From NCBI RefSeq assembly GCF_030523955.1, contig NZ_JAUNHL010000018.1:1-51428 (forward strand): a DNA stretch of 51,428 nucleotides, in the 5' to 3' direction. How positions within the stretch are numbered: the first letter of the stretch is position 1; every line of letters starts with the position of its first letter. Position numbers and translations under genes: made by a program. This document shows, piece after piece, positions 1 through 51,428 of this stretch. Source of the DNA: Neisseria sp. GTDB lineage: Bacteria > Pseudomonadota > Gammaproteobacteria > Burkholderiales > Neisseriaceae. Below the pieces are notes generated by a model. The model had not been told where the DNA came from and searched no databases. It saw only the letters and a program-made list of their open reading frames with translations.

Positions 1-55
1 CGTGGGAGATTTTATGACTGCATTGCTACGGAGTTCTTATTTTAATTGACTATAG

Positions 56-157
56 TATAGCGGATTCAATTATTTCTATGCAAGGTAACAAGCCGCAGAG
101 AGGACACGCAATACAGCAAGGCGCAAACGCCATAGCGAGTTAAATTAATCCGCTATA
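56..157. repeat. Correia-type element (CREE), short form
   Basis: About 102 bp bounded by terminal inverted repeats TATAGCGGATT and AATCCGCTATA. It has the neisserial CREE layout of TIR, then a segment containing aagccgcag and a caaggcgca core, then TIR. It lies downstream of ftsZ and is followed directly by a second, longer CREE-like element. Such elements are known in Neisseria to move as MITEs with TA target sites and can carry promoters or IHF sites. The call rests on the TIRs and family layout. Confidence 0.75.
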
Positions 158-159
158 AC

Positions 160-319
160 ATAAATAGCAAATTAACTTTCGTCGATATAGCGTTGCTGCG
201 CCTTAGCTTGAAGAGAACGATTTTGTTAGCCAGCTAAAGCAGCAACAGAATCGGTTCGTACGTGTAAAGTACTGTCACGCGGCTTGTTACCTTGTATAGA
301 AGTAATAAATCCGCTGTAG
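160..319. repeat. Correia-type element (CREE), long form, diverged
   Basis: About 157 bp. It contains the long-form CREE interior (CCTTAGCTTGAAGAGAACGATT near 200-221) and a recognisable right end (AAATCCGCTGTAG), but its left TIR is degraded (TAGCAAATTAAC). It is nearly an inverted copy of the element at 56-157, so the two could pair into one large hairpin. The first 376 bases of the window hold only these repeats and the ftsZ terminator; I see no gene there. Confidence 0.6.
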
Positions 320-358
320 TAAAAAATACAACTGAAACTATCTTTTCGGCTGTATTTT
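320..358 (-). terminator. Rho-independent terminator of ftsZ
   Basis: On the minus strand a 14-bp stem (344-357 against 324-337, one mismatch) encloses a 6-nt loop and is followed by a run of six T. It lies about 20 bases past the ftsZ stop codon and closes the dcw cluster. Confidence 0.8.
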
Positions 359-376
359 ATTTCTATCTATCAAAAC

Positions 377-1645
377 TTATTCATGGTTGTTATTCTGCTT
401 GCGGCGTAGCATAGCTGGGATTTCTAGATCATCCAAGAAATTTTTATCAGCAAAGTCAGCAGCTGACAGATTCATATTACGTGCACCACGACCGGAACGG
501 ATGACATTATCGATATTATTGGGATAATGCTGTTGACGGTCACGTTCATCAAACGCAGCAGCTGCGGCTGCTAACGCATCAAATTCAGCAGCACTGTAAC
601 CCCCTTGGCGCCCACCGTGTTGCTGGGCACGTGCGGCTTGGCGCATACTGCCGGCTTGAGGGGCAGCCGAATGGAAACTCTCTTTCAAGCCGGTAGCAAT
701 GATGGTTACGCGGATAGCATCTTCCGGCATATCATCATCCTCGGTGGTACCATATTTACGCTCTGAATCCGGATGGGCGTATTCATTTACTATTCGCATA
801 ATTTCACGAAATTCAGACATTTTCAGGCAGCCTGGGGCAGTAGTAATATTAACTAATACACCGCGCGCACCGTCTAAGGTGACATTATCCAAGAGCGGAC
901 TGGCAATCGCATTCTCGGCAGCCAAACGTGCACGATCCACACCTTGGGCATTACCCGTCCCCATCATCGCCATGCCAGTGATGCTCATTACATTTTTCAC
1001 ATCAGCAAAGTCCAAATTGATTATACCCCCTCGGGTTACCACTTCGGAAATACCCGCAACGGCAGCATGCAACACGTTATCTGCTTCTTGGAAGGCTTCG
1101 CGTAAGGTGACATCTTCGCCCAAAGCAGTCATCAGTTTATCGTTCGGAATCACGATCAACGAATCCACTTGGCTTTTCAGCTGATCAATACCTTGTGCGG
1201 CAATATTAATACGTTTGCCTTCATGCTCAAACGGACGGGTTACCACGGCCACGGTCAAAATGCCGAGCTCTCTGGCGATTTCCGCCACAACCGGCGCAGC
1301 ACCGGTGCCGGTACCGCCGCCCATACCGGTAGTAATAAACAGCATATTGGCACCGCGAATGGCATCGGCAATGGCTTCGCGGTCTTCTTGTGCAGCAGCA
1401 CGACCCACTTCAGGATTGGCACCTGCGCCCAAACCACGCGTTAAATTGGTACCCAACTGGATGCGTTTAGGTGCTTGGCTTTTACCCAAAGCTTGAGCAT
1501 CGGTATTGGCACTGATAAATTCCACACCCGCAATAGAGTTTCGAATCATATTATTGATGGCATTGCAGCCACCGCCACCGATACCGATGACTTTAATTAC
1601 AGCCGGTGATGCGGCAGACTCCACCACGTCGTAAACCAAATCCAT
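377..1645 (-). CDS. ftsZ: Cell division protein FtsZ
   Basis: Tubulin-like GTPase that polymerises at midcell into the Z-ring and recruits the divisome. The 422-residue protein shows the glycine-rich nucleotide loop GGGTGTGAAP at residues 109-118 and the T7 catalytic loop NLDFADV at 210-216. An alanine-rich, low-complexity linker follows (about 330-400), then the C-terminal peptide DDLEIPAMLRRK near 405-416, which binds FtsA and ZipA. The length is normal for neisserial FtsZ. The start is fixed by a GAGGAG ribosome site about 6 bases upstream. It is the last gene of the minus-strand dcw cluster, with its own promoter in the 129-bp ftsA-ftsZ gap and a terminator just past the stop. Confidence 0.98.
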   Translation of the reverse strand: MDLVYDVVESAASPAVIKVIGIGGGGCNAINNMIRNSIAGVEFISANTDAQALGKSQAPKRIQLGTNLTRGLGAGANPEVGRAAAQEDREAIADAIRGANMLFITTGMGGGTGTGAAPVVAEIARELGILTVAVVTRPFEHEGKRINIAAQGIDQLKSQVDSLIVIPNDKLMTALGEDVTLREAFQEADNVLHAAVAGISEVVTRGGIINLDFADVKNVMSITGMAMMGTGNAQGVDRARLAAENAIASPLLDNVTLDGARGVLVNITTAPGCLKMSEFREIMRIVNEYAHPDSERKYGTTEDDDMPEDAIRVTIIATGLKESFHSAAPQAGSMRQAARAQQHGGRQGGYSAAEFDALAAAAAAFDERDRQQHYPNNIDNVIRSGRGARNMNLSAADFADKNFLDDLEIPAMLRRKQNNNHE

Positions 1646-1713
1646 TTATATGCTCCTCGGCACATGCGATCGTTCAAAGCAAGACCGCATAAAAAATTTT
1701 TAAAGATTTCGAT

Positions 1714-1742
1714 ATTATAAAGAACTCTTTTACAATTGGCAA
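1714..1742 (-). promoter_or_regulatory. Sigma70-type promoter of ftsZ
   Basis: Minus strand: -35 TTGCCA (1742-1737), a 17-bp spacer, then -10 TATAAT (1719-1714). It lies in the ftsA-ftsZ gap about 70 bases before the ftsZ start. It would give ftsZ transcription independent of the rest of the operon, as is common for this gene. Seen by motif only. Confidence 0.7.
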
Positions 1743-1774
1743 AAGCGTTCTTGATAATATCCCATCAAAATCTG

Positions 1775-3007
1775 TCAAAAATTTTTAAACCATTCTCGTA
1801 ACTTAGCCCAAATACTTTCGTGCGGCCCGCCCACCACAACCGCACCGCCTACCACCTTACCTTCCGCCTCGCTGCGCGCGGCTTGCAGCAAGCCGATTGC
1901 GGTCGCATAACGCGGATTGCGGACACGCTCGGAAACACCCGGAACATCTTGCGGCACGCCGATACGGGCGGGTACATTAAAGATTTCTTCAGCCAAATCC
2001 AACATGCCCGGCAACAGTGAGGCACCGCCGGTCAAAACCACTCCCGAATTGAGCACTTCTTCCGGGAAACCGGACCGACGCAATTCGTGCAAGGTTAATT
2101 CCAAAATTTCTTCTACGCGCGGGCCGATCACTTGCGCCAATACACTGCGCGGTACTTGGCGCATCGGGCGGTCGCCTACACTCGGCACTTCTACCATTTC
2201 ATCTTCCATATCAGCATCAACGATAGCTAAGCCGTGATGTACCTTAATATATTCCGCATGAACATAAGGGGTACGCAACGCATGGGCAATATCACTGGTA
2301 ATCAAATCACCGGCAACCGGAATTACTGCGGTATGACGGATGGCGCCGTTGGTATAAACGGCGATGTCGGTGGTGCCGCCGCCGATATCGATGACGCACA
2401 CGCCCAAGTCTTTTTCGTCTTCGGTTAAGACTGCCTGTCCGCTCGCCAGCGGTTGCAGCATAATCTGCTCCATATGCAGGCCGCAGCGGTTAACACATTT
2501 TTGAATATTTTGCAGGGCGGTAATCGCACCGGTGATGATGTGTACGCGGGTATCTAGGCGCACGCCGCTCATGCCGATGGGTTCTTTAACGCCGGGCTGG
2601 TTGTCGATGATGTATTCTTGCACCACGGTGTGCAGAATATTATGGTCGGGCGGGATGTTGACGGCTTTGGCGGTTTCGATAGCGCGATCGATATCCGCTT
2701 GGGATACTTCGCCGTCTTTAATTTTTACGACGCCTTGCGAATTGAGGCTGCGGATATGATTACCGGCTATGCCGGTGGTGACACTGTCGACCTTGCAATC
2801 AGCCATCCGTTCGGCTTCGTCCATGGCTTGGCGAATGGCTTGGGCGGTGGCATCGATATTGGTCACCATACCGGCACGCAAGCCGCGTGACGGTGCTTGA
2901 CCAAGACCGACAATATGAATTTCGTTATCCTCGCCTATTTCACCGATAAGTGCAATTACCTTAGAGGTACCAATATCCAATGCACTGATATATTGTTTGT
3001 TAACCAT
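1775..3007 (-). CDS. ftsA: Cell division protein FtsA
   Basis: Actin-like ATPase that tethers FtsZ filaments to the inner membrane and signals to later divisome proteins. The 410-residue protein begins with the phosphate-1 motif DIGTSKVIALIGE (residues 11-23). It has the second phosphate loop DIGGGTTDIAVY near 207-218 and the adenosine motif LTGGASLLPG near 324-333. It ends in a C-terminal segment with ESIWAKLREWFKNF, the usual amphipathic membrane-targeting helix. Length and order (ftsQ-ftsA-ftsZ) match the family. The gene starts 22 bases after the ftsQ stop. Confidence 0.97.
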   Translation of the reverse strand: MVNKQYISALDIGTSKVIALIGEIGEDNEIHIVGLGQAPSRGLRAGMVTNIDATAQAIRQAMDEAERMADCKVDSVTTGIAGNHIRSLNSQGVVKIKDGEVSQADIDRAIETAKAVNIPPDHNILHTVVQEYIIDNQPGVKEPIGMSGVRLDTRVHIITGAITALQNIQKCVNRCGLHMEQIMLQPLASGQAVLTEDEKDLGVCVIDIGGGTTDIAVYTNGAIRHTAVIPVAGDLITSDIAHALRTPYVHAEYIKVHHGLAIVDADMEDEMVEVPSVGDRPMRQVPRSVLAQVIGPRVEEILELTLHELRRSGFPEEVLNSGVVLTGGASLLPGMLDLAEEIFNVPARIGVPQDVPGVSERVRNPRYATAIGLLQAARSEAEGKVVGGAVVVGGPHESIWAKLREWFKNF

Positions 3008-3029
3008 GATTTTCCATTCTTTTTAATCT

Positions 3030-3779
3030 TTACGGTTGCTGTTTTGCTGTCTTTTCTGCAGATATTGTTTCTTGTCGCTCCGCTATCGGACGTTGACGGA
3101 TGGCAAAGCCGTCTTTATAACGCATATCCACATATTCCAATGACGCTTGCTGGGGCTTAAGTATGCTGCGCCACACCTCTGCAAAGCGATTGAGCCGCTC
3201 GTTTTCATACTCACGTCCCAAATAAACGGTAATTTTATTGTCCAATACCACTGACCATGCCGAACGCGGGCTGTATACCAGCTTGTCGATGGTGAGATTA
3301 AGCGGTTTTAATTGCTGACCAAATTTCTGATAATGTTCGGCCATTACTTTTTCGGTGCCGGACTCACCTTCGAAGGCGGGCAGTTTTTCATCATAACGCG
3401 CCTTAAAAAGCTGACCTTTGCTGTCGACTAAGCTGCCGTCTTTCCATCTGGCCAACGGCTCGTGCTCGGTCAGGCTGATTTCAACCGTATTGGGCAAACG
3501 GCGGCGTACAATCGCGGCTTCTATCCACGGCAGCTGCTCGAAAGCATGCTGGGCGCCGTTTAAGTCAGCCTTGAAGATATTACCGCGCACATAATGGGCA
3601 GCGATTTTCTGCAAGGAATCGCTGTCGGTATGTGCCAAGCTACCTTCTATTTTAACCTGTTTAATCGGAAAATAGTTCGAATTATACAACCCTGCAATTA
3701 CCGATCCGATTATCAGCAAGGTAACGACAACATACAACCAGCCGCTTAGTTTTTTTAAGGCTTTAACATTATCCAACAT
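3030..3779 (-). CDS. ftsQ: Cell division protein FtsQ
   Basis: Bitopic divisome protein that forms the FtsQBL complex and links early and late division proteins. The 249-residue protein has a short cytoplasmic N-terminus, one membrane segment (about residues 15-36), a POTRA domain (from PIKQVKIEGSLAHTDSD, about 38-105) and an FtsQ-type periplasmic domain. The charged C-terminal tail is low complexity. Its first codons overlap the end of ddl by 11 bases, which suggests translational coupling. Confidence 0.95.
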   Translation of the reverse strand: MLDNVKALKKLSGWLYVVVTLLIIGSVIAGLYNSNYFPIKQVKIEGSLAHTDSDSLQKIAAHYVRGNIFKADLNGAQHAFEQLPWIEAAIVRRRLPNTVEISLTEHEPLARWKDGSLVDSKGQLFKARYDEKLPAFEGESGTEKVMAEHYQKFGQQLKPLNLTIDKLVYSPRSAWSVVLDNKITVYLGREYENERLNRFAEVWRSILKPQQASLEYVDMRYKDGFAIRQRPIAERQETISAEKTAKQQP

Positions 3780-4680
3780 GGGCTGTTTTCAAGATTTCTA
3801 TGCAAACATCGGCATAAGTCATGCCTACCTGAGCAGCGGCTTTAGGAACCAGACTGTGACTGGTCATCCCCGGCAGCGTGTTAACCTCCAAAATATATAG
3901 TTTGCCCGTTTCATCTTTTAAAAAGTCAACACGCGAGCACCCGTAGGCACCGATGGCTTCGGCGGCACGCACTGCCAAACTGCGTATCAAAGCTTCATCA
4001 GCATCACTTAAATCCGAAGGGCACTGGTAAACCGTATCGTCACGTAAATACTTGGCTTCATAATCATAAAACTCAGTGGCCGGGATAATCAGAATACTGG
4101 GCAAACCTTTGTTATTGAGCACCGGGCAGGAATATTCGCCGCCGCCGATAAAGCGTTCGGCAATAATTTCGCCGCGCATATGTTTCAACTGATCGTATAC
4201 CGTTTTCAGGCTGCCTGCTTCTTTCACCTTAACCACACCGACGCTACTGCCCTCGTTTGCCGGTTTTACAAACATCGGCAGGCCCAATTCAGCTTCGACG
4301 GCCTCAAAATCACTATCTTCGTGTAATACGGCAAACTCCGGCACAGGCAAACCCAATGCGCTCCATATTAATTTGCAACGGTATTTATCCATTCCCAATG
4401 CAGAAGCGGCAACACCGCTGCCGGTATACGGAATACCCATCAGTTCCAGCGCACCTTGTACCGCGCCGTCTTCCCCGTACGTGCCGTGCAAGATGTTGAA
4501 GGCCGTCTGAAAACCTTGAACCTTCAATTCGCTCAATGCGGTTTCTTTCGGATCAAAAGGGTGCGCATCAACCCCTTTACTACGCAAGGCCTCCACAATG
4601 CCTTTGCCGCTGCTGAGCGACACTTCCCGTTCGCTGGAAAAACCACCCATCAATACGGCCACTTTACCGAAATTCTGCAT
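3769..4680 (-). CDS. ddl: D-alanine--D-alanine ligase
   Basis: ATP-grasp enzyme that joins two D-alanines to make the terminal dipeptide of the peptidoglycan stem. The 303-residue protein has the N-terminal motif GGFSSEREVSLSSG (12-25) and the ATP-grasp core (FVKPANEGSSVGV, near 137-149). The C-terminal metal-binding segment is YILEVNTLPGMTSHSLVPKA (near 262-281). It lies between murC and ftsQ, as in other neisserial and enterobacterial dcw clusters. The 80-bp gap from murC carries an uptake-like word at 4738-4749. Confidence 0.97.
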   Translation of the reverse strand: MQNFGKVAVLMGGFSSEREVSLSSGKGIVEALRSKGVDAHPFDPKETALSELKVQGFQTAFNILHGTYGEDGAVQGALELMGIPYTGSGVAASALGMDKYRCKLIWSALGLPVPEFAVLHEDSDFEAVEAELGLPMFVKPANEGSSVGVVKVKEAGSLKTVYDQLKHMRGEIIAERFIGGGEYSCPVLNNKGLPSILIIPATEFYDYEAKYLRDDTVYQCPSDLSDADEALIRSLAVRAAEAIGAYGCSRVDFLKDETGKLYILEVNTLPGMTSHSLVPKAAAQVGMTYADVCIEILKTAHVG

Positions 4681-4760
4681 ATCTACTTTCTGTTTCCTAT
4701 TCAGACGAACATTTACACCTAAACGCCCTTTAATATTTTCAGACAGGCATTTATCGCCGT

Positions 4761-6161
4761 CTACTGCTTGCTTAGTTCCACTAAAGCCTGAGGTACTTTA
4801 TTAATATTGCCGGCACCCATATTCAAAACCACATCGCCATCTCTTAATATATTCAGCAAAGTAGCGGGCAATCCATTAACATCTTCGCAATAAATCGGAT
4901 CGACTTTTCCCCGTGCACGGATAGCATTCGCCAAGGCGCGTGAATTCGCCGCTTCGATAGGTTCTTCGCCGGCAGCGTAAACATCGGTGAGAATCAAACC
5001 GTCTGCCGTAGCCAAAACATCAACAAAATCTTCAAACAAATCGCGGGTACGGGTATAACGGTGCGGCTGAAAGGCCAACAACAGGCGTTTGTCTGGGAAA
5101 GCACCGCGTGCGGCAGACAAAGTTGCAGCCATTTCAACCGGGTGGTGCCCGTAATCGTCAATGACCAGTGCGCTGCCGCCGGATGGCAGCCGGATCTCGC
5201 CATAACTTTGGAAACGACGGCCTACACCGGCAAAACCCTGCAGGCCGCGCTGGATGGCTTCGACTTCTGCGCCGCATTCCAGCGCAACACCAATGGCAGC
5301 CAGTGCATTCAATACATTATGGCGGCCGGGCATATTGAGCTTAACTTCAAACGGTTCGATTTCGCCGTTTTTCAGATGCACGGTAAACTGCATTTGCGCA
5401 CCATCGGTACGCAAATCGGAAGCGTAAATATCGGCGGTATCGTCCAACCCGTAAGTAGCAAACGGCCTGCTGATTGCCGGCAGAATAGCGCGGACATGTT
5501 CGCTGTCGATACATAAAAATGCTTTACCGTAAAACGGCATACGGTGGATAAACGATACGAACGCCTGATGCAGTTTTTCGACACTGTGATCGTAGGTGTC
5601 CATATGGTCGGTATCGATATTGGTTACCACCGACATAATGGGCGTAAGGTGTAGAAACGAAGCATCGGATTCGTCGGCCTCGGCCACCAGATATTCGCCT
5701 TTGCCCAAGCGGGCGTTGGTACCGGCGGCAGTGAGTTTGCCGCCGATAACGAAGGTCGGATCCATGCCCGCCGCCGCTAGAATGGAAGCGGTGAGGCTGG
5801 TGGTGGTGGTTTTGCCGTGGGTGCCGGCGATGGCGATGCCGTCGCGGAAACGCATCAGCTCGGCCAGCATCAGCGCGCGCGGAATCACGGGGATTTTACG
5901 CGCATTGGCTTCCACTACTTCGGGATTGTCTTTATTAATTGCAGTGGAAGTCACCACTACATCCGCGCCATGAATGTGCTCGGCGGCATGACCCGGATAA
6001 ACGCGGATTCCGGAATCATCCAAATGCCGGGTAACTGCGCTTTTTGCCTGATCGGAACCAGAAACAGTAAAGCCAAGGTTATGCAGAACCTCAGCGATTC
6101 CGCACATACCTGCTCCGCCGATACCGACAAAATGAATGTGTTTTACTCTGTTTTTCATCAT
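4761..6161 (-). CDS. murC: UDP-N-acetylmuramate--L-alanine ligase
   Basis: First Mur ligase: adds L-alanine to UDP-MurNAc in the cytoplasm. The 466-residue protein has an N-terminal Rossmann motif ([15 protein letters not shown], 10-24) and the ATP loop GTHGKTTT at 113-120. The middle domain contains [12 protein letters not shown], and the C-terminal domain carries DDYGHHPVE. The start has two consecutive ATG codons (6161 and 6158) without a strong ribosome site; either could be used. It lies between murG and ddl. Confidence 0.97.
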
Positions 6162-6287
6162 TACCTGTTTCTCTCTGTCCGCCCTTTTTCAGACAGGCAT
6201 AGCCGCCTACAGGCGGCTCTTACCAAAAGCGCTTATTTTAAAGGCAAGCGCCGTTTGGCGCCATTGTTTTCTTGCTGCAACGAGGGT

Positions 6288-7355
6288 TTACTTCGCAACC
6301 TGAACGGCAATATCCGCCACATCGTCCGCACTGCGCGGCAGCGCCAACAAGCGGGCGTTTTCCGCCCAGAACAAACATTGTTTGCGGTCAATACTTTCGA
6401 GAATCCCAGCCAGTTTTTCAGGCGTCAGTTCTTTCTGCGGCAAAAGCAAGCCTGCGTCGGCTTTAACCATGAAACGGGCGTTGGCGGTTTGGTGGTCGTC
6501 CACCGCTTGCGGATAGGGCACCAGCAAAGCGCCCACACCGGCCGCAGTCAATTCGGCAACCGTCAGCGCACCGGCGCGGCAGATTACCACATCGGCATGA
6601 CCGTATACTTTCACCATGTCATCGATAAACTCGGTGCAATACGCTTTTACGCCGGCCTTACCGTAAGCGGCTTTTAAATCATCCAATTTATTGCGGCCGG
6701 ACTGATGATACACGATCGGACGCTTATCTTGCGGCAACATCGCCAAAGCCGCCGGTACAGTTTGGTTTAGCACTTGCGCACCCAAGCTGCCACCCATTAC
6801 CAATACTTTCAACCGTCCTTTACGCGAAGCAAAGCGCTCGGCAGGCTGTGGCAAAGCAGCGATATCGGCGCGAACCGGGTTACCCACCAAACCATCAGGT
6901 GCATCAAAAGCTTTCGGGAAAGCATACAGAACACGACGCGCCCAGCGCGACAAAGCTTTATTAGCCAAACCCGCCACTGCGTTTTGCTCGTGTATGACCA
7001 AGGGCACATTCATCAATTTGGCCGCCACTCCGCCGGGGAAAGTCACAAAACCGCCGAAACCGATTACACAATGTATCTGATGGCGGCGGATAACGGCTTT
7101 GGCCGCTGCAACGGTCTTCATCAAAATAAACGGCAGCGTCAGCTTACGTTTCAAGCCGTTGCCGCGCACCCCCTTAATCGACAGTGTTTCCAAGTGAATA
7201 TTATGTTTGGGCACAATCTGTGTTTCCATCGCCCCTTCGCTGCCCAGCCACACCACTTTATGGCCGCGTCTGCGCAAAGACTCCGCCACTGCCAATGCCG
7301 GGAAAATATGGCCGCCGGTACCGCCGGCCATGATTAAAAAATTCTTTCCGCTCAT
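6288..7355 (-). CDS. murG: UDP-GlcNAc:undecaprenyl-PP-MurNAc-pentapeptide GlcNAc transferase
   Basis: GT28 glycosyltransferase on the inner face of the membrane that converts lipid I to lipid II. The 355-residue protein has the first G-loop GGTGGHIFPALA (11-22), the motif HEQNAVAG near 142-149, the second glycine loop GGSLGAQVLN near 188-197, and the UDP-GlcNAc-binding CRAGALTVAEL near 259-269. A good AAAGGATAA-type ribosome site precedes the ATG. An uptake sequence (6188-6199) lies in the murG-murC gap. Confidence 0.97.
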   Translation of the reverse strand: MSGKNFLIMAGGTGGHIFPALAVAESLRRRGHKVVWLGSEGAMETQIVPKHNIHLETLSIKGVRGNGLKRKLTLPFILMKTVAAAKAVIRRHQIHCVIGFGGFVTFPGGVAAKLMNVPLVIHEQNAVAGLANKALSRWARRVLYAFPKAFDAPDGLVGNPVRADIAALPQPAERFASRKGRLKVLVMGGSLGAQVLNQTVPAALAMLPQDKRPIVYHQSGRNKLDDLKAAYGKAGVKAYCTEFIDDMVKVYGHADVVICRAGALTVAELTAAGVGALLVPYPQAVDDHQTANARFMVKADAGLLLPQKELTPEKLAGILESIDRKQCLFWAENARLLALPRSADDVADIAVQVAK

Positions 7356-7373
7356 GATTCTTTTATTATCCTT

Positions 7374-8528
7374 TTACTCTACTTCGTATCCACGTTTTTT
7401 ACGGCGGTTTTCATAATCGATACGCACCAATATCGCCATACAGCATAGCATCACAATCACCGCCGAGCCGCCGTAAGACATTAGCGGCAAGGTTAAGCCT
7501 TTGGTCGGCAGCAAGCCGATGTTCACTCCAATATTGAAGAAACTCTGGATGCCCAGCCAAATACCGATGCCTTTAGCCACAAAAGCGCTGAAATACAAAT
7601 CCAGATCACGCGCCTGCTTGCCGATGGAAAACGCCCGCCACACCAACCAGGCATAACACAAAATCAGCGCCAGCATACCGACAAAACCAAATTCTTCGGC
7701 AATCACGGCAAAAATAAAATCGGTATGTGCCTCGGGCAAATAAAACCGCTTCTCCAAGCTTGCACCCAAACCCACGCCAAACCATTCGCCGCGCGCAATC
7801 GCCATCAAAGCATGCGAGAGCTGGTAACCCTTTCCCATCGGATCTTTAAAGGGATCAAGAAAAGAAGTCATCCTGGCCATACGGTAAGGCGCAACCAAAA
7901 TCAGGGCGCCCAGCGCCGCTACGCAAAACGTGATGATGATGGCAAACCAGCGTGCGGGTAAACCGGCCAGATACACTAATCCCAGAAAAATAACCGTCAC
8001 CACCACCGTCGAGCCGAAATCCGGCTCCAACATCAACAAACCCAACCCGATACCGATAGGTATACCGACATACCAGACTTTTTTCAGATTTTTCAGAATA
8101 TCGGCCCGGCGGGTAAAAAAACTGGAGAGATAGAAAATTGCCGCCAATTTGAATACTTCCGAAGGCTGAATATTAAACGGCCCAATGGCAATCCAGCGTT
8201 TGGCACCGTTCACTTCCCTGCCGAACAACACCGCCACCAGCAAAAATCCGCTGAAGCCCAATATGTAAGGCGTGGCTTTTTTCCACACCTTCATCGGCAC
8301 TTTGGAAACGACAAGCGCCGCCATACCGCCGATGGCAACAAAAATCGCTTGGCGGCTGAGGTAAAACCACGGGCTGCCGCCGTCGTGGCCGGCATACGCG
8401 ATAGAAGCCGAATAAATCATCATCAGGCTGAACGCCGTCATCAGCAACACCACCCAGATTAAATTCTGGTCGTAGTTATGGCCGCTTTTGAGGATTTTAC
8501 GGTCTAGTAATTTGGATTCGGTAATCAT
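7374..8528 (-). CDS. ftsW: Lipid II polymerase / divisome SEDS protein FtsW
   Basis: SEDS-family septal peptidoglycan glycosyltransferase working with the FtsI transpeptidase. I choose the ATG at 8528 (384 residues). A longer open frame reaches 8624, but that extension is encoded partly by an uptake sequence and is unlike FtsW. About ten membrane segments are visible. Family motifs include SFFTRRA, LMLEPDFGSTVV, the conserved loop with MGKGYQLSHALMAIARGEWFGVGLG, and the C-terminal GLLPTKGLTLPLMSYGGSA. The gene lies between murD and murG. The ribosome site at the chosen start is weak. Confidence 0.95.
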   Translation of the reverse strand: MITESKLLDRKILKSGHNYDQNLIWVVLLMTAFSLMMIYSASIAYAGHDGGSPWFYLSRQAIFVAIGGMAALVVSKVPMKVWKKATPYILGFSGFLLVAVLFGREVNGAKRWIAIGPFNIQPSEVFKLAAIFYLSSFFTRRADILKNLKKVWYVGIPIGIGLGLLMLEPDFGSTVVVTVIFLGLVYLAGLPARWFAIIITFCVAALGALILVAPYRMARMTSFLDPFKDPMGKGYQLSHALMAIARGEWFGVGLGASLEKRFYLPEAHTDFIFAVIAEEFGFVGMLALILCYAWLVWRAFSIGKQARDLDLYFSAFVAKGIGIWLGIQSFFNIGVNIGLLPTKGLTLPLMSYGGSAVIVMLCCMAILVRIDYENRRKKRGYEVE

Positions 8529-8688
8529 GTAAATACAACTTCGGTTTTGCAATCGTTGGTGATTCGAACAGACATTTTTAGCCACCATGCCTGTCTGAAA
8601 ATAAATATCAGGCTTCCCGCCCAAACGTTACCTGCCTGTTTTTTTTCAGACAGGCAGAGTATTGATTAAGTTTATCTTTCTATCTTTT

Positions 8689-8731
8689 CTTTCAGACAGG
8701 CATTGTGCAACAACCATGCCTGTCTGAAACA
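8689..8731 (-). terminator. Inverted uptake-sequence hairpin between murD and ftsW
   Basis: TTCAGACAGGCA (8691-8702) and TGCCTGTCTGAA (8717-8728) form a perfect 12-bp stem extended by flanking bases, with a 14-nt loop, 7 bases past the murD stop. Inverted uptake pairs commonly act as terminators in Neisseria. A full stop here would separate ftsW from murD, so it may be attenuating. Two further copies lie at 8588-8599 and 8645-8656. Confidence 0.55.
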
Positions 8732-8737
8732 ATCCCC

Positions 8738-10075
8738 CTACAACGCTTCAAACGCTTCGACGAACACTTGCGCCCGATGCGCGTAACCTTTAAACATATC
8801 GAAGCTGGCGCAGGCGGGGGAAAGCAGCACGATGTCGCCGCTTTGCGCGAGCCGGTAGGCCGTTTGAACGGCTTCGGGCAGGGTTTCGCAATCAATCATC
8901 TCCACGCCGCAGCCGCCCAAATCGCGGCGGATTTGCGGCGCGTCGACGCCGATTAGCAGCACCGCGCGGGCTTTGTTTTGCAGCGCGGCGCGCAGTGGGG
9001 TGAAATCCTGCCCTTTGCCCTGCCCGCCGACAATCAGCACAATCGGGCTTTGCAGGCCGGAAATGGCCGCCACGGTGGCACCGACGTTGGTGCCTTTGCT
9101 GTCGTCGATAAAAGTGATGCCGTTTTTCTCGCCCACTTTTTCCACGCGGTGCGGCAGCCCCTTGAAGGTTTGAATGTGTTGCAGCAGCTCGGTTCGCGGC
9201 AGGCCGATGCTTTCGCACAGGGCAAGCGCGGCGAGTACGTTGGCGGCGTTGTGCAGGCCTTGCAGCGGCACGGCGGCGGTGTCGAGCAAACCGTTACCGC
9301 CCGCTTTCAGACGGCCTGTCTGCACATCCGCCCAATAATCGGTTTCGTTTTCCAGCGAAAACCATTTCACTTGGCGGCCGTTGCGCTTCATGGCGCGGCA
9401 CAGCGCATCGTCGGCGTTGAGCACCTGCACGCCGCTGCCGCGGAAGATTTTGTCTTTGGCGTGGGCGTAGTCGAGCAGGTCGTCGTAGCGGTCGAGGTGG
9501 TCTTCGGAAATATTCAGCACCACGGCGGCATCGGGGGTGAGGCTTTCGGTGTTTTCGAGCTGGAAGCTGGAAAGTTCGAGCACCCACACATCGGCTTTTT
9601 TGCCTTCGCGCTGCAATTCGGCTTCGAGCACGGGCGTGCCGATGTTGCCGGCCACCACGGTGTCCAGCCCGCATTTGACGCACAAATATCCGACTAGGCT
9701 GGTTACGGTGGTTTTGCCGTTGCTGCCGGTGATGGCGATCACTTTGTCGCCGCGCGCTTTCACTATATGGGCGAGGATTTCGATGTCCCCGACCACCCTG
9801 CCGCCGTTTTGTTTGAATTCGACGATTTCCGGCGCGCGCTCGCTGATACCGGGGCTGAGCGCCAGCACGTCGAAACCCTGCGCCAACGCGTCTTTCAGAC
9901 GGCCTGTGTGGCAGTTCAAACCTTTGAAAAGCTGCGTAAGCTGCGCTTCGCGCTCGGGTTTCAAATCGGCATCGTAAGCCGCCACCTGCGCGCCGGCGCG
10001 GCGCAGATAGGCAATCATGGAAACGCCGGTGCCGCCGAGTCCGGCGACGAGGATTTTTTGGTTTTGCCAGTTCAT
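8738..10075 (-). CDS. murD: UDP-N-acetylmuramoyl-L-alanine--D-glutamate ligase
   Basis: Second Mur ligase: adds D-glutamate to UDP-MurNAc-L-Ala. From ATG 10075 the protein has 445 residues, with the nucleotide-fold motif [11 protein letters not shown] (10-20) and the ATP loop GSNGKTTV (117-124). It also has the middle-domain [13 protein letters not shown] and a C-terminal domain ending [20 protein letters not shown]. Upstream alternatives are ATG 10087 and TTG 10090. The 10075 start aligns best with the usual MurD N-terminus, but no site has a clear ribosome-binding sequence. A gap of about 1.7 kb with three non-dcw genes separates it from mraY. Confidence 0.96.
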
Positions 10076-10113
10076 GTTGTTGCTCATCAATATTTTGTCA
10101 TTTTCGAATATTT

Positions 10114-10226
10114 CGTCATACTCGGGCTTGACCCGAGTATCTTGTCGGCCTTTCCACCATGCCTGTCTGAAAAACTTTTCCGGTTATTCTTGGGAGATAC
10201 TCGGGTCAAGCCCGAGTATGACGGCA
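10114..10226. repeat. Inverted pair of TACTCGGG palindromes around an uptake sequence
   Basis: CGTCATACTCGGGCTTG-type palindrome at 10114-10144 and its inverse at 10194-10224, with an uptake sequence TGCCTGTCTGAA at 10160-10171 between them. The right part (10158-10226) is a near-exact copy of 10570-10638. The arm ACTCGGG/CCCGAGT recurs elsewhere in the window. Confidence 0.75.
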
Positions 10227-10255
10227 GTTTTTTGATACGCTTGCCGGAGACCATT

Positions 10256-10468
10256 CTATCTGTCTCGCTTCAACTTATCGTACTCTTCCAGCAAAGCCAC
10301 TGCTTGTGCCAACGACAGACCAAATGTTTTGCGTACTGCTTTTAAATCGGTAATCCTTTCGCCCGTCAGATTTACAGACAACCATATTTCAACATCGGGA
10401 TTACCCAACAACAAGCGCACAGTTCGATTTTCGTCCGGAATACCGAACAGTGTTTTAAGCCAATTCAT
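10256..10468 (-). CDS. Small hypothetical protein, possibly L7/L12 C-terminal-like
   Basis: A 70-residue open frame with no recognised family. The second half (DLKAVRKTFGLSLAQAVALLEEYDKL, about 41-66) resembles the helix-turn-helix pattern of the ribosomal L7/L12 C-terminal domain, where KxxR, GL and AxxLxE spacing recurs; this is a weak impression. It is cytosolic, with no signal or membrane segment. It is flanked by two near-identical repeats of about 67 bp (10158-10226 and 10570-10638). The ribosome site is poor. It could be a real small gene or chance coding. Confidence 0.5.
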   Translation of the reverse strand: MNWLKTLFGIPDENRTVRLLLGNPDVEIWLSVNLTGERITDLKAVRKTFGLSLAQAVALLEEYDKLKRDR

Positions 10469-10569
10469 TTCGGTTGATTTTCAATGATTTTCAGAAAAAA
10501 AGTCGTCCGAAGACATTATTTTAAACTGCCATATCTCGATTCTCACTTAAATATTCTGTAGAAGCTTCA

Positions 10570-10638
10570 AATGCCTGTCTGAAAAACTTTTCCGGTTATT
10601 CTCGGGAGATACTCGGGTCAAGCCCGAGTATGACGGCG
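10570..10638. repeat. Uptake-sequence-plus-palindrome repeat, copy 2
   Basis: TGCCTGTCTGAA (10572-10583), a spacer of about 22 bases, then GAGATACTCGGG and its complement ending TGACGG. It matches 10158-10226 with one or two changes and has the same orientation. Confidence 0.8.
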
Positions 10639-10674
10639 GTGGTTCAAATTTGCGCTTTCCACCATGCGCCGGCA

Positions 10675-10965
10675 CTATCCGACTATTTCCTGCCATAAAT
10701 CCCGCCATTCGGGATTGGTGTTCTCGATTAAGTCGATTTTCCACTGCCGCCGCCAATGCTTCATGGTATGTTCGCGCCGAATGGCGCTTTCCATCGTTTC
10801 GTGCAGTTCATACCATACCAAGCTTTCTAAGTTATAGCGGTCGGTAAACCCTTTGGCAATATGCTGTCGGTGTTGGTAAGCACGCTGTATCAGGTTAGAC
10901 GTAACACCCAAATACAATACGCCGTTTTTTCGGTTACTCATCATGTAAACGGCGGGTTGTTTCAT
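10675..10965 (-). CDS. GIY-YIG nuclease superfamily protein
   Basis: A 96-residue single-domain GIY-YIG protein of the COG2827/YhbQ-like group. The first strand carries VYMMSNRKNGVLYLGVTSNL (6-25), a variant of the GIY/YIG pair. It is followed by an arginine (27), H32 (YQHRQHI), and a central KGFTDRYNLESLVWYE region with the conserved glutamate near 57. The role of this group is unclear; some members cut branched or damaged DNA. An AAGGGGGAAATAAAC ribosome site supports the ATG at 10965. It is one of several non-dcw genes between mraY and murD. Confidence 0.85.
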   Translation of the reverse strand: MKQPAVYMMSNRKNGVLYLGVTSNLIQRAYQHRQHIAKGFTDRYNLESLVWYELHETMESAIRREHTMKHWRRQWKIDLIENTNPEWRDLWQEIVG

Positions 10966-11028
10966 GTTTATTTCCCCCTTAATCCCTTGTTTCGGTTTGC
11001 TTCTTCTGAAAACCGCTGACTTTGCCCG

Positions 11029-11137
11029 CCATACCCGGGCTTGACCAGGGTATCTTGCTTTTTTTATAGAGGCCGTCTGAAACTTTAATCGGTATCTCCG
11101 GGAGATACTCGGGTCAAGCCCGAGTATGACGGCAATT
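11029..11137. repeat. Palindromes with AG-type uptake sequence
   Basis: A degenerate palindrome (ATACCCGGGCTTGACCAGGGTAT, 11031-11053) is followed by AGGCCGTCTGAA (11070-11081), a spacer ACTTTAATCGGTATCTC, and GAGATACTCGGG with its complement, ending near 11137. The segment 11070-11137 is repeated in the same orientation at 11671-11738. Confidence 0.75.
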
Positions 11138-11149
11138 TATATTTATTTT

Positions 11150-11647
11150 TCAGGCGGCCTCAAAAAACCCTTCCACCCCATATTCTTCCAACACCGCCGC
11201 CAATTCCGGCAAGCGCGCTTCCGGTTCGGCCGACATCGGCGGCAGCGGCGGGGCGTGTTCGGGTTCGTGTTGGTTGCGCATCCAGTCGGCCAGCGCAAAC
11301 AGGCGCAGCAGCAGCGGTTCGGCCAAATCGGGGGCAACCGCCGATTCGTGCAGCGCTTGGGCGAAGCAGGCGATCCATTGGTTGCGCGTCTGCATGGCAA
11401 CGGCGAAGGGGAAATGCCGCTGGCGCAGGCGCGGGTGGCCGTGTGCCTGCTCATACAGCGGCGGGCCGCCGAGCCAGCCGCTTAGGAATTGGAACAGGCG
11501 TTCGCGGGCGTAATCGAGCGTTTCGCCGTGTTGCGCGCGCAGTTCGGCGTATTGCGGTTCCAACTCCATCAAGTCGTAGAAGCGACCGGTTAGTGCTTCT
11601 ATGCCCGCTTCGCCGCCCAATAGGGCATACATCGTTTGCTGTGTCAT
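11150..11647 (-). CDS. Group 2 truncated hemoglobin
   Basis: A 165-residue 2/2 globin of the trHbO class, which binds heme and O2/NO and is usually linked to NO detoxification or redox sensing. Family signatures are RFYDLM (B10 Tyr, near 22-27), FLSGWLGGPPLYEQAHGHPRLRxRH with the proximal histidine in RHFPF (near 77-81), and the G8 tryptophan in RNQWIACF. The C-terminus is extended by about 30 proline/glutamate-rich residues. It is cytosolic. It lies between mraY and murD and is flanked by direct repeats of about 67 bp, so it looks like an insertion into the dcw cluster. Confidence 0.88.
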   Translation of the reverse strand: MTQQTMYALLGGEAGIEALTGRFYDLMELEPQYAELRAQHGETLDYARERLFQFLSGWLGGPPLYEQAHGHPRLRQRHFPFAVAMQTRNQWIACFAQALHESAVAPDLAEPLLLRLFALADWMRNQHEPEHAPPLPPMSAEPEARLPELAAVLEEYGVEGFFEAA

Positions 11648-11670
11648 GTTTTCTGTTTTATGTGGTTTCT

Positions 11671-11738
11671 GACGCCGTCTGAAACTTTAATCGGTATCTC
11701 TGGGAGATACTCGGGTCAAGCCCGAGTATGACGGCAAT
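11671..11738. repeat. Uptake-sequence-plus-palindrome repeat, AG subtype copy 2
   Basis: ACGCCGTCTGAA (one base off AGGCCGTCTGAA), the spacer ACTTTAATCGGTATCTC, then the TACTCGGG palindrome. It nearly duplicates 11070-11137 in the same orientation on the other side of the truncated hemoglobin gene. Confidence 0.8.
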
Positions 11739-11749
11739 CGGTTATGCTT

Positions 11750-11779
11750 TTCAGACGGCCTTTGCTTTTCAGACAGGCA
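11750..11779 (-). repeat. Adjacent uptake sequences of two dialects
   Basis: AGGCCGTCTGAA (minus strand, 11761-11750) and TGCCTGTCTGAA (minus strand, 11779-11768) lie 6 bases apart in the same orientation, directly after the mraY stop. Confidence 0.9.
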
Positions 11780-12862
11780 TCAGCGGATTTTCAGCGAGCT
11801 TAAGCCCACCAGCACCAGCACGATGGTGATAATCCAAAACCGCACCACCACCTGCGTTTCTTTCCAGCCTTTTTGTTCGTAATGGTGGTGGATGGGCGCC
11901 ATCAGGAAGATGCGTTTTTTGGTTTTCTTATACCAGCCTACCTGCAACATCACGGAAATGGCCTCCACCACAAACAGGCCGCCCATAATCACCAGCACCA
12001 GCTCTTGGCGCACAATCACCGCCACCGTGCCCAAGGCCGCGCCCAAGGCCAGCGCGCCCACGTCGCCCATAAATACTTGCGCGGGATAGGCGTTGAACCA
12101 CAAAAAGCCCAAGCAGGCGCCGCACATGGCGGTACAGAAAATCACCACTTCGTTGGCACCGGCCACATGGGGCAGTTGCAGGTATTGGGCGAACTGTGCG
12201 TGGCCGCTGGCATAGGCGAAAATCGCCAAACCGCCCGCCACCAGCACCACGGGGAAGGCGGCCAGGCCGTCCAAACCGTCGGTGAGGTTGACCGCGTTGG
12301 AGGTGCCGACGATGGTAAGGTAGGCCAGCACCACAAAGCCGAACACGCCCAGCGGCAGGGCCACTTGTTTGAAAAACGGCACGATCAGGATATTGTTGGC
12401 CGAGTTCTGCGCCACATAAAACAGCAGCAGCCCCGCCGCCAGCGCCACGCCCGACTGCCACACCATTTTGAAGCGCGCCGACACGCCGTTGGGGTCTTTA
12501 TAAACCACTTTGCGCCAGTCGTCGTAGAAGCCCAACGCGCCGGTGGCGAGCAGCACCAGCAGCAGAATCCAGATATAGGGGTTGGCCAGATTGCCCCACA
12601 GCAGGGTGGAAACGGTGATGGCGGTGAGAATCAGCGAGCCGCCCATGGTGGGCGTGCCGGTTTTGATCAGGTGGGTTTGCGGCCCGTCGTGGCGCACGGC
12701 CTGGCCGACTTTCAGCTCGGTGAGCTTGCGTATCGTCCACGGCCCCAACAGCAGCGAAAACGCCAGCGCGGTCAGGGCTGCCATCACGGCGCGGAAGGTG
12801 GTGTATTGGAAAACGTTCAGCGCGGAAAACCAGTCGCTGAAGTGGGCTAACCATAAAAGCAT
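11780..12862 (-). CDS. mraY: Phospho-N-acetylmuramoyl-pentapeptide transferase
   Basis: Integral membrane enzyme that transfers phospho-MurNAc-pentapeptide to undecaprenyl phosphate, making lipid I. The 360-residue protein has about ten membrane segments. It carries the cytoplasmic motifs TPTMGG (71-76), the Mg-binding GFYDDWRK (near 110-117), [13 protein letters not shown] (near 189-201), [12 protein letters not shown] (near 264-275) and the histidine motif APIHHHYE near 322-329. Membrane topology and length fit the family. Neighbours are nat (upstream) and the hemoglobin gene (downstream), so the usual murF-mraY-murD order is kept but interrupted. Confidence 0.97.
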
Positions 12863-12941
12863 GGGGTTTACTTCCTTTTTGTTTGATTTTGGTGTTGTTG
12901 TTTATTATTGGGCTTTCTGCCTGCATCTTAAAAAACATCTG

Positions 12942-13062
12942 CGTCATGCCCGGGCTTAACCCGGCCATCTTATCGTTGCGAAAGAAACAGCAAATACCCG
13001 GGTTAAGCCCGAGTATGACGGGATACCAACATTTTTAGGTTCGAATCGGCTTTTTGCAAAGG
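12942..13062. repeat. Composite palindromic element, IS5/IS1106-like end
   Basis: Two inverted palindromes (TGCCCGGGCTTAACCCGG near 12947-12964, and ACCCGGGTTAAGCCCGAGT near 12998-13016) separated by AAGAAACAGCA. A right end TTTTGCAAAGG lies at 13052-13062. The same arrangement recurs at 25681-25842, where both ends are visible; here the left end is lost. Confidence 0.6.
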
Positions 13063-13066
13063 TTTC

Positions 13067-13095
13067 AGGCCGTCTGAAACCGTTTCAGACGGCCT
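13067..13095 (-). terminator. Inverted AG-type uptake-sequence terminator after nat
   Basis: AGGCCGTCTGAA (13067-13078) and TTCAGACGGCCT (13084-13095) form a 12-bp perfect stem with a 5-nt loop. It lies 88 bases past the nat stop, in the gap before mraY. This pair uses the AG dialect, while nearly all other inverted pairs in the window use TGCCTGTCTGAA. Confidence 0.65.
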
Positions 13096-13183
13096 CTTTA
13101 ATTAATTTGTCGTATTTCCGAACCCGTTATTTTAAAACAGAACGGCGGACGGGTAGTTTTCAAATCTTCAGTTTTACCGAGCT

Positions 13184-14017
13184 TTATGCTTTGGACGCTT
13201 GCTCCAAGCTGTCCAAAAAAACTTGCAGCTTCGGTTCTGCCAAACGGTCCGCCGCAAGAAGGAACTGCTCGTGCAAAACAGCCAATACTGCGCGGGCGTC
13301 GGGCAATTCGGCATGCTCGGCACTGCCGTCGGCGCGGCGCACGGTATAACGCCGGTTAAGCAAGGTATGGCGCTCGCCGTTTGGCGTGGCGCGCGCCGCC
13401 ATCAGCCGGGTGCGAAACGGCGATTTCGGGTGGGTCGAAACATACCAGTTGCCCACTTCCAAATCCGGCATGAATTGCGGCTGCAAATCGAAACGGTAGA
13501 GCATCCGCCATTCTTGTCCGGTTTGCGCACTTAAAACCAAGCTGCCGGCGTGCTCTTCGATACGGTAAGCACCGTGCGGCGTGAGCTGGCTGCCTCTATC
13601 ATCCAAGCGCAAAGGCGCCGTCGGATTCAGGCCGCCGAAGCCGACATCGACCAGCCAAGCATCGCCCGCCACTTTAACTTCCAGCATCATATGCGTACGC
13701 GCGTGCGGCATATCCGGCCGGTTGTCGTGCACAATGCTGCCGGTTAGCGGGCGCACGACAAACCCCAATGATTGCAGCAGCGCGGCAAATAACAGATTCA
13801 GTTCATAACAATAACCACCCCGGTTCTCTTGAACCGTTTTGCGGAAGGTATCGTCTTCAGCCAAAGAAACCGGCTCGCCCAATACCGTGCTTAAACTTTG
13901 GAACGCATAACGCGCCAAGTGAGCCGCCTGCAAATGCCGCAGGCTCTCAAGCGTGGGCGGCAGCGGTTCAGGCACATTCAGGCTGCCCAGATAGGTGTTT
14001 AGTTTTTGCTTGTCCAT
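13184..14017 (-). CDS. nat: Arylamine N-acetyltransferase
   Basis: Acetyl-CoA-dependent N-acetyltransferase (NAT family) acting on arylamines and arylhydrazines through a cysteine thiol intermediate. The 277-residue protein keeps the full catalytic triad: Cys70 in RGGYCYELN, His109 in ARTHMML and Asp124 in LVDVGFGG. Length and domain layout are typical of bacterial NATs. Its substrate in this organism is unknown. It lies between murF and mraY, on the same strand, but has no known role in wall synthesis; a hairpin terminator separates it from mraY. It is likely a passenger inserted in the dcw cluster. Confidence 0.93.
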   Translation of the reverse strand: MDKQKLNTYLGSLNVPEPLPPTLESLRHLQAAHLARYAFQSLSTVLGEPVSLAEDDTFRKTVQENRGGYCYELNLLFAALLQSLGFVVRPLTGSIVHDNRPDMPHARTHMMLEVKVAGDAWLVDVGFGGLNPTAPLRLDDRGSQLTPHGAYRIEEHAGSLVLSAQTGQEWRMLYRFDLQPQFMPDLEVGNWYVSTHPKSPFRTRLMAARATPNGERHTLLNRRYTVRRADGSAEHAELPDARAVLAVLHEQFLLAADRLAEPKLQVFLDSLEQASKA

Positions 14018-14067
14018 CCATCTCTCCTACGGCGTTCGTTACGGCCCGCCGGTATAGCGCTCTTTTT

Positions 14068-15438
14068 TCAGACAGGCTTTTCCAACAACGCTTCAGCCAC
14101 TTCTTCCATCTTCATAAAGCGCGAGCCTTTCACCAACACATTCGCGCCTTGCGGCAAATCATGCGCCAACACTTGAATCAGCGGGTCTTTATCGGCAAAC
14201 CATAACCCGTTGCCGCCGAAGGCTTCCGCCGCCGAAGCGCTGTAATCGCCGACGAAATAAGCGGATTCGATGCCTTTACTACGGGCGTATGCGCCCACTT
14301 CGGCGTGCATGGCGGCCGATTCGTCTTCGCCCAATTCGCCGATGTCGCCCATCACGAACACGCGCGGGGCGGGGAGTTGGGCGAGCACATCGAGCGCGGC
14401 CTTCATGCTGTCGGGATTGGCGTTGTAGGTGTCGTCCAACACGGTGGCGCCTTTGATACCGCGTTTCACGTTCAGACGGCCTTTGATATTGGCAAAGCCG
14501 GAAAGGCCGTCTGAAACCTCTTGCAGGCTCAAGCCGGCGGCCAAGGCCAGCGCGGCGGCGGCGGCGGCGTTGGCCACATTGTGCCGCCCCGGCACCGGCA
14601 GTTTTACGGCGGCGCGCGCGTTGCCGCACACCAAATCGAATTCGCACGACAGCGGCTTCAACACGATGTTTTCGGCATGGATATCGCCGCTTTGCGCGCC
14701 GAAAGTCTGCTGTTTCAAACCTTGTGCGGCCGTCTGAAACACGGCGGCATGGGCGTCTTCGGCCGGCACCAGCGCCAATCCGTTTTCAGACAGGCCTTGG
14801 TAAATCTCGCTTTTGGCTTTGGCAATATCGCCCACGCCGTCGAAACCGCAGCCGACGTGCGCACGCAGGGCGTTGTTGACCAGCGCCACGTCGGGGCGGG
14901 CAATCCGCGTGAGCGCGGTCAGCTCGCCGAAGTGGTTCATGCCCATTTCGATCACGGCATAACGGTGCGCGGGCGTGAGCTTGAGCAGAGTGAGCGGCAG
15001 GCCGATATGGTTGTTGAAATTGCCCGCCGTCGCCAGCACGGCATCTTCGCCGAAACGGTGGCGCAGTATCCCCGCCAGCATTTCTTTCACGGTGGTTTTG
15101 CCGCTGGAGCCGGTGATGCCGAACACAAACGGGTTGATCTCGTTGCGCCAAGCTGCGGCCAGCGTTTGCAGCGCGGCCAGCGTGTCGTCCACTTTCAACG
15201 CGCCGGGAAGCGCGGCGCAATCTTCGCGCGACACCACAACCGCCGCCGCGCCTTTGGCCAGCACATCCGCCGCAAAATCATGCGCGTCGAAACGCTCGCC
15301 GGCCAAGGCGAAAAATACGTCGCCGCTTCGGATATCGCGGCTGTCGGTTACGATGCGCTTGACTTCGGCATCGCCGCTTTCAGACGGCTGAGGCAGGTTT
15401 AGGGCTTGGCGGATAAAATTCAGAGTTAGGGGTTTCAT
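14068..15438 (-). CDS. murF: UDP-MurNAc-tripeptide--D-Ala-D-Ala ligase
   Basis: Last cytoplasmic Mur ligase: adds D-Ala-D-Ala to complete the UDP-MurNAc-pentapeptide. The 456-residue protein has the ATP loop ITGSSGKTTVKEM (108-120), the conserved EMGMNHFGEL near 172-181, and the C-terminal motif DDTYNANPDSMKAAL near 318-332. The reading frame contains several AG-type uptake words (for example 14471-14482 and 14504-14515). It starts 115 bases after the M23 peptidase stop. Confidence 0.97.
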   Translation of the reverse strand: MKPLTLNFIRQALNLPQPSESGDAEVKRIVTDSRDIRSGDVFFALAGERFDAHDFAADVLAKGAAAVVVSREDCAALPGALKVDDTLAALQTLAAAWRNEINPFVFGITGSSGKTTVKEMLAGILRHRFGEDAVLATAGNFNNHIGLPLTLLKLTPAHRYAVIEMGMNHFGELTALTRIARPDVALVNNALRAHVGCGFDGVGDIAKAKSEIYQGLSENGLALVPAEDAHAAVFQTAAQGLKQQTFGAQSGDIHAENIVLKPLSCEFDLVCGNARAAVKLPVPGRHNVANAAAAAALALAAGLSLQEVSDGLSGFANIKGRLNVKRGIKGATVLDDTYNANPDSMKAALDVLAQLPAPRVFVMGDIGELGEDESAAMHAEVGAYARSKGIESAYFVGDYSASAAEAFGGNGLWFADKDPLIQVLAHDLPQGANVLVKGSRFMKMEEVAEALLEKPV

Positions 15439-15477
15439 GTTAATTTCTGTTTTCTTTTCTATCTAAAATGCCGCTTA

Positions 15478-15555
15478 AGGTGGGCGTAAACCCACCGTTG
15501 TTACCCTTGCTCAAAATGGTGGGTTAACACCCGCCCTACCTGTTTCAGACGGCCT
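15478..15555. repeat. Intergenic inverted repeats and AG uptake sequence
   Basis: GGTGGGCGTAAACCCACC (15480-15497) is a hairpin, followed by GGTGGGTTAACACCCGCC and an AG-type uptake word (15544-15555) that overlaps the end of the M23 peptidase gene. This GTGGGT hairpin type is common between neisserial genes. Confidence 0.6.
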
Positions 15556-16066
15556 ATTTATCCTGATTGATTAACGGATAGGGATTCACCGCGCCGTGCA
15601 GGGTGTATATACCGTAATGCAAATGCGGTGGCGTATCTTTGGCGTTACCGCTGTCGCCAACATAACCGATTATCGTACCCACCTCCACCCATTGGTAAAC
15701 GCGGATGTCGGCATAGCTTTCCAAATGGGCGTAATAATGCCAAGTGCGGCCCGGACCTTGTATGCCGACGGTTCTGCCGCCCAAACTGTTTTCTCCAATA
15801 CGCAGAATCATGCCGGGTGTGGTACTGGTAACCGGTGTGCCGCGCGGAGCGAAAATATCCACACCCTCGTGTTTGCGGCCGCCGCTGCGCACCGCACCCC
15901 AAGTGTCGGTAAAGCGATGCCCCTCCACCGGGTTGGGCAGACTGTCCGCTGTCGGTGCCGACTTAGTTTGTAAGTAGACCAGTCGCACAAATGGCAGCCA
16001 ATACGCTTGCGTTCCCCACAACAAAATGCCGACAACAAGCAAAACCGGTAGTAACCGCCGACCCAT
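15554..16066 (-). CDS. M23 family metallopeptidase, membrane-anchored
   Basis: LytM-type zinc endopeptidase predicted to cut peptidoglycan cross-bridges, or to act as a regulatory LytM protein. The 170-residue protein has one N-terminal membrane anchor (about 5-27) and then the M23 core. Zinc ligands are His66 and Asp70 (HEGVD) and His150 (HLHYG), with His114 (YYAHLE) and His148 as catalytic histidines, so the active site looks intact. It lies between murE and murF on the same strand with a 30-base gap to murE; in some Neisseria this position is occupied by dca. A role in septal wall remodelling is inferred from the location. Confidence 0.9.
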
Positions 16067-16096
16067 ACCTTACTCCAAACAATACGCCCTATGCCG

Positions 16097-17593
16097 TTAT
16101 CTTTGCGCCAGCGCTTTTTCCGCTTCTTCGAAATCGGAAAAATGATGCTTCTCGCCCTGCACGTCCTGATAGGTTTCGTGGCCTTTGCCGGCAATCAGGA
16201 TAATATCGTCTGCCGCGGCATGTTTGACTGCATAGCCGATGGCGGCGCGGCGGTCGGCTTCGATGTGTTCGTGGTTGGGTACGGCGGGAAGGATGTCGTC
16301 GATAATGGCCTGCGGCTCTTCCATGCGCGGGTTGTCGCTGGTAACCACCACTTTGTCGGCGCCCGCAACGGCGGCGGCACCCATCAGCGGGCGTTTGCCT
16401 TTGTCGCGGTTGCCGCCGCAGCCGAACACGCACCAAAGGCTCGCTCCTTGCGGTTTGATTTCCTGCAAGGTGGCGAGCGCTTTTTCGAGGGCGTCCGGCG
16501 TGTGGGCGTAATCGACCACCACCAGCGGTTTGCCGGGGTTCATGATGCAGTCCATGCGGCCGGTGGCGGGGCGGATGCGGGCGAGTGCGTTTAATACCGG
16601 TTGCAGCGGGTAGCCTGCGGCGCACAACACGCCCACGCAGGCGGCGAGGTTTTGGGCGTTGAAGCGACCGAGCAGGCGGGTTTGGCATTTGCCCGCGCCC
16701 CACGGGGTGTCAAGCGTAACCGTCATGCCGCCGGATGTGGCGCTAAAGCCGGTAATGCGGATGTCGGCATCTTCGGCAAAGCCGTAGCGATAAACGGCCA
16801 GGCCGGGGCGTTCGGTTTTCAGACGGCCTGCCAGTTCGGCGCCGTATCCGTCGTCTGCATTAATCACGGCGTGTTGCAGGCCCTGCCAGTAAAACAGGCG
16901 CGATTTGATTTCGCCGTAGGCTTCCATGCTGCCGTGGTAGTCGAGGTGGTCGCGGGTGAGGTTGGTGAACACGGCCGTCTGAAAGGGCACGCCGTTAACG
17001 CGCGCTTGGTCGAGGCCGTGGCTGGACACTTCCATCGCCACGGCGCGCGCGCCTTGTTGTTTGAATCGGTGAAGCAGGGTTTGTACGGAAACGGGATCGG
17101 GGGTGGTGTGGGTGGCTTCCACCAACTCGCCCCAAAAGCCGTTGCCGACGGTGCCGATAACGGCGCAGCTTTTCAGACGGCCTTCGAGTATGTCGGCGGC
17201 TTGTGCGAGCCATTGGGTTATCGAGGTTTTACCGTTGGTGCCGGTAACACTCCAGATGGCGAGGCCGTTTGAATGCCTGTCTGAAACATTGCCGTACACT
17301 TCGGCGGCCAGTATGCCGGCGCGGTGTTTCAAATCTTTGATACCTTGGTTGGGCACGCGCCATTCGGGATTCCAAACGAAATCACCGTCGTCGTCCCAGA
17401 ACACAAAAGAAGCACCGTTGGCGATGGCGGCGGGGATAAAGCTGCGCCCGTCGGTGTATTCGCCTTGGCAGGCGACGAAGATGTCGCCGGGTTGGATTTT
17501 CCGGCTGTCCGAATGCAGCAAACGCCCTGCTGCGCTTTCGCACAGCAGGGGCGTTAATGAAGTTTCAGACAGGGGTACAAGTTCGCTGAACAT
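16097..17593 (-). CDS. murE: UDP-MurNAc-L-Ala-D-Glu--meso-diaminopimelate ligase
   Basis: Third Mur ligase: adds the diamino acid to UDP-MurNAc-L-Ala-D-Glu. The 498-residue protein has the ATP loop TGTNGKTS (117-124), the carbamylated-lysine region and the FTNLTRDHLDYHG motif (209-221). The DNPR motif at 420-423 specifies meso-diaminopimelate rather than lysine. Uptake words of both dialects occur inside the gene (for example TGCCTGTCTGAA at 17274-17285 and AG-type near 16819 and 17168). It starts 38 bases after the ftsI stop. Confidence 0.97.
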   Translation of the reverse strand: MFSELVPLSETSLTPLLCESAAGRLLHSDSRKIQPGDIFVACQGEYTDGRSFIPAAIANGASFVFWDDDGDFVWNPEWRVPNQGIKDLKHRAGILAAEVYGNVSDRHSNGLAIWSVTGTNGKTSITQWLAQAADILEGRLKSCAVIGTVGNGFWGELVEATHTTPDPVSVQTLLHRFKQQGARAVAMEVSSHGLDQARVNGVPFQTAVFTNLTRDHLDYHGSMEAYGEIKSRLFYWQGLQHAVINADDGYGAELAGRLKTERPGLAVYRYGFAEDADIRITGFSATSGGMTVTLDTPWGAGKCQTRLLGRFNAQNLAACVGVLCAAGYPLQPVLNALARIRPATGRMDCIMNPGKPLVVVDYAHTPDALEKALATLQEIKPQGASLWCVFGCGGNRDKGKRPLMGAAAVAGADKVVVTSDNPRMEEPQAIIDDILPAVPNHEHIEADRRAAIGYAVKHAAADDIILIAGKGHETYQDVQGEKHHFSDFEEAEKALAQR

Positions 17594-17631
17594 TCAGGTC
17601 TCCGTATTCACCACTCCATCATTCTGCGTGT

Positions 17632-19386
17632 TTAGCGGGAAGCGCGGATGGTAGTGGTATGGTTTAATGCAGTCGTAGGAGCAACGCCTAAAATATTCAG
17701 GCTGCCGGCTGTAATGCCTTTGAATACCGGGCCGGCAACCGTACCGCCGTAATAACCGTTGACGCTCGGTTCATCGACAGCAACCGCCACAATCACCCGC
17801 GGGTTTTCCGCCGGTGCGAAACCGACGAACGAAGCCAAGTGTTTGTTGTCGGCATAACGGCCGTTCACCAGTTTGCGTGCGGTACCGGTTTTGGCCGCCA
17901 CATGGAAGCCCGGTACGGCACCGGCGGTACCGGTACCGCCCGGTTCGGTAACCGAAACCATCAGATTGCGCACGATACGTGCGGTTTCCGGTTTAATCAC
18001 CTGTTCGCCTTTCGGAACGGTCAGCTGTTTCTCGAAACTTACCGGCAACAAGCGACCGTCGGCGGTAAAGATGGTATAGGAACGCGCCAGTTGCAGCAGG
18101 CTCACCTGCAAACCGTAACCGAACGACATGGTTGCTTGATTGAACGGGCGCCATTTTTTCCAGTTGTGCAAAATACCGGCCGTTTCGCCCGGGAAACCGG
18201 AATGCATGCGGTGGCCTACGCCTACGCTGCTGTAAAAGTCATACATCTCTTGCGGAGTAAACATCGCGGAGAGTTTACTGGTACCGACGTTAGAAGATTT
18301 TTGCATAATGCCGCGCAGGCTCAGCGTCGGATAAGTATGGGTATCGCGCACGATATTGCCGTAAATACTGTACGGCTGGGTGTTAAACACCATATTCTCG
18401 GTCACTTTGCCTGAATCCAGCGCTTTGGCGATGGTAAACGGCTTCATGGCCGAACCCGGTTCCAGCATATCGGTTACTGCACGGTTGCGCCGCTGCTCGC
18501 CGCCTGCCTGACCGGGTTGGTTCGGGTCATAAGCCGGGCTGTTGACTAAAGCCAGAATTTCACCGGTTTTGGCATCCAGTACGACCGCGCTGCCTGCTTT
18601 GGCTTTGTGATAGCCAATTGCTTTGTTCAATTCATCGTAAGCCAAGGTTTGGATACGTTGATCCAGCGACAGCACCATGTCTTGACCGTTTTTCGGATCA
18701 CTGTTGCGCGGCGAATCTAAACTGTCAACAATATTGCCTTTGTTATCGCGCAAAACCACTTTGGCTCCGTTGGTACCGCGCAAGGCATCCTCGCGTGACA
18801 ACTCCAAGCCTTCTTGGCCCTTGCCGTCGATATTGGTAAAACCGATCACATGCGAAAACAGATTGCCCATCGGATAATGGCGTTTCGACTCTTTTTGGAA
18901 TGCCAAGCCTTTAATACCCAAGGCAGTAATTTGATCTGCCACTTCCTTAGGCAACTGCCGTTTCAGATAGATAAAATCTTTCTCTTTCTTCAGCAGCTTT
19001 TCTTCCAACTCACCTTCCGGCACACCGGTCAGCTTCGCCAGTTTGATCAATTGCTCATGGCTGGGCAATTCATCCATAGCAGAGGGGATGGCATACAGTG
19101 ATTCGGTGGGAGCGCTCAAAGCCAAGGTAGCACCGTTACGATCGGTAATCGTACCGCGCGAAGCCGGCAAGGAAAGCGTGCGTACAAAACGACGATCACC
19201 CTGATCTTTCAAAAAGGCGTGTTCGCTGGTTTGAATGTATACACCTCGGAAAATCAGCGCAGCAAACGCCACAGCCAAGCAGCCCAACACCAATATGATG
19301 CGCTCATTACTGCTGGTCGGGCTGGGCTTTTTTTCTTTCGCCTCCCGAGGCTTCATCTGAGGTTTGTATTCGTTTTTAATTAACAT
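17632..19386 (-). CDS. penA: Penicillin-binding protein 2 (septal transpeptidase FtsI/PenA)
   Basis: Class B PBP, the septal D,D-transpeptidase and partner of FtsW; in Neisseria it is the main target of extended-spectrum cephalosporins. The 584-residue protein has one membrane anchor (about 29-48), a dimerisation domain, and the transpeptidase motifs S312-A-M-K315, S364-S-N366 and K499-T-G501. Length and motif spacing match neisserial PBP2. I see no frameshift; whether it is mosaic cannot be judged without comparison. It is preceded by ftsL with a 14-base gap. Confidence 0.97.
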
Positions 19387-19400
19387 ACCACACTTCTCAA

Positions 19401-19661
19401 TTACTTCACTTCGATAATCTGCGTATTTTCTGCCGAAGGCGCGCGCAGTTTCTGCGCCTCCGCCGCTGCTTTAATCAGCTTGTGGTTGGCCAAGCGCGCC
19501 TGTTCCAACTTCAAACGGGCATAGTCCTGATCCAACGAGATTTTGATTTTTTCCGCCTTGTCCAAAGCAATATAGTATTGCCGCGACTGATTCTGCACCG
19601 TAACCACAGCCAAACCCGAAGCAAGGGACAATAACAGCAACACAACGTTTAATTTATTCAT
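19401..19661 (-). CDS. ftsL: Cell division protein FtsL
   Basis: Small bitopic divisome protein that joins FtsQ and FtsB and activates FtsWI. The 86-residue protein has an N-terminal membrane segment (about 4-22) and a periplasmic coiled-coil (about 30-72, [18 protein letters not shown]). The sequence is poorly conserved in general; the call rests on size, topology and position between rsmH and ftsI. The last ten residues (QIIEVK end) are typical of betaproteobacterial FtsL. Confidence 0.9.
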
Positions 19662-19711
19662 AATTTTTCGGGCAGGTATTTTACAACCAGAGTGCTTTAC
19701 TCTAATGACCT

Positions 19712-20680
19712 TTATTCATCTTTTTCTGCTATCTCAAAGCTGCCTGCCGTCCTGCTGGCAACCCGCAACACTGCGGATCGGGCACGGGGATTAGCTGACA
19801 CCTCTTCTGCCGATGCTTTTTGCGCCTTACCCTCCTGTTGCAGCGGTGGCACAGGCCTGTCTGCTTCTCTTACCGCCGCCCATTTTGGTAGCGGTTCCGC
19901 CTGCGAATACCGTCGGATAAACTGTTTAACGATACGGTCTTCCAGTGAATGAAAAGCGATTACCGCCAACCTGCCATTTTCATTCAAACGCCCTACTACT
20001 TGCGGCAATACGGCCTTTATTTCTTCAAGCTCACGGTTGATGAAGATCCGAACGGCCTGGAACGTCCGGGTCGCCGGGTCTTGACCGCGCTCACGAGTAC
20101 GGACGGCTTGAGCCACGAGCTTCGCCAGCTTGCCGGTTGTATCAATGGGCTCCGTTTCGCGTTGCGACACAATGGCGCGCGCAATCTGGCGACTAAACCG
20201 CTCTTCACCATAATTTTTGATTACCTCATTCAATTCTTTTTCATCGGCCACTGCCAACCACTCTGCCGCCGATATACCGCGCGTAGGATCCATCCGCATA
20301 TCCAAAGGTGCATCAAAGCGGAAACTGAAACCGCGCGTTCCTTCATCTATTTGCGGCGAAGAAATACCCAAGTCAAACAATGCACCGTCTATTTTGCCGA
20401 TGCCCAAGTCATCCAAAGCCCGATTAAAAGCGGAAAACCCGTCGTGCACCACACTCACCCGCGCATCCTGCTGAGCCAACCGTTCGGCAACTGCAATAGC
20501 CTGCGGGTCTTTATCGAACACCACCAAGCGCCCTTCCCTACCGAGCTTAGATAAAATCAGTCGGGAGTGCCCTCCCCTACCGAAAGTACCGTCTACATAA
20601 ATTCCGTTTTCGCGTATCCCGAGAGCATCCACTGCTTCATGAAGCAGCACCGTAATATGCTGGTAGCCTTCCCCACTCAT
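19712..20680 (-). CDS. rsmH: 16S rRNA (cytosine(1402)-N4)-methyltransferase
   Basis: SAM-dependent methyltransferase that N4-methylates C1402 of 16S rRNA in the P site. The 322-residue protein has [13 protein letters not shown] (8-20), the SAM-binding [10 protein letters not shown] (30-39), [11 protein letters not shown] (near 102-112), and the C-terminal [12 protein letters not shown]. Its start overlaps the mraZ stop by 4 bases (ATGA), so translation is likely coupled. Confidence 0.97.
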
Positions 20681-21132
20681 AACTGCAAATCCGTTTGCGC
20701 CAATTCCATTTCCAAATCTTCCGGATCCATATCCAAGGCCTGATCCATTTCAGCTTCCCAATGTTCACGGCCCCAAAGCTCCAGCCGGTTGGCGCGACCG
20801 ACCAATGTCACTTCCTTATCGAAATCCACCCGTTTACGCAGATTGGCCGGCAGCAGCACCCTGCCCGCACCATCCAATTCCAACGTATCCGCATTGTGCA
20901 GCAGCAGGTTCTGATAACGCTGCAACACCGGCTTGCCGGCAACAGGCAATGCCAGCAGCTGCTCAGCTACTTTTTCCCAAACGCTTTCGGGATACATCAG
21001 CAGACGGCTGCGCGAATCCAGCGTTACCACAATCGCAGGCGTATAGCGGCGCAGCAGCAGCTCGCGAAACTTGGCCGGTATAGCCAATCGCCCTTTGCCG
21101 TCTATGCTGAGTTCGTGAACGCCGCCAAACAA
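20677..21132 (-). CDS. mraZ: Transcriptional regulator MraZ
   Basis: Ring-forming DNA-binding protein with two SpoVT/AbrB-like domains (about 5-52 and 82-124) that represses its own dcw operon. The 151-residue protein has [13 protein letters not shown] (11-23) and [13 protein letters not shown] (near 87-99), one per repeat. The start codon is TTG at 21132, supported by AAGGAG eight bases upstream and by the conserved [15 protein letters not shown]-terminus; no ATG fits. It is the first gene of the cluster. Confidence 0.95.
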
Positions 21133-21180
21133 AATATCCGCTCCTTGATGGTTTTTCTGCCTGATTAATCTTTTTTGGGA

Positions 21181-21220
21181 AATCTATGCACTTTGACACA
21201 CTTTGCCCCACATGTTCACA
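21181..21220 (-). promoter_or_regulatory. Candidate MraZ box: four tandem 10-bp units
   Basis: Minus strand, read from 21220: TGTGAACATG, TGGGGCAAAG, TGTGTCAAAG, TGCATAGATT. The period is exactly 10 bp and one unit matches the known MraZ repeat TGGGN plus 5-bp spacer; the others are near matches. It lies just downstream of the -10 of the mraZ promoter, where binding would block transcription. Confidence 0.6.
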
Positions 21221-21248
21221 CTATAAAAAATTTTGCCGACCCGGTCAA
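21220..21248 (-). promoter_or_regulatory. Promoter of mraZ and the dcw operon
   Basis: Minus strand: -35 TTGACC (21248-21243), a 17-bp spacer, -10 TATAGT (21225-21220). Predicted start of transcription is near 21213, leaving a leader of about 80 bases before the TTG start of mraZ. Confidence 0.75.
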
Positions 21249-21397
21249 ACGCGCCAATCGTAAAAAACAACCGTACAGACAAGCACTTAACCAGAAAAAA
21301 CGGCACAAAAAATATAGAGAAACACCACATACAAACCAGAAAATCCAATGTTCATCAGAACATACAGAAAAAAAGCAGAGGTAGTCCAAACAAAAAC

Positions 21398-21437
21398 AAG
21401 CCTGCCCGCAAAGCAGTCGGACAGGCTATAATATAAT
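21398..21437 (+). promoter_or_regulatory. Upstream region of midA with hairpin and -10-like box
   Basis: AGCCTG (21399-21404) and CAGGCT (21422-21427) form a short hairpin, followed by overlapping TATAAT boxes (21427-21432 and 21432-21437). No good -35 is seen. The rest of the 336-base gap between mraZ and midA (21249-21397) is A-rich with nothing I recognise. Confidence 0.4.
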
Positions 21438-21468
21438 TAAATCAATAAATTTTTACATTTTATAACAC

Positions 21469-22626
21469 ATGAATCCCGTACTTCCCAATCCGCCAGCAGA
21501 TGCCCAATCCGCCAGCCTTTTTCTGCAAAATTTAATACGCAACGAAATTGACAAATATGGTGGATGGGTTCCTTTTTCGCGCTTTATGGAATTGGCGCTG
21601 TACGCACCGGTTTACGGTTATTACACCGGCGGATCCCACAAAATCGGCGCCGCTGGCGACTTCATTACCGCACCGGCTCTAAGCCCCCTGTTTGGCCGAT
21701 CTCTCGCCAAACAAATCAATGATTTACTTCCTCAAACAGCCGGAACGGTTTATGAATTCGGCGCAGGCACCGGCGAGCTGGCCGCAACCCTGCTGCCGCA
21801 ATTGGTTAACGGCGGTTTGCAACACTACTGCATTATCGAAGTTTCACCCGAGCTGGCCGAGCGCCAGCGCCAACGGATACGGCAAAGCATTCCCGAATGG
21901 GCCGACAAAGTGATACACCTAACCGAGCTGCCTGATACCTTCGACGGCATCATCATCGGCAACGAAGTGCTCGACGCCATGCCTTGCGAAGTCGTGCGTT
22001 ACGGTGAAAACGGCTTCGAGCAGGCCGGCGTATCGTTGAACGTTTCAGACAGGTATTTCGAATGGGCTTACCGCCCGCTGGCCGATACGGCTTTATTGGC
22101 CACCGCTGCCGCTTATCTGCCGCCCCTGTCCGGCTACACCAGCGAGTTGCATCCGGCGCAACACGCTTTTGTCCGTACCTTGGCGGGAAAATTGGTGCGC
22201 GGGGCCATCATTCTGATTGACTACGGCTTTGATGCCGCCCAGTATTACCATCCGCAACGCAACCAAGGCACCCTTATCGGCCACTACCGCCACCATACCG
22301 TGCATGATCCGTTTTTCTACCCCGGGCTCACCGACCTGACCGCCCACGTCAACTTCACCGATATTGCCCAAGCCGGTACCGACGGCGGCCTTGATCTCAT
22401 CGGCTACGCTACTCAGGCGAATTTTCTGCTGAACTTAGGTATCACCGATTTGCTGGAAGCCTGCGGCGCCAGCGACAGCACCGCTTATCTGCGTGAGGCG
22501 GCGGCTTTGCACAAATTAATCGGCCAGCACGAAATGGGCGAATTATTTAAAGTGATTGCATTCGGACGCGGCGTAGAGGTGGATTGGCAAGGGTTTGCCT
22601 ACGGCGATATCTGCCACAAACTGTAA
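21469..22626 (+). CDS. MidA/NDUFAF7-family SAM-dependent methyltransferase
   Basis: COG1565 (former DUF185) protein. The mitochondrial homologue NDUFAF7 dimethylates an arginine of complex I subunit NDUFS2; the bacterial substrate is not settled. The 385-residue protein has the family N-terminus (GGWVPFSRFMELALYAPVYGYY, 31-52), the SAM motif EFGAGTGELA (96-105), GNEVLDAMPCE (near 164-174) and DYGF near 249-252. It is divergent from mraZ and ends in an inverted uptake-sequence terminator. Confidence 0.9.
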   Translation: MNPVLPNPPADAQSASLFLQNLIRNEIDKYGGWVPFSRFMELALYAPVYGYYTGGSHKIGAAGDFITAPALSPLFGRSLAKQINDLLPQTAGTVYEFGAGTGELAATLLPQLVNGGLQHYCIIEVSPELAERQRQRIRQSIPEWADKVIHLTELPDTFDGIIIGNEVLDAMPCEVVRYGENGFEQAGVSLNVSDRYFEWAYRPLADTALLATAAAYLPPLSGYTSELHPAQHAFVRTLAGKLVRGAIILIDYGFDAAQYYHPQRNQGTLIGHYRHHTVHDPFFYPGLTDLTAHVNFTDIAQAGTDGGLDLIGYATQANFLLNLGITDLLEACGASDSTAYLREAAALHKLIGQHEMGELFKVIAFGRGVEVDWQGFAYGDICHKL

Positions 22627-22640
22627 ACCTCATCCGAACA

Positions 22641-22672
22641 AATGCCTGTCTGAATTTTTTCAGACAGGCATC
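22641..22672 (+). terminator. Inverted uptake-sequence terminator after midA
   Basis: TGCCTGTCTGAA (22643-22654) pairs with TTCAGACAGGCA (22659-22670) over 12 bp with a 4-nt T loop, 14 bases past the stop codon. No long T run follows, so termination efficiency is uncertain. Confidence 0.65.
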
Positions 22673-22750
22673 CGTCACAAACCATCCTCTTACCATTATG
22701 AAATATCCCGATAAAAATCAAATACCAAACAAATAGATCAGCAATTGCGT

Positions 22751-22779
22751 TTGACAAACGCAGTCGCCGACAGTATAGT
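22751..22779 (+). promoter_or_regulatory. Consensus promoter of the tRNA-Met/tRNA-Ala operon
   Basis: -35 TTGACA (22751-22756), a 17-bp spacer, -10 TATAGT (22774-22779). This is 16 bases before the first tRNA, so the leader is very short. It is the closest match to the sigma70 consensus that I noticed in the window. Confidence 0.85.
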
Positions 22780-22795
22780 ACGCGCTTCAACACAT

Positions 22796-22872
22796 GGCGA
22801 ATTAGCTCAGTCGGTTAGAGCAGAGGAATCATAATCCTTGTGTCCGGGGTTCGAGTCCCTGATTCGCCACCA
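22796..22872 (+). tRNA. tRNA-Met (anticodon CAT)
   Basis: A 77-nt cloverleaf with encoded CCA. Acceptor GGCGAAT pairs with ATTCGCC, D-stem GCTC/GAGC, anticodon loop ATCATAA with CAT at its centre, and T-arm GGTTCGAGTCC. It looks like elongator methionine tRNA; a lysidine-modified Ile tRNA also reads CAT but the body matches Met. Confidence 0.93.
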
Positions 22873-22876
22873 AATT

Positions 22877-22952
<76 letters not shown>

Positions 22953-22959
22953 GTTTCAA

Positions 22960-22994
22960 AAACAGGCCGGAAATAAAATCCGGCCTGTTTTTTA
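22960..22994 (+). terminator. Rho-independent terminator of the tRNA operon
   Basis: AAACAGGCCGG (22960-22970) pairs with CCGGCCTGTTT (22980-22990) and is followed by a T run. The next 240 bases before cbpA hold no gene I can recognise. Confidence 0.88.
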
Positions 22995-23239
22995 TCGTCT
23001 GTGATTATTCATATTTTTTACGTTCCGGCTATTGCAAAATCCGTGCAAAGGCTCTATATCCATTCCGTTAAGCTAACCGCCGGCACCCCATAAAATCACC
23101 AATAAGAAGCTTCTACGTATCTCCCTTTCCCGTCTTGCTCCACCTTTCTACTTAACGCTGGCGAACAGACTGATTTTAACCGGCTTCATACAGCATTGAG
23201 CAAGTGCCGCCCATCGATAAAATGACATTGAGGACAACC

Positions 23240-24220
23240 ATGGCAGACAAAAATTATTACGAGGTACTGGGCGTTGCCCCGGATGCCGACCAAGGCACCA
23301 TTAAAAAAGCGTATCGCAAACTGGTGCGCAAATACCATCCGGATGTCAGCAAAGACCCGGATGCAGTTAACAAAACCGCCGAAATCAATCTGGCCTACGA
23401 AACGCTGAAGGACGCTGAAAAACGTGCCGAATACGACGAAATGCTAGCCAATCCGTTTGGCCGTCAAACCCAAGGCGGAGCACAGGATTTCGGTGGCTTC
23501 GGCCGCAGCGGTTTTGGCAACGACGGTTACAGCCGTTATGAATTCCGCAGCGGCGGTGACTTCGGTGACGGTGAGCCGTTCGGACAAGGCGATTTCAATT
23601 TTGAAGACTTGTTTTCCGCCTTCGGCCGCCAGCAACACAGCGGCTCCCGTCGCACGCAGGGCAGCGGCCCGGTCAAAGGCGAAGACCAGCATGCGGAACT
23701 GAGCATCGATATTTATGCGGCCTATACCGGCGCCGAGCGTACGCTCACCCTGAATGTACCCGGCGTAGACGAATACGGCCGCGTTTCCTACCAAGAAAAA
23801 ACGCTGAACGTGAAAATTCCGCAAGGCATTGCCGAAGGCCAGCAAATCCGCCTGGCCGGGCAAGGCTTGGCGGGCTACAACGGCGGTGCCAACGGTGATT
23901 TGTATCTGAAAATCCGTTTCCACGAGCGCCCTGAACTCTATGTGCAAAACAAAAAAGACGTTTATCAAACGCTGGACGTGATGCCCTGGCAGGCGGTATT
24001 GGGCGGCAAGATTATTGTGCCGACCGCCGGCGGCCGTTTGCAGGTCAACCTGCCGGCCAACAGCCAGCACGGCAAAAGCATCCGCCTGAAAGGCAAAGGC
24101 ATTCCCGCCCGCGAGCCGGGTGATTTGTATCTGAACCTGCGCATTGCGGTGCCCAAAGCAGAAAGCGAAGCCGACCGCGCCGCCTGGGAAGCGTTGGCCG
24201 CGCACTATGCGGAACGCTAA
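23240..24220 (+). CDS. cbpA: DnaJ-class co-chaperone, CbpA family
   Basis: Class II J-domain protein (no zinc-finger) that stimulates DnaK; the E. coli homologue also binds curved DNA. From ATG 23240 (GAGGA ribosome site; upstream in-frame codons to 23204 rejected) it has 326 residues. It has a J-domain (5-70) with HPD at 33-35, a Gly/Phe-rich linker (about 75-140), and two C-terminal beta domains with GVDEYGRVSYQEKTLNVKIPQGI and LPANSQHGKSIRLKGKGIP. It is followed by cbpM 35 bases downstream, as in E. coli. Confidence 0.93.
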   Translation: MADKNYYEVLGVAPDADQGTIKKAYRKLVRKYHPDVSKDPDAVNKTAEINLAYETLKDAEKRAEYDEMLANPFGRQTQGGAQDFGGFGRSGFGNDGYSRYEFRSGGDFGDGEPFGQGDFNFEDLFSAFGRQQHSGSRRTQGSGPVKGEDQHAELSIDIYAAYTGAERTLTLNVPGVDEYGRVSYQEKTLNVKIPQGIAEGQQIRLAGQGLAGYNGGANGDLYLKIRFHERPELYVQNKKDVYQTLDVMPWQAVLGGKIIVPTAGGRLQVNLPANSQHGKSIRLKGKGIPAREPGDLYLNLRIAVPKAESEADRAAWEALAAHYAER

Positions 24221-24255
24221 ACTCCATCCGCCATACAGAACAAGGACAATACGAC

Positions 24256-24555
24256 ATGAAACAAGATATTGATATTAATGTGAGTTTTGAAGAATTGCTG
24301 GCCACCTGCTCCGCCGATCGCCAATGGCTGCTGGACTTGATTGAAGAAGAAGTGATTATTGTCGAAGGTTCGCCCGAGCAGGCGCAGTTCAGCGGCTTCC
24401 AAATGGCACGCGTACGCAAAGCCTACCGCATCGGCCACGATTTTGAAGCCAGCGTGCCCGCGCTGGGACTGATTATGCGGCTGTTGGACGAAGTGGAAGA
24501 GTTGCGCAAGCTGCAACATCCGCTCTCGTTTCTGGAAGAGAGCGAACGCAGCTAA
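24256..24555 (+). CDS. cbpM: Chaperone modulator CbpM family
   Basis: A 99-residue small protein with a MerR-like helix-turn-helix fold that binds the J-domain of CbpA and blocks its action on DnaK. Seen: an N-terminal LLATCSADRQWLLDLIEEEVI segment, FSGFQMARVRKAYRIGHDFE (near 46-65) and an acidic C-terminal helix (LLDEVEELRKLQ). Sequence identity to the E. coli protein cannot be checked here; the call rests on size, pattern and its place directly after cbpA. Confidence 0.85.
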   Translation: MKQDIDINVSFEELLATCSADRQWLLDLIEEEVIIVEGSPEQAQFSGFQMARVRKAYRIGHDFEASVPALGLIMRLLDEVEELRKLQHPLSFLEESERS

Positions 24556-24591
24556 CGGCCGGCAACGGAAAACTGCTGGCTGTAAAAACCC

Positions 24592-24640
24592 AAATGCCTG
24601 TCTGAAAACATAAAAACGTTTTCAGACAGGCATTTGTTTT
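24592..24640 (+). terminator. Inverted uptake-sequence terminator between cbpM and the symporter
   Basis: TGCCTGTCTGAA (24595-24606) pairs with TTCAGACAGGCA (24621-24632), the stem being extended by CAAA/TTTG. T runs follow on the plus side. It lies between convergent genes and may serve both. Confidence 0.8.
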
Positions 24641-24655
24641 TTTTTGCAAATCCGT

Positions 24656-25600
24656 TTATTCGGGTGCTGACTGCCTTTGCGCCTTGGCCGCCCAATAGGA
24701 AGCCAACAGCGAGCCGGAGATATTGTGCCACACGCTGAAAATGGCGCTGGGTACGGCGGCCAGCGGGCCGAAATAAGCGGCGGCAAGGGCGGCGCCGAGA
24801 CCTGAATTCTGCATACCCACTTCGATGGCCAGCGTTTTTTGCGCATCATAAGGCAGCTTACTGAATTTGGCCGCCAGAAAGCCCAACAGGTAGCCGATGC
24901 CGTTGTGCAAAATCACCACGGCAAAAATCAGCAGGCCGCTATCCGCCAGCTTGGGCTTACTGCCCGCCACCACCGCGCCGATAATCAGGATAATCGATAC
25001 CACGGACACCAACGGCAGCATGCCGGTCGCCGCTTCGGTTTGTTTTTTGAAAAACATGTGCGCGGCAACACCCAATACAATGGGCAGCAACACCATCTGC
25101 AAAATCGAAATAAACATTTTACCGGCGGAAATATCCAGCCATTGATGAGCCAGCAGATAGAAAATGGCGGGTGTTAAGACGGGCGCCAGCAAAGTGGAAA
25201 TGGAGGTTACTGCTACCGAGAGCGCGACGTTGCCGCGCGCAAGATAGGTAATCACATTGGAAGCGGTGCCGCCCGGGCAGGAACCGACCAATATCACGCC
25301 CACCGCAATCTCCGGCGGCAGCTTAAAAACTAGCGCCAGAACATAAGCGGTAAACGGCATAACCAGAAACTGCGCCAGCACGCCCACCACCACGGCTTTG
25401 GGATGCTGGCCGAGGATTTTGAAATCGGCCGGCGCCAGCGTCAGCCCCATACCGAACATCACGATGCCCAGCAGCCAAGGCACCAGCGGCAGCAGCATTT
25501 TGAAGGTTTCGGGCATCAGATAGCCCAGTACGGCCAGCAGGGCCGCCCAGAGCGCAAAGGTCTTGCCGACAAATTGGCTCAACCGGATAAGCGTTTGCAT
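24656..25600 (-). CDS. ASBT-type sodium symporter (BASS family)
   Basis: Ten-helix bile acid:sodium symporter family protein, close to the structurally known N. meningitidis ASBT homologue. The 314-residue protein keeps the sodium-site residues at the same numbering: S114 and N115 in PGGTASNV, S128, T132, Q77, and E260, M263 and Q264 in [10 protein letters not shown]. The natural substrate in Neisseria is probably not bile acid; pantoate or a related small acid has been suggested for this subfamily. It is monocistronic, convergent with cbpM, and preceded by a MITE-like element. Confidence 0.92.
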
Positions 25601-25680
25601 ATTGTGGTTCCGTTTCGTGAAAATCCGTTAAGGATACACGGATTAGCCGTTTGACAAAACCCTGTTTACAAACAGTCAGG

Positions 25681-25842
25681 GGCCTTTGCAAAATTCTTTT
25701 CGATAACTGAAAACACTTGCGTCATGCTCGGGCTTGACCCGATCATCTTTTTGTTTTGAAAGAAAAAGCAGATACTCGGGTCAAGCCCGAGTATGACGAG
25801 ATATCAATAAATTCAGGATTAAAAAGTTTTTTGCAAAGGTCT
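25681..25842. repeat. MITE-like element with IS5/IS1106-type ends
   Basis: About 160 bp with inverted ends CCTTTGCAAAA (25683-25693) and TTTTGCAAAGG (25829-25839). Inside are two inverted TACTCGGG palindromes, at 25720-25746 and 25773-25798. GAGACCTTTGCAAA-type ends are typical of neisserial IS5-group elements such as IS1106. No transposase frame exists, so it would be non-autonomous. The remainder of the 25601-25960 gap holds a short CCGCC/GGCGG hairpin (near 25876) and an imperfect uptake word at 25858. Confidence 0.6.
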
Positions 25843-25960
25843 CAGTCAATAAGCTCTAGGCCTGTCTGAAACGAAATCCGCCCTCAGGCGGTGTATTCGG
25901 CTTACTGAGTAACACAACCCGCTATGCCCGGGCACCTTGAGTTTTCAGCAAATCGATCGA

Positions 25961-26578
25961 CTATCCATCCGCCGGCAACGGCCAAGCATCACCCGGCGGC
26001 GCTTCGACGCTATAGACTTCGCCGCGAAAAGGAAAAGCCAAACGCCAAGCGTGCAAATACAGGCGCTCGGCCGGTGTACCGCCGTAGAGGGTGTCGCCGA
26101 TTATCGGGCTGCCGATGCTTTTCATCGCGACGCGCAACTGGTGGGTTTTGCCGGTAAGCGGCTGCAACACAAACAAACGTCGACCGGTACCGGCGCTTTG
26201 ACTGGTAAAACGGGTTTGTGCAGGATTTTCCATGCTGCGGGTCAACTTCCAGGCCGATTGGCGGCTGCGTACCATATCGCCTTTTATCCAGCCTTGTTTT
26301 TTCGCGGGTTTGCGATCGCTAAGCGCAAGATAAGTTTTGGCCGCTTCGCGGTTGGCAAACGCCTGCGCCAGCTCGGATGCCGCTTGGGCATTGAGCGCCA
26401 GCAGCAACACGCCGCTGGTGGGTTTGTCGAGCCGGTGCACCAGCCAAACCTGCGGCAGGCCGAGCTGATGGGCCAGCGTTTCGGTGAGGCCGCGTTCGGC
26501 CTGATCGCGGTGTACCGATAATCCGGCGGGTTTGTTAATCACCACAAAATCGGTGTGTTGCAGCAGGATATCCAACAT
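25961..26578 (-). CDS. RluA-family 23S rRNA pseudouridine synthase
   Basis: Converts uridine to pseudouridine in rRNA or tRNA; the exact site is not predictable. I use ATG 26578 (205 residues). A longer frame starts at TTG 26605 but its first nine residues are encoded by an uptake sequence. The catalytic motif HRLDKPTSG lies at 48-56 (Asp51), with TGKTHQLRVAMKSIG near 146-160 and GDTLYGG. It lacks an S4 domain, so it fits the short TIGR01621-like group. A strong ribosome site is absent at the chosen start. Confidence 0.88.
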   Translation of the reverse strand: MLDILLQHTDFVVINKPAGLSVHRDQAERGLTETLAHQLGLPQVWLVHRLDKPTSGVLLLALNAQAASELAQAFANREAAKTYLALSDRKPAKKQGWIKGDMVRSRQSAWKLTRSMENPAQTRFTSQSAGTGRRLFVLQPLTGKTHQLRVAMKSIGSPIIGDTLYGGTPAERLYLHAWRLAFPFRGEVYSVEAPPGDAWPLPADG

Positions 26579-26691
26579 GGTTTCAGACAGGCATGGAACG
26601 GTCAATCAGGTGGGCGATTATAGCAGCAGCTTATTTTGCTATAGTGATTTAAATTAGGTTAAACAAATGGTTCCGCCCCGCATATCAACAA

Positions 26692-26726
26692 AATGCCTGT
26701 CTGAAAATATTTTCAGACAGGCATTT
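26692..26726 (-). terminator. Inverted uptake-sequence terminator of the Spy-like gene
   Basis: TGCCTGTCTGAA (26694-26705) pairs with TTCAGACAGGCA (26712-26723), extended by AAA/TTT on the outside; about 25 bases past the stop. Confidence 0.75.
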
Positions 26727-26750
26727 GCTAAAAATAATCGGCCGATTCGG

Positions 26751-27314
26751 TTACTGCGAAGCTTGGCCGGCGGCCGGCATAGCCGGGCGTGGTTCGCCGC
26801 CGCGACGCTCGCCGCGTTCGCCTTTAGCGCCGCGCTGTTCGGCACGCGCCTGCTTCATGTCTTGCCATTGTTTTTGCTGCTCGGGTGTGAGCACTTGGAA
26901 AATCTGATGACGCACGCGCATTTGTTGCAACATCATATCGGCATGACGTTGTTGCTGGCCGGCGATCAGTTGTCGGGCAGCATTTTCGTCGAAGGTTCGG
27001 CTGCTGATCAGCGCCTGCTCGGCGGCGCGCTGTTGTTCAAACTCGGCGCGGCGCACATCTTGGTTTTGATCGGCTTGCGCCGGGCGGTTATTGTTTAAAA
27101 TGGTTTGGATTTGCTGTTTCTGCGCATCGCTCAAATTTAGGCGCTCGAAACCGTAAGGCAAACCGTCGCGGCCTTGTTTGTGTTCGCCGTGCATTTTCTT
27201 TCCCGAACCTTGGCGGTGGTCGCCGTCCCGGCCGTCTTTGTCATGGCGGTCGGAAGCGCAAGCAGTCAGGCCTACTGTGGCAGCCAGAGCGGTCAGGGCA
27301 ATCAGTTTTTTCAT
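26751..27314 (-). CDS. Spy/CpxP-like periplasmic lipoprotein
   Basis: Predicted LTXXQ/Spy-family protein, a class of periplasmic chaperones induced by envelope stress or metals. From ATG 27314 (AAAAGGATAA ribosome site) it has 187 residues. It has a lipoprotein signal with lipobox LTAC (Cys19), a His/Asp/Lys-rich stretch (about 21-48) that could bind metal, and LNLSDAQKQQIQTIL (an LTxxQ-like repeat, near 59-73). A second repeat is VLTPEQQKQWQDM near 139-151, and the tail is Gly/Arg-rich. The upstream 27315-27630 region is AT-rich with no gene; I see no clear promoter. Confidence 0.82.
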   Translation of the reverse strand: MKKLIALTALAATVGLTACASDRHDKDGRDGDHRQGSGKKMHGEHKQGRDGLPYGFERLNLSDAQKQQIQTILNNNRPAQADQNQDVRRAEFEQQRAAEQALISSRTFDENAARQLIAGQQQRHADMMLQQMRVRHQIFQVLTPEQQKQWQDMKQARAEQRGAKGERGERRGGEPRPAMPAAGQASQ

Positions 27315-27629
27315 GTGTTTTATCCTTTTGTGGTCATTGGTTTTTATCATTAGAAATGCATTAAGAGTGCTGCAAAAGCGGGGGAGCTCTCTATGCATAG
27401 TTGTATTTTGTATTTAAGCGCCTTTGCCAAAGCCTCGGCCGTTATCGTTCGAATACGGAGGCTATATTAACCAAATGTTGTGTAAACAGCGGTATTTCCT
27501 AGGTTAAAGCGGCTTGATTTGTTGTAATGATTTGCGGCTGTTAAAGCTAATACGGTTAACTTCATGTAATTTTTCCGAACTTAGCCCGGCGATCGTGAAC
27601 GTGCTTAACATAACGGTTAGCGTAAAACA

Positions 27630-27667
27630 AATGCCTGTCTGAAAATTTTGCTTTCAGACAGGCATGG
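27630..27667 (-). terminator. Inverted uptake-sequence terminator of lptD-surA
   Basis: TGCCTGTCTGAA (27632-27643) pairs with TTCAGACAGGCA (27653-27664), extended by A/T pairs, 20 bases after the surA stop on the minus strand. Confidence 0.78.
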
Positions 27668-27686
27668 TTGTTTATATGGACATGGT

Positions 27687-28643
27687 TTAGCGGATGTCGA
27701 TATAAGCACCTTGATGCAATTGTTTCAACAGATTGGTAATGGCCTGATTGGATTTTTGCTCGGCCAATTGGCTGCGCACGGCATTGCGCGTTCTCTCTTG
27801 CGGTGTGCCGGTTTCGCGTATTTCGTTCAGCTTAATGATGTGCCAACCGAACTGGCTGCGTACCGGTGCGCTGACTTGGCCGGGTTTGAGCTGGTGCACG
27901 GCGTTTTCAAAATCGGGCACCATCTGGCCGTCGCTGAACCATCCCAAATCGCCGCCGTTGGCTGCGCTGCCGTTGTCGGCAGAATATTGGCGGGCCAATT
28001 GGTCGAAACTCTGGCCGCTGCGCGCCTGTTCCCAGATTTTACGCACTTCGGTTTGGGTAGCGCGCGGGTTGGTAGCATCTTCGCGAATCAGGATATGCTG
28101 TGCGCGGTATTGCAAAACCGGCGAACCTTCCGGCAACGCTTGCCCCGCCGCCTGCGCTTTCGCAATGGCGGCATCCACTTCCTGATCGCTCACGCGGGCG
28201 TTTTCCATCATCACTTGCTCCTGCACTTTGCGGGTGATGATGCTGTCGGCTACGCTGCTGCGTGTGGCTTCTCGACTTAGCCCGTTTTTGGCGGAAGCGG
28301 CGTAAAACTGCTCGGGCGTCATTTTACGTGCGGCGGCGGTTTGTGCGACAACCTGATCGATTTCGGCATCGCTGGCCTGAATATTGCGGCGTTTACCGGC
28401 TTGCGCCACCAATGATTGGTTAATCATCTGGTTGAGCACTTGGCGGCGGAAATCGGATTCGGTCATGCCTTTCGGTTTTTCCGAGGCTACCCGGGCCACG
28501 GCAGCATTGAGCTGGCGCTGGGTGATAATCTCGTTGTCGGCTACGGCGGCTATGCTGTCAACCGCTTTGACTTCGGCAGCGGAAACGTGGCTGAAAGCTG
28601 CCAAAGCGGCGGCTGTCAGCATCAATTTTTTGATGGAATTCAT
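27687..28643 (-). CDS. surA: Periplasmic peptidyl-prolyl isomerase, SurA-like
   Basis: Periplasmic chaperone and parvulin that escorts outer membrane proteins to the BAM complex. The 318-residue protein has a signal peptide (about 1-22, cleavage after HVSA), a SurA N-terminal domain (about 27-165) and one parvulin domain (about 176-275: YRAQHILI, NGGDLGWFSDGQMVPDFE, SQFGWHIIKL). E. coli SurA has two parvulin domains; a single one is usual in Neisseria. The start overlaps the lptD stop by 4 bases (ATGA), so the two are coupled. Confidence 0.92.
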   Translation of the reverse strand: MNSIKKLMLTAAALAAFSHVSAAEVKAVDSIAAVADNEIITQRQLNAAVARVASEKPKGMTESDFRRQVLNQMINQSLVAQAGKRRNIQASDAEIDQVVAQTAAARKMTPEQFYAASAKNGLSREATRSSVADSIITRKVQEQVMMENARVSDQEVDAAIAKAQAAGQALPEGSPVLQYRAQHILIREDATNPRATQTEVRKIWEQARSGQSFDQLARQYSADNGSAANGGDLGWFSDGQMVPDFENAVHQLKPGQVSAPVRSQFGWHIIKLNEIRETGTPQERTRNAVRSQLAEQKSNQAITNLLKQLHQGAYIDIR

Positions 28644-30958
28644 TTTTTCATTACCTCATGGGTTGGGCTGTAGCCTGGAACGACCAGACGCAGTTTTTCA
28701 GATGGATTGTTGCCGATATTGCTCAAATCTTTCAATTGCAGATTAAAGAACACGCCGTTTTTGTACGAATTCAGGCTGTTGACATAACGCTGGCCGACCA
28801 CGCTGGCGCTCCAGCAGCCGCAGCCGCTGCGGTATTCCAAGCCGACTAATTGTTCCAGCGGCTTTTTTACGTCCAAGTCGTAATTGAAACGGGCGACGGC
28901 GGATAGCTGGCGGGTAATCGGCCATTGTGCGCCGATATCAATCTGCTTGAGTTTGTCGTAATAATAGTTACCGTCGTCTTGCAGATAAATCGGCTCGTTG
29001 CGGCCATATTTATAGCGAACGCTCAAGGCCTTGCCCGGCTCGGGGTTGTACAACAGACCGGTATCCAAGTTTTCCCAGCGACGGAGGTTTTGATTGTAGT
29101 GCACGATCGCATGTGCACTGACCGATTCGCTGATCTGGCCTTGCCCGAAGGCTATCCAGTCGGAACGGTTGCGTTGGTAACGGCTGACGCTGCCGTCGAG
29201 CAATACATTATCGGTGGTGAAATAGTATTTCTGGCCGATACCGGCACGCAGGCGCTCGGCACCGGTTTTATCATCGAGATAACGGGTTTGCAAAGCGGCG
29301 GTGAGGCTGTTGGCCGAATTGATGCGGTCGTTACCCGAATAAAGGTTCTCGCGGAACAATTGCTCGTAGCTGAAGCTGTTTTCCGAAGAGTCGAAATTGG
29401 GCAAATCGTTTTGCGACTTGGTGGGAATGTAGTTATAAAACAGGCGCGGTTCCAGTGTTTGGACAAAATCATGGCCGAACAGACGGGTTTGCCGCTCGAA
29501 GGTCATGCCAGCATCGATGTTGAAAATCGGCAGGGTGCGGCTGACGCTGCGGCCCGGATTGTTTTCAAAATCATCCAAATCGTAGAAGGTATAATGCACA
29601 CCGAGTTTGGGGCTGATAAAACCCCATTCGTTGTGCAGATTCCAGCGTACGCTGGGATAGAACACCGCACGGTTACCCGATTGTTTGCTATCGTGGTCAA
29701 AACGGGTGAACTGGCCGAACAAATCTACCTGTGCGTTGCCGATGTTTTTGTTCCAGGTGCCTTGCAGGCGCGGCAAGATGGCATAGGGTTCGTCTTTATA
29801 GCCGTAAATATTGGCCAGTGTTTGGTATTTCTGTACGGTGAAGTGGCCGTTGAGTGCGCCGCCCCACAGGGTGTCGTTGTAATTGAGCCAAACTTGGCGG
29901 TTGAGGTTGACGTTGGCTGCGATGTCGTCTTGACCGTAGAAGTCGCGGTAGTAGTCGTTGTCGGAAACGCGGTTATAGTCGATGCCGCCGCTGAGCTTCG
30001 AAGTGAATTGCTGGTTATGGTTTAACTTGAACTGGTAGCGGTTGTTGTGTTCGCTTTTGCGGTCGTCGGGCATCCAGGTACCTTCAACCTGGCCGGCGTA
30101 TTTCGGTTGCAGGTAGCGGAATTGTCCACCGATACGCGCACCGCGGCTGCCGATAACGCCGGGGGTGATGGTGGCGTCGTAATTGGGCGCGAGGTTCAAA
30201 TAATAGGGCAAATCCAGCTCGAGGCCGTCTGAACCGAGGCCGACGGTGGGCACCAACAAACCGCTTTTGCGGTTGCCGTTGAGCGGGAAATCGGCCCACG
30301 GCGTGTAGAGCACCGGTACGCCGCCGAACACCAGCTTGGCATTTTTCGCCACGCCTACACCTTGCTCATAATCCGCCTCGATGCTGTCTGCCTGGATATA
30401 CCAACTGGCGTCACCGCGCTGGCAGGTGTTGAATTTGGTGTCTTGTAGGTGGTAACGGTTTTTACCCTGTAATTGGCCTTGCGCGCTCACCGCCTGCAAG
30501 CGGCGGCCTTCGTGTTCGGTTTCCAGCCGCAGGTTTTCGCCGCTACCGGTGCTGTCGGACAGTTTGTATTCCAATTTGCCGCCGGTTACCACGCTGCCGT
30601 TGTCATACAGCACGAACGAATCGCCGGCGGTAACGGTTTCGGTTTGCTGGTTGTAATCCACCCACTGTGCGTTGAGCACCTGACTATTGCGCTCAATGAT
30701 GACATTTCCTTCGGCGCGTACGCTCACTTTGCTCTGTCCGCCGACTTCATCGGCGGTAATCCGGGTGTAGTCGGTCGGCAGCGCCGCTTCGCCGCTGGTT
30801 TCCACTGTAGGCGCGGAGGCTGCCGCAGCCGAAAGTTCGGCCGGATTGCAATTTAGGCAGGTGCTGCCCAGCGACAGGTCATCGGCATATGCCGCTTGTG
30901 CGCCGAACGCGATGCCCAGCCCCCATACCACGGGTTTTAATCTAAACAAACGTGCCAA
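28640..30958 (-). CDS. lptD: LPS-assembly outer membrane protein LptD
   Basis: Beta-barrel component of the LptDE translocon that inserts lipooligosaccharide into the outer leaflet. The 772-residue protein has a signal peptide (about 1-25), a beta-jellyroll N-domain and a large barrel with alternating aromatic strands. Cysteines expected for the interdomain disulfides are present: CLNC near residues 34-37, one in FNTCQRGD, and CGC near the C-terminus. The start codon is TTG at 30958, supported by AAGGTG upstream and the MARLF N-terminus. Transcribed with surA and divergently from amgK. Confidence 0.95.
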   Translation of the reverse strand: MARLFRLKPVVWGLGIAFGAQAAYADDLSLGSTCLNCNPAELSAAAASAPTVETSGEAALPTDYTRITADEVGGQSKVSVRAEGNVIIERNSQVLNAQWVDYNQQTETVTAGDSFVLYDNGSVVTGGKLEYKLSDSTGSGENLRLETEHEGRRLQAVSAQGQLQGKNRYHLQDTKFNTCQRGDASWYIQADSIEADYEQGVGVAKNAKLVFGGVPVLYTPWADFPLNGNRKSGLLVPTVGLGSDGLELDLPYYLNLAPNYDATITPGVIGSRGARIGGQFRYLQPKYAGQVEGTWMPDDRKSEHNNRYQFKLNHNQQFTSKLSGGIDYNRVSDNDYYRDFYGQDDIAANVNLNRQVWLNYNDTLWGGALNGHFTVQKYQTLANIYGYKDEPYAILPRLQGTWNKNIGNAQVDLFGQFTRFDHDSKQSGNRAVFYPSVRWNLHNEWGFISPKLGVHYTFYDLDDFENNPGRSVSRTLPIFNIDAGMTFERQTRLFGHDFVQTLEPRLFYNYIPTKSQNDLPNFDSSENSFSYEQLFRENLYSGNDRINSANSLTAALQTRYLDDKTGAERLRAGIGQKYYFTTDNVLLDGSVSRYQRNRSDWIAFGQGQISESVSAHAIVHYNQNLRRWENLDTGLLYNPEPGKALSVRYKYGRNEPIYLQDDGNYYYDKLKQIDIGAQWPITRQLSAVARFNYDLDVKKPLEQLVGLEYRSGCGCWSASVVGQRYVNSLNSYKNGVFFNLQLKDLSNIGNNPSEKLRLVVPGYSPTHEVMKK

Positions 30959-30984
30959 AATATCACCTTAAATCGGTTTTGCCA

Positions 30985-31007
30985 GTTAAAATAGCGTTTA
31001 TTTTAAC
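30985..31007. promoter_or_regulatory. Palindrome in the lptD-amgK divergent promoter region
   Basis: GTTAAAAT and ATTTTAAC form perfect 8-bp arms around a 7-nt centre, inside a 63-base gap between divergent genes. It could be an operator or overlap the promoters. No regulator is implied by the sequence. Confidence 0.4.
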
Positions 31008-31021
31008 CCGAAAACCCAATC

Positions 31022-32026
31022 ATGCAACGACAAAACGAATTAAAAAGCTGGTTGCACAGCGTTTATCCCGATGCGACTTTCGAATTGAGCTTTGCGGCGG
31101 CCGATGCGGATTTCCGCCGTTATTTCCGCGCGACTTTTTCAGACGGGCATAGCGTAATCTGCATGGATGCGCCGCCGGACAAAATGAGCGTGGCGCCCTA
31201 TCTGAAGGTACAAAAACTGTTTGACATGGTAAACGTGCCGCAAGTTCTGGCGGTAAACGAAGCAGACGGCTTTATGGCACTCTCCGATTTGGGCAACACC
31301 ACTTTCCTAACCGCCATGCAGTTCGACACTCGCGAAGAAGTGCATAAAACCCTGCTCCTTGAAGCGATAGACGAGTTGGTGGTTTTGCAAACCGCCAGCC
31401 GACCCGGCCAATTGCCGCCCTATGATCACGAAGTGATGCTGCGCGAGATTAACCTTTTTCCCGAATGGTTTGCCGCCAAGGAATTGGGCACGCCGTTTAA
31501 TGAGGCGCAAAATGCTTTGTGGCGGCAAACGGCCGATACGCTGCTGCCGCCCTTGCTGGCGCAGCCGCAAGTGTATGTACACCGCGATTTTATCGTACGC
31601 AATCTGATGCTGACCAACGGCCGCCCCGGCGTATTGGATTTTCAGGATGCACTCTACGGCCCGGTTTCCTATGATTTGGTGTCGCTGCTGCGCGATGCGT
31701 TTATCGAGTGGGAAGAAGAATTCGTGCTGGATTTGGTAATCCGCTATTGGGAAAAAGCGCGCGCCTCCGGTTTGCCGGTGCCCGATGCTTTCGATGAGTT
31801 TTACCGCAACTTCGAATGGATGGGCGTACAACGCCATTTGAAAGTGGCCGGTATTTTCGCCCGCCTCTACCACCGCGACGGCAAAGACAAATACCGCCCG
31901 GAAATTCCGCGCTTCCTCAATTATCTGCGCCGCACTTCGCGCCGCTACCATGAGTTGGCACCGCTTTATGCGCTGCTGCTGAGCTTGGTCGGCGACGAAG
32001 AGCGGGAAACGGGCTTTACGTTTTAA
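31022..32026 (+). CDS. amgK: Anomeric MurNAc/GlcNAc kinase AmgK
   Basis: Aminoglycoside-phosphotransferase-fold sugar kinase that phosphorylates C1 of MurNAc or GlcNAc in peptidoglycan recycling, bypassing MurA-MurB. The 334-residue protein has the catalytic Brenner motif VYVHRDFIVRNLML (H187, D189, N194) and the metal-binding DFQDA at 206-210. In Pseudomonas amgK pairs with murU and lies next to lptD; here lptD is adjacent but no murU follows, so it must lie elsewhere or be absent. The ATG has no strong ribosome site. Confidence 0.88.
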   Translation: MQRQNELKSWLHSVYPDATFELSFAAADADFRRYFRATFSDGHSVICMDAPPDKMSVAPYLKVQKLFDMVNVPQVLAVNEADGFMALSDLGNTTFLTAMQFDTREEVHKTLLLEAIDELVVLQTASRPGQLPPYDHEVMLREINLFPEWFAAKELGTPFNEAQNALWRQTADTLLPPLLAQPQVYVHRDFIVRNLMLTNGRPGVLDFQDALYGPVSYDLVSLLRDAFIEWEEEFVLDLVIRYWEKARASGLPVPDAFDEFYRNFEWMGVQRHLKVAGIFARLYHRDGKDKYRPEIPRFLNYLRRTSRRYHELAPLYALLLSLVGDEERETGFTF

Positions 32027-32047
32027 ACCACGGCGAAACCGGGCCGA

Positions 32048-32077
32048 TGCCTGTCTGAAAAATAATGCCTGTCTGAA
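32048..32077 (+). repeat. Tandem direct uptake sequences
   Basis: Two TGCCTGTCTGAA copies (32048-32059 and 32066-32077) in the same orientation with an 18-base period, between amgK and murJ. They cannot form the usual inverted terminator. Confidence 0.9.
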
Positions 32078-32105
32078 AAAATAAAATCATTTTAAGAAAT
32101 ACACT

Positions 32106-33644
32106 ATGAATCTACTCGGTGCGCTGGCAAGAGTCGGCAGTCTCACCATGGTGTCGCGGATACTGGGTTTTATCCGCGATGCTATTATTGCGCGCGCTTT
32201 CGGTGCCGGTATGGCGACGGATGCGTTTTTTGTGGCCTTCAAGCTGCCCAACCTGTTGCGGCGGATTTTTGCCGAAGGGGCGTTCTCGCAAGCCTTCGTG
32301 CCGATTTTGGCGGAATACAAGCAAACCCGCTCGCCGGAAGCCACCCAAGCTTTCGTACAGCATGTAGCCGGTATGCTCACTTTCGCCCTCACCCTCATCA
32401 CCGCCATCGGTATTTTGGCGGCACCGTGGATCATCACCGCATCGGCGGCGGGCTTTCTCAAACATCCCGACAAATTCGCGCTCTCCGTTGAATTGTTAAA
32501 GGTGGTTTGGCCTTATATCCTGCTGATTTCGCTCTCGTCTTTCGTCGGCTCGATACTCAACACCTATCATAAATTCAGCATTCCGGCGTTTACCCCCACG
32601 CTGCTGAACATTTCGTTTATCGTGTTTGCGCTGTGGCTGGCGCCTTATTTCGATCCGCCGGTGATGGCGCTGGCGTGGGCGGTGTTTGTCGGCGGTTTGC
32701 TGCAACTGGTGTTTCAACTGCCTTGGCTCTTTAAATTGGGCTTTCTGAAAATGCCCAAGTTAAGCTTTCATGATCCGGCGGTTAACCGCGTGATGAAACA
32801 GATGGCGCCGGCGCTGCTGGGCGTGAGCGTGGCGCAGATTTCGCTGGTGATCAACACCATTTTCGCTTCGTTCCTGCAATCGGGCAGCGTATCTTGGATG
32901 TATTACGCCGACCGCCTGATGGAGTTGCCCACCGGCGTATTGGGCGTGGCACTGGGCACCATTTTGCTGCCCACTTTGTCCAAACACGTGGCCAGCAAAA
33001 ACACTGCCGAATTTTCCAACCTGCTCGATTGGGGCCTGCGCCTTTGCATGCTGCTGGCGCTGCCGGCGGCGGTGGCGCTGGCGGTATTGTCTTTCCCGCT
33101 GATTGCCACGCTGTTTATGTACCGCCAATTTACGCTGTTTGACGCGCAGATGACGCAAACCGCGCTGATTGCCTATTCCATCGGCCTGCTGGGCATGATT
33201 GTGGTGAAAGTGCTGGCGCCCGGTTTTTACGCCAGCCAGGATATCCGTACGCCGGTGCGAATCGCCATTTTCTCGCTGGTGGCCACCCAACTGATGAACC
33301 TGGCTTTTATCGGCCCGTTCAAACATGCCGGCCTGGCACTTTCCATCGGGCTGGGCGCCTGCCTCAACGCCGGTTTGCTCTATATCCTGCTGCGCAAAAA
33401 AGGCTTATACCGCCCGGGCAAGGGCTGGCGTGCGTTTCTGCTGAAACTGGCCGCCGCGCTCGTGATCATGGGCGGCGGATTGTGGCTGGTACAGGATTAT
33501 CTGCAACTGCAATGGGCGCAAGTCAACGGCTGGCAGCGCGTATTGCAACTGAGCGGGCTGATTGCGCTGGGCGTGGTGCTGTATTTCGGCTCGCTGGCGG
33601 CCTTGGGCTTTAGGCCGCGCGACTTCAAGCGCTCGGAACATTAA
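32106..33644 (+). CDS. murJ: Lipid II flippase MurJ
   Basis: MOP-superfamily flippase that moves lipid II across the inner membrane. The 512-residue protein has 14 predicted membrane helices. Family residues include [17 protein letters not shown] (14-30), with its essential arginines, and [27 protein letters not shown]. The start [18 protein letters not shown] is typical. It has a terminator after the stop and may be co-transcribed with amgK (79-base gap). Confidence 0.96.
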
Positions 33645-33681
33645 GCAAAACGGTCATCCTGATTTGTAAGCGTTTCATACT

Positions 33682-33713
33682 AAAAAATACTCGGGCCGCC
33701 CCGAGTATTTTTT
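33682..33713 (+). terminator. Rho-independent terminator of murJ
   Basis: AATACTCGGG and CCCGAGTATT form the stem around a short loop, preceded by A6 and followed by T6, about 40 bases past the stop. The stem arms match the dispersed TACTCGGG palindrome family. The remaining gap to 33953 holds one uptake word (33762-33773) and no gene. Confidence 0.85.
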
Positions 33714-33953
33714 ATTACTGAACGGTATCGCACATTTAAGCTCTTTACGCCTGAAGATTTTTTCAGACAGGCATAGCAAAAACCGCCCCGTCTTGCCAAC
33801 CCAACCAAATTCTTGCTACGCCCCGCAATTTAATGTCGGCAATCTTCCTATTTGTGCCATATCAGAATACGGTATGCGAATGCGTGGTAAAGTTGTGGCC
33901 ATTATTTGCGCATGAACAGCCGCTGTTTACCCACCTCGTCGGAGTATTCAAAA

Positions 33954-35423
33954 ATGGAAGAAAAATTAGGTTTCAAGCCCTTGCCTGCCGCCATTGCCCT
34001 CGGTTTGGCGCTGTTGATTTGGTTCGTGATTCCGGTGCCCGAGGGCGTTACCCCGCAAGCTTGGCATTTGTTGGCGATGTTTGTCGGCGTGATTGCCGCG
34101 ATTATCGGCAAAGCAATGCCGATCGGCGCCATCTCGATTATCGCGATTATGCTGGTGGCGATTACCGGCGTAACCTCCGACAAACCGGCCGATGCGATGA
34201 AAGACGCCTTGAGCAGTTTCTCCAGCCCGCTGATTTGGTTGATCGGTGTGGCCATCATGATTTCGCGCGGTATTTTGAAAACCGGCTTGGGCGCGCGCAT
34301 CGGTTATCTGTTTATTTCGGTGTTCGGCAAGAAAACGCTGGGCATCGGCTACAGCCTGGCCTTATCCGAGCTGCTGCTGGCGCCGGTTACGCCGAGCAAC
34401 ACCGCGCGCGGCGGCGGCATCATCCACCCGGTGATGAAAGCGATTGCCTCAAGCTACGATTCCGACCCGGAAAAAGGCACGCAAGGCCGCATGGGCAAAT
34501 ATCTGGCGCTGGTCAACTACCACAGCAACCCGATTACTTCGGCGATGTTCATCACCGCTACCGCACCCAACCCGCTGGTGGTCGACATCGTGGCCAAAAC
34601 CACCAACACCAATATCCACTTAAGCTGGAGCACTTGGGCGCTGGCGATGTTATTGCCGGGCTTGGCGGCGATTGCGCTGATGCCGCTGGTGCTGTATTTC
34701 TTTTATCCGCCCGAAATCAAACAAACGCCGAACGCCGCCGAATTTGCCAAACAAAAACTGGCCGAGCAAGGCCCGATGAGCCGCGGCGAAAAAATCATGC
34801 TGGCGATTTTCGCCATATTGCTGATTTTGTGGGCGGGCGTACCGGCGATGCTGTTTGGCAAAGCCTATGCGGTTGACGCCACCACCACCGCCTTTATCGG
34901 CTTGAGCCTGCTGCTGCTCTCCGGCGTGCTCACTTGGGACGACATCCTGAAAGAAAAAAGCGCTTGGGACACCATTACTTGGTTCGCCGCCTTGGTGATG
35001 ATGGCCACTTTTCTCAACAAACTGGGTCTGATTACTTGGTTCTCCGCCATGCTCAGCAACAGCATCGAACACTTGGGCATAGGCTGGATGGGCGCTTCGG
35101 CCTTATTGTTGCTGGCCTACATGTATGCCCACTATATGTTTGCCAGCACCACCGCCCACATCACCGCCATGTTCGGCGCCTTCTACGCCGCCGGCCTGGC
35201 ACTGGGCGCGCCGCCGATGCTGTTTGCCCTTCTGATGGCCGCCGCCTCCAGCATCATGATGACGCTGACCCATTACGCCACAGGCACCTCGCCGGTGATT
35301 TTCGGCTCGGGTTACACCACGCTGGCCGAATGGTGGAAAGCCGGTTTTATCATGAGCGTGGTCAATCTGGCGGTATTCGTGATCGTCGGCGCGGTTTGGT
35401 GGAAAATGCTGGGCTATTATTGA
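33954..35423 (+). CDS. DASS-family anion (dicarboxylate/citrate/2-oxoglutarate) transporter
   Basis: Divalent anion:sodium symporter family (CitT/SodiT1 type) inner-membrane protein importing or exchanging di- and tricarboxylates. From ATG 33954 (GGAG nine bases upstream) it has 489 residues and about 12 membrane segments. Conserved substrate-site motifs are PVTPSNTARGGG (near 141-152), SNPIT near 183-187, and ATGTSPVIFGSGY in the C-terminal half. The exact substrate is not predictable. It ends in an inverted uptake-sequence terminator, so it is monocistronic. Confidence 0.92.
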   Translation: MEEKLGFKPLPAAIALGLALLIWFVIPVPEGVTPQAWHLLAMFVGVIAAIIGKAMPIGAISIIAIMLVAITGVTSDKPADAMKDALSSFSSPLIWLIGVAIMISRGILKTGLGARIGYLFISVFGKKTLGIGYSLALSELLLAPVTPSNTARGGGIIHPVMKAIASSYDSDPEKGTQGRMGKYLALVNYHSNPITSAMFITATAPNPLVVDIVAKTTNTNIHLSWSTWALAMLLPGLAAIALMPLVLYFFYPPEIKQTPNAAEFAKQKLAEQGPMSRGEKIMLAIFAILLILWAGVPAMLFGKAYAVDATTTAFIGLSLLLLSGVLTWDDILKEKSAWDTITWFAALVMMATFLNKLGLITWFSAMLSNSIEHLGIGWMGASALLLLAYMYAHYMFASTTAHITAMFGAFYAAGLALGAPPMLFALLMAAASSIMMTLTHYATGTSPVIFGSGYTTLAEWWKAGFIMSVVNLAVFVIVGAVWWKMLGYY

Positions 35424-35445
35424 TCCGAGCGGTTTGAACCGCTGA

Positions 35446-35478
35446 AATGCCTGTCTGAAAATGTTTCAGACAGGCATT
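35446..35478 (+). terminator. Inverted uptake-sequence terminator after the DASS transporter
   Basis: TGCCTGTCTGAA (35448-35459) pairs with TTCAGACAGGCA (35465-35476), with outer AAA/TTT pairs, 25 bases past the stop. Confidence 0.8.
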
Positions 35479-35550
35479 TCATCTATCTTTTTGCCGATTC
35501 GGCCGAAACAGCCGCTTGTTTTGCTTTCAGACAGGCATTCCCGGTTTCTT

Positions 35551-35559
35551 TGCTATACT
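35551..35559 (+). promoter_or_regulatory. Extended -10 promoter of the ABC permease gene
   Basis: TGCTATACT (extended -10 TGnTATACT) lies 36 bases before the start codon, just after an uptake word (35526-35537). No clear -35 is seen, which fits an extended -10 promoter. Confidence 0.45.
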
Positions 35560-35594
35560 GCCATTGTCTTCCCTTTATTTGCATTCATCACACC

Positions 35595-37124
35595 ATGCGC
35601 CTTCTCTCCACCCTGCTGCTGGCCTTGATTCCGCTCGCCTTTCTCGGCGTGATGGTGGCCGCTCCCCTGTGGGCGCTGGCCGACTACGGCGGCAGTGCGC
35701 AATGGCGCGAAACCTTGGCCGATCCCTACATCCGCGAACGCATTGTCTGGACGCTTACCCAAGCGCTGATCAGCTGCCTACTCACCTTTCTGCTGTCGCT
35801 GCCGATTGCCTGGACACTGGCACGCATCGAGTTTCGCGGCCGCCGCCTGATCTTGCGGCTGCTGATGCTGCCCTTCGTAATGCCCACACTGGTGGCCGCC
35901 ATGGGCGTGCTGGCGCTGTTCGGTGCCCGCGGCCTGCTGTTGCCCGGCTGGCAGGACACACCGTATTTATTACTTTACGGCAATGTGTTTTTCAACTTAC
36001 CGGTAATGGTGCGCGCCGCCTACCAAGGCCTGCAACAAGTACCGGCTCACCGGCTGCAAGCCGCGCAAACGCTGGGCGCCGGCGGCTGGCAGCGGTGGCG
36101 GCACGTCGAATGGCCGGCATTACGCCCTTGGCTGGCCGGCGGCGCCTCTCTGGTGTTTCTCTACTGCTTCTCCGGCTTCGGCCTCGCCCTTTTGCTGGGC
36201 GGCAACCGCTACGCCACCGTCGAAGTCGCCATTTACCGCCTCATCGCAGTGGAACTCAACATCGAACAAGCCGCTGTACTGGTGTGGCTGGTACTGGCGA
36301 TCACCGGCTTGGCCGGCGGCGCTTACGCCCTCATCAGCCGCCGCACCGTCAGCGCCGCATCGGTGCAAGCCGCCGTTCCCCAACCCTGCCGCAACCTGCC
36401 GCAACGCCTACTGCTCTCCTGTTCGCTGCTTCTGTTAACCCTGTGCTGCGCCCTGCCGCTGGCCGCCATCGCCGCGCAAGCCGCCATGGCCGGCGCCTCT
36501 TGGCGGGTACTGGCGGCGCCGGAAACGCTGGCGGCTTTATGGAACACCTTACGCTTTACCGGCGGCGCCATGCTGGCGGCCTCCTTGCTCGGCATTCTGC
36601 ACGCCGCGCTGGCGCGCCGTCTGCCTTGGGTGCGCGGCATCACCTTTCTGCCGTTTATGGTGTCGCCCGTGTGCGTAGCCTTCGGCGTGCTGCTGCTTTA
36701 CCCCGAATGGAGCGCTTCCTTGCCGCTGTTAATCGCCACTTACGCACTGCTCGCCTACCCCTTCATCACCAAAGACCTGCTCGCCGCCTGGGATGCGCTG
36801 CCCGCCTCTTATACCGCCGCCGCCCGCAGCATGGGCGCCGGCCGTTTTCAGACAGGCATCTACGTTACCGCCCCGCTGCTGCTGCCCGCCCTGCGCCGCG
36901 GGTTAACACTGGCCGCCGCCACCTGCATCGGCGAATTCGCCGCCACCCTGTTTCTCTCCCGCCCCGAATGGCAAACCCTCACCACCTTAATCTACCATCA
37001 CCTCGGTCTGCCCGGCGCCGACAACCGCGATCAGGCCATGGTGCTCTCTTTTGTCTTGATGACACTGGCGCTGGCGGTTTTCCTGCTGCTGGATGCAGCG
37101 GAGAAAAAGACCGCACGCCTTTAA
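35595..37124 (+). CDS. ABC transporter permease, ThiP/FbpB-like two-domain protein
   Basis: Inner-membrane permease with two fused binding-protein-dependent transport domains, as in thiamine (ThiP) or ferric iron (FbpB) importers. From ATG 35595 it has 509 residues and about 12 membrane segments. The two EAA loops are AHRLQAAQTLGAGGWQRWRHVEWPAL (near 154-179) and TAAARSMGAGRFQTGIYVTAPLL (near 410-432). The second contains an in-frame uptake word that encodes FQTG. No solute-binding protein or ATPase is adjacent, so partners must be encoded elsewhere. Size and domain order favour ThiP, but the substrate remains open. Confidence 0.85.
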   Translation: MRLLSTLLLALIPLAFLGVMVAAPLWALADYGGSAQWRETLADPYIRERIVWTLTQALISCLLTFLLSLPIAWTLARIEFRGRRLILRLLMLPFVMPTLVAAMGVLALFGARGLLLPGWQDTPYLLLYGNVFFNLPVMVRAAYQGLQQVPAHRLQAAQTLGAGGWQRWRHVEWPALRPWLAGGASLVFLYCFSGFGLALLLGGNRYATVEVAIYRLIAVELNIEQAAVLVWLVLAITGLAGGAYALISRRTVSAASVQAAVPQPCRNLPQRLLLSCSLLLLTLCCALPLAAIAAQAAMAGASWRVLAAPETLAALWNTLRFTGGAMLAASLLGILHAALARRLPWVRGITFLPFMVSPVCVAFGVLLLYPEWSASLPLLIATYALLAYPFITKDLLAAWDALPASYTAAARSMGAGRFQTGIYVTAPLLLPALRRGLTLAAATCIGEFAATLFLSRPEWQTLTTLIYHHLGLPGADNRDQAMVLSFVLMTLALAVFLLLDAAEKKTARL

Positions 37125-37144
37125 ACCCTTACCCGTTCCGTATC

Positions 37145-37188
37145 CATGCCTGTCTGAAAACGGCTTGAAAGGCTTTCAGACAGGCATT
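37145..37188 (+). terminator. Inverted uptake-sequence terminator after the ABC permease
   Basis: TGCCTGTCTGAA (37147-37158) pairs with TTCAGACAGGCA (37175-37186), loop 16 nt, outer A/T pairs, 23 bases after the stop. Confidence 0.78.
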
Positions 37189-37235
37189 TGCCTACACGCA
37201 GCCGCTTTGGCAGAACACCGCCGGCTTTTTTACAC

Positions 37236-37266
37236 CCGTCATATTCGGGGTTGACCCGAGTATGAC
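37236..37266. repeat. TACTCGGG-type palindrome, diverged copy
   Basis: CGTCATATTCGGGG and CCCGAGTATGACG arms around TTGA; abuts the nested CREE that begins at 37269. Confidence 0.65.
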
Positions 37267-37268
37267 GC

Positions 37269-37460
37269 TATAGCGGATTAACTTAACTTTCGCGAAGGCT
37301 CCGCTGTGCCTTATAGCAGATTTAATTAATTTTCGATACAAGGCAGCAAGCCGCAGACAGTACAAGTAGTACGGCAAGGTGCAGCAACGCCGTAGCGAAA
37401 GTTAAGTTAATCTGCTATAGCTCAAAGAGAACGATTTTGTCAGCAGCTTCCGGCAACCTT
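37269..37460. repeat. CREE nested inside another CREE
   Basis: The outer element begins with TATAGCGGATTAACTTAAC at 37269 and runs to GTGCCTTA (37313). It is split by a complete 108-bp inner element (37312-37419, ends TATAGCAGATT and AATCTGCTATA). It resumes with GCTCAAAGAGAACGATT, the known continuation of the CREE core CCTTAGCTCAAAGAG. The TA at the junction is duplicated. The right TIR of the outer element is not recognisable. It occupies most of the 393-base gap before the thioesterase gene. Confidence 0.8.
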
Positions 37461-37517
37461 TTCTTTTGCAGAAAAACATGATAACAATATCAATCTTCTT
37501 TATAAAAGGAGCGGAAA

Positions 37518-38308
37518 ATGGATTTAAATCAGGCATTCGCCACACTCAAACACAGCAAGCAAATCACCGTAGGCGCCATATGGTTCCAAGGCCGCTCGCT
37601 GTTCGGCGGCGTAACCGCTGCGCTGATGTTTGCCAAACTGCAACACGTTCTCGCGCAAGCGCACCGTTTGCGCAGCATGACGGTCAATTTCGTCGCTCCG
37701 ATCGATGCCGCTTCGCCCGTAGAATTAGACGCCCGGATTCTGCGGCGGGGCAAATCGGTGGTACAAGGCGAAGTGCATTTATTGCAGAACGGCGAAACGG
37801 CGGCCGTTATGCTGGCCAGTTTCGGCGCAGCCCGCCCTTCGCAAGCCTTGCAGACGGATTTACCGCCGCCGCCGAAATGGCCGCCGCCCGGCACCTTGCT
37901 TACCAAAAAAGATTTAAACGGCTTGCCGCTGCCGTTTCTGCACTATCTGGACCTACGCTGGGCACAAGGCGCAGAAGCCTTTTCCGGCGCCCCAAACGCC
38001 TCGTTCGGCGCCTATACGCGCTTTCAAAACCAGCAAGGCGCATTCACCCTGGCGCATCTGATCGCCCTAGCCGACGGCTTCCCGCCCTCACCCTCCGTCC
38101 TGCTCAAACATATCGCCCCATGAGCAGCCTGACTTGGACGCTGGAGTTGCTGCACGAGCCCGAAAACATCGGCATGGAAGACTTTTGGCAATACCAAGTC
38201 GCCACCGATTACGCCGCAGAGGGCTACGGCCACAGCGAAGCGAGAATGTGGGACAAAAACGGGCGCTTAACCCTGATCAGCCGCCAAACGGTAACCCTAT
38301 TCGGCTAA
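37518..38308 (+). pseudogene. Acyl-CoA thioesterase (TesB-like), frameshifted near codon 201
   Basis: Double-hotdog thioesterase split by a one-base frameshift. The first frame (37518-38123, 201 residues) carries the N-terminal hotdog with IWFQGRSLFGGVTAALM (21-37) and MTVNFVAPIDA. It ends at HIAP followed by a stop. The second frame (ATG at 38120, stop at 38306-38308, 62 residues) carries the expected C-terminal strands SSLTWTLELL, FWQYQVATDY and SRQTVTLFG. The frames overlap as ATGA after a CCCC run. The combined length of about 263 residues is that of an intact protein. It could be a dead gene, a sequencing slip, or two coupled chains. An AAGGAGCGG ribosome site precedes the start. It sits upstream of the hydroxycinnamate genes on the same strand. 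Confidence 0.82.
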
Positions 38309-38405
38309 ACCAAACAGCCTTTCTCGTTTCATTATATTTTTTATAAAAAAATCATATATTTAAATAAAAATATCAGCTGATTATTCTCATTACCAGCAAA
38401 CCTGC

Positions 38406-38435
38406 TTGATATATCAATTTGGTTGATATTATACT
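38406..38435 (+). promoter_or_regulatory. Promoter with palindromic candidate operator of the hydroxycinnamate genes
   Basis: In an AT-rich 170-base gap, the perfect palindrome TTGATATATCAA (38406-38417) overlaps a -35 (TTGATA); the -10 TATACT follows at 38430-38435 after 18 bp. A second half-site TTGATAT lies at 38423-38429. MarR-family regulators of this pathway bind such AT-rich palindromes, and a marR gene lies in the cluster. Confidence 0.55.
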
Positions 38436-38478
38436 AATTCCCAAAGCAACCGCCGAATTGACACGAAGGAGAGAAAAC

Positions 38479-39306
38479 ATGTCCTATGAAAACCGCTGGC
38501 AAACCGTAAAAGTGGAAGTAAGCAAGCAAATCGCCTGGGTCTTCCTCAACCGCCCCGAAAAGCGCAACGCCATGAGCCCGACCTTAAACCGCGAAATGGC
38601 CGACGTATTGGAAACCTTGGAGCAGGATGCCGACGTCGGCGTGGTGGTGATTACCGGCGAGGGCAGCGCGTGGACGGCCGGCATGGATTTGAAGGAATAC
38701 TTCCGCGAAACCGACGGTCTGCCGGAAATCGCCCAAGAAAAAGCACGGCGCGAGGCATGCAAATGGCAGTGGCAGATGCTACGCTTTTATGCCAAACCCA
38801 CCATTGCCATGGTCAACGGCTGGTGCTTCGGCGGCGCTTTCTCACCGCTGGTGGCCTGCGATCTGGCGATTGCGGCCGATGAAGCGGTGTTCGGCTTGTC
38901 GGAAATCAACTGGGGCATTCCGCCGGGTAATCTGGTGAGCAAAGCAATGGCCGATACGGTCGGCCACCGCCAGTCGCTGTACTACATCATGACCGGCGAA
39001 ACCTTCAACGGCAAACAGGCCGCAGAAATGGGTTTGGTCAACAAGAGCGTACCCTTGGCGGATTTGCGCGCGGAAGTGGAAAAACTGTGCCTGACCCTGC
39101 TGGAGAAAAATCCGGTGGTGCTGCGCTATGCAAAAAACGGCTTCAAACGCTGCCGCGAGCTGACTTGGGATCAAAACGAAGATTATCTGTACGCCAAGCT
39201 TGATCAGGCATTGTTCCGCGATCCGGAAGGCGGCCGCGCGGAAGGCATGCGCCAATTTCTGGATGAAAAAAGCATCAAACCGGGCCTGCAAACCTATAAA
39301 CGCTAA
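38479..39306 (+). CDS. hcaA: p-Hydroxycinnamoyl-CoA hydratase/lyase (enoyl-CoA hydratase family)
   Basis: Crotonase-fold enzyme that hydrates feruloyl- or coumaroyl-CoA and cleaves it to vanillin or 4-hydroxybenzaldehyde plus acetyl-CoA. From ATG 38479 (AAGGAGAG ribosome site) it has 275 residues. It matches Pseudomonas HCHL/Ech closely over its whole length by eye: LNRPEKRNAMSPTLNREM (23-40), AWTAGMDLKEYFRE, the catalytic Glu142 in GLSEINWGIPPG and the substrate tyrosine Tyr238 in EDYLYAKLDQ. The close match makes this call specific rather than generic enoyl-CoA hydratase. Equivalent names are ech and couA. First intact gene of the hydroxycinnamate cluster. Confidence 0.93.
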   Translation: MSYENRWQTVKVEVSKQIAWVFLNRPEKRNAMSPTLNREMADVLETLEQDADVGVVVITGEGSAWTAGMDLKEYFRETDGLPEIAQEKARREACKWQWQMLRFYAKPTIAMVNGWCFGGAFSPLVACDLAIAADEAVFGLSEINWGIPPGNLVSKAMADTVGHRQSLYYIMTGETFNGKQAAEMGLVNKSVPLADLRAEVEKLCLTLLEKNPVVLRYAKNGFKRCRELTWDQNEDYLYAKLDQALFRDPEGGRAEGMRQFLDEKSIKPGLQTYKR

Positions 39307-39397
39307 GCAGAATGCTTTTGCAAACAGCCAGACCACTATGCCTGTCTGAAAACCGAAAAACGGAGCTTTGCCCGCTAAAAAATCGAGAGGAGAAAAA

Positions 39398-40846
39398 ATG
39401 AACCAAGTGCAATTGCTGATTGGCGGCCAGTCGCGACCGGCTGCCGACGGTACGGTATTCGAGCGTTTCGGCCCTTTGAGCGGCCATGCGGTCAGCCAGG
39501 CCGCCGCGGGTAAGGCGGCCGATGCGGTGGCGGCGGTGGAAGCGGCGGCGAAAGCTTTTCCCGTCTGGTCGGCGCTGCCGCCGGGCGAAAAGCGCAACCG
39601 CCTGCTCAAAGCGGCGGACTTACTGGCTTCGCGCGCAGAGGCATTCATCAATATCGGCATCGAAGAGATGGGATCGAGCGGCGCGTGGTACGGCTTTAAC
39701 GTGCATCTGGCGGCCAATATGCTGCGCGACGCCGCCGGCATGGTCACACAGATTCAAGGCAACGTGATTCCGAGCGACGTGCCCGGACGCATAGCAATGG
39801 CCGTGCGCGTGCCTTGCGGCGTGGTGGTCGGCATGGCGCCGTGGAATGCGCCGGTGATTTTGGCGACCCGTGCGCTGGCCATGCCGCTGGCTTGCGGCAA
39901 CACGGTGGTGCTCAAGGCTTCGGAAATCTGTCCGGCCACGCATGAGCTCTTGGTGAAAACCTTAAACGAAGCGGGTTTGGGCGAAGGCGTGGTGAATCTG
40001 GTTACCCACAGCGCCGAAGATGCCCCCGAAGTGGTAGCGGCGCTGATCGCCCATCCGGCGGTGAAGCGTGTGAATTTTACCGGTTCCACCCATGTCGGCA
40101 AAATCATCGCCAAACAATGTGCCGAACACCTGAAGCCGGTGGTATTGGAATTGGGCGGCAAAGCGCCGGTTATCGTGTGCGAAGACGCGGATTTGGACGA
40201 AGCGGCCAACGCGATTGCGTTTGGCGCGTTTTTCAATCAGGGGCAGATTTGCATGAGTACCGAGCGGGTGCTGGTGCACGAAAAAGCGGCCGATGCGCTG
40301 ATTGAGCGCTTGAAAGCCAAAATCGACGGCTTCGTTACCGGCGACCCGCGCGAACAGGTGCACATCGCCCATGTGGAAAGCCGCCGCGCTGCCGACCGCA
40401 TTCTGTCTATGGTGCGCGATGCGGAAGACAAAGGCGCGCGCGCCATCACCGAATACCGCGTGAACGGCACCGCCATCAGCCCGATTCTGCTCGACGGCAT
40501 TGCCCCGGGCATGCAGCTTTATACCGAAGAATCTTTCGGCCCGGTATGTACGCTGGAGCGGGTGAAAAGCGATGATGAAGCAGTAAGCAAAGCCAATGAT
40601 TCGGTATTCGGTTTATCCGCCGCCGTATTCAGCCGCGACATCGGCCGTGCCATGGCTTTGGCGCAAAGAATCGAAAGCGGCATCTGCCACATCAATTCGG
40701 CCACGGTTGACGACGAAGCGCCGATGCCGTTCGGCGGCGTAAAAGAAAGCGGTTACGGGCGTTTCGGCTCGCAGGCATCGATCCATGAGTTTACCGAATT
40801 ACGCTGGATAACCGTACGCAGTACGCCCAAGCATTATCCGATTTAA
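39398..40846 (+). CDS. vdh: Vanillin / hydroxybenzaldehyde dehydrogenase
   Basis: NAD(P)-dependent aldehyde dehydrogenase predicted to oxidise vanillin or 4-hydroxybenzaldehyde to the acid. The 482-residue protein has Asn150 (APWNAP), Lys173 (VLKASE), the general base Glu251 (LELGGKAP) and the nucleophile Cys285 (GQICMSTER), so it looks active. The start has an AGAGGAGAA ribosome site. It lies 91 bases after the hydratase/lyase, with an uptake word between them. The substrate is inferred from context and resemblance to Vdh/HcaB; generic aldehyde dehydrogenases share the motifs. Confidence 0.88.
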   Translation: MNQVQLLIGGQSRPAADGTVFERFGPLSGHAVSQAAAGKAADAVAAVEAAAKAFPVWSALPPGEKRNRLLKAADLLASRAEAFINIGIEEMGSSGAWYGFNVHLAANMLRDAAGMVTQIQGNVIPSDVPGRIAMAVRVPCGVVVGMAPWNAPVILATRALAMPLACGNTVVLKASEICPATHELLVKTLNEAGLGEGVVNLVTHSAEDAPEVVAALIAHPAVKRVNFTGSTHVGKIIAKQCAEHLKPVVLELGGKAPVIVCEDADLDEAANAIAFGAFFNQGQICMSTERVLVHEKAADALIERLKAKIDGFVTGDPREQVHIAHVESRRAADRILSMVRDAEDKGARAITEYRVNGTAISPILLDGIAPGMQLYTEESFGPVCTLERVKSDDEAVSKANDSVFGLSAAVFSRDIGRAMALAQRIESGICHINSATVDDEAPMPFGGVKESGYGRFGSQASIHEFTELRWITVRSTPKHYPI

Positions 40847-40949
40847 CGAGCCTTCTTTCATCAGATAGGCATTATTTGATTAAAACAAAAAACAAAACCC
40901 TCCATGCCCTGCCTATGCCTGTCTGAAAATGCTGCAAAGGAGAAACAGC

Positions 40950-42806
40950 ATGACTCAAACATCCTATCTTGGCTATCCCGTCCGCGACGTAAAGCTGGGC
41001 GGTCATGAAGTGACCGTGCACGAAGCAGACGGCGTTTACTACATCACCCCCGTCGAAGCCTTAAAGCCCTATCCCGAAGTATTGTCGCAGCGTTTGTACG
41101 AAAACGCCGAAAAGCACCCCGACCGCCTGTTTGTCGCCAGGCGCGGCGATAACGGCCAATGGCAAAGCTACACCTACGCGCAAACGCTGGCGGCGGCGCG
41201 CAACATCGCCCAAGCGCTGCTTGCCTACGATTTATCCGCCGAACGCCCGCTGATGATACTTTCGGAAAACTCGCTGGAAGCGTTTTTGCTGAATTTCGGC
41301 GCCATGCTGGCGGGCATACCTTACGCCTATGTCGCCCCGGCCTATTCGCTGGTGGCCGAAACGCCCGACAAATTGCGCCACGTTATCGAAACGCTCACGC
41401 CGGGCATGTTTTTTGCCGGCGACGGTAAAGGTTTTCTGAAACATCTGGCCGCCTGCGGGCAGGCAGAAGAGCCGATTGTGACCACCACCGGCGAAATCGA
41501 CGGCAAGCCCTGTCTGAATTTCAACGATTTATTAAACACCCCGGCCACCGACGCCATCGAGCAGCGGCATGCGCAAATCCGCCCCGACGACATCGCCAAA
41601 TTCATGTTCACCTCCGGCTCGACCGCCCTGCCCAAAGTGGTACCGACCACCCACAAAATGCTGTGCAGCAATCAGCAGATGCTGCGCCAAACCCTGGCGC
41701 AAATGGAAGAGGAGCCGCCGGTATTGGTCGACTGGATGAGCTGGCACCACACCTTCGGCGGCAGCCACAACATGGGCATCGTGCTCTATAACGCCGGCAG
41801 CTTCTATATCGACGACGGCCGCCCGACACCCGACCGCTTCCACGAAACCATCCGCAACCTGAAAGAAATTTCGCCCACCCTGTATTTGAACGTACCGGTT
41901 GCCTGGGCGGCGCTGGCCAACGCGCTGACCGAAGACGCCCAATTGCGCGAGACCTTTTTCAAACGGGTGAAACTGCTGTTCTTCGCCGGTGCGGCGCTGT
42001 CGCAGGATTTGTGGCAGAAACTCTCCGACATCAGCTACGCCCATTGCGGCGAGCGCATCCGCATCATGGCCGGGCTGGGCATGACCGAAACTTCCCCTTC
42101 CTGCACCTTCACCACCGGGCCGACCAATCTGGAAGCCGGATTCGTCGGCTTTCCCGCCCCCGGCTGCGAAGTGAAGCTGGTACCGGTAGACGGCAAGCTC
42201 GAGCTGCGGGTACGCGGCCCGCACGTGATGCCCGGCTATTGGCGGCACGACGACGGCCGCGCCAGTTTCGACGAAGAAGGGTTTTACTGCACCGGCGATG
42301 CGGTGCGCCTGCACAATCCCCAAAATATCGCCGACGGCCTGGTATACGACGGGCGCATCGCCGAAGACTTCAAACTGAACACCGGCACCTTCGTCAACGT
42401 CGGCGAATTGCGCAGCCGCATTCTGATTCAAGGCAATGAATTGATCGAAGATGTGGTGCTGGTGGGCGAGGGAAAATACGAAATCGGCGTATTGGCCTTC
42501 GCCAAGCCCACCGTTACCCGCCGCATCAGCGGCCTGTCTGAACAGGCGGATTGGCGCGAAGTGTTGCTGCATCCGGCGGTACAGGCTTGGTTCGGGCAAT
42601 TTATGGCGCGAATCAACCAAGGCTACAACGCCAGCTCGAAACGCATCGCGCGCCTGTACCTGATGGAGCGTGCACCCGACGCAGGACTGGGCGAAAAAAC
42701 CGATAAAGGCAACCTCAACCAGCGCCTGCTGCGCAACAACCGCCGGCAAGAAATCGCCGCCTTATACGGCGAAGAAGCGGATCCGCTGCGTTTTCTGGCA
42801 CCGTAA
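40950..42806 (+). CDS. fcs: Feruloyl-CoA synthetase
   Basis: Adenylate-forming ligase that activates ferulate, coumarate or caffeate with ATP and CoA. From ATG 40950 (AAAGGAGAAA ribosome site) it has 618 residues, the length of the Fcs branch rather than of shorter 4CL enzymes. Motifs: the ATP loop TSGSTALPK (near 221-229), GLGMTETSP near 376-384, and the C-terminal hinge DGRIAEDFKLNTGTFVNVGEL. It shows the conserved N-terminus GYPVRDVKLGG. It is third in the cluster, after the aldehyde dehydrogenase. Confidence 0.9.
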   Translation: MTQTSYLGYPVRDVKLGGHEVTVHEADGVYYITPVEALKPYPEVLSQRLYENAEKHPDRLFVARRGDNGQWQSYTYAQTLAAARNIAQALLAYDLSAERPLMILSENSLEAFLLNFGAMLAGIPYAYVAPAYSLVAETPDKLRHVIETLTPGMFFAGDGKGFLKHLAACGQAEEPIVTTTGEIDGKPCLNFNDLLNTPATDAIEQRHAQIRPDDIAKFMFTSGSTALPKVVPTTHKMLCSNQQMLRQTLAQMEEEPPVLVDWMSWHHTFGGSHNMGIVLYNAGSFYIDDGRPTPDRFHETIRNLKEISPTLYLNVPVAWAALANALTEDAQLRETFFKRVKLLFFAGAALSQDLWQKLSDISYAHCGERIRIMAGLGMTETSPSCTFTTGPTNLEAGFVGFPAPGCEVKLVPVDGKLELRVRGPHVMPGYWRHDDGRASFDEEGFYCTGDAVRLHNPQNIADGLVYDGRIAEDFKLNTGTFVNVGELRSRILIQGNELIEDVVLVGEGKYEIGVLAFAKPTVTRRISGLSEQADWREVLLHPAVQAWFGQFMARINQGYNASSKRIARLYLMERAPDAGLGEKTDKGNLNQRLLRNNRRQEIAALYGEEADPLRFLAP

Positions 42807-42887
42807 AAATATAAAAAAACGCGCTGCAATCCTTTTCAGACAGGCATTTACACCGATGGTACCTTCCCCGCCGGTTGGCAGCGCCGA

Positions 42888-42995
42888 TATAGCAGATTAA
42901 CTTAACTTTCGCTACGGCGTTGCTGCGCCTTTCCGTACTATTTGTACTGCCTGCGGCTTGCTGCCTTGTATCGAAAATTAATTAAATTTGCTATA
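42888..42995. repeat. Correia-type element (CREE) between fcs and the transporter
   Basis: 108 bp with ends TATAGCAGATTAACTTAAC and AATTTGCTATA and the core GGCGTTGCTGCGCC, then CCGTACTATTTGTACTG. It is very like the inner element at 37312-37419, in opposite orientation. It separates the enzyme genes from the transporter gene and ends 25 bases before its start. Confidence 0.85.
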
Positions 42996-43020
42996 ACAAA
43001 CGGAATCAAGGAGAAATATC

Positions 43021-44238
43021 ATGACTGCCGAGGGAAGAACCATACAAAACAGTGCCAAAATCACATTGGCGCTGTGTTTCCTGCTCGCGCTGATGGAAGG
43101 TTTCGACCTGCAATCCATGGGCGTGGCGGCTCCGATGATGCGCGAAGCCTTCCACCTCGAGCCCAACCAGCTGGGCATGGCCTTTTCCGCCGCCACGCTG
43201 GGCACCCTGCCCGGCGCACTGCTGGCCGGCAAAATGGCCGACCTGTATGGCCGCAAGCCGATTCTGATCGTCAACACCATCCTGTTCGGCCTGATGAGCG
43301 TGTTAACCGCCCATGCCGCTTCGTTTCCCTTATTGCTCGGCGCCCGCTTCCTGACCGGCCTGGGGCTGGGCGGCGCCTTGCCGATTTTAATTACGATGGC
43401 CACCGAAGCCGTCAGCCCGAAATGGCGCGGCACGGCGGTGAGCGTGATGTATTGCGGCGTACCGGCCGGCGGCATCCTCACCTCGGTGGTGGCGATTTCC
43501 ATGGCCAAACAATTCGGTTGGCAGTCGATTTTCTATGTCGGCGGTTTCGCCCCGCTGCTGCTGTTGCCGGTAATCTGGCTGTTTCTGCCGGAATCGAAGG
43601 CCTATCTGCAAAGCAAGCTGGAAGCCGAGCAGCGCAAATATTCCATCCCGCATATTCTGTTCGGCGAAGGCCGCCTGTTCGGCTCGCTTCAGTTGTGGGT
43701 CAGCTTTTTCTGCACGCTGATTGTTTTATATGTATTGCTCAACTGGCTGCCGACCCTGTTTGCCAACCAAAATTTCAGCCGCGAAGAAATCAATTACGTT
43801 CAGATAGGCTTTAACGTCGGCGGCGTATTGGGCACCCTGCTGCTGGGCTTGCTGCTGGATAAGCTGAACATCAAAGCAGTGGTCGTTATGATTTACGTCG
43901 GCATGCTGGCGGCGCTGTATGCCCTGTCCGAAGGATCATCCTTAAGCGCACTGGTGGCGGCCACCACTGCCTGCGGTATCTTTATTATCGGCGGCCAAGG
44001 CGCGCTTTACGCGCTGGCGGGCATGTTTTATCCTGCCGCCATCCGCGGCACCGGCGTCGGCACCGCCGTGGCCGTCGGCTGCGCCGGCTCTTTCGCCGGC
44101 CCGATTCTGGCCGGTTTGATTCTGGGCGCCGGCCAATCCAGCGGCGCCGTGATTACCGCCGCCATTCCGGTGATCGCCATCGCCTTTATCAGCGCATTTA
44201 CATTGGTGCTGCGCTTTAGCCGCACGAAAAGCCAATAA
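43021..44238 (+). CDS. hcaK: Aromatic acid:H+ symporter (MFS, AAHS family)
   Basis: Twelve-helix major facilitator importing an aromatic acid, predicted hydroxycinnamate. The 405-residue protein has the AAHS signature GFDLQSMGVAAP in helix 1 (25-36) with the essential Asp27, the MFS loop GKMADLYGRKPIL (near 71-83), and RFLTGLGLGGALP in helix 4. A CAAGGAGAAA ribosome site precedes the ATG. It is followed after 13 bases by the MarR gene. The name is by analogy with Acinetobacter hcaK. Confidence 0.85.
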   Translation: MTAEGRTIQNSAKITLALCFLLALMEGFDLQSMGVAAPMMREAFHLEPNQLGMAFSAATLGTLPGALLAGKMADLYGRKPILIVNTILFGLMSVLTAHAASFPLLLGARFLTGLGLGGALPILITMATEAVSPKWRGTAVSVMYCGVPAGGILTSVVAISMAKQFGWQSIFYVGGFAPLLLLPVIWLFLPESKAYLQSKLEAEQRKYSIPHILFGEGRLFGSLQLWVSFFCTLIVLYVLLNWLPTLFANQNFSREEINYVQIGFNVGGVLGTLLLGLLLDKLNIKAVVVMIYVGMLAALYALSEGSSLSALVAATTACGIFIIGGQGALYALAGMFYPAAIRGTGVGTAVAVGCAGSFAGPILAGLILGAGQSSGAVITAAIPVIAIAFISAFTLVLRFSRTKSQ

Positions 44239-44251
44239 CGAAAGGGAAAAT

Positions 44252-44701
44252 ATGGAGCACACGGTGCTTGCCAACAACGATCTGCCTACCGTCAGCTACA
44301 GCCTCGGGCGCTTGGACCGATTGGTCAGCCAGCACCTGAGCGAGGCGCTCAAGCCGCTGGGGGTCAGCCTGCCGCAGTTTACGATGCTCTCGCATCTGGC
44401 GCGGCGCGGCGCTACGGCCAACGCCTCGCTGGCCGCCCGTTCGTTTATTTCGCCGCAAGCCGCCAACCAGATTGTGAACACCATGATCCTGCACGGCTGG
44501 GTCAGCAAACAAAACGATCCCAACCACGGCAGAATGGTCTTGATTGATTTAACCGAAACCGGTTTGGCCGTTTACCAGCGCTGCATGGCCGAGGCCGAGG
44601 CTTTCGAACGGACGATGCTGGTCGGGCTGCTGCCGGAGAATGTCATGATGCTCCGCTCCACCTTGCAGCGCCTGCTGGATAACCTGAATCAGCGCGGATA
44701 A
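44252..44701 (+). CDS. hcaR: MarR-family transcriptional regulator
   Basis: Winged helix-turn-helix dimer predicted to repress the hydroxycinnamate genes and to be released by an acyl-CoA such as feruloyl-CoA. The 149-residue protein has the MarR DNA-binding region LPQFTMLSHLARRGATANASLAARSFISPQAANQIV (near 40-75) and the wing DPNHGRMVLIDLTETG (near 90-105). It is the second gene of the transporter unit and carries its own terminator. The name is by analogy with hcaR/ferR; the ligand is inference. Confidence 0.85.
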   Translation: MEHTVLANNDLPTVSYSLGRLDRLVSQHLSEALKPLGVSLPQFTMLSHLARRGATANASLAARSFISPQAANQIVNTMILHGWVSKQNDPNHGRMVLIDLTETGLAVYQRCMAEAEAFERTMLVGLLPENVMMLRSTLQRLLDNLNQRG

Positions 44702-44710
44702 AGTCAAAAC

Positions 44711-44755
44711 CATGCCTGTCTGAAACCCCGCTCCCACCGTTTTCAGACAGGCATG
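44711..44755 (+). terminator. Inverted uptake-sequence terminator after marR
   Basis: TGCCTGTCTGAA (44713-44724) pairs with TTCAGACAGGCA (44742-44753), extended by CAT/ATG, 12 bases past the stop. Confidence 0.78.
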
Positions 44756-44767
44756 ATTCATCACAAC

Positions 44768-44873
44768 TATAGTGGTTTAAATTAAAAATAGGACAAGGCG
44801 ACGAGCCGCAGACAGTACAGATAGTACGGCAAGGCAAGGCAACGCTGTACCATTTTGAATTTAAGCCACTATA
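44768..44873. repeat. Correia-type element (CREE) upstream of the acyl-CoA dehydrogenase
   Basis: 106 bp with ends TATAGTGGTTTAAATT and AATTTAAGCCACTATA and the core GACAAGGCGACGAGCCGCAGACAGTAC. This is the canonical short CREE. It ends 26 bases before the start of the next gene and could supply its promoter. Confidence 0.87.
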
Positions 44874-44899
44874 TAACCAGAACAACAAGGAGAAAACTT

Positions 44900-47341
44900 A
44901 TGTGGGCAATCATCGCCGCCTTGGCCGGCCTCTTATTACTGGCTTTTTTCGGCGCCGCCTGGCCGTTCTGGCTGGCCTTAGCCGCTTTATTAACGCTTGC
45001 GGGAATTTTCCCTTGGTGGCTGGGCTTATTGTGGGCCGCGCTGTGCCTGCTGTTTGCCGTCGATTCCCTGCGCCTCAAATTCCTGAGCCAGCCGGCGTTC
45101 AGGCTGTTTAAAAACATTCTGCCGCCGCTCTCCGCCACCGAGCAGGCCGCCATCGATGCCGGTACGGTTTGGTGGGACGCCGAGATTTTCAACGGACGGC
45201 CGGATTGGCAGAAACTGTCGCAATACCGCGACCCAGAGCTCACGCCCGAAGAGCAATCGTTTCTGGACAACGAAACCGAAACCCTCTGCCAGATGCTCAA
45301 CGACTGGCGCTTTAGCCAACACGATAAAGACCTGCCGCCCGAAGTGTGGCAATACGTTAAAGACAAAGGCTTTATCGCGATGATTATCGAAAAATCATAC
45401 GGCGGGCTGGCATTTTCGCATTACGCCCATGCCAAAGTCGCCACCAAAATCGCCAGCCGCAGCCCGGCCGCAGCCTACATGATCATGCTGCCCAATTCGC
45501 TGGGACCGGCCGAACTCATCCAACATTACGGCACCGCCGAACAAAAAGATTACTACCTGCCGCGCCTGGCCAAAGGCATAGACATGCCCTGTTTTGCGCT
45601 CACCAGCCCTTGGGCGGGTTCCGACGCCGGCGCCATTCCGGATACCGGCATCGTGTGTTACGGCAGCTATACCGATCCGCGCGACGGCAGTTTTCACGAA
45701 AACGTATTGGGCATACGCGTCAGTTTTGAAAAGCGCTGGATCACTATGGCGCCGATCGCCACCGTTATCGGCTTGGCGTTCAAACTGCGCGACCCCGAAG
45801 GGCTGCTCGGCGGTGAGACCGACATCGGCATCACCTGCGCCCTCTTACCGACCGCCATGGAAGGGCTGCACCACCGCCGCCGGCATTATCCGAACGGCAC
45901 GCCGTTTTGGAACGGCCCGGTGTGGGGCAAAGATATTTTCTTTCCGCTCGAATGGATTATCGGCGGGCGCGACTATGCCGGCCAGGGCTGGCGGATGCTG
46001 ATGGAATGCCTGTCGATCGGCCGCTGCATCTCTCTGCCCTCGCAATCGGTGGGCAACGCCAAACACGCCGCCTGGACCACCTCCGCCTGGGCGGGCATCC
46101 GCCAGCAGTTCGGCCTGCCCATCGGCAAATTCGAAGGCGTGGCCGACGCACTGGCCCGCATCGGCGGCCATACCTACCAAATGGAAGCCACGCAGGATTT
46201 GGCCTTAACCGGCTTGGATCTGGGTGAAAACCCTTCGGTGATCTCCGCCATGGTGAAATTCAACAATACCGAGCGGCTGCGCAAAGTCATCAACGATGCG
46301 ATGGATATCCACGGCGGGCGCGCCGTGGTAACCGGGCCGCGCAACTATCTGGCGGCCATGTACAACGCCATCCCCATCGGCATCACGGTGGAAGGTGCCA
46401 ACATCTTAACCCGCAGCCTGATGATTTTCGGACAAGGTGCTTTCCGCTGCCACCATCACGTCTTGTCGGAAATCCGCGCACTGGAAGCCGATGACATAGC
46501 GGCGTTCGACCGCGCCTTTTGCAGCCACCTGCGCCAAAGCGCCGGCAATGCCGCCCGCAGCTTCGTCTTCGGCATCACCAACGGCGGCGGCCAAGCCCCC
46601 CGCGGCAAACTGGCTTTTGCCTATAAAAAGCTCAACCGTTTAAGCGCCGCTTTCGCCTTCGCCGCCGACGTCGCCATGCTCAGCCTGGGCGGCGACTTGA
46701 AACGGCGCGAAAGCCTCTCCGGCCGGTTGGCCGATGCCTTTTCCAACCTCTATATCGCCACGGCCTGTCTGAAACGCTTCGAGCGCGAAAGCAGCCAAAG
46801 TGCCGATTTGCCGTTGGCCGAATATGCGGTGCGCATGGCGTTGCATGAAACCGAAACCTCACTTTCCGGCCTGATTGCCAACCTGCCCAACCGCTGGGCG
46901 GCCGCCCTCTTGCGGCTGATCGTGTTCCCGCTCGGCAAACGCGAAGCTGCACCGAGCGACAAACTGGCGCACCAAGTGGCCGCCGACATGCAGCGGCACG
47001 ATGAAACACTCGAGCGCCTCACCCGCTTCCACTTCAAACCACAAGCCGAAGCCGACGACTTATACGAGCCGCTGGCCGTTTTAAAACCCGCGCTGGAAGC
47101 CGCGCGGCAAACCGGCAAGCTGGAGCAACTGTTGCGCAAAGCCGAAGCCAAAGGGCAGCTGACGGCAGAAACCCCCGCCGCCCGCATCAGCGAAGCCGTT
47201 GAGATGAACCTGATCAGCGAAGACGAAGCCGCGCAACTGCGCCAAGCCCGCCGCCTCATCAAAATCGCGATTACGGTAGACGACTTCGACATGGATTTGA
47301 ACGAACCGAATCCGCAGGTATTTGAAACCCGGGTGTTTTAA
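44900..47341 (+). CDS. fadE: FadE-type acyl-CoA dehydrogenase
   Basis: Membrane-associated flavoprotein that oxidises acyl-CoA to enoyl-CoA. From ATG 44900 (AAGGAGAAAA ribosome site) it has 813 residues, the length of E. coli FadE and twice that of ordinary dehydrogenases. It has two or three N-terminal membrane segments (about 1-65), the dehydrogenase core (about 90-520: FIAMIIEKSYGGLAFS, ALTSPWAGSDAG, DIHGGRAVVTGPRNY), and the FadE-specific C-terminal DUF1974 domain. In this setting it might act on saturated (dihydro-) hydroxycinnamoyl-CoA, as HcaD does, or on ordinary fatty acids. It lies after the regulator with its own terminator. Confidence 0.9.
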   Translation: MWAIIAALAGLLLLAFFGAAWPFWLALAALLTLAGIFPWWLGLLWAALCLLFAVDSLRLKFLSQPAFRLFKNILPPLSATEQAAIDAGTVWWDAEIFNGRPDWQKLSQYRDPELTPEEQSFLDNETETLCQMLNDWRFSQHDKDLPPEVWQYVKDKGFIAMIIEKSYGGLAFSHYAHAKVATKIASRSPAAAYMIMLPNSLGPAELIQHYGTAEQKDYYLPRLAKGIDMPCFALTSPWAGSDAGAIPDTGIVCYGSYTDPRDGSFHENVLGIRVSFEKRWITMAPIATVIGLAFKLRDPEGLLGGETDIGITCALLPTAMEGLHHRRRHYPNGTPFWNGPVWGKDIFFPLEWIIGGRDYAGQGWRMLMECLSIGRCISLPSQSVGNAKHAAWTTSAWAGIRQQFGLPIGKFEGVADALARIGGHTYQMEATQDLALTGLDLGENPSVISAMVKFNNTERLRKVINDAMDIHGGRAVVTGPRNYLAAMYNAIPIGITVEGANILTRSLMIFGQGAFRCHHHVLSEIRALEADDIAAFDRAFCSHLRQSAGNAARSFVFGITNGGGQAPRGKLAFAYKKLNRLSAAFAFAADVAMLSLGGDLKRRESLSGRLADAFSNLYIATACLKRFERESSQSADLPLAEYAVRMALHETETSLSGLIANLPNRWAAALLRLIVFPLGKREAAPSDKLAHQVAADMQRHDETLERLTRFHFKPQAEADDLYEPLAVLKPALEAARQTGKLEQLLRKAEAKGQLTAETPAARISEAVEMNLISEDEAAQLRQARRLIKIAITVDDFDMDLNEPNPQVFETRVF

Positions 47342-47350
47342 AGCGCATTC

Positions 47351-47394
47351 AATGCCTGTCTGAAAACCGCCCATCTGTTTTTCAGACAGGCATT
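47351..47394 (+). terminator. Inverted uptake-sequence terminator after fadE
   Basis: TGCCTGTCTGAA (47353-47364) pairs with TTCAGACAGGCA (47381-47392), loop 16 nt, outer AAT/ATT pairs, 12 bases past the stop. Confidence 0.78.
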
Positions 47395-47431
47395 CTTCTA
47401 AATTAAGCAAATATTGATTGTGAAAGAACAA

Positions 47432-47502
47432 CGGTAGGTCGGGCATAAATGCCCGACCTACGTCCCAATGCCTGTCATACTCGGGCTTGACCCGAGTATC
47501 TT
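47432..47502. repeat. Two palindromes in the fadE-polA gap
   Basis: GTAGGTCGGGCAT and ATGCCCGACCTAC (47434-47461) form a perfect hairpin; a degenerate relative lies at 50433-50463 after polA. Next is a truncated uptake word (TGCCTGTC) running into the TACTCGGG palindrome (47473-47502). A complete uptake word lies at 47595-47606, just before polA. Confidence 0.7.
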
Positions 47503-47611
47503 GCCATCTTTGCCGCAACCGCAAACTCACCGGCCTAGCCCAAAGATGCCCCGCCCGCCTTATCCCGTTATAATCCCGTCATCTCCAATCAGTTTTCAGA
47601 CAGGCATTCCC

Positions 47612-50431
47612 ATGTCCCAAACCCTGCTCCTCGTTGACGGCTCTTCCTATCTCTACCGCGCTTTTCACGCCATGGCGCCCTTAACCGCGCCCGACGGCAC
47701 GCCCACCGGTGCGCTTTACGGCGTGCTCAATATGCTGCGCCGCCTGCGCGCCGATTATGTGCACGACTATTGCGCGGTGGTGTTTGACGCCAAAGGCAAA
47801 AACTTCCGCCACCAAATGTTTCCCGACTACAAAGCCACCCGCCCGCCGATGCCCGACGACTTGCGCCCGCAGGCGGAAATGCTGCCGGAAATGGTGCGGC
47901 TGATGGGCTGGCCGGTGTTGGTGGTGCCCGACGTGGAAGCGGACGACGTGATCGGCACGCTGGCCAAACAGGGCGAAGCGGCGGGCTGGAACGTGGTGGT
48001 GTCCACCGGCGACAAAGACATGGCGCAACTGGTGAGCGAGCACGTTACGCTGGTGAACACCATGAGCAACGAAAAGCTCGATATCGACGGCGTAAAAGCC
48101 AAGTTCGGCGTGCGCCCCGACCAAATCATCGACTACCTCACGCTGATGGGCGACAAAGTGGACAACGTACCGGGCGTGGAAAAATGCGGCCCGAAAACCG
48201 CAGTGAAATGGCTGGAACAATACGGCACCTTGCAGGGTGTGATCGAACACGCGGGCGAAATCAAAGGCAAGGTAGGCGAAAACCTGCAAGCCGCGCTGCC
48301 TCAACTGCCCTTGTCTTACCAACTGGTGACCATTAAAACCGATGTCGATTTGCACGCTGAACTTTCAGACGGCCTCGAAAGCCTGCGCCGCAGCACGCCG
48401 AAATGGTCGCAGCTGGCGGTGGAATTCAAGCGCCTGAATTTCCGCACCTGGCTGAAAGAAGCCGAAGAACGCATGCATGAAGGCAACGGCGATTTGTTCG
48501 GCGCCGCGCACATTGGCGAACAGGCAGCATTGGCCGAACAAAGCCTGTCTGCGACCGCAGGAAGTCCCTTTGGGAACAATGTTTCAGACGGCCTGCCGCA
48601 AACCGCCCCCGCTCCCGCCGCGCTGAATTACCAAGCGGTTACCACCGAAGCGCAGTTCGCCGCGCTGCTGGAGAGATTATCTCAAGCCGAAGCCGTCGGC
48701 ATCGACACCGAAACCACCTCGCTCAACCCGATGGAAGCGCGGCTGGTGGGCATCAGCATCGCCTTTGCCGCGGGCGATGCCGTGTATATCCCGCTCGGCC
48801 ACACCCCCACCGCCGCGCCCGAACAGCTTGATTTAAACGAAGTATTAGGCCGTCTGAAACCGCATTTGGAAAATGCCTGTCTGAAAAAAATCGGCCAAAA
48901 CCTCAAATACGACCAACACATTTTCGCCAATTACGATATTGCCTTAAACGGCATTGCCGGCGACGCCATGCTCGCCTCGTATATTCTCGAAAGCCACTTG
49001 GGGCACGGCCTCGACGAATTAGCCGAACGCTGGCTCGCTCTGCCCACCATCACCTACGAATCCCTGTGCGGCAAAGGCGCCAAGCAAATCAGTTTTGCCG
49101 ACGTGGCGCTGGAGCAGGCCACCGAATACGCCGCGCAAGACGCCGATTTCGCCCTGCGCATCGAAAGCTGGCTTAAAGCGCGCATGGACGCCAAACAGCT
49201 GGAAATGTATCAAAACATGGAGCTGCCCGTGGCCCAAGTGCTGTTTGAAATGGAGCGCACCGGTGTATTAATCGACAAAAACGAACTCGCCCGCCAAAGC
49301 CACGAATTGGGCAGCGAACTGTTGCAGCTTGAGCAGCAGGCCTACCAAATCGCCGGCCAGCCGTTTAACCTCAACTCGCCCAAACAATTGCAGGAAATCC
49401 TGTTCGACAAAATGGGCATCCCCACCAAAGGGCTGAAAAAAACCGCTTCCGGCGGCATTTCCACCAACGAAGCCGTGCTCGAACAGCTCGCGCCAGACTA
49501 CCCGCTGCCCAACATCATCCTGCAAAACCGCGGCCTGGCCAAACTCAAATCCACCTACACCGACAAACTGCCCGAGATGATCAACCCGCAAACCGGCCGC
49601 GTGCACACCACCTACGCCCAAGCCGTCGCCATCACCGGCCGTCTTGCCAGCAACAACCCCAACCTGCAAAACATCCCCATCCGCACCGCCGAAGGCCGCC
49701 GCGTGCGCCGCGCCTTCACCGCCCCCGCCGGCAGCGTGATCGTATCCGCCGACTATTCGCAAATCGAACTGCGCATTATGGCGCACCTCTCCGGCGACAA
49801 AACCCTGCTCGCCGCCTTCCAAAACGGCGAAGACGTACACCGCCGCACCGCCGCCGAAGTGTTTGGCGTCGCCCCCGAAAGCGTCAGCAGCGAACAGCGC
49901 CGCTACGCCAAAACCATCAACTTCGGCCTGATCTACGGCATGGGGCAATATGGCCTCGCCAAATCGTTGGGCATCGACAACCTATCCGCCAAAAACTTTA
50001 TCGACCGCTACTTCTCCCGCTACCCCGGCGTGGCCGACTATATGCAGCGCACCAAAGAACAGGCCGCCGCGCAAGGTTATGTCGAAACCCTGTTCGGCCG
50101 CCGCCTCTACCTGCCCGACATCCGCGCCGCCAACGCCAACCAACGCGCCGGCGCCGAGCGCGCCGCCATCAACGCCCCCATGCAGGGCACCGCCTCCGAC
50201 CTGATCAAACGCGCCATGATAGACGTGCGCAACTGGCTCGTTTCAGACGGCCTGCAAAGCAAACTGATTATGCAGGTGCACGACGAATTGGTGTTGGAAG
50301 TAGTTGAATCGGAACTGGAATTGGTGAAACAGAAACTGCCTGAGATTATGGCAGGCGTGGCCGGTGGACAATTAAACGTGCCGCTGGTGGCCGAAGTGGG
50401 CGTGGGGGAGAATTGGGAAGAGGCGCATTGA
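47612..50431 (+). CDS. polA: DNA polymerase I
   Basis: Repair and Okazaki-fragment polymerase with all three activities predicted. From ATG 47612 it has 939 residues; the open frame extends upstream to 47468, but that part lies in repeat and uptake DNA. The 5'-3' exonuclease domain (1-290) has LLVDGSSYLYRAFHA and DVEADDVIGTLA. The 3'-5' exonuclease domain (near 345-535) keeps DTET (364-367) and AAQDADFAL, so proofreading looks intact. The polymerase domain has motif A (SADYSQIELR, near 712) and motif C (MQVHDELVLE, near 887-896). The interdomain linker (near 310-345) contains two partial or full uptake words. Confidence 0.97.
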   Translation: MSQTLLLVDGSSYLYRAFHAMAPLTAPDGTPTGALYGVLNMLRRLRADYVHDYCAVVFDAKGKNFRHQMFPDYKATRPPMPDDLRPQAEMLPEMVRLMGWPVLVVPDVEADDVIGTLAKQGEAAGWNVVVSTGDKDMAQLVSEHVTLVNTMSNEKLDIDGVKAKFGVRPDQIIDYLTLMGDKVDNVPGVEKCGPKTAVKWLEQYGTLQGVIEHAGEIKGKVGENLQAALPQLPLSYQLVTIKTDVDLHAELSDGLESLRRSTPKWSQLAVEFKRLNFRTWLKEAEERMHEGNGDLFGAAHIGEQAALAEQSLSATAGSPFGNNVSDGLPQTAPAPAALNYQAVTTEAQFAALLERLSQAEAVGIDTETTSLNPMEARLVGISIAFAAGDAVYIPLGHTPTAAPEQLDLNEVLGRLKPHLENACLKKIGQNLKYDQHIFANYDIALNGIAGDAMLASYILESHLGHGLDELAERWLALPTITYESLCGKGAKQISFADVALEQATEYAAQDADFALRIESWLKARMDAKQLEMYQNMELPVAQVLFEMERTGVLIDKNELARQSHELGSELLQLEQQAYQIAGQPFNLNSPKQLQEILFDKMGIPTKGLKKTASGGISTNEAVLEQLAPDYPLPNIILQNRGLAKLKSTYTDKLPEMINPQTGRVHTTYAQAVAITGRLASNNPNLQNIPIRTAEGRRVRRAFTAPAGSVIVSADYSQIELRIMAHLSGDKTLLAAFQNGEDVHRRTAAEVFGVAPESVSSEQRRYAKTINFGLIYGMGQYGLAKSLGIDNLSAKNFIDRYFSRYPGVADYMQRTKEQAAAQGYVETLFGRRLYLPDIRAANANQRAGAERAAINAPMQGTASDLIKRAMIDVRNWLVSDGLQSKLIMQVHDELVLEVVESELELVKQKLPEIMAGVAGGQLNVPLVAEVGVGENWEEAH
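48847..48885 (+). repeat. Uptake sequences of both dialects inside polA
   Basis: AGGCCGTCTGAA (48847-48858) and TGCCTGTCTGAA (48874-48885) lie 27 bases apart on the same strand, in frame within the 3'-5' exonuclease domain (encoding GRLK and ACLKK). Confidence 0.92.
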
Positions 50432-50432
50432 G

Positions 50433-50510
50433 GTGGTAGGTCGGGCATTAATGCTCGAACTACGATACTGCGCAGGGTGCAAAATATCGGATTCAAGAAT
50501 CCGATCTAAC
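50433..50510. repeat. Degenerate hairpins after polA
   Basis: A diverged copy of the GTAGGTCGGGCAT palindrome (50433-50463) and the perfect inverted repeat ATCGGATTCAAGAATCCGAT (50491-50510). The second is a familiar neisserial intergenic hairpin and could terminate polA, though no T run follows. Confidence 0.55.
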
Positions 50511-50542
50511 GCTTAATCACACTAAATCAATTAGAGTATACG

Positions 50543-51428
50543 ATGAGCAAAAAACAACCTTCAGAATCAACAAAAAATCAAAATAGATTTATTGCGTGGC
50601 TATATGAATCTAGAGGAAGGCTTATCCTATTAGTCGCCTTATTAGAAATGTCTATACTCATTCCAATTTTCATAAATGACTTAGCGTTTCTACATGAACA
50701 AGAAACGTGGAAAGCAATTTTTAAAGGTAATGGCATTTGGACCTTGGTTGTGTTGATGATTTCCGCACCCATTGCATTTTTTATTTGGAAGTTTCGTGAT
50801 GAAAACGCTCTTCAACAGTTAGAAAATCAACGGAAAGACGTTAACTTAAAAGAGTTTCATAAAATTGCCGAATGGGTCAGCGGCATGCATTTGGTTGAAG
50901 AAAAAATCACCGAAAAAGAGAAATATTCAAATTCAAAAGAGGGAGAAGATCATGGGGAGGGTAATGGGGACAAACCAAATGAATATGAAAGGATTAGAGA
51001 GTTTAGCCAATTAAATCCCAAGCAACATTTGCCTACCTTTAGCCGTCAGGATGGCGCGGTGGGTTTGCAGATTGCCGCCGTTCAAATGCTGCGTCCCTTT
51101 TATTGCGGCCATCATGGCGAGGCATTCCGCAAACCGGCTTTAAACCTATTAACCAGTGCCTGGCTGGCATTGTTCAAGCCCCATGAGCAGGATATAAAAC
51201 GGCAAAAAAATTTGGCTAAAAGCCCCTTAGCCGTTGCCCTAACGGAAGCCATTTTTGCAGACGGCGGCATTCATTTGACCCGCCACCCGGAAGTATTACC
51301 CAATCTGTACCTGCCATATATCAATTTGCATTTGCCCGGACTAGAGGAAGAGGTTCTGCATTCACTCGCTGGAACCTCTCTACAGGGAGCGAATTTATCT
51401 CGGGTAGATTTATCCGAGGCAGATTTAT
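50543..51428 (+). CDS. Membrane-anchored pentapeptide-repeat protein, 3' end outside the window
   Basis: An open frame of 295 codons from ATG 50543 to the window edge with no stop. The N-terminal part has two membrane segments (about 26-46 and 66-84) joined by a short loop, then a charged, glutamate/lysine-rich linker (about 88-150). A domain of unknown type follows (about 155-280: DGAVGLQIAAVQMLRPFYCGHHGEAF). The visible end (GANLSRVDLSEADL) begins A(D/N)Lxx pentapeptide repeats. The first 450 bases are clearly more AT-rich than the rest and than polA, so the N-terminus may have a separate origin. Function unknown. Confidence 0.8.
   Translation, partial: MSKKQPSESTKNQNRFIAWLYESRGRLILLVALLEMSILIPIFINDLAFLHEQETWKAIFKGNGIWTLVVLMISAPIAFFIWKFRDENALQQLENQRKDVNLKEFHKIAEWVSGMHLVEEKITEKEKYSNSKEGEDHGEGNGDKPNEYERIREFSQLNPKQHLPTFSRQDGAVGLQIAAVQMLRPFYCGHHGEAFRKPALNLLTSAWLALFKPHEQDIKRQKNLAKSPLAVALTEAIFADGGIHLTRHPEVLPNLYLPYINLHLPGLEEEVLHSLAGTSLQGANLSRVDLSEADL

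What the first reader, a model, noticed from the sequence alone, without database searches (positions are those of the whole stretch)
37518..47341. A hydroxycinnamate (ferulate/coumarate) degradation cluster in a Neisseria-type genome
Seen: hydratase/lyase, aldehyde dehydrogenase, feruloyl-CoA synthetase, AAHS transporter, MarR regulator and a FadE-type dehydrogenase, all on the plus strand, plus a broken thioesterase. Known: the same set of functions forms the hca genes of Acinetobacter and the ech-vdh-fcs genes of Pseudomonas. Inferred: the organism takes up plant-derived phenolic acids and trims them to vanillate or 4-hydroxybenzoate, gaining acetyl-CoA. I do not know this pathway from meningococcus or gonococcus, so it suggests a diet-exposed or environmental lifestyle.
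Basis: partly seen in the sequence, partly recalled or inferred. Interest (0 to 1): 0.85.

Follow-up and report, generated by a model that had tools for sequence, protein, structure and literature searches.

The report
Plant-phenolic degradation genes in Neisseria
A Neisseria-type bacterium carries intact-looking genes, most like those of Psychrobacter, to take up plant phenolic acids and cut off their side chain, and a second gene cluster in its genome that could break the ring down to ordinary cell metabolites.

Summary
The cluster is real. Six intact genes (38476-47341) encode a hydroxycinnamoyl-CoA hydratase/lyase, aromatic aldehyde dehydrogenase, CoA ligase, MFS carrier, HcaR-like MarR repressor and a FadE-type dehydrogenase; a frameshifted thioesterase precedes them. 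It is an hca/ech-vdh-fcs-type cluster: trees place ALDH, ligase and repressor beside Psychrobacter, and a perfect palindrome overlaps the lyase promoter, with looser counterparts before the lyase in all seven clusters scanned.

First, the genome also holds pobA inside a protocatechuate 4,5-cleavage cluster (ligJ-K-pobA-I-A-B-C), so p-coumarate and caffeate can be followed on paper to pyruvate and oxaloacetate; no VanA was found, so ferulate probably stops at vanillate. All four lyase-bearing genomes of 46 in the genus have pobA (broken in one), three of them a strong LigB. Second, a FadE-type enzyme stands where Acinetobacter loci have a short dehydrogenase (HcaD). In these 46 genomes FadE was found only near a FadB-like gene (4) or in this cluster (4), and no FadB was found in this genome; I infer a role on saturated phenylpropionyl-CoAs.

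Verdict: new variant of a known kind. Core function likely (0.85), FadE role plausible. No activity was measured.

The parts
37312..37419 (.). Correia-like (CREE-like) repeat upstream of the thioesterase, about 108 bp
   Evidence: core motif exact at 37350-37379; ends read by me; 104-108 bp length class per passages of PMC2649163
37488..37504 (.). operator-like palindrome (1 mismatch to TATCAA-N5-TTGATA), 13 bp before the thioesterase start
   Evidence: counterparts in L100 (15934) and L102 (11536)
37518..38308 (+). TesB/4HBT_3-type acyl-CoA thioesterase, frameshifted in its C-terminal part (two pieces in different frames)
   Evidence: two relatives have both domains in one frame
38411..38429 (.). 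perfect palindrome ATATCAA-N5-TTGATAT between the -35-like (38406) and -10-like (ends 38435) hexamers before the lyase: candidate HcaR-type operator
   Evidence: (4 sites with up to 2 mismatches in the window, 0.13 expected; this one has none)
38476..39306 (+). p-hydroxycinnamoyl-CoA hydratase/lyase (HcaA/Ech/HCHL type)
   Evidence: NF006588 494 bits over cut-off 276; HCHL 6l3o, 2j5i nearly full length
39398..40846 (+). aromatic aldehyde dehydrogenase (HcaB/Vdh type)
   Evidence: grouped with Psychrobacter ALDH, 100/100
40947..42806 (+). hydroxycinnamate-CoA ligase (HcaC/Fcs type)
   Evidence: tree
42888..42995 (.). Correia-like repeat between ligase and transporter
43021..44238 (+). MFS aromatic-acid carrier (HcaK/MhpT type)
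   Evidence: NF008586 512 bits over cut-off 410; 55-58% to the MFS beside the lyase in Acinetobacter loci
44252..44701 (+). MarR-family repressor, HcaR-like
   Evidence: best solved relative HcaR 3k0l 109.7 bits; tree
44708..44758 (.). inverted pair of wadDUS sites after marR, terminator-like
44768..44873 (.). Correia-like repeat between marR and the FadE-type gene
44897..47341 (+). FadE-type acyl-CoA dehydrogenase (814 aa), cluster-specific clade
   Evidence: NF007000 1023 bits, PF09317, tree
47351..47394 (.). inverted pair of wadDUS sites after the FadE-type gene, terminator-like end of the cluster

Best explanation
The cluster is an hca-type (CoA-dependent, non-beta-oxidative) pathway. The MFS carrier imports hydroxycinnamates; the ligase makes the CoA thioester; the hydratase/lyase hydrates it and releases acetyl-CoA and a hydroxybenzaldehyde; the aldehyde dehydrogenase oxidises that to 4-hydroxybenzoate (from p-coumarate), protocatechuate (from caffeate) or vanillate (from ferulate). 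The MarR protein represses the lyase promoter by sitting between -35 and -10 and is released by a pathway thioester or aromatic acid. A second cluster in the genome takes 4-hydroxybenzoate to protocatechuate (PobA) and by 4,5-cleavage to pyruvate and oxaloacetate. The FadE-type enzyme most likely oxidises saturated phenylpropionyl-CoAs to the cinnamoyl-CoAs that the lyase can use. The thioesterase would hydrolyse excess thioester, and is broken in this assembly. Shown by sequence: gene families, gene order, conserved palindromes, co-occurrence, purifying selection. Inferred: all activities, repression, FadE's substrate, the thioesterase's role. The confidence given is for the hydroxycinnamate pathway; for the FadE role alone about 0.5.
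For: Lyase over the curated cut-off and alignable over residues 3-276 with solved HCHL enzymes; Ser123, Glu143 and Tyr239, which I recall as catalytic, are present. ALDH nearest to salicylaldehyde and vanillin dehydrogenases. MarR nearest to HcaR. Of the 80 loci kept, 76 have an ALDH relative within 600 bp after the lyase, 77 a ligase relative within 4.5 kb, 74 both. ALDH, ligase and MarR form groups with Psychrobacter (100/100, 100/100, 100/98). A palindrome with up to 2 mismatches before the lyase in 7 of 7 clusters scanned (window, L100, L101, L102, L014, L016, L017). PobA and LigA, B, C, I, J, K present, in the same order in G043, G001 and G032 and in two contig pieces in G010. Lyase in 4 of 46 genomes, PobA in 6 of 46 (5 over cut-off, one broken), overlap 4 of 4 (hypergeometric 9e-5, not corrected for kinship). 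FadE in 8 of 46: 4 with a FadB-like frame nearby and the 4 with the lyase. One ECH_1 match in the own genome, the lyase itself. Low pN/pS in all 33 gene pairs tested (0.06-0.31; 12, 21).
Against: No biochemical or expression data. The ligase, the AAHS subfamily, the ALDH and the MarR protein miss the NCBIfam cut-offs (the carrier passes as MhpT). FadE keeps 161 of 170 positions that are invariant in 14 other FadE proteins, and its solved relatives are general acyl-CoA dehydrogenases (best ACAD9, 84 bits), so nothing in its sequence shows a new substrate. A terminator-like DUS pair and a Correia-like element lie between marR and FadE. The thioesterase is broken here, and G042 shows decay: no ALDH or ligase hit, broken PobA and only a weak LigB-family match (62.6 bits). 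No VanA; LigM-type demethylases were not searched.
Confidence: 0.85

Rival explanations
1. The FadE-type gene is an unrelated neighbour that serves fatty-acid metabolism, and only the five genes up to marR are the hydroxycinnamate operon.
For: It is a full FadE by family (NF007000 over cut-off) and keeps 161 of 170 invariant FadE positions. A terminator-like DUS pair and a Correia-like repeat separate it from marR. In the 80 outside lyase loci no FadE-type protein was seen: the strongest FadE hit is 68 bits, with 13 loci having any hit.
Against: No FadB was found in the own genome: one ECH_1 match, the lyase, and 3HCDH_N matches that are short (best 24 bits over 49 of 180 positions, just over the 22-bit cut-off). 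FadE is found in 8 of 46 genomes: four with a FadB-like frame nearby and exactly the four with the lyase, where it follows marR each time. The cluster FadEs form their own clade on a long stem. Other lyase loci also have an acyl-CoA dehydrogenase at hand, of other families.
Confidence: 0.35
2. The cluster mainly detoxifies phenolic acids or yields acetyl-CoA, with hydroxybenzoates excreted, rather than feeding full ring degradation.
For: The two clusters lie on different contigs, C40 and C99, and ferulate would end at vanillate. G042 keeps part of this cluster without a strong LigB.
Against: PobA and a complete 4,5-cleavage set are present in the own genome with low pN/pS, and all four lyase genomes have PobA, one of them broken.
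Confidence: 0.15
3. The contig is contamination from a gammaproteobacterium or a soil bacterium.
For: The assembly has 3.8% estimated contamination; the nearest outside relatives of the core genes are Psychrobacter.
Against: The contig carries dcw genes, murJ, lptD and 37 wadDUS sites, 7 of them in 37200-47400; three other genomes of the genus, two of them (G043, G042) single-contig assemblies, have genes of the same cluster in stretches with AG-DUS; GC3 of the cluster genes overlaps that of other genes of the window.
Confidence: 0.02

Closest known systems
hca cluster of Acinetobacter (hcaABCDEFG, hcaK, hcaR of ADP1; gene names partly recalled)
   Same: Lyase, ALDH, ligase, MFS carrier and a MarR relative together in Acinetobacter loci; HcaR is the repressor's nearest solved relative. 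HcaR as repressor answering to CoA thioesters: passages of PMC5487221 and PMC10458429; the former adds that the solved HcaR binds free acids.
   Different: In the Acinetobacter loci marR and MFS lie on the strand opposite to the lyase, and a weak FadE-like hit follows the ligase in the two looked at (L022, L024), taken by me as the short HcaD; here all genes are on one strand, a FadE-type enzyme is present, a thioesterase is added, and no porin or esterase gene lies in the cluster. The review describes protocatechuate entering the beta-ketoadipate route; here it is 4,5-cleavage.
Psychrobacter lyase-ALDH-ligase-marR clusters (L014, L015, L016)
   Same: Same order and strand; 84/81/63/63-65% identity; closest by tree; similar promoter palindromes in L014, L016, L017.
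   Different: No MFS hit between ligase and marR and no FadE-type hit in L014, L016, L017. Instead a 600-aa acyl-CoA dehydrogenase of another family lies about 3 kb after marR in 4 of 4 Psychrobacter loci.
ech-vdh-fcs genes of Pseudomonas
   Same: Lyase 79-81%; the ALDH and ligase beside it mostly 56-61% and 49-54%.
   Different: Less similar than Psychrobacter; no marR hit of 80 bits or more in the Pseudomonas rows.
lig/pmd protocatechuate 4,5-cleavage pathway (Sphingobium SYK-6, Comamonas; strain names recalled)
   Same: LigA, B, C, I, J, K homologues in one cluster.
   Different: pobA and a PcaK-like carrier lie inside the cluster; the host is a Neisseria-type genome.
G063, another genus of the same family
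   Same: An hca-type locus.
   Different: It groups with Acinetobacter by tree and order, with 77/61/49% identity for lyase, ALDH and ligase and a 379-aa dehydrogenase, which suggests a separate acquisition.

Membership tests
hca / ech-vdh-fcs hydroxycinnamate cluster | hydroxycinnamoyl-CoA hydratase/lyase | tested here: met
   NF006588 494 bits against 276; residues 3-276 match HCHL 6l3o and 2j5i
hca / ech-vdh-fcs hydroxycinnamate cluster | vanillin/hydroxybenzaldehyde dehydrogenase | tested here: met
   nearest solved: salicylaldehyde and vanillin dehydrogenases; no NCBIfam cut-off reached. Substrate not testable
hca / ech-vdh-fcs hydroxycinnamate cluster | feruloyl/coumaroyl-CoA ligase | tested here: inconclusive
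   647 bits, below the 777 cut-off of PRK12582; solved relatives weak; 49-63% to ligases in the same place elsewhere
hca / ech-vdh-fcs hydroxycinnamate cluster | aromatic-acid MFS carrier | tested here: met
   MhpT equivalog over cut-off; AAHS subfamily TIGR00895 below cut-off
hca / ech-vdh-fcs hydroxycinnamate cluster | HcaR-type MarR repressor | tested here: met
   HcaR is by far the nearest solved relative; no NCBIfam cut-off reached
hca / ech-vdh-fcs hydroxycinnamate cluster | operator of that repressor at the lyase promoter | tested here: inconclusive
   palindrome at the promoter, recurring in relatives; binding not testable and the published operator not held
hca cluster of Acinetobacter type | short (about 380 aa) acyl-CoA dehydrogenase HcaD | tested here: not met
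   814 aa FadE-type instead; HcaD1 395 aa and HcaD2 383 aa in Cupriavidus per passages of PMC3560178
hca cluster of Acinetobacter type | porin and chlorogenate esterase genes in the cluster (recalled) | tested here: not met
   no such gene among those of 37518-47341. The rest of the genome was not searched for them
FadE acyl-CoA dehydrogenase (beta-oxidation) | FadE-type domain set with ACDH_C | tested here: met
   the E. coli-type exception model NF038187 is below cut-off (945 against 1300)
FadE acyl-CoA dehydrogenase (beta-oxidation) | FadB partner in the genome | tested here: not met
   single ECH_1 match is the lyase; 3HCDH_N matches short, best 24 bits
protocatechuate 4,5-cleavage pathway | LigAB, LigC, LigI, LigJ, LigK | tested here: met
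vanillate branch | VanA oxygenase | tested here: not met
   PF19112: 0 matches in the own genome; LigM-type demethylase not tested
beta-ketoadipate pathway | PcaGH protocatechuate 3,4-dioxygenase | tested here: not met
   PF00775: one partial match (39.7 bits, over Pfam's 27.3, positions 2-97 of 182) in a protein that reaches no dioxygenase cut-off in NCBIfam

The most novel reading that the evidence does not exclude
In a few Neisseria-type lineages a FadE related to the beta-oxidation enzyme of other members of the genus was re-used as the dehydrogenase of an imported hca operon. With no FadB, the enzyme's job is now to desaturate reduced plant phenolics (phloretic, dihydrocaffeic, dihydroferulic acids made by other microbes) and hand them to the lyase, then to the ring-cleavage route. 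A thioesterase under the same repressor resets the thioester inducer. Acinetobacter, Psychrobacter and Neisseria would then each have put an acyl-CoA dehydrogenase of a different family to this use.
Probability: 0.4. Interest if true: 0.65.

Novelty: new variant of a known kind. Interest (0 to 1): 0.5.

Why it matters
Neisseria is mostly known for lactate- and glucose-users of animal mucosa (recalled). A complete paper route from p-coumarate to central metabolites, split over two clusters that occur together in some members of the genus, points to a plant-phenolic niche and makes it testable by growth assays. It also gives a case of a beta-oxidation dehydrogenase apparently recruited into an aromatic pathway, and of an operon shared with gammaproteobacteria that has taken on neisserial uptake sequences and Correia-like elements.

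Tried and rejected
Contamination was considered and rejected (uptake sequences, dcw/lptD on the same contig, genes of the same cluster in two single-contig genomes). A link to ubiquinone (4-hydroxybenzoate replacing chorismate lyase) was tested: UbiC is present in the own genome; G043 and G042 have the lyase and no UbiC match but G010 has both, and 16 of 46 genomes have no match, so no pattern was claimed. A shared chromosomal site was tested and rejected: flanks differ (window: ABC permease, and polA by my reading of its translation; G043: M1 peptidase and Nramp- and PHO4-type carriers; G010: TrkH), and window polA and permease gave no hit in L100-L102. A FadE beside outside lyase loci was sought and not found. 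The direction of transfer between Psychrobacter and Neisseria cannot be told from the trees (in the ligase tree the Neisseria rows are not resolved as one group). Tree cautions: the MarR tree has long branches meeting, and the FadE tree joins cluster and FadB-linked FadEs with only 90/94 support. Promoter-like sites as a whole are not significant (8 found, 4.8 expected).

Papers: PMC4933237, PMC194952 and PMC152463 (HcaR structure, hca regulation, hca genes; titles from reference lists) are not held, so the published HcaR operator could not be compared. Searches for Neisseria with hydroxycinnamate+ferulate, protocatechuate, p-coumarate, feruloyl-CoA and 4-hydroxybenzoate 3-monooxygenase listed no paper whose title or shown abstract start is on this; I saw listings only (all rows except for protocatechuate, 20 of 41), apart from passages of PMC5487221 and PMC2265553. 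A search on acyl-CoA dehydrogenase in hca pathways gave two papers, one of which I read in passages.

Full report
WHAT IS THERE. The window is a whole contig (G000:C40, 51,428 bases) of a 2.81 Mb, 107-contig assembly, 99.98% complete and 3.8% contaminated by the tool's estimate. In 37518-47341 the plus strand holds a compact cluster: thioesterase (two frames), lyase, aldehyde dehydrogenase, CoA ligase, MFS carrier, MarR, FadE-type dehydrogenase. The lyase reaches 494 bits against a curated cut-off of 276 for p-hydroxycinnamoyl-CoA hydratase/lyase; the next family scores 138. It aligns over residues 3-276 with solved hydroxycinnamoyl-CoA hydratase-lyases (6l3o, 2j5i and others). Ser123, Glu143 and Tyr239, which I recall as active-site residues of the Pseudomonas enzyme, are present; no call gave me the residue roles, and one paper search for them returned nothing. 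The MarR protein's best solved relative is Acinetobacter HcaR at 109.7 bits, the next 45.9. Several parts miss curated NCBIfam cut-offs: ligase (647 against 777), AAHS carrier subfamily (314 against 418.55; the carrier passes MhpT, 512 against 410), ALDH (best 338 against 638), MarR (best 43 against 220). The ligase's solved relatives are weak (best 57.3 bits, salicylate-AMP ligase).

THE BROKEN GENE. The thioesterase's N-terminal domain and part of its C-terminal domain lie in one frame (37518-38123), the rest in another up to 38308. In G043 (L100) and G010 (L101) both domains are in one frame. Whether the break here is real or a sequencing error cannot be told.

WHO ELSE HAS IT. In the genus (46 genomes) the lyase passes its cut-off in 4: own, G043, G010 and, as a partial frame, G042. 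G043 has thioesterase, lyase, ALDH, ligase, MFS, MarR and FadE in one run. In G010 the run is split over contigs C65 and C66, and its thioesterase is on the other strand. In G042 the lyase is cut, ALDH and ligase gave no hit, and FadE is in three pieces; this assembly is rated 85% complete, so part of this may be assembly error. In the family (83 genomes) one more passes, G063 of another genus, whose locus is Acinetobacter-like with marR and MFS divergent and a 379-aa dehydrogenase. Flanking genes differ between the Neisseria-type genomes.

ORIGIN. In 74 of the 80 both an ALDH and a ligase relative follow the lyase (thresholds 600 bp and 4.5 kb). L014, L015 and L016 have lyase-ALDH-ligase-marR in the same order at 84/81/63/63-65%; L017 has lyase, ligase and marR, and its only ALDH hit is a distant one elsewhere. 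Trees on a subset (30 ALDH, 32 ligase, 22 MarR rows, picked by score thresholds from 32 loci plus the window) put Neisseria and Psychrobacter together with 100/100, 100/100 and 100/98 support, while G063 goes with Acinetobacter. This suggests at least two acquisitions in the family. The direction of the Psychrobacter exchange is open.

SETTLED IN. The stretch 37200-47400 carries 7 wadDUS sites and no AG-DUS; L100, L101 and L102 carry AG-DUS; the Psychrobacter locus L016 and the G063 locus have none of the six motifs counted. wadDUS is the dialect described for N. wadsworthii (passages of PMC3630211; the 12 letters were recalled and agree with the description there). GC3 of the cluster genes is 0.67-0.81 against 0.46-0.78 for five other genes of the window. 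Three Correia-like elements of 106-108 bp (ends read by me) sit before the thioesterase, between ligase and MFS, and between marR and FadE; these are all 3 matches of the core at up to 3 mismatches in the window, with 0.00 expected, and one more appears at window 92 with 5 mismatches. G043 has a 5-mismatch match in its own ligase-MFS gap. Such elements can make promoters (abstract and passages of PMC2649163). pN/pS is 0.07-0.31 for 12 gene pairs against G043 and G010.

REGULATION. A perfect palindrome ATATCAA-N5-TTGATAT lies at 38411-38429, between the -35-like TTGATA and the -10-like TATACT of the best promoter-like match of the region. A related site (up to 2 mismatches in 12 positions) lies before the lyase in 7 of 7 clusters scanned, against 0.15-0.5 sites expected per stretch; L015 was not in that scan, and the G010 marR-FadE piece has none. 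A further site precedes the thioesterase in the three clusters where that gene lies upstream on the same strand (window, L100, L102). Exact matches to the full 19-base pattern occurred only in two loci cut from the own genome, of 113 loci then held. HcaR is described as a repressor answering to hydroxycinnamoyl-CoA (passages of PMC5487221 and PMC10458429). That this MarR binds these sites is inference.

DOWNSTREAM. PobA scores 663 bits against 538.7 at C99:58698-59864. Around it (L108) lie a PcaK-like carrier (below the PcaK cut-off), LigJ (4-oxalomesaconate hydratase 2gwg, 640 bits), LigK (TIGR02798, 403 against 304.5), LigI (4d8l, 342 bits), LigA (PF07746; 1b4u, 147 bits), LigB (508 against 317), LigC (PmdC 9azo, 566 bits) and an aldo/keto reductase. 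The same order occurs in G043, G001 and G032, and in two contig pieces in G010. PobA passes its cut-off in 5 of 46 and is broken in G042; all 4 lyase genomes are among these 6 (P 9e-5 without regard to kinship). LigB-family matches above 250 bits occur in 5 of 46 (G043, G010, G032, own, G001) and not in G042, so 3 of the 4 lyase genomes have it. VanA_C: no match in the own genome. PF00775: one partial match, to a protein whose N-terminus looks secreted to me. Hence p-coumarate and caffeate can be followed to pyruvate and oxaloacetate on paper; ferulate probably stops at vanillate. LigM-type demethylases, thiolases and esterases were not searched.

THE FadE-TYPE GENE. PF09317 is found in 8 of 46 genomes: G003, G017, G034, G038, which have a 792-801 aa FadB-like frame nearby, and the four lyase genomes. 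The own genome has one ECH_1 match, the lyase, and only short 3HCDH_N matches (best 24 bits over 49 of 180 positions, just over the 22-bit cut-off); G030 and G033 have 3HCDH_N matches in shorter frames. In a 17-row tree the three cluster FadEs used (own, G043, G010) form a clade (100/100) on a stem of 0.63, next to the FadB-linked ones of the genus (90/94) and apart from 10 outside FadEs. They keep 161 of 170 positions invariant in the other 14, so they should still be acyl-CoA dehydrogenases; solved relatives are general (best ACAD9, 84 bits; caffeyl-CoA reductase 68.8 bits). In other lyase loci a dehydrogenase of another family is at hand: G063 has a 379-aa one after the ligase, two Acinetobacter loci have a weak FadE-like hit there, and 4 of 4 Psychrobacter loci have a 600-aa one about 3 kb after marR. 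In Cupriavidus HcaD proteins are 383 and 395 aa; those authors place HcaD outside this route and suggest a beta-oxidative one (passages of PMC3560178). I infer that FadE-type works on saturated phenylpropionyl-CoAs. Against it: a terminator-like hairpin and a Correia-like element separate it from marR, no FadE-type was seen in the 80 outside loci (best hit 68 bits), and no substrate evidence exists.

VERDICT. It is a new variant of the hca kind.

Noticed in passing
window 4500-17172, 30222, 48364-50242: 17 AG-DUS sites lie mainly in the dcw region and the polA-like gene, beside 37 wadDUS in the window, while the hca region has only wadDUS: a mosaic of uptake dialects that may mark imported housekeeping stretches.
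   Followed up: partly
window 37312-37419, 42888-42995, 44768-44873: Three Correia-like elements, all in gaps of this one cluster and none (at up to 3 mismatches) in the rest of the window.
   Followed up: partly
L102 (G042:C1:2205000-2224900): Decayed version of the cluster: lyase cut, no ALDH or ligase hit, FadE in three pieces; PobA of that genome also broken.
   Followed up: partly
L162 (G063:C12:88000-107900): Acinetobacter-like hca locus in another genus of the family.
   Followed up: yes
L016 13240-15042; L014 8488, L015 8600, L017 16758: A 600-aa acyl-CoA dehydrogenase of another family lies about 3 kb after marR in 4 of 4 Psychrobacter loci.
   Followed up: partly
L103 787-1629 (G000:C97): Protein with an intradiol-dioxygenase-like core and a signal-like N-terminus, below the NCBIfam dioxygenase cut-offs.
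   Followed up: no
L108 13223-14173 (LigC), L166, L167, L163: LigC is 97% identical between own, G010 and G001 but 92% to G043, with lower pS (0.32-0.36) than its neighbours: possible exchange of that gene.
   Followed up: no
window 13184-14017: Arylamine N-acetyltransferase-family gene lying inside the dcw cell-division cluster.
   Followed up: no
genus-wide, PF04345: Chorismate lyase is found in 30 of 46 genomes only; how the other 16 make 4-hydroxybenzoate for ubiquinone is unclear, or the weak model misses them.
   Followed up: no
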